Virus record (IMG/VR): IMGVR_UViG_3300025769_000595
Span: 1-29,130 of that record
DNA length: 29,130 bases
Direction: 5' to 3' (one strand)
Source of the DNA: a virus
Every line of letters starts with the position of its first letter. The stretch's first letter is position 1. Positions 1-29,130 of this stretch are shown piece by piece. The notes beneath the pieces were generated by a model, which was given only the letters and a program-made list of their open reading frames with translations, searched no databases and was not told where the DNA came from. The translations under genes were made by a program, and so were the position numbers.

Positions 1-867
1 CGAGTACTGGCTAAAAGAAAAGGAGTCTCCTGATATTTTTATAGGGGATTGACTTCCTCCAGCTAGGCTAGAGCGTTGAAGATCGTCATTTCGTCCTATA
101 ATAACTGAAGCTGAGGGTGCTCCTGAGCGACCTCGTGTAAAAGAAGTTATGGGAAGTTGATTTCTAGAACCTCTCTGAACTACTGCATAGGTGTCGTCAT
201 ATGTTATTGAAGGATTTAAAGATCCGGGAAACTGTACTGCAGGAGAAAGCCTGCAATTAGATAGAACCACGTTCACGGCAACAGCAGATTCCAGAGTGCA
301 AGAATTATTATCAGTAATAGAGGCAATTTTTATAACCTCATCCACAGATATTGAAGTACCGCTAGCAACTTCTGTACTTGTTGGAGGATATAAAGTTGCT
401 TGGGTATTAGACGAATTTCCTATAACTATTCCAGCATAATCTCCTCCGTCTAGTCCCGCCCCTGGAATTCTTACAATAAATTTTATATAATCAGTAGGGT
501 CTACTTGACCAGTACCTGTGAAATTTAAAGAATGTTTGTCTAGAAAGAAAGAGCCTGTAGTAGTTATATCGCTACTTCCTTTTATTAGTGTTCCTGAAAT
601 TGTTGAGGAAGGACCAGCACTAAAAATTTGCATATATCGAGGACCGTCATCTAAATTTACATCAGAAAACAGACCATTAGCATCGCTTATCCCCGAACCT
701 ATAACCGTACACTTTCCCGAGCGCCCCCTTAACTCGTTATATTTAAAATTGCCTACTATAGAGGTTTCGTTTAAAAATACACCGGAGTAGCCTCCAACTA
801 GTCCCTCTATTTCTCCTACACACAGAAGATCCGTTATATATCCGTATTGTTTTTCTATTGTCGTCAT
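1..867 (-). CDS. Tail tip/host specificity protein, lambda gpJ-like (N-terminal 289 residues; runs off the window)
   Basis: In lambda, gpJ forms the central tail-tip hub and fibre that contacts the receptor. The frame is open for all 289 codons from ATG at 867 to position 1, so the C-terminus lies outside the window. Seen: near the N-terminus (residues 13-26) the motif D-L-L-C-V-G-E-I-E-G-L-V-G-G, the form typical of gpJ relatives (an 'EGPIEG' type signature), then small beta-rich stretches and a motif Q-R-G-S-R-N-Q-L-P near residue 240, also typical of the family. An AGGA ribosome site lies 8 nt before the ATG, and the start follows the stop of the I-like gene directly. It is the last of the M-L-K-I-J series in the right order, which strongly supports the call. 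The receptor-binding end cannot be judged here. Confidence 0.82.
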   Translation of the reverse strand, partial: MTTIEKQYGYITDLLCVGEIEGLVGGYSGVFLNETSIVGNFKYNELRGRSGKCTVIGSGISDANGLFSDVNLDDGPRYMQIFSAGPSSTISGTLIKGSSDITTTGSFFLDKHSLNFTGTGQVDPTDYIKFIVRIPGAGLDGGDYAGIVIGNSSNTQATLYPPTSTEVASGTSISVDEVIKIASITDNNSCTLESAVAVNVVLSNCRLSPAVQFPGSLNPSITYDDTYAVVQRGSRNQLPITSFTRGRSGAPSASVIIGRNDDLQRSSLAGGSQSPIKISGDSFSFSQYS

Positions 868-868
868 T

Positions 869-1600
869 TTAATATCCTACAGTAGTAATGGTGAATATTT
901 CGTCACTCAAATCTGATAGCTCATTTTGAAAAAGGAAATCTCTTACAGAAGCATCGCTAGCAATTTGTACAGAAGGGCCTTCTCCGCCTGAAAAGTTAAT
1001 TGGCATGTTTCCGGTTTCTGAAGTTCCTGCAGCATTGGAAGATACAGTACTTCCCCTTAAAACTACGGGATTTTCTGAATAGTAAGCGGATATTGCTCCC
1101 CCGCCTATTATAAGTTGTCCATAGAGAACCGGTATGGGGAGTCCTTGAGAAATATTGTTTACCGGACCATTAAACAAATAAGAAGGGTCGTTCTGACTAT
1201 CCTCCGTTTCAGGCCCTGGAGCTAATAGTTCCGCTACTCCCCCTACAATAAGACTTATGCCTACTTCTACAAGAAAGGGAACATTAAAAACTGCCCCCAC
1301 AATAACTAAGATAATTCCCGCAACAATTCTTAACCCCGCCTTTGCTCCGCCAGGAACTTCAGTTATAATTATCTCTTCTTCCTCTACAGTACTTAGTAGT
1401 AGGTCTTCTGGATTTTGTAAAATATCTTTCCCTTTCTTTATTTCATAGGCAACTCCCGCTTCCTCTGCTTCTAAAAGATATTTTTTGAATCCCAAAGTCT
1501 GGCAAGATATTAATTTAAAAATATCTCGAATGTTTGCGCAATCCGTTTGCCAGACTTCTCCAAACTTAGCTATGTCTCCTACTAAGCGAACTGTTTGCAT
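869..1600 (-). CDS. Tail assembly protein, lambda gpI-like
   Basis: Protein of 243 aa, resembling the lambda gpI family needed for assembly of the tail tip with gpK, gpL and gpJ. Seen: an N-terminal domain opening with R-L-V-G-D-I-A-K-F-G (the family usually starts with a 'G-L-G-x-x-F-G'-like turn), a hydrophobic stretch at about residues 88-128 rich in Gly, Ile and Val, and a C-terminal segment with F-N-G-P-V-N-N-x-x-Q-G followed by P-I-P-V-L-Y-G, which is a hallmark of these proteins. The ATG at 1600 overlaps the end of the K-like gene by 19 nt and has a GAGG ribosome site upstream, so translation is probably coupled. The hydrophobic part may insert into or cross a membrane during infection; that is inference. 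Confidence 0.82.
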   Translation of the reverse strand: MQTVRLVGDIAKFGEVWQTDCANIRDIFKLISCQTLGFKKYLLEAEEAGVAYEIKKGKDILQNPEDLLLSTVEEEEIIITEVPGGAKAGLRIVAGIILVIVGAVFNVPFLVEVGISLIVGGVAELLAPGPETEDSQNDPSYLFNGPVNNISQGLPIPVLYGQLIIGGGAISAYYSENPVVLRGSTVSSNAAGTSETGNMPINFSGGEGPSVQIASDASVRDFLFQNELSDLSDEIFTITTVGY

Positions 1601-2286
1601 CTTATATACCTCGTTATATGTTTTGACCAGCCAGAGTAAATAGATTCTCTGCAGGATAGTCTGTTTTCTGCGTGATGTAAGAATAAACCTTCTCCCAAAT
1701 ATACCCCGCAGTGGTTGGGTATGTTTGAGAGTACACTAAAAATTATCATATCGTGCTCTTGTGGAGTTTCTACCTCGTACCAACCAAAAGCCTCGTATAG
1801 ATCGTCAAAATAATTTAATCCTTTGTTCCACCAGTTATCTTCAAAATTTATTGCAGAAAGCTCTATATTTAGCTTTTCTCTATAGTAATCTCGCACTAAA
1901 GAGTAACAATCGTTAGTTCCGAAATCATAAGTCCTGCCTAGCAAAGGATTACTTTTCTTTATTGGGTTGTGTGTAAATTTCTGTATTTCTGGCAAAGTAA
2001 AAACAATATAAGGAACTCCCAAAAAATTGCTGCTAGCTATATCGTTCTCGCTGGGGCCTTTGTCACTATCTGGGTGGCTGTGTACTATAGCGTATATATC
2101 TCCCTGTAGAGTTGCTTTTATATAGTCTTCCGCAGGAATTTTAAAATTGTTAAGTTTATCTTCTGCTTCATTTTTGCAAGGAATCCAAACTACTTTTCCT
2201 CTTTTATTTAGTAGTATACCGCAACCTTCTTCAGGATAACAGTCCAACAAATGTTCTACTATATCTTTATCTTCTTTGTTGTACAC
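1582..2286 (-). CDS. Tail tip peptidase, lambda gpK-like (JAMM + NlpC/P60)
   Basis: Protein of 234 aa with the two-domain structure of lambda gpK. The N-terminal Mov34/JAMM metalloprotease domain shows E19/E20, H69-S-H71-P and S79-x-x-D82, the full zinc-binding signature. The C-terminal NlpC/P60 domain shows C127 in N-D-C-Y-S-L, H192 in N-H-C-G-V-Y-L-G and H204/H205, fitting a Cys-His-His peptidoglycan hydrolase. Both active sites look intact. The family acts in tail-tip assembly, and the NlpC/P60 domain may cut cell wall at entry. The start is GTG at 2286, chosen because a GGAGG ribosome site lies 8 nt upstream; it overlaps the L-like gene by 20 nt. Both neighbours (L, I) fit the lambda order. 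Confidence 0.92.
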   Translation of the reverse strand: MYNKEDKDIVEHLLDCYPEEGCGILLNKRGKVVWIPCKNEAEDKLNNFKIPAEDYIKATLQGDIYAIVHSHPDSDKGPSENDIASSNFLGVPYIVFTLPEIQKFTHNPIKKSNPLLGRTYDFGTNDCYSLVRDYYREKLNIELSAINFEDNWWNKGLNYFDDLYEAFGWYEVETPQEHDMIIFSVLSNIPNHCGVYLGEGLFLHHAENRLSCRESIYSGWSKHITRYIRCKQFA

Positions 2287-3466
2287 CTGGAAATCCTCCG
2301 AACCGTAAATGGTTTGTTTTATTTAAGTTTGAATCAGGTATACCAGAACCTCCAGGCAATTCTAATGCATTATATCTAAGAGCACAAGAGTTTATTTTCT
2401 TTCCGCAAACATCTCCCAAAGTCCAGTATCTTCCTTCTTTTAAATTGTCGTTAACAGAAGTATCTACAGTAATTAATTTCACCTTAAATAGATCTCCTAA
2501 AAGTTTTTTTACATAGTCATTGTACCCAGACTGTTTATATCCGTAATATGTAGTGCCCGCACTATAAATACTGTATAGTCTTATTCTTCTCCAATTACCT
2601 CTGTCGCTATCTGAAGGAGTTCCTGTACCGGTCGTAATTGCTTGCCAATAATTTGTAACAGTTACCGGAGAAGTAGAAAGTCCGTCTGCACTGTATCTGT
2701 CAGCGGTGCTCGTAGTGGTATATAATGAATTTTTAGTAGAGGAGCCAGACCAAGCAGAAAATTGTCCAAGATTGGTGTCTGATATTACATACTCATCTAA
2801 ATCATTTATAAATAAAACTGAAGAACTACTTGGAGATTGAAATGTAGAGTCCCAATCACAACCACCTAGTCTTGCTTGAGGGGAGACTAGTTGTTGTGCT
2901 CCTTTATATTTGAAAGGACAAGCTCCTCCTATTACAACTCTTCTGGGAACCGTAACTCCTTGCAAGTCAAAAGGTGCTGCTAATTCAAAGGTTATATTTA
3001 GTATATTTTTTTCTTTAACTCTATCTATATAATAAACTGTTCTAGGATATTCTACGGGTGCTAAACCTGGCCCAACATCTCCCGAACCTCCTACAAGGTA
3101 TTTTTCTAGGGTGGTTCTCTTAGTAAGTTTAGTTCCGATTAATTCTTCAGGCTTTAAACCCCCTATAGAGTCTGACAAAACGGAGCCTATATTAGCTATA
3201 GTCAGGGTAGGTCTAGAAATTGCCCCGTCATTGCTCGTATCAAAGCCCTCTGCTTCAATAGGAATACCTACGTACTCTATCTCAGCCCCCACCACAAACT
3301 CTTGCCTCCACTCTCTGAATCTAATATTTTCTAAAGTAGTACCATCAAATTCCGCTCTTCCGGAATAAAAATAGGCGAAAGATCCTGTAGAATATTCTAA
3401 CTCATATAAAGTTATTAGAGAAGAGCCAGGATCTTGAAGTTGTGTTGTTCTTATTATATCTGTCAT
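2267..3466 (-). CDS. Minor tail protein, lambda gpL-like (Cys cluster protein) with an insertion
   Basis: Protein of 399 aa related to lambda gpL, a tail-tip protein whose C-terminal domain carries four cysteines that bind an iron-sulfur cluster in lambda. Seen: C183 in G-G-A-C-P-F-K-Y-K-G, C203 in G-G-C-D-W, and C354/C361 in D-V-C-G-K-K-I-N-S-C, then the typical end L-R-F-G-G-F-P-G-V. All four cysteines are present. Unlike the short linker expected, about 150 residues separate the second and third cysteines; this part contains Y-W-Q-A-I and N-W-R-R-I segments and many Ser/Thr/Tyr. The N-terminal half matches the general gpL layout. The start overlaps the stop of the small M-like gene as ATGA. 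The call is firm; the role of the insertion is unknown. Confidence 0.88.
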   Translation of the reverse strand: MTDIIRTTQLQDPGSSLITLYELEYSTGSFAYFYSGRAEFDGTTLENIRFREWRQEFVVGAEIEYVGIPIEAEGFDTSNDGAISRPTLTIANIGSVLSDSIGGLKPEELIGTKLTKRTTLEKYLVGGSGDVGPGLAPVEYPRTVYYIDRVKEKNILNITFELAAPFDLQGVTVPRRVVIGGACPFKYKGAQQLVSPQARLGGCDWDSTFQSPSSSSVLFINDLDEYVISDTNLGQFSAWSGSSTKNSLYTTTSTADRYSADGLSTSPVTVTNYWQAITTGTGTPSDSDRGNWRRIRLYSIYSAGTTYYGYKQSGYNDYVKKLLGDLFKVKLITVDTSVNDNLKEGRYWTLGDVCGKKINSCALRYNALELPGGSGIPDSNLNKTNHLRFGGFPGVQQRR

Positions 3467-3858
3467 GTTACCACTCCATTAAACGTAGGTATGTTTATTT
3501 TTCTAAGATTGGCTGTACAACTATAACCGTTTTCCTCTGTAACGAAAGATTGACTAAAATCTATGCAAACTACTTGTATAGTTTCTTCTCCCCCCGAAGA
3601 AGAGGGAAGTGTTAAGGAAAACGAAGTAGTCCCTTCCCTTTCTTGGAAAAACGAAGTTAAAGTATCTATAGTTTCTTTGGTTCTGTTTTTAAAAGTTACA
3701 GTTAAAAGATCTTGAACAGGATTTATTCCGGCTCTACCTCTTTGTTCAAAGGAACCTACTTTAAACTGTCTAGCCTCAAGCTTAGTTTGTCTCCCGACAT
3801 TTCTGTCGGGATTTATAAAGGTTGGGGGACTTGTTTCTAAATCTATACCTAAAGTCAT
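3463..3858 (-). CDS. Minor tail protein, stand-alone lambda gpM-like (M3)
   Basis: Protein of 131 aa, about the length of a lambda-type gpM tail-tip protein, placed directly before L as in lambda. Seen: the R-G-R-A-G-I-N segment, then T-V-T-F-K-N-R-T-K-E-T-I and F-F-Q-E-R-E-G, matching the positions of S-I-G-T-N, F-T-N-R and F-L-N-E-R-E in the N-terminal domains of the two longer M-like proteins upstream (M1, M2). All three begin M-[AT]-[LV]-G. This copy has no extension and lacks the V-P-D-S-N-E-P-S-G-E-K motif shared by the other two. It is probably the normal M component of the tip. An AGGT-type ribosome site precedes the ATG, and the preceding stop is only 4 nt away. Confidence 0.75.
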   Translation of the reverse strand: MTLGIDLETSPPTFINPDRNVGRQTKLEARQFKVGSFEQRGRAGINPVQDLLTVTFKNRTKETIDTLTSFFQEREGTTSFSLTLPSSSGGEETIQVVCIDFSQSFVTEENGYSCTANLRKINIPTFNGVVT

Positions 3859-3862
3859 GTTA

Positions 3863-6800
3863 TTACCTGTATGCGCAAGGAATAGCGACAGTCACTGTCT
3901 TGCCGGCGTCAGCTGCGGCACATCTAATCAATCCTTGTCTTGGGAAAACTGAAACTTCTCCTGCAGCGAGTGTTCCATTGTCTTCTAAATTTTTTACAGT
4001 AGCCTCTACCCCATCTATCTTTATACTAAAAGCTTCTCTACAGGCGGTCTGTAAATATAAAAAATCTGGGTTAAAACTACCATTACCACTACCAGAGGTT
4101 CCTACTGTTACCCAAAAATCTGTTTGTGGTTTCTTCATAATATTGTCGAACAAAAGTCCATATCGTGGTTGATACTGACCATCAGATACTAAATTATGAT
4201 CATCATCAGTAATAAAGCCAAGAACTAAAGTTTCCGAACTAGAGACTGCTGAAGTATATACTAAAACATCCCTAATATAATACGTAATAGTAGTGCCAGT
4301 TCTCTTTATATTAAAAGGGCAAACTCTATCGTTAATTGGATCATCAAAACCCCACCTTGCAGCTGTACTCGCAGTAGAGTCAAAACCTCCAGGAGGTATA
4401 TTAAGATCTTCGGAAACTCTGGCCATGGATCTACTGTATGTTCCATTCTGCTGGGCTTTCATAATACTATGAAATTTTTCGCTGCTTAACGTAGCTACTA
4501 CAGAACCTGATTCAATAATTTCTATTACAATTTCATCATTTAAAATATATACACCAGTTAAATAATCACTAAAATTTTGGGTATTAATATTAAATGAGTT
4601 GCCACCGGCATTAGTCGATACCTGTTGGCCAGCTAAAATTCCATTTAAACTATCATCTTGTGGGGTAAGTCTAAATCCATAAAGTATTTCACTTTCTGCA
4701 GCTATAGTGTCGATAGGAGATGCATCGCTGTAAAGAGCAGAGTTTACTAATCCAAAAGATAGTTTATGCTCGTGCGCTCCGGAATGCCAAAGCCACAAAT
4801 TTCCTACATATGGGGAAGTGTTGGAGGTTGAATTATTATATTCACCTGCATTCCCTTGATCTATTTGAACTTCCAAATCAAAATCTCCAGAGGCAGATAA
4901 AGAGCTTTTTCCTCTATGGGTCATAGTAAGATTACTGGTAGCCGAACGAGAGTCAGAGCCTGAGTAAAAACTTCCAAGTCTAACCTTATATGTTGGGTAT
5001 TTTGTACTGGGCCAGCCAGAATCTAGAAACGAGGTGTAGGGGAAATTGCTTGACCAAGTACCTGTTGGTACTGCCTCTGTAACTCCATGAGTATCCTCAA
5101 ATACAAAACCAGATGAAGGAGTGCTAAAACCCGTTCCATTAGTAGAATCTCCCGAATATGTAGTATCATAGTATGTTATAGGAATTAATTCGGAAGGCGT
5201 ATTAGACGCTATAGTTCCGTTAGTAACTTCCGTAACTACTTCATTATCCCACATAGAAGCTATCTGAAAGCCGCTTTTAGAATTCACATTTGCATCATTA
5301 ATAAAACCATCTACTATATGAGTGAGTATTCTCTCTCCAGAACTAAAGGATTGAGTGGCGCCTGCGTCATCAAAAGAAATAGTAATCCCACTTATCAAAT
5401 TATCGGTAGTAGCATGAGTAGTTTTTACCGTTAAAGGGTCATTATCATCTACTCTCTTCACCCACGCAGATCCAGTCCACTTATATCGATCCCACAACAA
5501 GCCTAGCATATTCCAAGAAGGATCAACCCCTAATAGCGTTGTCTCATCTCCTGCCTGTCTGAAAAACCTGCCTTGGTTAACATTAGTATCCTGGCATAAC
5601 CATATACCCTTACCAACAAAATGGGTAGCATACGAGTCTGGTTGAAGATTTGGCTTAGTAGGCATACCAAAGAATCCTAAATTTGTGCAAGTATTTCCTG
5701 TAAAAGTCCATTTTTGACAGCCTCCCGTACCGCCCCATCCGTGAGGCCGTAAAAGGGCATCATTTCCGTTATCATCAACAAATTCAAATGGACACAGCCA
5801 ACCCCAATCAGCTGTATCGGTGCCAAAATTCTCATTGTAATCTCTAAAGGTATTGTTATTACCAAGGCTACTAAATGTATCATCACTATAAGTGTCTCCA
5901 TTTGTAAATTCTATTAACCCTTCTGGACTACCGCCTATTTGCTGCTCCCAAGACAACTCTACTGGCGCAAATCTATAAGTACCTGAATCGAGGTCAGTAG
6001 CATCATAAGTGCCTAAGTACCAATGAGAATTATTATAGGTACAACCAATCATATCCTGGTACCAACGTCTACGATGAGCATCTTCTACTCTTATATCATA
6101 GTTTGTTCTACTAGTTCCGTCATTGACACCAACATTGGCGTTTCCAATAGCGCCCCAAGAAAAATTTGCCGAGCTTCCGCCATAGATTAACGGAAGATAG
6201 TTCCCGTCAGCTCTTAACTCGGTACAATCATTAGAAGGAGACCACCAAGTAGCATTTAAGTGCTGTACAACTGAGCCAGCGCCACCCTGGTTGGCAACGT
6301 AAAGAAAACTACTATTAGGGCTTCTACTATAAAGTATCAATAATCTATCCGCATTATTTTTATCCGCTTTTATAATCCATGGGGCTCTCCAAGTACCTTC
6401 TATAGTAGTGTTCGTAAAAGTTGTACCTCCTGTAGATGTACTGTCATACCCTACCCAAGTACTACCATTGTTAACTGATTTTACTAAGGCTCCTTCCATC
6501 AAAGCCCAGAGAACCCTAAAGGAACTTCCCCCTGATTGAGTTCCTACGGAAATTGCATAACACTTGTTTTGAACTGTAGCAGCAACATCACTAACAGTTG
6601 ATAAGTCATAATTAGTAATAGTTGCAGAAGATGAAAACGGTGCTTGTATACTCCAAATTCCAGTATTTGCACAGGAAGCCCAGAGAGTGTCACTTAAGTC
6701 GTCATAAGACCACTGTCCTATAGCTGTGGCTGTAAATGTAGGGTAAAATTGATTAGAATAATAATACCAATCTTTAAAATCTGTAACTACAATAACATCA

Positions 6801-8221
6801 TGTTGTGCAAGTATTAAACCATTAGCAGGATCTTTTCCGTCAAGAGCTCTAAAAGGCTCTCTTGCGCGATCTGTGTTAATGCCGCCCGCAATATTGAGGG
6901 ATGATGTTACTTGTAAAGCATCCCAAAAGGTATCCGTCGCACTGCTTACCATTAGCCATTGTGATCTAGGCTCAAATGTATTGTTAACATATCCAGTAGT
7001 ATATCTTTTCATGAAAGAGTAGTCTACAACCCCTACCCCTCCACTAGTCCCTGAAAAATCTATTTTCCACATCTCCGGAAGATATTGCGAACTGTAGTTG
7101 GAAGAGTCTAACGTAAGAGTTGCGTCTGAGGTGGCAATTTCTCCCGCATTAAAAAAAGGTACTGTATCATTATCGCTAACTTTGTAATAATATTGCTGAG
7201 TTTTGTCCGCTCCTACAGGTAAAATATTATTGTAAACTGTTGCTGTATAACTACTACCTGGAGCGCTACTTTGATAAGAAGGAGCTGCACTGCCTCTTAT
7301 ATTACCCACATCCAAGTCCAGAGTATCTATGTTGTGGCCAAAATACCAGCCTCCATCCCATTGCGGGTTACACGATATAGGACTTGTAGAAGTAGGGTGA
7401 GAATTACTACTAACAATAGGCAACCCATCATAATTAAAAGTACTTACAGCATCAAAGGGAAGCTGTCCTCTATTTTTAGTAAGCCACCAAGTAGCTTGGC
7501 CTGAACTTAGGTCTCTCATACCGTAAGAACCTCCAGCTGAAGAGGAGGCTGTCCACCCATCGGGGATGGAGCCCCCCTCGGCGTAGAAGGGTGGAAATAC
7601 CTGTCTAGAAAAAAATAGGTGTTCATTAAACGATTTATCAGAGCTGAGATCGTAAGGGTATAATATTCTATATAAAATTACCAGTACTTCAGTTGTGCTT
7701 TGACTTATAGGAGACGCAAAACTAACTGCTGTGTTCAGTCTTGGAGGGTAATAAAATTTACCTATTTTATAGTGAGTTCCATTTCCGGCTATCCCTATAG
7801 TATGAATATTACGGCTTCCTGAGGACGGAGGAAGTAATTGCTGAGTTAGTTTAACTTCACTAGTTGTATTATAGCCTCCGTCACCTATATTCTGTACTCG
7901 TGGAGTTCCTGTTATTTCTTGAGCAATCCACCAATTACCTCCAATAGATCTAGCAGTAGGATTTAAATTAGGCACATATCTATCCCCCGCCCAAAGATGC
8001 CAACAACCCCACCTGTAAGTATTTGGGACAGTCCGAGCATAATTAAACGGATCCAAATACGAATTTGAGCCTGCTACAGCAGAAATTTCATCCCAATTTA
8101 CCATAGTATTTGTTATAGTAGCATCAAATATTAAATTTTCTTTCCAATCCGTTTCTTCTATAACCTCTAAAGAATTAATATCTTTTTTTATTATTTTCAC
8201 TAAACCTTTAATGTTCTTCAT
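3863..8221 (-). CDS. Giant tail-tip/receptor-binding candidate, second copy (RBP2, 1452 aa)
   Basis: Not assigned to a named family with certainty. It is a collinear paralogue of the 1458-aa protein at 9948-14324. Shared landmarks: W-K-I-D-F-S-G-[ST]-S-G-G-V-G-V and S-F-M-K-R-Y near residue 400; a single Asp-box of the sialidase/BNR type, S-V-N-N-G-S-T-W, near residue 584; Y-K-W-x-G-S-x-W-V-K-R followed by D-D-N-D-P-L and a T-H...I-S-F-D-D-A segment at about 910-965; and a C-terminal domain with L-A-A-G-E-V-S and A-A-A-D-A-G-K-T ending in P-C-A-Y. Composition is rich in Ser, Thr, Asn, Gly and Trp, as in beta-structured adhesins. No signal peptide or membrane segment is seen. An AGGAG ribosome site precedes the ATG. 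Size, position among tip genes and Asp-box suggest a host-contact fibre; that role is inferred. Confidence 0.6.
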   Translation of the reverse strand: MKNIKGLVKIIKKDINSLEVIEETDWKENLIFDATITNTMVNWDEISAVAGSNSYLDPFNYARTVPNTYRWGCWHLWAGDRYVPNLNPTARSIGGNWWIAQEITGTPRVQNIGDGGYNTTSEVKLTQQLLPPSSGSRNIHTIGIAGNGTHYKIGKFYYPPRLNTAVSFASPISQSTTEVLVILYRILYPYDLSSDKSFNEHLFFSRQVFPPFYAEGGSIPDGWTASSSAGGSYGMRDLSSGQATWWLTKNRGQLPFDAVSTFNYDGLPIVSSNSHPTSTSPISCNPQWDGGWYFGHNIDTLDLDVGNIRGSAAPSYQSSAPGSSYTATVYNNILPVGADKTQQYYYKVSDNDTVPFFNAGEIATSDATLTLDSSNYSSQYLPEMWKIDFSGTSGGVGVVDYSFMKRYTTGYVNNTFEPRSQWLMVSSATDTFWDALQVTSSLNIAGGINTDRAREPFRALDGKDPANGLILAQHDVIVVTDFKDWYYYSNQFYPTFTATAIGQWSYDDLSDTLWASCANTGIWSIQAPFSSSATITNYDLSTVSDVAATVQNKCYAISVGTQSGGSSFRVLWALMEGALVKSVNNGSTWVGYDSTSTGGTTFTNTTIEGTWRAPWIIKADKNNADRLLILYSRSPNSSFLYVANQGGAGSVVQHLNATWWSPSNDCTELRADGNYLPLIYGGSSANFSWGAIGNANVGVNDGTSRTNYDIRVEDAHRRRWYQDMIGCTYNNSHWYLGTYDATDLDSGTYRFAPVELSWEQQIGGSPEGLIEFTNGDTYSDDTFSSLGNNNTFRDYNENFGTDTADWGWLCPFEFVDDNGNDALLRPHGWGGTGGCQKWTFTGNTCTNLGFFGMPTKPNLQPDSYATHFVGKGIWLCQDTNVNQGRFFRQAGDETTLLGVDPSWNMLGLLWDRYKWTGSAWVKRVDDNDPLTVKTTHATTDNLISGITISFDDAGATQSFSSGERILTHIVDGFINDANVNSKSGFQIASMWDNEVVTEVTNGTIASNTPSELIPITYYDTTYSGDSTNGTGFSTPSSGFVFEDTHGVTEAVPTGTWSSNFPYTSFLDSGWPSTKYPTYKVRLGSFYSGSDSRSATSNLTMTHRGKSSLSASGDFDLEVQIDQGNAGEYNNSTSNTSPYVGNLWLWHSGAHEHKLSFGLVNSALYSDASPIDTIAAESEILYGFRLTPQDDSLNGILAGQQVSTNAGGNSFNINTQNFSDYLTGVYILNDEIVIEIIESGSVVATLSSEKFHSIMKAQQNGTYSRSMARVSEDLNIPPGGFDSTASTAARWGFDDPINDRVCPFNIKRTGTTITYYIRDVLVYTSAVSSSETLVLGFITDDDHNLVSDGQYQPRYGLLFDNIMKKPQTDFWVTVGTSGSGNGSFNPDFLYLQTACREAFSIKIDGVEATVKNLEDNGTLAAGEVSVFPRQGLIRCAAADAGKTVTVAIPCAYR

Positions 8222-8230
8222 TTAAATCTC

Positions 8231-9946
8231 CTATGTTCTAGTAATGCTTATACTACCTGAATTTTTAGTGTAGCTTCCTCTCATACTTATATTATCTACT
8301 TGTTCTGTAGAGATAATCTCACTAAGTTGTATTTGAATTGTTCCCTGGTTATTAGAGTAACCTCCTAAAGGATTTACTGTATCTGTCTGTTTAGCGACAG
8401 CCAAATCTTGGAAATCTATTAGAAGTGTTCCCTGGTTATTAGAGTAACCCCCTAAAGGATTTACTGTATCCACTTCTTCAGTAGAAATAATGGTTTGAAA
8501 TACGCGAGAAATACTTCCTTCATTTTTTTCATAACTACCAAAAAACTCCGTGGTATCAATAATAAATCTCTGGACAAAACCTGTAGTTTCTACAATTAAA
8601 TCTACTGTGTCTAAAATTTGTCCTGTGAATCCTGTCTTTCTTAAGTTTAGAGTGTAAAACTCTACTACTTCTGGAGAAGGAACCTGCTTTGTTATAACAA
8701 AACTTCCCTCAGAAAAATTATCGTTTCCAGTAGGCAGAAAACTCCCCTGCACTTGATCAAAATCTACTCCTTGAACAGCTCCTTCAATAGTCCAGTAAAT
8801 TTGTTCTATAGGAAATAAGGTTCCTTTAAAAAAGACAGTAGCTTCGTAAACTGGGCTGGAGTTTGGTCCGACAGATATTGAGTCTATTACAGCTCCCTGC
8901 TCATCTACTGCTTGTGCGCCTGCAAAAGCAAGAGTAAATAACGTTATAGTATCTACTATAGCTCCGCTAACACTGTCCTTTCTGAGCCTTAAAGTATTTG
9001 TTAAATCTACATTAGTAGAGGGAGCAGTAATAGAAAAACTTCCAGAACTAGAAGCAAAGTCTCCGGTAAGAGAAATAGTGCCGGTACTAGTAGAATAATC
9101 ACTGCCGCTAATTTCATAATATATGTCTTCGGGCTCAAAATTTTGTACACTTACATAAACTGTATCAGTGTCTTGTTGAAGTATGTAGAAAGCTCCTATT
9201 AGAGTGTCTTGAGCATCAACAAAATTAAAAGTTTCTGGTCCTCTAGAGGTATCTATTATAGTAACATTTACTTGGGCTAAAACTGTTCCGAAAATAGACA
9301 CTTCTCTTACTGAAAGAGTAAAAGTTTCGGGGCCTTCAGTAGCTAAATCAGCCAAAGTCCCTATATCAAAAGAGCCTTGAGAAAGGGAGGTAGTTCCAGA
9401 CATGTTAAAAGAGCCGTTTAAGGCTTGAAAGTCAGCTAAAGAAGCTCCGTCTAGACTCCAATAAAGAAGTTCAGGACCTCTTTCTAAGCTACTAACATTT
9501 ACTGTTTTTACTTCTCCTTCGTTTATATTGAAGTTTCCTGAAGATACAGTAACGGAGGAAGTTCCGGAGACTAACTCGTATACTCTCACAAATTTGGCGG
9601 TGATAGACCCTATTACATCATTTAAATAAGTTACTGTATAGCTGTCACAATACACTACTACTATTTTTTCGCCTGAGGGCTCGTTACTGTCCGGCACAGT
9701 AAAATCAAAAGTTTTGTATTTTCCCCTATTATCAAAAAAGCCCGAAATAGCTCTTATTTCCTCTATAGGTCTGTTTGTAAAAGTAATAGAATAAGTTTCT
9801 TCTCTAGCATCTGTACCTATAGATACGCGGTTTTCGTATCCATCACCAAAAGTGGTGAGGGAATAAATAGGCTTTATACTTTTCGTAACTCCGCCCCTAT
9901 CAGGAACCCGAAAAGTAAATGCTAAATCTTCAAATCCTACTGTCAT
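8231..9946 (-). CDS. M-like domain fused to Calx-beta-like arms and a repeat tail (M2, 571 aa)
   Basis: Residues 15-124 are an M-type minor tail domain (F-G-D-G-Y-E-N-R-V-S-I-G-T, F-T-N-R, then V-P-D-S-N-E-P-S-G-E-K). About three beta-sandwich units follow, recognised by recurring Y-W-[ST]-[LI], G-S-F, T-E-G-x-E-T-F-x-L-S-x-R and I-D-T-S, the style of Calx-beta repeats in phage tail proteins. The last ~105 residues are four copies of a ~29-aa unit around [GS]-[GS]-Y-x-x-N-x-G, ending I-T-R-T. I place the start at ATG 9946, directly after the stop of the upstream gene, because the three M-like proteins then align at their first residues; an ATG at 9970 would add 8 residues and overlap the upstream gene. 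No clear ribosome site is seen, so coupling is likely. It probably anchors the following giant protein to the tip (inference). Confidence 0.7.
   Translation of the reverse strand: MTVGFEDLAFTFRVPDRGGVTKSIKPIYSLTTFGDGYENRVSIGTDAREETYSITFTNRPIEEIRAISGFFDNRGKYKTFDFTVPDSNEPSGEKIVVVYCDSYTVTYLNDVIGSITAKFVRVYELVSGTSSVTVSSGNFNINEGEVKTVNVSSLERGPELLYWSLDGASLADFQALNGSFNMSGTTSLSQGSFDIGTLADLATEGPETFTLSVREVSIFGTVLAQVNVTIIDTSRGPETFNFVDAQDTLIGAFYILQQDTDTVYVSVQNFEPEDIYYEISGSDYSTSTGTISLTGDFASSSGSFSITAPSTNVDLTNTLRLRKDSVSGAIVDTITLFTLAFAGAQAVDEQGAVIDSISVGPNSSPVYEATVFFKGTLFPIEQIYWTIEGAVQGVDFDQVQGSFLPTGNDNFSEGSFVITKQVPSPEVVEFYTLNLRKTGFTGQILDTVDLIVETTGFVQRFIIDTTEFFGSYEKNEGSISRVFQTIISTEEVDTVNPLGGYSNNQGTLLIDFQDLAVAKQTDTVNPLGGYSNNQGTIQIQLSEIISTEQVDNISMRGSYTKNSGSISITRT
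8339..8383. repeat. 45-bp direct repeat, copy A (in M2 C-terminal tract)
   Basis: This copy matches 8426-8470 at 44 of 45 bases. The spacing is 87 nt, exactly one 29-aa unit, so the reading frame is kept. It encodes the D-T-V-N-P-L-G-G-Y-S-N-N-Q-G-T part of the repeat unit. The near-identity compared with the diverged flanking units points to a recent unit duplication. Confidence 0.9.
8426..8470. repeat. 45-bp direct repeat, copy B (in M2 C-terminal tract)
   Basis: Partner of 8339-8383, with a single base difference (CCTCCT against CCCCCT on the plus strand), which is silent at the protein level. It encodes the preceding 29-aa unit of the M2 tail. Confidence 0.9.
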
Positions 9947-9947
9947 T

Positions 9948-12900
9948 TTAGGTAGCGTCGTAATAAGCACATGGCATAGAAATTGCTATGGTCTTTCCTG
10001 CGTCTGCGGCGGCGAATCTTAAATATCCTTCTTGTGGGTAAATAGAAACTTCTCCTGCAGCGAGAGTAGCTGCATTATCAAACCCAACAACATTTGCCTC
10101 AGTACCATCAATTGTAATACTATAGGTTTGTCTGTACGCGGCTTGAAGATGGCTAAAATCTGTTCGATAGGCTCCGGTTGCAGGGCTTGCCTCTCCTACT
10201 TTTAGCCAATAATCGTTTGTTGCTGCTTTTTTAAAGCTATGGTATGTTCCGGAGTCTTGCGTCCAAAAAGTGTTGTTATTGGTATTGGTGCCTATCGCAT
10301 TATTATACTTTGTTGTGCAAGGAATAAGACTCTCTGAGCTAGTAGCCGCGGAAGTATGAACTAATAGTCCTCGAATATAGTATTTAACTGTAGTTCCTGT
10401 TCTTTCAATAGTAAACGGGCAGAAAGAATATTTTGGAAACAGGGCCATGCTAAACTCAGGTCGCGATCCAGAGCTGGTATTTGATAATGGACCGCGAAAT
10501 CCTGTCTGTAAATTTCCATCATAGTAAGATCCTGGATTAGTAAATTCGTCCTCTACATTTAAAAATATTTGCGTCTGGGGTTGCGTTGTAGAGTACACCA
10601 CGGATCCCCCTTCTATAACTTCTATCAAAACTGGCGTGCCATTTCGGATGGAAGTAAAATTTTCACTCTCGTTATTTGTTGCAACGTCATTCGGATATTC
10701 GAGATAATTATTGATAGTCAGGGATGAGCTTGTCTGTTGAACCCCTCCTGAAGAAGCGTAGGGGTGGTTTTCTGTAGGATTTTCCACAATACTTAATCTA
10801 AAGCCATAGTTTATATCTGAAAAAGAGTCTACATTTGTATTATTTTCTTCTGGACTAATAGAGTCCGAATATAAAGTTGCATCTGTCAAACCCCAAGCTA
10901 TTTGTCTCTCGACCCCTACTGTAGGAGGAGAGTTCCAGGTGTCCTGAAGATTTACTATAGGGTAGTCATACCAATTAGTACTATCTAGGTCGCCAAAAGG
11001 TTGAGTAGTAAGAGAAGTATCCCCGGAGGCTGCGGAGGAAATTTTCAATCGAGTAGATATAAAATAAGTATTAGCGGTCGAACTAGTGTTGCCATCCTGC
11101 CTTCCTGTAAAATTCCAGAAAGGAGTTCCACGATCAGTGCGCTGTATGCTGCCACGAAACGTAGTATTCACTAAAGCCCCCGACAACAGAGTTCTTGTAA
11201 TAACACACGTATCCGTATTATAAGATCGTGTATCAAGGCCACTAGACGATGTCCAAGTGCTATTGTTTACTCCTTGGCTGTCATTCAAGAAAAAAGGAAT
11301 TAATTCTGAAGGAGTGCTTAATCCTAAGGTAGTACTAAAAGAAACTGATTCGCTTGGATAATAAGAGACTGTGGGAGAAAAAGACTCAAAAGAAGTTGCT
11401 GCATCATTTTGTATACCATCACAAACAGCTACCGATATTAACTCTCCGGCTGTATAATTTTGAGTTCCCGATGCGTCGTCAAAAGAAATTGTAGCCCCTC
11501 CAATTAAAGCATCGGTGCTCAAATGAGTACTTTTTACCCCGAGAGGATCGTTGTCGTCTTGTCTTTTTACCCAAGAAGAGCCATTCCATTTATATCTGTC
11601 CCAAACCTCTCCTATGAGTTGTGCAGAGGGATCCCAGCCGTAAAAAGAAGTTCCTACAGATTGTAACCGTTGGTTACTGTCGATCCATAAGCCCCTTCCT
11701 AAATAATATTGTCCTATACTTGAATTACTTTGCAGTAGAGTAAGCGAGTGGTCTGAAAAATCTAGCTTATAAAAACCAAAGATAGCATCTGTATCATTGT
11801 AATAAGGAGCCCAAATTAAGCAGTCATTTCCATCATCATCCGTAGTTTCATAAAAAAAGAAACCTTGTTGAGTGCCTCCGGAACTAGTTCCCTCTAAAAC
11901 ACCGTTTGTGTATATTCTATTTGCCAACCCAAAATCTTTTATATTAGGGGGGGTGTTTGTGCGACTATCATAACCAAAACTTGTAGAATTAGACCAAGTT
12001 AAAGGAAACTTACTATACCCAGGAGATCCGGTATCAATCTGAGTCTCAAAAAATATCTCAATAGGAGTCATTCCATCTCTCTGATCTACATTACCTTCTA
12101 ATTCTCTAACTTGCCAGCAGTTTGATAACCACCACTTTGATTGTGTTTTAGTACATCCAAACCTTTTTTTAATTCTTTTTCGGATTAAACTTGAAGATGC
12201 TGGATAAGTTACTGAAGAAGTTCCAAAAGTTACGTCGAACTGTTGTTGGGTCACTCCCCACCCCTTAGAGCCAGTTAAATAGTCTGTGAGACCGCCACCA
12301 CCGAAATGGGTCATAAAGCTAAGAGGATAGTCTGTAGACAAAAGAGGAGTTGTGTCGCTTACCGAACTCCACCAAACTGCGTGAGTTTTATTAAGACGTG
12401 TCCCCTCATAATCAACAGTGCTGGTTGTTTTGTTAAAAATAACTAGAAGTCTATTATCTGTTTGCTTATCGGCATTTACTGCTATAACATTTCCCCAATC
12501 TGCCTCTATATTTGTTTGAGTAAATGTAACTCCTCCTGTACTAGTAGAGTCATAGGCTGTCCAGCTTGTGCCGTTATTTGTAGACTTAACCAAAGCGCCT
12601 TTTATAAATGCCCACACCGTTCGGTGAGTAGTTTGAGAAGTTCCCAAAGCTAGAGAGTAAGCTTTATTTTCGGTAGTAGAACCAACGTCTGGAAGAGACG
12701 CAAGATTAAAGTTTGTAATCGATATACTACCTAAAGGATCTGTCACTCTCCACAAGCCCGTAAGAGGGCAGGCTAACCAAAAACTATCAGATAATTCATC
12801 ATATTCATAAGCAGAAACATAAGATAAAGTAAAAGCAGGATAATTTGTAGAGTTTATTCTTATAAAAATATCATCTACAAAATTTGAAAAGATTATTTCT

Positions 12901-14324
12901 TTTGAAGTAACTTTAACTCTGTGTATATCACTATTTTTATAAAGTTCATCTGCTTCAAAAACGTGAGAGTTGGGAGACGACCATGCTGAAGTATCATTAT
13001 CAACTTTGTACATTGGGCCATAGTTAAATACTCCGTCAGGTTTTTCAGTACTAAGACTATCTCGGTTTAGTTCATAGCCTCCAATAACATTTAATTGTCG
13101 GGGAGTAAACGTGTTGTTAGTCCAGCCAGTGAAATATCTCTTCATAAAAGAGTATTCAGCTACACCAACTCCTCCACTGCTACCGGAAAAGTCTATTTTC
13201 CAATATTCGGGAATTCTTGGATTATAATTTTCTGTATTGAGAGTGAGAGTGGCATCAGTAGTAGGAATCTCATTCACATTGAAAAATGGAGTAGTTGGAA
13301 GATTAGTTTTTGTTTGGTAAGATTGTGTCTTACTGAAAGTTGAGGGAATAACAGAACCCCAAAGCATCCAATGACTAGAACTTGCCCCAGGGCCTACTTT
13401 AATTGACCCAAGTATTGCCCCAAATCCTTGAGTGTTTGTATTAATGTTAAATTCTCCAACCACTAAACCGTCCCAGCCAGTGAAATGCTGGTCTTGTGTT
13501 GCTACTAGGGCGCCATTATTATCATCATAAACTCGAGGCCAGCTTCCTACATTTGGTCTTTCAGATACGAAAGTTCCTGACCAAGAACCTCTCCTGTTTC
13601 TCGACGGGTTAAAGGTGCTTGGTTTAGATTGCCATGTGGTAGCGCTATTTCTGCACCCCAGAAAATCTGTCATACTCCACTGAGAGCTTGCCACCCAACT
13701 ATTTTTGCCTCCTATAGAATTAAGAACTAAGCCGAATCTAAATAGCATATCATGATAGACATCATACCAGCTTTTATCGGAACTTGCAGGAGCAGTTATT
13801 GTAATAACGTATTGAATAATAGCTATTTGAGTATTTGATTGCACCACTGAACTTGGAAAACTTGCACAGCTTATAAAACTAAAAAAGTTGGCTGATGAAG
13901 ATCTTACAAGAGCTACAGAATTTATATTTCGTGTACTTGTACTGAGTGGAGGCCCTAATTCTCTTAAAACCGTAACTGTAGCTGTTTCGTTATCAAAAGA
14001 CATAGTTACAGCTGGAGTTCCGGGTATGTCTCTTGGCTTACTCCAAGTACCTGGAAGAGAAAAAACACTTCTATCAAATGTTGAAATATATTCATCGTTC
14101 ACTAAAAAAGCATAACCTCCTATCGATGAGGATTGGCCATTTCTATCGCCTACAGGTATATTATTGTCTAAATATACCTGTGTGCTATTACTATTGTGAT
14201 CCCAGCCCGCAGGGTTACCAAAGTAGTGGTTATGTAAAAAAGCATTCTCAACAACATCAGAGGTATATTCTACCTCATTCGTAAATGCATTTTTTAAACT
14301 TATTTGTACTTCACCTTTTAACAT
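9948..14324 (-). CDS. Giant tail-tip/receptor-binding candidate, first copy (RBP1, 1458 aa)
   Basis: Collinear paralogue of the 1452-aa protein at 3863-8221. The same landmarks lie at nearly the same residues: S-F-M-K-R-Y near 393, the Asp-box S-T-N-N-G-T-S-W near 583, Y-K-W-N-G-S-S-W-V-K-R at about 905, and the C-terminal L-A-A-G-E-V-S and A-A-A-D-A-G-K-T ending P-C-A-Y. Between landmarks the two copies differ widely, including the N-terminal ~350 residues and about residues 600-880, as expected for parts under diversifying selection. The single Asp-box is too little to claim sialidase activity, and no catalytic set can be identified by eye. Ribosome site AGGA lies 7 nt before ATG 14324, just after the M1 stop. 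It is most likely a virion tail-tip adhesin working with M1; it could instead be a tail-shaft decoration. Confidence 0.6.
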   Translation of the reverse strand: MLKGEVQISLKNAFTNEVEYTSDVVENAFLHNHYFGNPAGWDHNSNSTQVYLDNNIPVGDRNGQSSSIGGYAFLVNDEYISTFDRSVFSLPGTWSKPRDIPGTPAVTMSFDNETATVTVLRELGPPLSTSTRNINSVALVRSSSANFFSFISCASFPSSVVQSNTQIAIIQYVITITAPASSDKSWYDVYHDMLFRFGLVLNSIGGKNSWVASSQWSMTDFLGCRNSATTWQSKPSTFNPSRNRRGSWSGTFVSERPNVGSWPRVYDDNNGALVATQDQHFTGWDGLVVGEFNINTNTQGFGAILGSIKVGPGASSSHWMLWGSVIPSTFSKTQSYQTKTNLPTTPFFNVNEIPTTDATLTLNTENYNPRIPEYWKIDFSGSSGGVGVAEYSFMKRYFTGWTNNTFTPRQLNVIGGYELNRDSLSTEKPDGVFNYGPMYKVDNDTSAWSSPNSHVFEADELYKNSDIHRVKVTSKEIIFSNFVDDIFIRINSTNYPAFTLSYVSAYEYDELSDSFWLACPLTGLWRVTDPLGSISITNFNLASLPDVGSTTENKAYSLALGTSQTTHRTVWAFIKGALVKSTNNGTSWTAYDSTSTGGVTFTQTNIEADWGNVIAVNADKQTDNRLLVIFNKTTSTVDYEGTRLNKTHAVWWSSVSDTTPLLSTDYPLSFMTHFGGGGLTDYLTGSKGWGVTQQQFDVTFGTSSVTYPASSSLIRKRIKKRFGCTKTQSKWWLSNCWQVRELEGNVDQRDGMTPIEIFFETQIDTGSPGYSKFPLTWSNSTSFGYDSRTNTPPNIKDFGLANRIYTNGVLEGTSSGGTQQGFFFYETTDDDGNDCLIWAPYYNDTDAIFGFYKLDFSDHSLTLLQSNSSIGQYYLGRGLWIDSNQRLQSVGTSFYGWDPSAQLIGEVWDRYKWNGSSWVKRQDDNDPLGVKSTHLSTDALIGGATISFDDASGTQNYTAGELISVAVCDGIQNDAATSFESFSPTVSYYPSESVSFSTTLGLSTPSELIPFFLNDSQGVNNSTWTSSSGLDTRSYNTDTCVITRTLLSGALVNTTFRGSIQRTDRGTPFWNFTGRQDGNTSSTANTYFISTRLKISSAASGDTSLTTQPFGDLDSTNWYDYPIVNLQDTWNSPPTVGVERQIAWGLTDATLYSDSISPEENNTNVDSFSDINYGFRLSIVENPTENHPYASSGGVQQTSSSLTINNYLEYPNDVATNNESENFTSIRNGTPVLIEVIEGGSVVYSTTQPQTQIFLNVEDEFTNPGSYYDGNLQTGFRGPLSNTSSGSRPEFSMALFPKYSFCPFTIERTGTTVKYYIRGLLVHTSAATSSESLIPCTTKYNNAIGTNTNNNTFWTQDSGTYHSFKKAATNDYWLKVGEASPATGAYRTDFSHLQAAYRQTYSITIDGTEANVVGFDNAATLAAGEVSIYPQEGYLRFAAADAGKTIAISMPCAYYDAT

Positions 14325-14326
14325 AA

Positions 14327-16078
14327 TTATGTCCTAGTTATATATACCCCGAAAGAAGACTCCGTCGAAGAAAAAGTATTTGTATTGTTTATAGACTCTG
14401 TCTCTTCTGCGCCTACAATTACTGTATATCTTATTAAATTCTCAACCTGACCGTTCTCAGCAAGATCAAAAGGATTGTTTAAATTAATATTTTCTGTTTT
14501 CGATACTACTATAGTTCCTTGTCTTTGTAGCTCCGAGATAGATGCTGACGGCGCGACTAGAGAGAAAATATTTCTATTGTTTATAGACTCTGTTTCTTGT
14601 GCTCCTACAATTACTGTATATCTTATTAAATTCTCAACCTGACTGTTCTCAGCAAGATCAAAAGGATTTAATGAATCAAGCTCTTCAGTCTGAGTTATAA
14701 AAGCCGTCCCATAAACTAGCACACAAGAATCAATTACTGGACCGACAGCACTTCCCGTTCTTAAACTTATTATAAATGCTTCTGTATCTACTCCCGACTG
14801 CTTAACAACATCAAAAGTTGCCGTATTTAAATTATTCGTTCCTGTTGGTGTAAAACTTCCAGATATTAAATCAAAATCAACACCGCCGGTAGCATTTTCA
14901 ATAGTCCAATAAATTGTTTGAATATCGAAAAAGTTTGCTGTATAATTTATCGTTGTAGTATATGGGCTTCCCAGCTCCAACAAAACAAAATCAATATCTT
15001 GCTGTAAAGCATTTGTTATCCTTCCACCTATAAAACTCTCAGGTAAAAAGTTTAAAGTTATAGTATCAACAATCTCTCCACTAATACTATTTTTTCGAAG
15101 ATTCAGAGTTCTTGGTGTACTCTGCTCTACGTCAAGTATAGACTGTAATACTTTTGTAGCGCTGCTTGAGGCAAAACTACCTGATAAATCTATGACCCCA
15201 AAAGTGGGATTTGCTAAAAGGGAAGAGCTTGCTATAGGATCTATTGAAAAGTATATATTCTCTGCTGGGTCGAAGTTCGAGACTCCAACATATACTGTTA
15301 AAGATTGTCCGGAAGTTATATTCTCCGACCCTACAGGATCTCCCTGATCGTTCACCCACTGAAAAACTTCTGCACCTACTGAAGTATCTAAAACCAGTAC
15401 TTCTTTTGAGACTAATACTGCTCCGCCAATAGAACCCTCACGTATAGAAAGAGTGTATGTTTCTTGTCCTTCGGTAGTTACATCATCTATTGTTTGTAAG
15501 TTAAAAGAACCTGTGGCGGCTTCTTGTGTTCCTGTCATGGAGAAAGAACCGCTTACTGCAGTAAAATCTGGCGAAGCTCCTAAAGAGAGAGTCCAGTATA
15601 ATAGTTCAGGGCCCCTATTAGTACTAGTCAAATTTATTGTTTCAGTAACGCCCTCATCTAGTATAATTCTTGAATTTAGTATATTTAATAAAGCTATCTC
15701 GCTTTGATCTTCAAATACTCTAATAAAATCACAATTAATTGATCCTATAGTATCTGTTACATATACCCTATTATAAGAAGGGCAATAAACAATTATCTCT
15801 TTTTCACCAGAAGGCTCATTGCTGTCCGGAACAGTAAACGAAAAATTCTTAAACTTCTCTCTTTCGTTCAGAAAAGAAGATATTCTAACAATTTCTTCTG
15901 ACGACCTATTAGTAAATGCTACCGAGTATACTTCTTCGTAACTATTTGTACCTATAGATACACGGCTATCATACCCTTCCCCGAAGCTCTCTATATTAAA
16001 AATAGGCTTTAAAGATTTTTTAAAATCTTTATCGGGTACTACTCTAGTACTAGTTAGATCTAAAAACCCTAAAGCCAC
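14327..16078 (-). CDS. M-like domain fused to Calx-beta-like arms and a repeat tail (M1, 583 aa)
   Basis: Paralogue of M2 (8231-9946). Residues 15-123 form the M-type domain (F-G-E-G-Y-D-S-R-V-S-I-G-T; F-T-N-R; V-P-D-S-N-E-P-S-G-E-K at 83-93, identical in M2). About three Calx-beta-like sandwiches follow (roughly 133-237, 238-345, 346-460), with T-E-G-Q-E-T-Y-T-L-S-I-R and L-D-T-S in the first. The tail carries two 64-residue-spaced copies of a segment containing N-P-F-D-L-A-E-N and E-N-L-I-R-Y-T-V-I-V-G-A, then ends I-T-R-T like M2. The start is GTG at 16078, overlapping the tape-measure stop as TAGTG; no strong ribosome site is visible, so translational coupling is likely. It follows the tape measure, where lambda has M itself. 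A docking and spacer role for RBP1 is inferred. Confidence 0.72.
   Translation of the reverse strand: MALGFLDLTSTRVVPDKDFKKSLKPIFNIESFGEGYDSRVSIGTNSYEEVYSVAFTNRSSEEIVRISSFLNEREKFKNFSFTVPDSNEPSGEKEIIVYCPSYNRVYVTDTIGSINCDFIRVFEDQSEIALLNILNSRIILDEGVTETINLTSTNRGPELLYWTLSLGASPDFTAVSGSFSMTGTQEAATGSFNLQTIDDVTTEGQETYTLSIREGSIGGAVLVSKEVLVLDTSVGAEVFQWVNDQGDPVGSENITSGQSLTVYVGVSNFDPAENIYFSIDPIASSSLLANPTFGVIDLSGSFASSSATKVLQSILDVEQSTPRTLNLRKNSISGEIVDTITLNFLPESFIGGRITNALQQDIDFVLLELGSPYTTTINYTANFFDIQTIYWTIENATGGVDFDLISGSFTPTGTNNLNTATFDVVKQSGVDTEAFIISLRTGSAVGPVIDSCVLVYGTAFITQTEELDSLNPFDLAENSQVENLIRYTVIVGAQETESINNRNIFSLVAPSASISELQRQGTIVVSKTENINLNNPFDLAENGQVENLIRYTVIVGAEETESINNTNTFSSTESSFGVYITRT
14383..14476. 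repeat. 94-bp direct repeat, copy A (in M1 C-terminal tract)
   Basis: This copy matches 14575-14668 at about 90 of 94 bases. The offset is 192 nt, that is 64 codons, so the frame is preserved. It encodes the second L-N-N-P-F-D-L-A-E-N ... E-S-I-N-N block of the M1 tail. Confidence 0.9.
14575..14668. repeat. 94-bp direct repeat, copy B (in M1 C-terminal tract)
   Basis: Partner of 14383-14476, with about four base differences. The ~98 bp between the two copies show no such identity, so only the block itself is conserved or recently copied. Confidence 0.9.
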
Positions 16079-19000
16079 TAGCTTGCACCATAAGGACTGA
16101 GAATACCTCCTGGTCTCTTTTGGTTTTGTAGTTCTTGTTGGACTGCTACGGCTATAGCTTTACCCAGGTTTCCGGCTTGGTTAGAATCTTGGCTTGAAGT
16201 AGTTTGTCCTTGTCCTTCATTATTAATAGTAACTCCAACACTTACATTATTTGTTTGCGAACTACCCATTCCGGTTACAGGAATAGACTTACCGTCGGGA
16301 AGAGGAACTATAGCTTCATTCATTTTGCCCTCTCCTACTAAGCCTAAAGTAGGTTTATTTATTATTCCTCCATTCGCGTAAGCTCTGAAACCTCCAGGAG
16401 CCATTCCTCCATTTGCAAAGCCAAAGAAACCTAATCCAGCTTTCACAAGGCTCATAAAACCGCCACCAGAACCACCGCCGCCTCCGAATAAACCGCCTAG
16501 TTTATCAAAAAGACTGCTAAAAATTCCTCCCAATTTGGAGAGAAACGACCCCTCTCCACCAAATAAACCTTTTAGTTTTGTTACAAAACTACCTTCTCCA
16601 CTAAAAAGACCTTTTAATTTACCAAAGAATCCTTTATTTTGTACAGCAAGCTGTTCTGTAGGTTTGATTATACCCTTTTCTAGAGTCTCTTCTAGCTGCT
16701 TATTTAATCCTAAAGGATCTTGTCCAGACTCTAAAAAGTTTGGCAGAGAATCTGGTCTTACAGGCGCTTGATTAGAAGCAACTCCAGACTCATTAGTGCT
16801 GCTCCCTAGAGGTGCGTTTCTGTTTCTTAAGTACTCATTAAATAAAGGGCCGCCGTCTGCCGCAATTCCTGCAGCGTTTCCAGAGGGACGCAAGGCGGGA
16901 GGCAAAGTGCTGGGGTCTACTGTGGGCCCGTCATTTAAATTTACTCCTGAGGGAGGTGGCGCATCGCCAGCAGAACCACAGCTACACCGCTCGCATGCTG
17001 CAGCAATCGCAGCAGCCCCTCTAGCAAAAGTATCTGATAATTTTGCAGCAAAACTGTTGCTTGAGCTATCTATTGTTTGTTTAATATTTGTAGACCCTGA
17101 ATCAAAAGAATCTACAATATTTTTCCTGACTCCTTCCTTAGTTTCTTCTCCCGCTACGGCTTCTTTAAATAACGCCGCTATCTCTGCATAATCGTTGGGG
17201 TCCGGCTTTAAACCTAAAAAGATTTCTAATCTTTCGGGCAATAATGCTTTTAATATTTTAAGTGCTATTATCTTATTTACAAAGTCCCCAATAGTTTTTG
17301 CAAGAGATTGAACAAAACTTTTGGCTGCATCTTTAAACTTTTCCGTACCGCTAACTACGTCTGTTATAAGTTTTGCTAAATTATCTTGTAGAGAGCCTCC
17401 AATAACTTTTCCTAATTTATCGAACTCGTCTGCTTGCTGCATAGTTAATTTAATTCTTTCTTTCTGTATATCTCTCAATCGAATCAACGCTTCTTGTTCT
17501 CTCACAAGGCCCGCTCTTACATTAGGCTGATTAGCTAATCGTATTGCAATCCCTTTAGCGTCAATATCATTATTTATTTTTTGCAGCTTAGAAGTTTCTT
17601 GTAGTACTTTTAGCTTTGCAGTCTCTATTTCTTTTGCCTTTCCGGTTAAATTGCTGATATTAATTTGAGCAACTGCAAGATCTCTTTGAGTGTCTAAATA
17701 AGCTCGAGTCTGACTACGAACAATCCTAATCCTTTCTGCTAGCTGTTGAACTAGTGGCAGACTTTTACCAAAAGAATCTTGAAACTGTTTAGAAAAATCT
17801 GAAAGTTCTCCTGTAAAAGCTGATTGCGAGTTTGTCGCGTCTTTTATAGATTTCTCTACGGCGGTTATACTAGAAAGTACAGCATCTAGCCCGTCTATTC
17901 CACTGTCTTTAAAACTATTTACGGTTTGAGTTAAAGAATCTATTGAATTAGCGAAACCTGAAGTATTGGTAGTTGCTTCTCTAGCTTTAATACCTGCGGC
18001 TTCAAGGACAGATATTATAGCCTCTATTTGGGCAACACCGGTTACTTTAGTGTCTTTAAGCGTTACTCCTAAGGCACTGAGTTCTGCCTTCACTTTAGGC
18101 AATACTGCCGTAAGATTTTCAAAGATTTGCTCAAGATTTGAGTCAGGATCACTCTCAAGAACAGCAAGAGATTTCCTAAAAATCGATGCGGTGTTTAAAG
18201 TTACGATTGAATTTGCTTGTTGAAGAGCAGTGCCTTCTTTAAGCAATTTATTTACATTTTCATAAGCTTCTGAGTAGCTTTCTAATTCCTTATTGAGGTC
18301 TTCTATTCTTTTCTTGGCGATTTCATTTTTCTTATTTAATTCTTCTTGTTGGGCTGCAGCCTGGCCTATAGCTCCTTCTTTATATTGCTTTACAAGGCTT
18401 CCATTCTCGCTCGCTAACTCTGCTAGATTAAATTTAGAATCTTCTAAGGTTTTTTGAAAGTCGCGTGAAGCGTCTGTAGCCAAAGGTGTTAAATTATAGA
18501 TTCTTGTCCAACCTAAAGCTATAGCTCCTAATGTATTTAGTATAAAACCAAAAATTACTCTTACTACTGGCCCAAGACGATCAACAAATCCGAGTACATT
18601 TTTTGAAAGTGAATTAAAATTATTAACAATACCTAAAATAAGATCTTTTACGAGTAAGAATACTCCCACAAATCCTGCAAAACTTAAAGCTTTTGACGCT
18701 ATTCTTCCTGCTGTTGCGGCAGCATTACCTATCCTCTTGAAGGCGCCTATTGCTGCAGACCTGGCCTGAAGCATTGTTTTCTTAAACCCCAATAGCCAGA
18801 CCTTCCAGGTTTGAGTAGTTTTTTGAGCAGCTGCTGAATTTGCAACTTCCATTTCTCTTAAAGCTGCTCTCATTGCTCGTACAGCTTCTAAAGATGCGCC
18901 CTTATATACACCCTTAATGACTTCGCCATTCTTAATAATCTCTCTTTCTACTCTATCAAGATCTTTTTCGAATCTTTTCGCATTAATTGGGGATAGCGAT

Positions 19001-20121
19001 TCTCCGCGAGCCAGAGTAGCAGCAAACTTAGATTGAGTTTGTCCTGCTAAAGTTGCTCCTGCGCTTTGAAGGCTTTTTGATGCTGCGGCTTTTAGTTTAT
19101 TTGCATTTACACTTGCCTCTGCAAGCTCTACCTTAATCTTTTCTATTTTCATGTCTAACTTGCCAAGAGCAGTATCCGCGGCAGAACCAATATCTTGAAA
19201 GTCCTGTTTCCATTCCTCTAAAGGAAGAGCTGCCTTTGCTATTGATAGACCCAGAGCGCCAAAAGCTAAAATGGCCGTAGTAGAATTATTAGTAATAATA
19301 TTTGCTAAAGCTTCTACGGCGGGAAGTATCCCTTGAGTTACTTGTTTTATGATTTTGTCAAAAGCAACCTGTAATTTAACAAAAGAGTTTGTAGCAGGCT
19401 CTACAGCACCAAACTGTGCGTCCAACTGTTTTTGTACTTCTAACAGAATTGCTTGAGACTTTTGAAAATTATTTAACTTATCAGCGGCTACGCCTATTGC
19501 TCCGCCATAGCTCTTAGTTGCTTTTTCTAATCGAAGAACAATACCAAGTTCGTCTAGTAGTTCAGGCTCTGCTTTAGATACACCTCGAACTAACCTGTCG
19601 AAAGATTCTTCAAAATCTCTTCCCAAAGCTGCAGAAGCTTTTCTAGCACCGATTGCTAAATCATTTAATTGTTGCGGACTGAAGCCTTTAGCTACCCCGA
19701 TTGCGGCAGCTTCAGAAGATTTTTGAAATGTAAGCATTCCATCAGAAGCTTCTTGTAGACCTTGAGCAATTCTTTTTAAGCCTACACCTGTTTTAGAAGT
19801 ATAGTCTTCTTGAGCTTTTACCAGGATAGATGTATCTGCGGCTTTTTTGAAAAAGTTAAATGCGGCTGAAATTGCAAATACGTTTGCCGCTAGAACCGCA
19901 TAAGCAGGCACAAGACCGCCAGTAATGCCTTGTGCCATTTTTGAGAAATTTTTAGAAGTATTTGATGATGCTTGGGCAGCGCCTTTTAATCTTCTATCTG
20001 CTGTCTGTGCCGATACCCCTACCTTGTCTAGTCTACCGCCTAGACGTTGAGCACTCTTTTCGGTAAGACGCATGCTCCCATCATCATCTACAATAATACT
20101 GACTTTAACTGTTTTGGCCAT
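16078..20121 (-). CDS. Tape measure protein (tail length determinator)
   Basis: Protein of 1347 aa. Tape measure proteins set tail length and are threaded through the tube with the chaperones encoded just upstream. Seen: long Ala/Lys/Glu-rich helical stretches, a hydrophobic segment at about residues 66-90, and two more at about 477-500 and 517-537 that could cross a membrane during DNA entry. The C-terminus is Gly-rich, with repeats of K-L-K-G-L-F-x-G-E-G-S-F, followed by A-N-G-G-I and G-L-V-G-E-G...E-A-I-V-P-L-P, a C-terminal signature common in phage tape measures. All three cysteines of the protein sit together as C1043-E-R-C1046-S-C1048, which is odd. The ATG overlaps the stop of the GT fusion as TAATG, with AGGG upstream. 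Family rule of thumb (about 1.5 angstrom per residue) suggests a tail near 200 nm. Confidence 0.95.
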   Translation of the reverse strand: MAKTVKVSIIVDDDGSMRLTEKSAQRLGGRLDKVGVSAQTADRRLKGAAQASSNTSKNFSKMAQGITGGLVPAYAVLAANVFAISAAFNFFKKAADTSILVKAQEDYTSKTGVGLKRIAQGLQEASDGMLTFQKSSEAAAIGVAKGFSPQQLNDLAIGARKASAALGRDFEESFDRLVRGVSKAEPELLDELGIVLRLEKATKSYGGAIGVAADKLNNFQKSQAILLEVQKQLDAQFGAVEPATNSFVKLQVAFDKIIKQVTQGILPAVEALANIITNNSTTAILAFGALGLSIAKAALPLEEWKQDFQDIGSAADTALGKLDMKIEKIKVELAEASVNANKLKAAASKSLQSAGATLAGQTQSKFAATLARGESLSPINAKRFEKDLDRVEREIIKNGEVIKGVYKGASLEAVRAMRAALREMEVANSAAAQKTTQTWKVWLLGFKKTMLQARSAAIGAFKRIGNAAATAGRIASKALSFAGFVGVFLLVKDLILGIVNNFNSLSKNVLGFVDRLGPVVRVIFGFILNTLGAIALGWTRIYNLTPLATDASRDFQKTLEDSKFNLAELASENGSLVKQYKEGAIGQAAAQQEELNKKNEIAKKRIEDLNKELESYSEAYENVNKLLKEGTALQQANSIVTLNTASIFRKSLAVLESDPDSNLEQIFENLTAVLPKVKAELSALGVTLKDTKVTGVAQIEAIISVLEAAGIKAREATTNTSGFANSIDSLTQTVNSFKDSGIDGLDAVLSSITAVEKSIKDATNSQSAFTGELSDFSKQFQDSFGKSLPLVQQLAERIRIVRSQTRAYLDTQRDLAVAQINISNLTGKAKEIETAKLKVLQETSKLQKINNDIDAKGIAIRLANQPNVRAGLVREQEALIRLRDIQKERIKLTMQQADEFDKLGKVIGGSLQDNLAKLITDVVSGTEKFKDAAKSFVQSLAKTIGDFVNKIIALKILKALLPERLEIFLGLKPDPNDYAEIAALFKEAVAGEETKEGVRKNIVDSFDSGSTNIKQTIDSSSNSFAAKLSDTFARGAAAIAAACERCSCGSAGDAPPPSGVNLNDGPTVDPSTLPPALRPSGNAAGIAADGGPLFNEYLRNRNAPLGSSTNESGVASNQAPVRPDSLPNFLESGQDPLGLNKQLEETLEKGIIKPTEQLAVQNKGFFGKLKGLFSGEGSFVTKLKGLFGGEGSFLSKLGGIFSSLFDKLGGLFGGGGGSGGGFMSLVKAGLGFFGFANGGMAPGGFRAYANGGIINKPTLGLVGEGKMNEAIVPLPDGKSIPVTGMGSSQTNNVSVGVTINNEGQGQTTSSQDSNQAGNLGKAIAVAVQQELQNQKRPGGILSPYGAS

Positions 20122-20953
20122 TATCCCTGCACATTATGGGCGTACTGTTTTCCGCCTGCTTTAGCTTTTCTCTCTTCCTTCTTACGTCTTTCTTCTTGGT
20201 CTTTATTTATTTTTTCACTATATAACTCTTGTATCCTTGACAGAAAGAAAACTATTATTTTTTTATCTTCTCTTACATTAAATAGTTCAAGAAAAAAATC
20301 AGCGCAAGACCAATCTTTTCCGAAATAGGCTCCAGAAAAGCCATCCCATCTATCGGGCATATAACTAAAAATAGTAAGAGCTAATTGTACTTCTTCCGGT
20401 AAATCTGAAGTAGAGGGAGGTAGTCTTTTTGGGTCGGGCTCAGTACCTAACTGTTCACACATCATTAGGTATTTATCGACACTTATTCCTTCGGAGTTGA
20501 ACTCGATACTTTTTTGGACAAGTCGGAGACATTCTTCGACTTGTTTTTCGTAAAATTTTCCAGTTCACCTAATGTATCGGTGACCCAAGTATCAAAATCT
20601 GCAGAATTTTTCATTAGAATTTCTGCTTCTTCTTGTGAATAAGGTAATTCCGAGTTTGGATCCATCCCTTCAGTATCTACTAATAGAAGTTCTTCTAAGT
20701 ATGATAACTTTAGACCGGACCACCCTTTAATTACTGCATTCACGTATTCGGCGAGAAACTTATCTTCGTCTAATATTTCTTCTGCTTGGTGGGTAGAACG
20801 ATTAAATTTCTTATTGAGACATTTTTTGCGTAAAGCAAGCAACTCTTCACGAGCTAGATAACATAGTTCCACGCAAAACCCTTGCATTCCCGGAAATTCA
20901 ATCGAAACGGTCATGCTGGGCTTCATCAAAGTTTTTAGAGACACTTGACTCAT
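20121..20953 (-). CDS. Tail assembly chaperone GT, -1 frameshift fusion
   Basis: The short open frame at 20121-20465 is in the -1 frame relative to the upstream G-like gene. It stays open upstream past its ATG up to a run of six A (minus strand, 20515-20510) inside the G-like gene. Slipping back one base there joins 148 codons of G to 129 codons of T, giving about 277 aa, with the junction D-L-S-K-K then S-I-E-F-N. The T part continues through Y-L-M-M-C-E-Q-L-G-T-E-P-D-P into a W-D-G-F-S-G-x-Y-F-G-K-D-W segment. The ATG at 20465 has no ribosome site at proper distance, which supports frameshift expression. In lambda, G and GT occur at a fixed ratio and coat the tape measure during assembly. 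Position right before the tape measure fits. Confidence 0.85.
20483..20953 (-). CDS. Tail assembly chaperone G (unshifted product)
   Basis: Protein of 156 aa made without frameshifting. Seen: S-V-S/I-E-F-P-G-M-Q-G-F-C-V-E-L-C-Y-L near residues 17-32, and a following Lys/Glu-rich helical part with L-A-E-Y-V-N-A-V-I-K-G-W-S-G-L, a pattern common to this chaperone class. After the slip site only 8 more residues follow before TAA. AGAGG lies 8 nt upstream of ATG. It is the first gene after a near-perfect promoter and a hairpin, so its dose may be set separately from the head genes. Function is assigned from the frameshift layout and gene order more than from the sequence. Confidence 0.85.
   Translation of the reverse strand: MSQVSLKTLMKPSMTVSIEFPGMQGFCVELCYLAREELLALRKKCLNKKFNRSTHQAEEILDEDKFLAEYVNAVIKGWSGLKLSYLEELLLVDTEGMDPNSELPYSQEEAEILMKNSADFDTWVTDTLGELENFTKNKSKNVSDLSKKVSSSTPKE
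20510..20515 (-). promoter_or_regulatory. Slippery site for -1 ribosomal frameshift (C-AAA-AAA-G)
   Basis: On the minus strand the zero frame reads TCC AAA AAA GTA. Slipping back one base keeps Lys-type pairing in the A site and enters the open T frame. Six A residues are present. A 6-bp complement (TATCGA and TCGATA, about 23 nt apart) starts one base after the following G and might form a stimulatory stem, although it is closer than usual. Confidence 0.8.
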
Positions 20954-20983
20954 AATGTAATATTCCTCTTTAATATAAAATAA

Positions 20984-21001
20984 GGGGGAGTTGCCTCCCC
21001 C
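20984..21001 (-). terminator. Strong hairpin with GCAA tetraloop and T-rich tail
   Basis: On the minus strand GGGGGAG-GCAA-CTCCCCC is a perfect 7-bp stem closed by a GNRA tetraloop, followed by TTATTTTATATT. It can end transcripts coming from the major tail gene. For transcripts starting at the promoter just upstream it would lie about 5 nt from the 5' end, where it would act as a protective 5' stem instead. Confidence 0.75.
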
Positions 21002-21012
21002 AATCTTTTATA

Positions 21013-21041
21013 ATTATACTAAAAGAGTAGCAAATTGTCAA
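21013..21041 (-). promoter_or_regulatory. Consensus sigma-70 promoter (TTGACA-17-TATAAT)
   Basis: Minus strand: -35 TTGACA at 21041-21036, a 17-nt spacer, and -10 TATAAT at 21018-21013. An A-tract (21053-21048) upstream may serve as an UP element. The expected start is near 21006. It lies between the major tail protein stop and the tail chaperone gene and would drive chaperone, tape measure and tip genes. Its spacer and flanks resemble those of the promoter at 28779-28807. Confidence 0.85.
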
Positions 21042-21057
21042 GAGTTATTTTTTCTTA

Positions 21058-22170
21058 TTATGATGCTCTATAGACAATTGTTGCTTCGTTAGTATTATCA
21101 ACATTACCTGACTGAGGTTGTCCGTGGAATGCGATATCAAGAGTTAAGAGATCTTCCACGTTAATTACAGGAACCTCTAAATGAGCAAACTGCATGTCAA
21201 AACTAATGCTTGGAGTACCTGTACCGCCAACATTAATTGCCATATCTACAGTGTTTCTTACAGTTTCGGTGTCAGAAACTAAGTCATTAAATAACTGTGC
21301 CGACTTCGAAGCACCAGTGTCAAGATAGCAAGTGAGATTTCCACTAATAGCGCGAGAACCCGTAATGTTTGCGATAGGAATATTAATCTTACCAAGCTCT
21401 TCTGGAGTAAGGTAGCTAATATTGTTTTCAAAATTGATAGAACCTCCAGTTAGAACAACTGTATAGGTAACATCTGGAGAGCCATCTGTTCTTGTAATAT
21501 CTACAGTAGAGATACGATTTCGAATAAAACTGTTAGTGTCTGTAATGTCTAGTTCACTCGCGCTAGTTTCTGTCGCTGCTACAACGCCAGCTCCATTATC
21601 AGTAATTGTAGCACCAAAGCCACTCCACTGTAAAGTGGCAATACCATCTATATCAAAATCCATAGTAACACTATTTACAACAATGTCATTACAAATGTAG
21701 GTCTGTGCAGTTCCACCCGTAGGAACAAATTGAAAGTATACTTTCCAGCCGGAAGCAAAGCTAGAAATATTTGACCCGTTCAAATTAAACGTATTACTAG
21801 TTGCATCACAAGCATTCACGGGGACAGCAGGACTTACCGCGGTGCTGGTAAAAATAGCTGTAGCGTCGGCGTACGTGTCTCCTCCAGCCCATAAAGCCCA
21901 TAAAGCCTCTTCTACGGGTCGAACTAAGTTTGGTGACGCAACAAGCTGTGGTCGTGCATAAGTACTAAAACTCCACTCAACGGGGGCTAAAGCATCATTA
22001 AAAAGCAGTCTTGCTCTTCGTGATGTAATGCCTGCTTCATTGACTGTAATTTCTGAGGCATTGATTGCCTGACTAAATGAGAATCCATCAAGTACTGGAA
22101 TTTCCCAACGAAAACTCGCTGTAGGATCTTCCAGGATTACTTGTACGTCTCTTGTAAATTGTAGTGCCAT
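21058..22170 (-). CDS. Major tail (tube) protein
   Basis: Protein of 370 aa, placed between the tail terminator and the chaperones, where lambda-type phages encode the tube subunit (gpV). It is beta-rich, with segments D-G-F-S-F-S-Q-A-I-N-A-S-E-I and L-F-N-D-A-L-A-P-V-E-W-S-F-S-T-Y near the start. The C-terminal part reads S-F-D-M-Q-F-A-H-L-E-V-P, then D-I-A-F-H-G-Q-P. It is longer than lambda gpV (about 246 aa), so an extra outer domain is likely, perhaps in the Ser/Thr/Asn-rich middle. AGGAG lies 8 nt before the ATG, as expected for a highly made protein. A promoter and hairpin follow its stop. I am sure of the position, fairly sure of the function. Confidence 0.8.
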   Translation of the reverse strand: MALQFTRDVQVILEDPTASFRWEIPVLDGFSFSQAINASEITVNEAGITSRRARLLFNDALAPVEWSFSTYARPQLVASPNLVRPVEEALWALWAGGDTYADATAIFTSTAVSPAVPVNACDATSNTFNLNGSNISSFASGWKVYFQFVPTGGTAQTYICNDIVVNSVTMDFDIDGIATLQWSGFGATITDNGAGVVAATETSASELDITDTNSFIRNRISTVDITRTDGSPDVTYTVVLTGGSINFENNISYLTPEELGKINIPIANITGSRAISGNLTCYLDTGASKSAQLFNDLVSDTETVRNTVDMAINVGGTGTPSISFDMQFAHLEVPVINVEDLLTLDIAFHGQPQSGNVDNTNEATIVYRAS

Positions 22171-22192
22171 TTATTTTTCTCCTAACAGAGTT

Positions 22193-22212
22193 TTATAAGC
22201 TATTACTTATAA
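22193..22212. promoter_or_regulatory. Inverted repeat in the leader of the major tail gene
   Basis: TTATAAG and CTTATAA, perfect 7-base arms with a 6-base spacer, lie 23 nt upstream of the major tail ATG. It could be a weak AU-rich mRNA stem ahead of the ribosome site or a protein-binding site. No good promoter is seen in the same gap. Confidence 0.4.
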
Positions 22213-22219
22213 TCTGTCT

Positions 22220-22234
22220 TAACCTTCTAGGTTA
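22220..22234 (-). other. Small hairpin over the tail terminator stop codon
   Basis: TAACCT-AGA-AGGTTA (minus strand) is a 6-bp stem with a 3-base loop that includes the TAA stop of the upstream gene. No T-run follows, so it is not a clear terminator; it may be an mRNA processing or stability element, or chance. Confidence 0.3.
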
Positions 22235-22684
22235 GTAACGAACTTCTAATACTATTTCCCCGATCGCTAATGGTTCGAGGGCACCTTCGTCAGTATCTAA
22301 ACTTACCATAGTAATTTGTTGTACCGACTGAGTGTTTCCATCTTGGTCTGTGTATGACAAGGCTGAGTTTGATTCAATGACAAACTCTATGTCCTCGAAC
22401 AACTTTTCCAAAGCCATTATAGCATCTTCTTGTTGTACATAGACCCGGAGAGATACAGTCATAAACCTGTCTTTGTATCCCGATCCTTGGTACTGTCGAG
22501 TTTCTGGGCCTGCACTAACATGTATTGCAGGAAAATCCTCTACTTCATCCCAAAATAAAAGCTTAGGTAAAACATTATTATATACGTTTGACCTGTAGGG
22601 GGTGTTTCCATTTATTGCTTTAAGTTTAGTAACTAAAGCAGTGATTATGGCCATTCTTCTCGAAGTGTAGTCTCTTATAGCCAT
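22232..22684 (-). CDS. Tail terminator protein, lambda gpU-like position
   Basis: Protein of 150 aa of the size and place of tail terminators, which cap the tube and join it to the head. Seen: N-terminal helix A-I-I-T-A-L-V-T-K-L-K-A-I-N-G, then F-P-A-I-H-V-S-A-G-P-E and V-S-L-R-V-Y-V-Q-Q-E-D-A, then a helix E-K-L-F-E-D-I-E and a closing strand G-E-I-V-L-E-V-R-Y. This alternation (helix, P-A-I-x-V strand, R-V-Y-V strand, helix, ending in a strand) is typical for gpU-like and gp10/gp17-type neck proteins. The ATG overlaps the upstream stop as TAATG, with AGGAG upstream. An alternative is a head-tail joining protein of the same fold. Confidence 0.72.
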   Translation of the reverse strand: MAIRDYTSRRMAIITALVTKLKAINGNTPYRSNVYNNVLPKLLFWDEVEDFPAIHVSAGPETRQYQGSGYKDRFMTVSLRVYVQQEDAIMALEKLFEDIEFVIESNSALSYTDQDGNTQSVQQITMVSLDTDEGALEPLAIGEIVLEVRY

Positions 22685-24177
22685 TATAGTCTCCTAGTGT
22701 AAAATCTTGCTTTTAGTAAATCTGCTGCTATAGACCGAATAGATCGTTCTATTAACTTTCTAGGGTCTCTATCTTTATTGGCCCAAGGCTTTCTTCCTGC
22801 TCCTAACTCAAAAACCTGATAAGGATTTTTATCGTATGTATATCCAATACTCGGAAACCCTTGCCTAGTTCTTGTTATTGTTTCCACACGAACGCTACTT
22901 GCAAATCTACCACTTCTATTTACAAGCCCAGGATAACCCATATTTTTTCTTACTTCCTGAGGAAGTTTAGAGTTTAAAATAGTCTGTAAAGATAGTAGGG
23001 ACTGAGGATTTCTTGAACCTTTTTTTGTCGCAGAAGAAGTTTTATTTTTCTTCCTAACGTTTGTCTTTTTTGTGGTCGATCTTCCAGTAATTACGGAATC
23101 ATTAGCTCCGTCCCTTTTTCCTCTCCTAGATTTTGGTGATTCTTGTTTATCGAATCCTTGTGCAGTTACTTTAAAATTTTTACTGCTTGCTTTTAAAAGA
23201 TTAGTTACAATAGCTTGTTGTGCACCAGCCGAAACTTTGTCTACACTAGACTGGCTTCCTTTAATTGTTGCAAAGTCTGTGCCTTTTTTAGAAATCTCTT
23301 TGAAAATTAATTCTTCAATCTGTGGACGAAGATTTCTCCAGTCCAAAGACTCTTCTCCTGGCTTATTTGCCTTAGAGGGGCCTAGCTTTCCCTGAACTAC
23401 TATATTTCCATTGTATAAATTAGGAGTATTTTTTTCTGTCTTTGACCACACCCAATCTATACTATCTACCATCTTAAGAATAGCCGATCTACCCGCTTTA
23501 ATTGCTTCAGGAGTAGAAAATTGTATATTTTCCATAGAGTCTGATAAAGACTCAGCTACTGCACTTTCTAGCTCTTCGTCAGTTACAAAGTTTTTTAAAC
23601 CTTTTACTGAATTTGTTTCTCCTAAACCAGTCCCTATCTTTTCTCCCCCAGCGACATTTCCTAGTAACCTTACCTGTTCTGTGCCTACAGTCTGACTATT
23701 TAAGTCGCTAGTAGAAGTGTGTAGGAACTGGGTTAAACTACTGAACTTCTTAGCTTGTTCTTTAGAAAATCTTACAAAGCTTTTTTTAAGATATTTAGAA
23801 GCTAAAGTAACGAAAGCTCTTCTAACACTTTCTGTATATTTGGGAAGATATATTACTATAGTGTTCCCTTTACGTACCGCGTACCTTTCTTTATATGGTG
23901 CAATATTAGAGTACTTATTAAATTTATCTGGATATTCAGAAAATACTTTTGCCGAAATATTTTTAAGCTTTTCTAAGTCTCCTTTATATGTCTGTTTACC
24001 TGTAGCCTCTAACGCTTTTAAAAAGTTGGTAACAAGAGTAAACTCAAAATCTTCTTTTGTAAGGGTAATTAGGTGGGGTTGGTTCTTACCTAAATATCTC
24101 CGAACTAAAACATCATAACGTCTTCTGGAGGAGTCTATCGTAGCGTTTATAAAGCCATCTAATATAGCCTTGCTCAT
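22684..24177 (-). CDS. Large neck/tail-completion protein (497 aa), HK97 gp10-like C-terminus suspected
   Basis: I do not recognise the full protein. It sits between the connector and the tail terminator, where HK97-type phages encode a small (~130 aa) tail-completion protein. The C-terminal ~100 residues look like the conserved part: N-R-S-G-R-F-A-S-S-V-R-V, G-F-P-S-I-G-Y-T-Y, N-P-Y-Q-V-F-E-L-G, R-D-P-R-K-L-I-E-R-S-I-R-S-I-A-A-D-L and a final R-F-Y-T-R-R-L. Before this comes a very basic Lys/Arg/Ser/Thr-rich stretch (about 340-395) and an N-terminal ~330 residues that are mixed alpha/beta, with no known motif visible. The start overlaps the connector stop as ATGA. Structural role in the neck is likely; the large N-terminal extension has no explanation from sequence alone. 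Confidence 0.6.
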   Translation of the reverse strand: MSKAILDGFINATIDSSRRRYDVLVRRYLGKNQPHLITLTKEDFEFTLVTNFLKALEATGKQTYKGDLEKLKNISAKVFSEYPDKFNKYSNIAPYKERYAVRKGNTIVIYLPKYTESVRRAFVTLASKYLKKSFVRFSKEQAKKFSSLTQFLHTSTSDLNSQTVGTEQVRLLGNVAGGEKIGTGLGETNSVKGLKNFVTDEELESAVAESLSDSMENIQFSTPEAIKAGRSAILKMVDSIDWVWSKTEKNTPNLYNGNIVVQGKLGPSKANKPGEESLDWRNLRPQIEELIFKEISKKGTDFATIKGSQSSVDKVSAGAQQAIVTNLLKASSKNFKVTAQGFDKQESPKSRRGKRDGANDSVITGRSTTKKTNVRKKNKTSSATKKGSRNPQSLLSLQTILNSKLPQEVRKNMGYPGLVNRSGRFASSVRVETITRTRQGFPSIGYTYDKNPYQVFELGAGRKPWANKDRDPRKLIERSIRSIAADLLKARFYTRRL

Positions 24178-24782
24178 GAAGTCCTGTATAAATCTAACAC
24201 CCTTCGTATATGGTCGGGGAATCCTGGGTCGTTTCTAATTGCAGAAGCAGGTGCTCCTTCTCTAGTAGCCGAACCTATGCTTTGTCTTTCTTTGTGCTCG
24301 TTTAAATGATAGTAGGTAATAATGTCAGCTACAGCCAACTGTAAGTCTGTGGGTAGAACAACATAACCGGCAAGATAGGTTATCTTTACAGAGCCTACTC
24401 CGTGTGGCCAACTTTTATAGCTCCCACTTTCATTTGTTCTAAAAACAGAATCTGAAACAGTGTCTAAGTACCAATCATATCCTACAGGACTAGAATTGGA
24501 AGAAAACAGTTCGGTATACGCCGAAGACTGTCCCACTCTTTCATATACATTAGTAATACTAATTACAGGGCTTTTTCTTAACTGGACAACATATGTATCC
24601 CATTGAATATCAAATTCTTCAGTAAACCCTGGGGCGGAGGCATAGGTGTCAAACTCATTATTACAATAAGTACGGACAAGCTGACTTACACTCGTAATTA
24701 GCTTCTCAAACTTTTCGTCATACTGAGTAGAGTTTATACCCTCTAAGAGTTTATATTCATCTAATGTAATTAAATCTGCCAT
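24174..24782 (-). CDS. Head-tail connector, HK97 gp6-like
   Basis: Protein of 202 aa, in the standard place after the capsid gene. Seen: an N-terminal helical part with L-D-E-Y-K-L-L-E-G and F-E-K-L-I-T-S-V-S-Q-L-V-R-T-Y-C-N-N-E-F, a central P-V-I-S-I-T-N-V-Y-E strand, G-V-G-S-V-K-I-T-Y-L-A-G-Y-V-V-L-P-T-D-L-Q-L-A-V, and C-terminal P-D-H-I-R-R-V-L-D-L-Y. The Y-x-A-G-Y...P-x-D-L...A segment is a signature of the gp6/DNA-packaging adaptor family that forms the ring below the portal. It is separated from the capsid gene by a strong hairpin, so it is probably made in lower amount than the capsid. The ribosome site is weak (GAGA). Confidence 0.85.
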   Translation of the reverse strand: MADLITLDEYKLLEGINSTQYDEKFEKLITSVSQLVRTYCNNEFDTYASAPGFTEEFDIQWDTYVVQLRKSPVISITNVYERVGQSSAYTELFSSNSSPVGYDWYLDTVSDSVFRTNESGSYKSWPHGVGSVKITYLAGYVVLPTDLQLAVADIITYYHLNEHKERQSIGSATREGAPASAIRNDPGFPDHIRRVLDLYRTS

Positions 24783-24791
24783 TTAAATTCT

Positions 24792-24823
24792 CGAAAGAAA
24801 TGGAGAGCCCCGTAGGGCTCTCC
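24792..24823 (-). terminator. UNCG-capped hairpin after the capsid gene (terminator or attenuator)
   Basis: Minus strand GGAGAGCCC-TACG-GGGCTCTCC is a perfect 9-bp stem whose C(UACG)G loop is the extra-stable UNCG type, followed by ATTTCTTTCG. The T-tract is broken, so partial termination or a 3' end stabiliser for the capsid mRNA is as likely as full termination; no promoter is visible before the next gene. Confidence 0.7.
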
Positions 24824-24840
24824 GTATCCAATACTTACTA

Positions 24841-26271
24841 TTAGTAAGTCTTTGCAACAACTTGACCAGCTTGAGCAAACATTCTGTCAAAACCACGACG
24901 CTGAGTAGCAATAAGTACTCGACGCTGTTGTTCAACTTGGTAATCCTGTTCAACAGTAGCACCACGTAATACGGGAATAACAAAGTTACGCGTATTAACT
25001 GCTACGGCATAAGGAGCACCGTCCGCTTCGCTTGGGAATTCGTCACATACGATTACTCGTGAACCGTATACGGAACCTACGTCACCATTGAGCTTCAATG
25101 CTGTATCTGAACCAACCTGGTTAACGTCTGCAAAAGCAGGATCGTCAAGCAACTTGTAATAAGCATCCAAGCCAACGATATAAATAACGTCTCGTGAATT
25201 ACGGCCATACTTGCCCATATCCTGGCGCATAGCCAATAAGTCGGCAGCAGTTACGTCGAAATCAGCAGGTGAAGGCTGAGTATCGCTAGTAATCTTGCTG
25301 TCATCGGTAGCTAATTGAATCAAGCCTTTGTAGCCACTAGTAATAAGGTCATAAGTAGCTAATTTGCCTAAAAGAAGTGAATGCTCGATTGCACGTGCGT
25401 GTGATCGAACCATAGCTTCTCGGATGTAAGGAAGAACGGGAATAATCGCGTCTTCTTCAGTTTCATTTGCGATGAAAGACTTAGATACCAATTTAGAAAC
25501 AGTCAAAATTTTGTTGCCCATTGGAATACCAGCTTCGTCGCCAAAAGAAGCAGAACGCTGATCTAAGTTACCTTTGGGAGCAACTGCATCGCTAGAACCT
25601 TCGGTAGAACCTGTAGCTAAGAACTCAGCATAACCTGCGTCCGGCATGAGGGGTACTACCATAGAAGCAGCATTCATCTGAATCTTACGGAACAAAGGAT
25701 CTAATACAAGCTCGAGCTCAATGTCTCGCTCCATTGCAGTAGAAACTTGAGTTTCAAAGTTTTCAGAGGTTGAAGTAGGTACTGCTGCACCTGCTCGACC
25801 GTTTACTTTTTCAAGTACTGATCGACCAAAGCTAGTTCCCTGTACACCCTTGTTAGTAATAACGCCTAAAAGATGGGCGTTAACCATGTCTTCTTCTAAG
25901 GCTTTTTGAGATTCTGCTGAACCGGAACGGTCAGCGAAAACTCGCTTGCTGTCACGCATCTTTTCAATTTCACTAGCTTTTTCTTTCAAATCAGCTTCGT
26001 ACTTCTTGATAAGTTCTGCGTGGTCGGCATCCTTTGCAGACATTTGTTCTGCAACGTCAGCCAATAGTTTTTCCGCACCACTAGTTACAGCGGTTGCGAT
26101 TTGAGCTTCTTGCGCGGCTTTTTGAGCTTCAGCTTCGTCAGCAGCTTTTTGTTCTGCTTCCATATTAGCTTGCTCTTCTGCCTTGCGCTCAGCTTCTTTC
26201 ATTGCCATTGCGGCGGCCGTCTTTTCGACAGCAGCAGCTACAATAGCATCAACATCAATGTTGTCACTCAT
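24841..26271 (-). CDS. Major capsid protein from an internal start (476 aa, predicted)
   Basis: In-frame ATG at 26271 (M212 of the fusion) is preceded by AGGAG with a 6-nt gap, one of the best ribosome sites in the window. The product would be the coiled scaffold-like domain plus the capsid fold, the size expected for an unprocessed HK97-type capsid protein. Made this way, capsid subunits could exceed protease copies, as the prohead needs. Similar nested genes are known for lambda C/Nu3, although there the inner product is a scaffold. The start is seen in sequence; its use is predicted. Confidence 0.72.
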   Translation of the reverse strand: MSDNIDVDAIVAAAVEKTAAAMAMKEAERKAEEQANMEAEQKAADEAEAQKAAQEAQIATAVTSGAEKLLADVAEQMSAKDADHAELIKKYEADLKEKASEIEKMRDSKRVFADRSGSAESQKALEEDMVNAHLLGVITNKGVQGTSFGRSVLEKVNGRAGAAVPTSTSENFETQVSTAMERDIELELVLDPLFRKIQMNAASMVVPLMPDAGYAEFLATGSTEGSSDAVAPKGNLDQRSASFGDEAGIPMGNKILTVSKLVSKSFIANETEEDAIIPVLPYIREAMVRSHARAIEHSLLLGKLATYDLITSGYKGLIQLATDDSKITSDTQPSPADFDVTAADLLAMRQDMGKYGRNSRDVIYIVGLDAYYKLLDDPAFADVNQVGSDTALKLNGDVGSVYGSRVIVCDEFPSEADGAPYAVAVNTRNFVIPVLRGATVEQDYQVEQQRRVLIATQRRGFDRMFAQAGQVVAKTY

Positions 26272-26904
26272 AGTTTTCTCCTGTGCTTCGACTTGTGATA
26301 AGTCTTTTGGCATTGACTCTTCTTCAGAGTGCTTTTCAAATTCAACAGTTACTTTGTCCTCAGTCTCCCGAACACTCAGTATATGTTTCTCCTCAGAATC
26401 GTCTTGTTTGAAAGATTTCTTGAACTCTTCGTACTCATTCTCTGAGTTAAAAGATTTTGCAAGAGAAAAGGTTGCAGCCTGGTTAGCAGGAACCGTGACT
26501 ACCGAAACCTCCAATAGCTCTGCATCCTTGATTCTGTATCCGTCGCTTTCCGTCATGTACTCCGCGTCCTTGACTCGGAAACCAACAGAAAAAGCTCCAA
26601 GAACGCCTTCTTTAATTAATTCACCTACGTGACCAGCAGATTTGGCAATTTTTGCTTTTAACTGCAGACCATCATCATTAGTACCAAGCGAAACTGCTCG
26701 GCCAATCGGCTGATTGTAATCGTGATTAAAAAGAATTACGGGATTATTTAGGTAATTTTGAATTCCGCCCTTTGTCCAGGCTTCACTCTCAATTATGTCT
26801 CCAACACGGTCAGTACCATTAGTACTGGCCATACCAGCAATATGAAGGTCATCCCCTTCTTCATATGCTTTAAATGTGGAGCCAATGTGAAAAATTTTAT
26901 TCAA
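24841..26904 (-). CDS. Prohead protease-major capsid protein fusion (687 aa)
   Basis: Residues 1-150 are an HK97-type prohead protease (family U35/S78) with the expected catalytic set: H61 in F-N-H-D-Y-N, S106 in G-A-F-S-V-G-F and E132 in L-L-E-V-S-V-V-T-V-P-A. A 150-210 linker leads to a delta/scaffold-like Ala-Glu-Lys coiled region (~212-330), then the HK97-fold capsid protein (~330-687), with the V-P-L-M-P...A-E-F loop and a C-terminal R-R-V-L-I-A-T-Q-R-R-G-F-D. These three parts are usually separate genes or two genes. The start is TTG at 26904, chosen for its AGGAG box 6 nt upstream and because residues 1-20 contain the first protease strand. An internal start at 26271 would yield the capsid part alone. 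Confidence 0.9.
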   Translation of the reverse strand: MNKIFHIGSTFKAYEEGDDLHIAGMASTNGTDRVGDIIESEAWTKGGIQNYLNNPVILFNHDYNQPIGRAVSLGTNDDGLQLKAKIAKSAGHVGELIKEGVLGAFSVGFRVKDAEYMTESDGYRIKDAELLEVSVVTVPANQAATFSLAKSFNSENEYEEFKKSFKQDDSEEKHILSVRETEDKVTVEFEKHSEEESMPKDLSQVEAQEKTMSDNIDVDAIVAAAVEKTAAAMAMKEAERKAEEQANMEAEQKAADEAEAQKAAQEAQIATAVTSGAEKLLADVAEQMSAKDADHAELIKKYEADLKEKASEIEKMRDSKRVFADRSGSAESQKALEEDMVNAHLLGVITNKGVQGTSFGRSVLEKVNGRAGAAVPTSTSENFETQVSTAMERDIELELVLDPLFRKIQMNAASMVVPLMPDAGYAEFLATGSTEGSSDAVAPKGNLDQRSASFGDEAGIPMGNKILTVSKLVSKSFIANETEEDAIIPVLPYIREAMVRSHARAIEHSLLLGKLATYDLITSGYKGLIQLATDDSKITSDTQPSPADFDVTAADLLAMRQDMGKYGRNSRDVIYIVGLDAYYKLLDDPAFADVNQVGSDTALKLNGDVGSVYGSRVIVCDEFPSEADGAPYAVAVNTRNFVIPVLRGATVEQDYQVEQQRRVLIATQRRGFDRMFAQAGQVVAKTY

Positions 26905-27214
26905 TTGATTCTCCTACTTTTTTAGTCTTTTTCAATGCTGCTAAGGGATCCATTGAAAGAGACGCTTCCACCTTAGGTGGTGGGGTTATGACAGTAAGTT
27001 CCTCTTTTTTCTGTCCAATAGTTTTCCACTTAGCCTTAAAAATACGGCTAGCGGTGTAAATAAAATTCTTATAATCTTGAGAGCCTACTAATCTTTTATA
27101 TAATTCTCTATGCCCATTAATATTCCAATCACGTAGTTTGTATACTTTTCCCTCTTCAATAAAGAAATCGACGATCTCTTCCATGTTGGCTTTAACAGAT
27201 CCATTACGCTTCAT
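26897..27214 (-). CDS. Small unknown protein between portal and capsid-protease (105 aa)
   Basis: No family recognised. Highly charged: Lys-rich N-terminus, a helical core (E-E-I-V-D-F-F-I-E-E-G-K-V-Y-K-L and E-L-Y-K-R-L-V-G), then a Pro-rich break (T-P-P-P-K-V-E) and a Lys-rich end. I chose ATG 27214, which overlaps the portal stop and has GAGGAAG in front; an upstream start at 27268 would lie wholly within the portal gene. Its stop overlaps the TTG start of the next gene by 8 nt. Being cotranslated within the head block suggests a head morphogenesis role, for instance a scaffold or portal accessory protein; nothing in the sequence proves this. Confidence 0.75.
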   Translation of the reverse strand: MKRNGSVKANMEEIVDFFIEEGKVYKLRDWNINGHRELYKRLVGSQDYKNFIYTASRIFKAKWKTIGQKKEELTVITPPPKVEASLSMDPLAALKKTKKVGESIE

Positions 27215-28400
27215 TATCTTCTTCCTCTGGTCTTCCCCCCTCTGAGGGGTTTGATGCTGAACCTGCAATATTGGCAGGCACCCTTATTTCACTTGATCCA
27301 AAAATTTCATCATAGTTTAGTGCTTCTCTCGCCTCGTTCGGTGTAATAATACCTGAGTTTACAAGAGTTGAATAATATGCTGCAGAATCTCTTAATTCTG
27401 GCTGAAGTGCAGGAATATTACTAATGTCCGGAGTTATTTGGTATCCGAAAAATCTTTCTACAGCTCTATTAATTTTTTCTACTATAGGAAGAATTGTTTC
27501 TAAATAGTACATTCTATGGTTAGGACGAATGTTTGCATTATTTCCGGAGTCTAATAAAATTGGTGGAATACCTAGCACTTTTAAGATTTCTGTTTCTGAA
27601 GAATGTATAGATGCCTCAAAGTCTAGTTCTCTAAAGTTTACGTTTGATATTGAATCTAAATCCATTCCTCCATCTAGTATCAGAGGCCTTCTTCCGCCTC
27701 CATCTGGACGATATCTAGTCATCCAGGATTGAATCATTCTTTCTTTATTCTTTTCGCTTACAACTGAGGGAGATTTAATTACTAGTCCTGGCACAGCTCC
27801 ATTCGTAAAAAAGTTATCCTGAAACTGTCTCATTTTAGTAAGCTGAGACATAATCCTTTGAGCGGCTCTCAATCTACTAGTACCTCTATAGATACTGTGA
27901 AAAGAATTCTCTTTAATGTGTATAATCTCTCTTGGAGTATACTCTATGTTTTTCTGAAAAAGAAAACTTTTTATGTAGGTTTGAGTGTCAGGTTCTATGT
28001 CTGTGTAGTTTGCGGGAAGATGATACAGCGAGACGCCATCAAAATAGATAAAGATATTTCCATCGAGTATATAATCGATTATGAGGTTTCGCTTAAATGT
28101 AGAAATATCTTGAAAAGGGTTAGGTTCTTTATTGAGCAGTAGATCAACACGAGAACGTCTAATTCCTTTAGCTACCGAATTAAGGCCTTGTATCGGCTCA
28201 CCTACTCTTGAGGGAATCTCGGCAGTATCATCAACAATCATGTTTACACCGCGATTTACGACTTCTAAATATTCGTAGTACGCGGTGTAATTAGTAATAA
28301 TTTCTCTAGAGGCAATAGGGCCGGCGCCTTCTAGACTATAGACGATCTCCTCTTGAGCTGGGTTTAATTTTTCTTCCTTCCAGAAGTTATACCATGCCAT
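27204..28400 (-). CDS. Portal protein, HK97 family
   Basis: Protein of 398 aa, the usual size. The portal dodecamer is the DNA entry ring at one capsid vertex. Seen: R-E-I-I-H-I-K in mid-protein, N-F-F-T-N-G-A-V-P-G-L-V-I-K, S-S-E-T-E-I-L-K-V-L-G-I-P-P-I-L-L with a following N-x-R-x-N-H-R-M-Y-Y-L-E-T-I-L-P-I-V-E-K-I, and a C-terminal S-G-I-I-T-P-N-E-A-R-E-A-L-N-Y, all standard for HK97-type portals. The ATG overlaps the HNH stop by 14 nt; the ribosome site is modest (GAGA), so coupling is likely. The acidic C-terminal tail ends within the next gene's start. Confidence 0.93.
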   Translation of the reverse strand: MAWYNFWKEEKLNPAQEEIVYSLEGAGPIASREIITNYTAYYEYLEVVNRGVNMIVDDTAEIPSRVGEPIQGLNSVAKGIRRSRVDLLLNKEPNPFQDISTFKRNLIIDYILDGNIFIYFDGVSLYHLPANYTDIEPDTQTYIKSFLFQKNIEYTPREIIHIKENSFHSIYRGTSRLRAAQRIMSQLTKMRQFQDNFFTNGAVPGLVIKSPSVVSEKNKERMIQSWMTRYRPDGGGRRPLILDGGMDLDSISNVNFRELDFEASIHSSETEILKVLGIPPILLDSGNNANIRPNHRMYYLETILPIVEKINRAVERFFGYQITPDISNIPALQPELRDSAAYYSTLVNSGIITPNEAREALNYDEIFGSSEIRVPANIAGSASNPSEGGRPEEEDNEA

Positions 28401-28770
28401 ATTTTTCTCGTTGTATCTCTACCCAGCGCATTTGTTTTGATGCGGTATGCAAAGGTGGATTCCGGCCATAAATGCTGTGAAGCTTTAAATGGTGCGTGTG
28501 GCACAGAGTAACTGTATCGTTATAAAGTTCTTGCCAGTTATCTTCTATAAATTCGTCTCTCCAAATAATCAGATACTCATCTGTATAGTGCTCTGGACGA
28601 AGTTGTTGTTTCTCTTTTAGCCATTTATGGTACAGGGGTGCTAAAGTAAAGTAATGATGAAAATCTAGTTTTATCTTTGTACCGCAAATTTCACACGCGG
28701 AGCCTTTTTCATATTTAGCCTTAGCTTTATCCCTTATATATTTAATTGGGTCTCTTTTTAGCTCTGCCAT
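28387..28770 (-). CDS. HNH endonuclease (packaging-region type)
   Basis: Protein of 127 aa. Zinc ligands C26-E-I-C29 and C90-H-T-H93; the HNH active site is formed by H38-H39 in L-D-F-H-H-Y, N84 in Y-N-D-T-V-T-L-C and H94. Phages with HK97-type packaging often encode such an HNH protein beside the terminase, and in some it is needed for terminase cleavage; that role is a fair guess here. The residues look intact. It lies directly downstream of a strong promoter whose predicted start site is only about 2 nt before the ATG, and no ribosome site is present, so the mRNA may be leaderless. It overlaps the portal gene by 14 nt. A free-standing homing nuclease is the other option, less likely given the tight packing. 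Confidence 0.88.
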   Translation of the reverse strand: MAELKRDPIKYIRDKAKAKYEKGSACEICGTKIKLDFHHYFTLAPLYHKWLKEKQQLRPEHYTDEYLIIWRDEFIEDNWQELYNDTVTLCHTHHLKLHSIYGRNPPLHTASKQMRWVEIQREKYGMV

Positions 28771-28778
28771 TTTTATAA

Positions 28779-28807
28779 ATTATACTGAGAGGTTAGTTGA
28801 AAGTCAA
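28779..28807 (-). promoter_or_regulatory. Near-consensus sigma-70 promoter (TTGACT-17-TATAAT)
   Basis: Minus strand: -35 TTGACT at 28807-28802, a 17-nt spacer, and -10 TATAAT at 28784-28779, with an A-tract (28820-28814) upstream. The expected start is near 28772, two bases before the HNH ATG. It lies between the terminase and HNH genes and would drive the head genes. Confidence 0.83.
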
Positions 28808-28828
28808 GGATTATTTTTTTGTTGCCTT

Positions 28829-29130
28829 TTAAAAAGTAGGTGCATTCTCTTCAAAACTATAAAGTGCGTATCTTAATGCATCTGCCATATGGGAAGAAGA
28901 ATCATGAATAGGTTTCTCACGTATTAAGTTTGGATTCGGATCCCAGCGATATTGGTCGAGAGATCGAAGAACTTCTATGCACGAAGAATCGACGATAAGC
29001 CGATCATTGTCAATAAGGGAAGCCACGTGGCCAATCCCATCAACAACAGATTTTTTGGCATTAATGGTTGAAATGTCATATTGTTGAGCAAAGTCGAATC
29101 GAGTCTGTGCTGCTGCTGCGTCAATGAAGC
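28829..29130 (-). CDS. terL: Terminase large subunit, C-terminal nuclease end (partial)
   Basis: The last ~100 codons, open to the window edge. Seen: F-I-D-A-A-A-A-Q-T-R (in the family the Asp of this strand is part of the nuclease metal site), S-V-V-D-G-I-G-H-V-A-S-L, then R-L-I-V-D-S-S-C-I-E-V-L-R-S-L-D-Q-Y-R-W-D-P and, after K-P-I, H-D-S-S-S-H-M-A-D-A-L-R-Y-A-L, the D-H-x-x-D-A-x-R-Y type end of the RNase H-like nuclease domain. The protein cuts concatemeric DNA and drives packaging; the ATPase part is outside the window. A GTG within this stretch (29026) is not a start. A promoter follows its stop. Confidence 0.9.
   Translation of the reverse strand, partial: FIDAAAAQTRFDFAQQYDISTINAKKSVVDGIGHVASLIDNDRLIVDSSCIEVLRSLDQYRWDPNPNLIREKPIHDSSSHMADALRYALYSFEENAPTF

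Follow-up and report, generated by a model that had tools for sequence, protein, structure and literature searches.

A phage tail-tip operon with three gpM-type genes, two of them fused to repeat-tailed arms and paired with giant putative adhesins

The Dit protein of the Gram-positive siphophages p2 and TP901-1 holds receptor-binding proteins. In "evolved Dit" proteins, carbohydrate-binding modules are inserted into Dit (PMC6669499), and 936 phages such as Phi4.2 carry two different receptor-binding proteins per tip (PMC6315561). In lambda, gpM forms a hexameric ring that joins the tube to L/J (PMC10721106). Here we analyzed a stretch of 29,130 bases, hereafter the window (positions 1 to 29,130 of the IMG/VR virus record IMGVR_UViG_3300025769_000595), in which three gpM-type genes (M1, M2 and M3) were found in a lambda-type tail operon. 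The locus resembles lambda in its profile matches, in the position of these genes between the tape measure protein (TMP) and L, and in the tail-tube-like fold order of an M2 model; however, lambda has one 109-aa gpM with no arms, whereas the window has three, two of which are fused to approximately 450 further residues and are each followed by a putative adhesin gene. With p2, TP901-1 and the evolved Dits it would share a Dit-type ring as a host-binding platform, but those phages have one Dit gene, whereas in the window Dit is tripled and a separate giant adhesin is apparently docked on a repeat tail. The likeness to Phi4.2-type phages lies in two putative receptor-binding proteins on one tip, although there both use the same baseplate and no Dit duplication is described. 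The initial annotation had suggested a new tip design. This was too strong as worded, because receptor-binding proteins held by Dit are already on record and the phage Mic1 was read here as carrying four M-type genes and one pair of an M fusion with a G-like gene. Dit as an adhesin platform is already known, and the window is a variant with multiplied gpM genes. No report of a duplicated gpM or Dit was found among the open-access literature.

Gene order and ancestry of the gpM-type proteins

The main genes of the window were all on the minus strand (ORF list), in the series portal, protease-capsid fusion, tail genes, TMP and M1-G1-M2-G2-M3-L-K-I-J. Gene order together with Pfam and PHROG matches placed M1-G1-M2-G2-M3 in the TMP-to-L interval, and the ORFs bore out the two collinear pairs (583+1458 and 571+1452 aa) that had been described between the tape measure and M genes. 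The four genes of these pairs occupy 41.9% of the window, but the 42% initially assigned to two adhesins includes the linkers, and the giant proteins alone account for 30%. M2 could start at a GTG at 9970 (579 aa) or at an ATG at 9946 (571 aa); the latter is the likely start, being used in 4/4 diverged orthologues. J remained full length (1898-1908 aa). The features were as follows.

16078..20121, minus strand: TMP, directly upstream of M1 (phrog_3779 9e-42, phrog_1292 3e-21; 45-46% to L008)
14327..16078, minus strand: M1, gpM domain, beta-sandwich arm and repeat tail, 583 aa (PF05939 5e-11)
15689..16078, minus strand: M1 gpM-type (Dit) domain, ~residues 1-130 (Pfam span 16-122; tree)
14330..14698, minus strand: M1 C-terminal repeat tail, ~residues 461-583 (self-repeat score; direct DNA repeat)
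9948..14324, minus strand: G1, giant putative adhesin, 1458 aa (46% to L008 G1)
11655..12965, minus strand: likely beta-propeller of G1 with Asp-box motif, ~residues 454-890 (low-confidence model; motif in sequence)
8231..9970, minus strand: M2, gpM domain, beta-sandwich arm and repeat tail, 571-579 aa (PF05939 9.5e-13; AlphaFold2 model m2f8f3f26117f)
9554..9946, minus strand: M2 gpM-type (Dit) domain, from the likely ATG (Pfam span 25-131; modelled strand/helix order; backbone-level dS in L009/L011)
8582..9553, minus strand: M2 arm, three Ig/Calx-beta-like beta-sandwich domains (model residues 139-460; Foldseek)
8234..8581, minus strand: M2 C-terminal repeat tail, ~residues 464-579, proposed G2 docking plug (co-replaced with G2 in L007; repeats of period 29)
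3863..8221, minus strand: G2, giant putative adhesin, 1452 aa (31% to G1; 73% to L010 G2, 43% to L007 G2)
4050..8585, minus strand: exchangeable cassette (M2 tail and most of G2) relative to the near-identical L007/L022 (DNA identity ~31-71% inside, mostly 97-100% flanking)
3463..3858, minus strand: M3, plain gpM-type protein, 131 aa, canonical position before L (PF05939 2.9e-8; M3 clade 100/100)
2267..3466, minus strand: L, tail tip protein, next ring partner in lambda (PF05100 3.6e-22)

As proposed initially, the N-terminal domains of M1 and M2 were gpM-like. Both matched the Pfam family PF05939 (Phage_min_tail) above its curated cut-off of 39 (5e-11, 43.4 bits and 9.5e-13, 48.9 bits, respectively), whereas M3 scored under this cut-off (2.9e-8, 34.5 bits) though it occupies the canonical M position. 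The lack of a gpM match in M1 and M2, named in the initial annotation as a refutation, was not observed. Profile comparison linked the M1/M2 group to the M3 group (E=4e-20) and gave values of 2.4e-8 and 5e-7 with lambda gpM, which was also retrieved with M1 as a sequence query (E=0.0034). M1 and M2 were 39% identical and G1 and G2 31% identical, both over the full length, in accord with duplication of the module pair. The M1-G1 and M2-G2 pairs are old, because the longest DNA match between them was just ~104 nt at 72%.

In a tree rooted on the gpM of lambda and on five further gpM proteins, M1, M2 and M3 grouped on one side with all gpM proteins of the sister phages (support 99/96). M1 and M2 formed one clade (100/99) and M3 a separate clade with a long branch (100/100); finer branching was unsure because the ring-protein alignments are short. 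An L-anchored search showed that in the sister phages (L030-L046 and others) a single plain gpM (120-125 aa) separates TMP from L, as in lambda, with no G gene beside it. The rooted tree thus places all three M proteins within this phage family, which agrees with the earlier claim that the phage copied its M gene. On the simplest history, gpM was duplicated inside the family, an arm was added to one of the copies, and this armed gene was later duplicated along with its G.

A minimum of three further phage lineages from IMG/VR shared the full TMP-M1-G1-M2-G2-M3-L layout, namely L008, L011 and L009/L012 (almost one and the same phage), with M1 orthologues of 45-49% in L008, L009 and L011; L006, L007, L010 and L013 (IMG/VR) had a partial layout. 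No single-module intermediate was seen among the IMG/VR relatives, and the module doubling therefore appears to predate the group. A sister gpM used as the query matched 419 places in 418 deposited phage records, a count that would miss diverged or fused copies such as those of Mic1; records with two or more detectable gpM genes thus look rare. A search of a genome collection with the L alignment gave no host or prophage.

Arms, repeat tails and giant proteins

A monomer model of M2 was predicted by AlphaFold2 from 10 sequences. Its N-terminal domain had the tail-tube-like strand-helix-strand order expected for the gpM fold, residues 139-460 formed three beta-sandwich domains (pLDDT mostly 75-92), and the tail from residue 464 had no resolved fold (pLDDT <30). 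The fusion of M to beta arms, claimed initially, was thus seen in the M2 model. The Foldseek matches of the arm were Ig-like and Calx/NCX CBD12 tandem structures, a similarity of fold alone; since neither M1 nor M2 had a Calx-beta Pfam match at E<=1, "Calx-beta-like" is used here as a fold term. The top rows of the M2 Foldseek search were mostly generic Ig-like matches, and no gpM structure was among them.

The tails were ~115 residues long and built of repeats that recur every 27-30 residues (~65 for a doubled unit). The M1 tail gave a self-repeat score of 173 compared with 26 +/- 5 for shuffled sequences, and the M2 tail repeats had a period of 29. The M1 tail DNA contained a 129 nt direct repeat (88%). 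The tails bear recent internal duplications at the DNA level.

Neither G1 nor G2 matched a functionally characterized family in Pfam or PHROG, and neither protein matched the defence-system models. G1 residues 330-1458 gave a poor structure prediction (pLDDT 47), and the propeller region was used as a hint alone. In this model, residues 454-890 matched WD40 and GH74 propellers (VIA Z 11-12), and one clear copy of an Asp-box motif (STNNGTSW) was found by reading the G1 sequence; this region resembles a beta-propeller. G1 and G2 would bind receptors. A different role, in which they are mainly enzymes (e.g., a GH74-like propeller polysaccharide hydrolase) that are still held by the M fusions, fits the GH74 xyloglucanases among the propeller matches (Z ~11) and the Asp-box motif. 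We regard it as unlikely, given that WD40 proteins score equally against the low-confidence model and that no enzyme family was matched in Pfam or PHROG. For G1 and G2 we keep to the reading as receptor adhesins.

Joint exchange of repeat tails and giant proteins

From G1 to J, the window and L007/L022 were mostly 97-100% identical in DNA, bar one block, which comprised the final ~115 M2 codons together with G2 up to its closing ~60-90 codons. The left break of this block, at M2 codon ~462-466, coincided with the arm/tail border in the M2 model. Between the window and L007, dN within the block was 1.05 for the M2 tail and 0.58 for G2, compared with a dS of 0.02 outside. In L010, the M2 body was 58% identical to that of the window, the M2 tail was still alignable at 57%, and G2 was 73% identical. 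At the level of sequence, L010 is the mirror case of L007, with a diverged M2 body and a similar tail and G2.

A second exchange was found between L009 and L011, for which dS and dN were calculated by the Nei-Gojobori method with our own script. The backbone dS was 1.72 for TMP, 1.67 for L, 1.45 for K and 1.78 for J (high values are saturated and approximate), and 0.69 for M3. The gpM-proximal parts remained near the backbone level (1.11 for M1 1-240 and 1.26 for M2 1-240), whereas the distal parts were far more similar, both in the first module (0.013 for M1 251-460, 0.034 for its tail and 0.061 for G1) and in the second (0.17 for M2 251-460, 0.035 for its tail and 0.21 for G2). In this pair, the distal arm, tail and G travelled jointly, and the gpM domain stayed behind. 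The gpM domains of M1 and M2 are under purifying selection, with a dN/dS of 0.09-0.10 for the gpM-proximal parts of both proteins; the values were 0.06-0.17 for TMP, L, K and J, 1.05 for G1 and 0.59 for G2. After the exchange, G1 gained amino-acid changes at approximately the silent rate, which fits relaxed and diversifying selection alike. We also considered G1 as the target of a diversity-generating retroelement and rejected this, since its L009/L011 differences were spread over the entire protein without A bias and there was no C-terminal block of adenine-specific substitutions. Over all pairs, G similarity tracked tail similarity less than arm similarity; the weaker tail-G correlation arises because most tails are too diverged for alignment.

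Proteins resembling G also occurred behind other anchors. In L016, a T4-like phage by its sheath and head genes, the protein that precedes the G-like one is 1386 aa long and combines FG-GAP repeats, arm domains like those of M1/M2 and a repeat tail. A smaller protein that ends in repeats stands before the G-like protein of L014, XacN1 and Alteromonas R22Y. In the isolated Microcystis phage Mic1, ORF26 is followed by the G-like ORF25. The ORF26 N-terminal domain is related to the adjoining minor tail protein ORF27 (27%, E 2e-13), and ORF34 and ORF32 are also related to these M-type proteins. By our own reading, not reported in PMC7156551, Mic1 appears to have four M-type genes and one pair of an M fusion with G, which would make it the closest isolate to carry such a pair. 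Virion proteins of Mic1 are reported from the region ORF20 to ORF35, and ORF25/26 are not named in the text consulted (PMC7156551). Mic1 resembles the window in having an M-type N-terminal domain joined to a further domain and a C-terminal tail, then a G-like protein, and in its several M-type paralogues. It differs in that its single G-like protein comes after J, its M types hardly match gpM profiles (DUF2460 matches weakly) and its sequences are far from those of the window; the periodicity of its tail was not significant (p 0.07).

It might be argued that the M tail and G are exchanged together without physical contact, as a result of gene adjacency and convenient recombination sites: M and G are neighbours, and the conserved C-terminus of G2 could be a crossover site. 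However, the breakpoints cut the M genes themselves, either in the arm or where arm and tail meet, and did not fall between genes; L010 and the window had an alignable tail and a similar G2 on diverged backbones; and repeat-tailed anchors were paired with G-like genes in other phage types. We consider the adjacency explanation unlikely. Instead, we infer that G is physically docked on the tail, the best supported of the inferred steps. The initial suggestion that M proteins serve as docking sockets for two fibres hence gains sequence-level support from the exchange patterns and from the pairing of G with repeat-tailed anchors elsewhere.

Proposed tip architecture and its meaning

We consider it probable that M1 and M2 are Dit-type ring subunits whose C-terminal arm docks the neighbouring adhesin, and that M3 is a plain ring protein. 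In this lambda-type tail-tip operon, the gpM (Dit ring) gene would have been amplified to three. M1 and M2 would join the tip via the gpM domain, each with an outward arm of three Ig/Calx-beta-like domains that ends in the ~115-residue repeat tail, and each tail would hold the adjoining adhesin (M1-G1 and M2-G2). The tip would thereby show two kinds of side adhesin besides J, the central fibre, which is retained. The docking tail and its adhesin would evolve and be exchanged as a single cassette, and the gpM domain would stay matched to the phage tail.

The M1 and M2 proteins would form rings; in the simplest arrangement these would be stacked with the M3 ring, between the tube and L/J. Another arrangement places M1, M2 and M3 in one mixed ring (e.g., 3 + 3 in a hexamer), with the arms still holding G1 and G2. 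Lambda gpM adopts two conformations in a 3-fold ring (PMC10721106), and the residues conserved in single gpM proteins were divided between M1/M2 and M3, a partition consistent with ring sharing. M3 differed strongly from M1/M2 (~30% identity), which neither favours nor excludes sharing. A mixed ring is possible but not likely in our assessment, and stacked rings are retained as the simplest arrangement.

The initial annotation had also raised three alternative M rings, and nothing indicated such alternation. If each virion carried one M type, M1 and M2 would give alternative tips and mixed populations with different adhesins, as the presence of three paralogues of one ring protein and the known phages with dual receptor-binding proteins (PMC6315561) might suggest. 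However, the three M genes are tightly packed in a single operon, the module region had neither inverted repeats nor a recombinase-type switch, terminator-like sites did not exceed chance frequency, and both modules were kept in every lineage seen. We consider alternative tips very unlikely and retain a single tip in which M1 and M2 act as adhesin holders beside M3.

A broader proposal, which we offer tentatively and with some reservation, is that the three proteins form paralogous Dit rings, two of them dedicated adhesin holders that act via a repeat-coded C-terminal plug, and that plug and adhesin together make up a cassette of general exchange, common to siphophages, T4-like phages, a jumbo phage and an Alteromonas podovirus-type phage. 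Should the repeat tail serve as a plug in general, adhesins of uncultured phages would become easier to predict, and the presence of similar adhesins on unrelated tail types would be explained. The locus offers a testable rule, namely that the ring domain remains with the tail, and the docking tail and adhesin shift jointly. Trading the tip of the holder and its binder as a unit suggests that attachment tools can be swapped without rebuilding the tail. If this is true, host-binding functions can be added by multiplying a core ring protein that, wherever it was detected among deposited phages, is nearly always present as one copy.

M3 and the tails of the fused M proteins

The features concerned lie in the window as follows.

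3463-3858, minus strand: M3, the plain gpM-type protein
14369-14689: tandem DNA repeat in the M1 tail (129 nt, 88%)
8330-8470: tandem DNA repeat in the M2 tail (54 nt, 94%)

In the Pfam profile search, M3, which occupies the canonical M position, scored under the cut-off of PF05939 (Phage_min_tail), whereas the fused copies M1 and M2 scored over it. The longest stem branch in the gpM tree was that of M3. The tandem DNA repeats within the M1 and M2 tails are recent.

K, L and head genes

1582-2286, minus strand: K protein
2267-3466, minus strand: L protein, 399 aa
24841-26904, minus strand: head gene, 687 aa

Two peptidase domains, JAB-type and NlpC/P60, are joined in K. At 399 aa, the L protein is longer than its lambda counterpart (232 aa) and carries an extra C-terminal stretch past its Phage_tail_L match. 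In another contig, L050, two reading frames make up the L gene (701-1853), perhaps as a result of an assembly error. Profiles of the head maturation protease as well as of the major head protein matched this one 687-aa gene, which suggests a protease-capsid fusion.

G and M-type proteins of other phages

L008 is an IMG/VR phage with the same TMP-to-L layout. Its G2 (16133-21712 in L008) is a third type, at approximately 25% to all the others, and contains a stretch of FG-GAP type that looks like an insertion. In Microcystis phage Mic1 (MN013189, 23900-52000), an M-type N-terminal domain appears to be common to ORF26, ORF27, ORF32 and ORF34.
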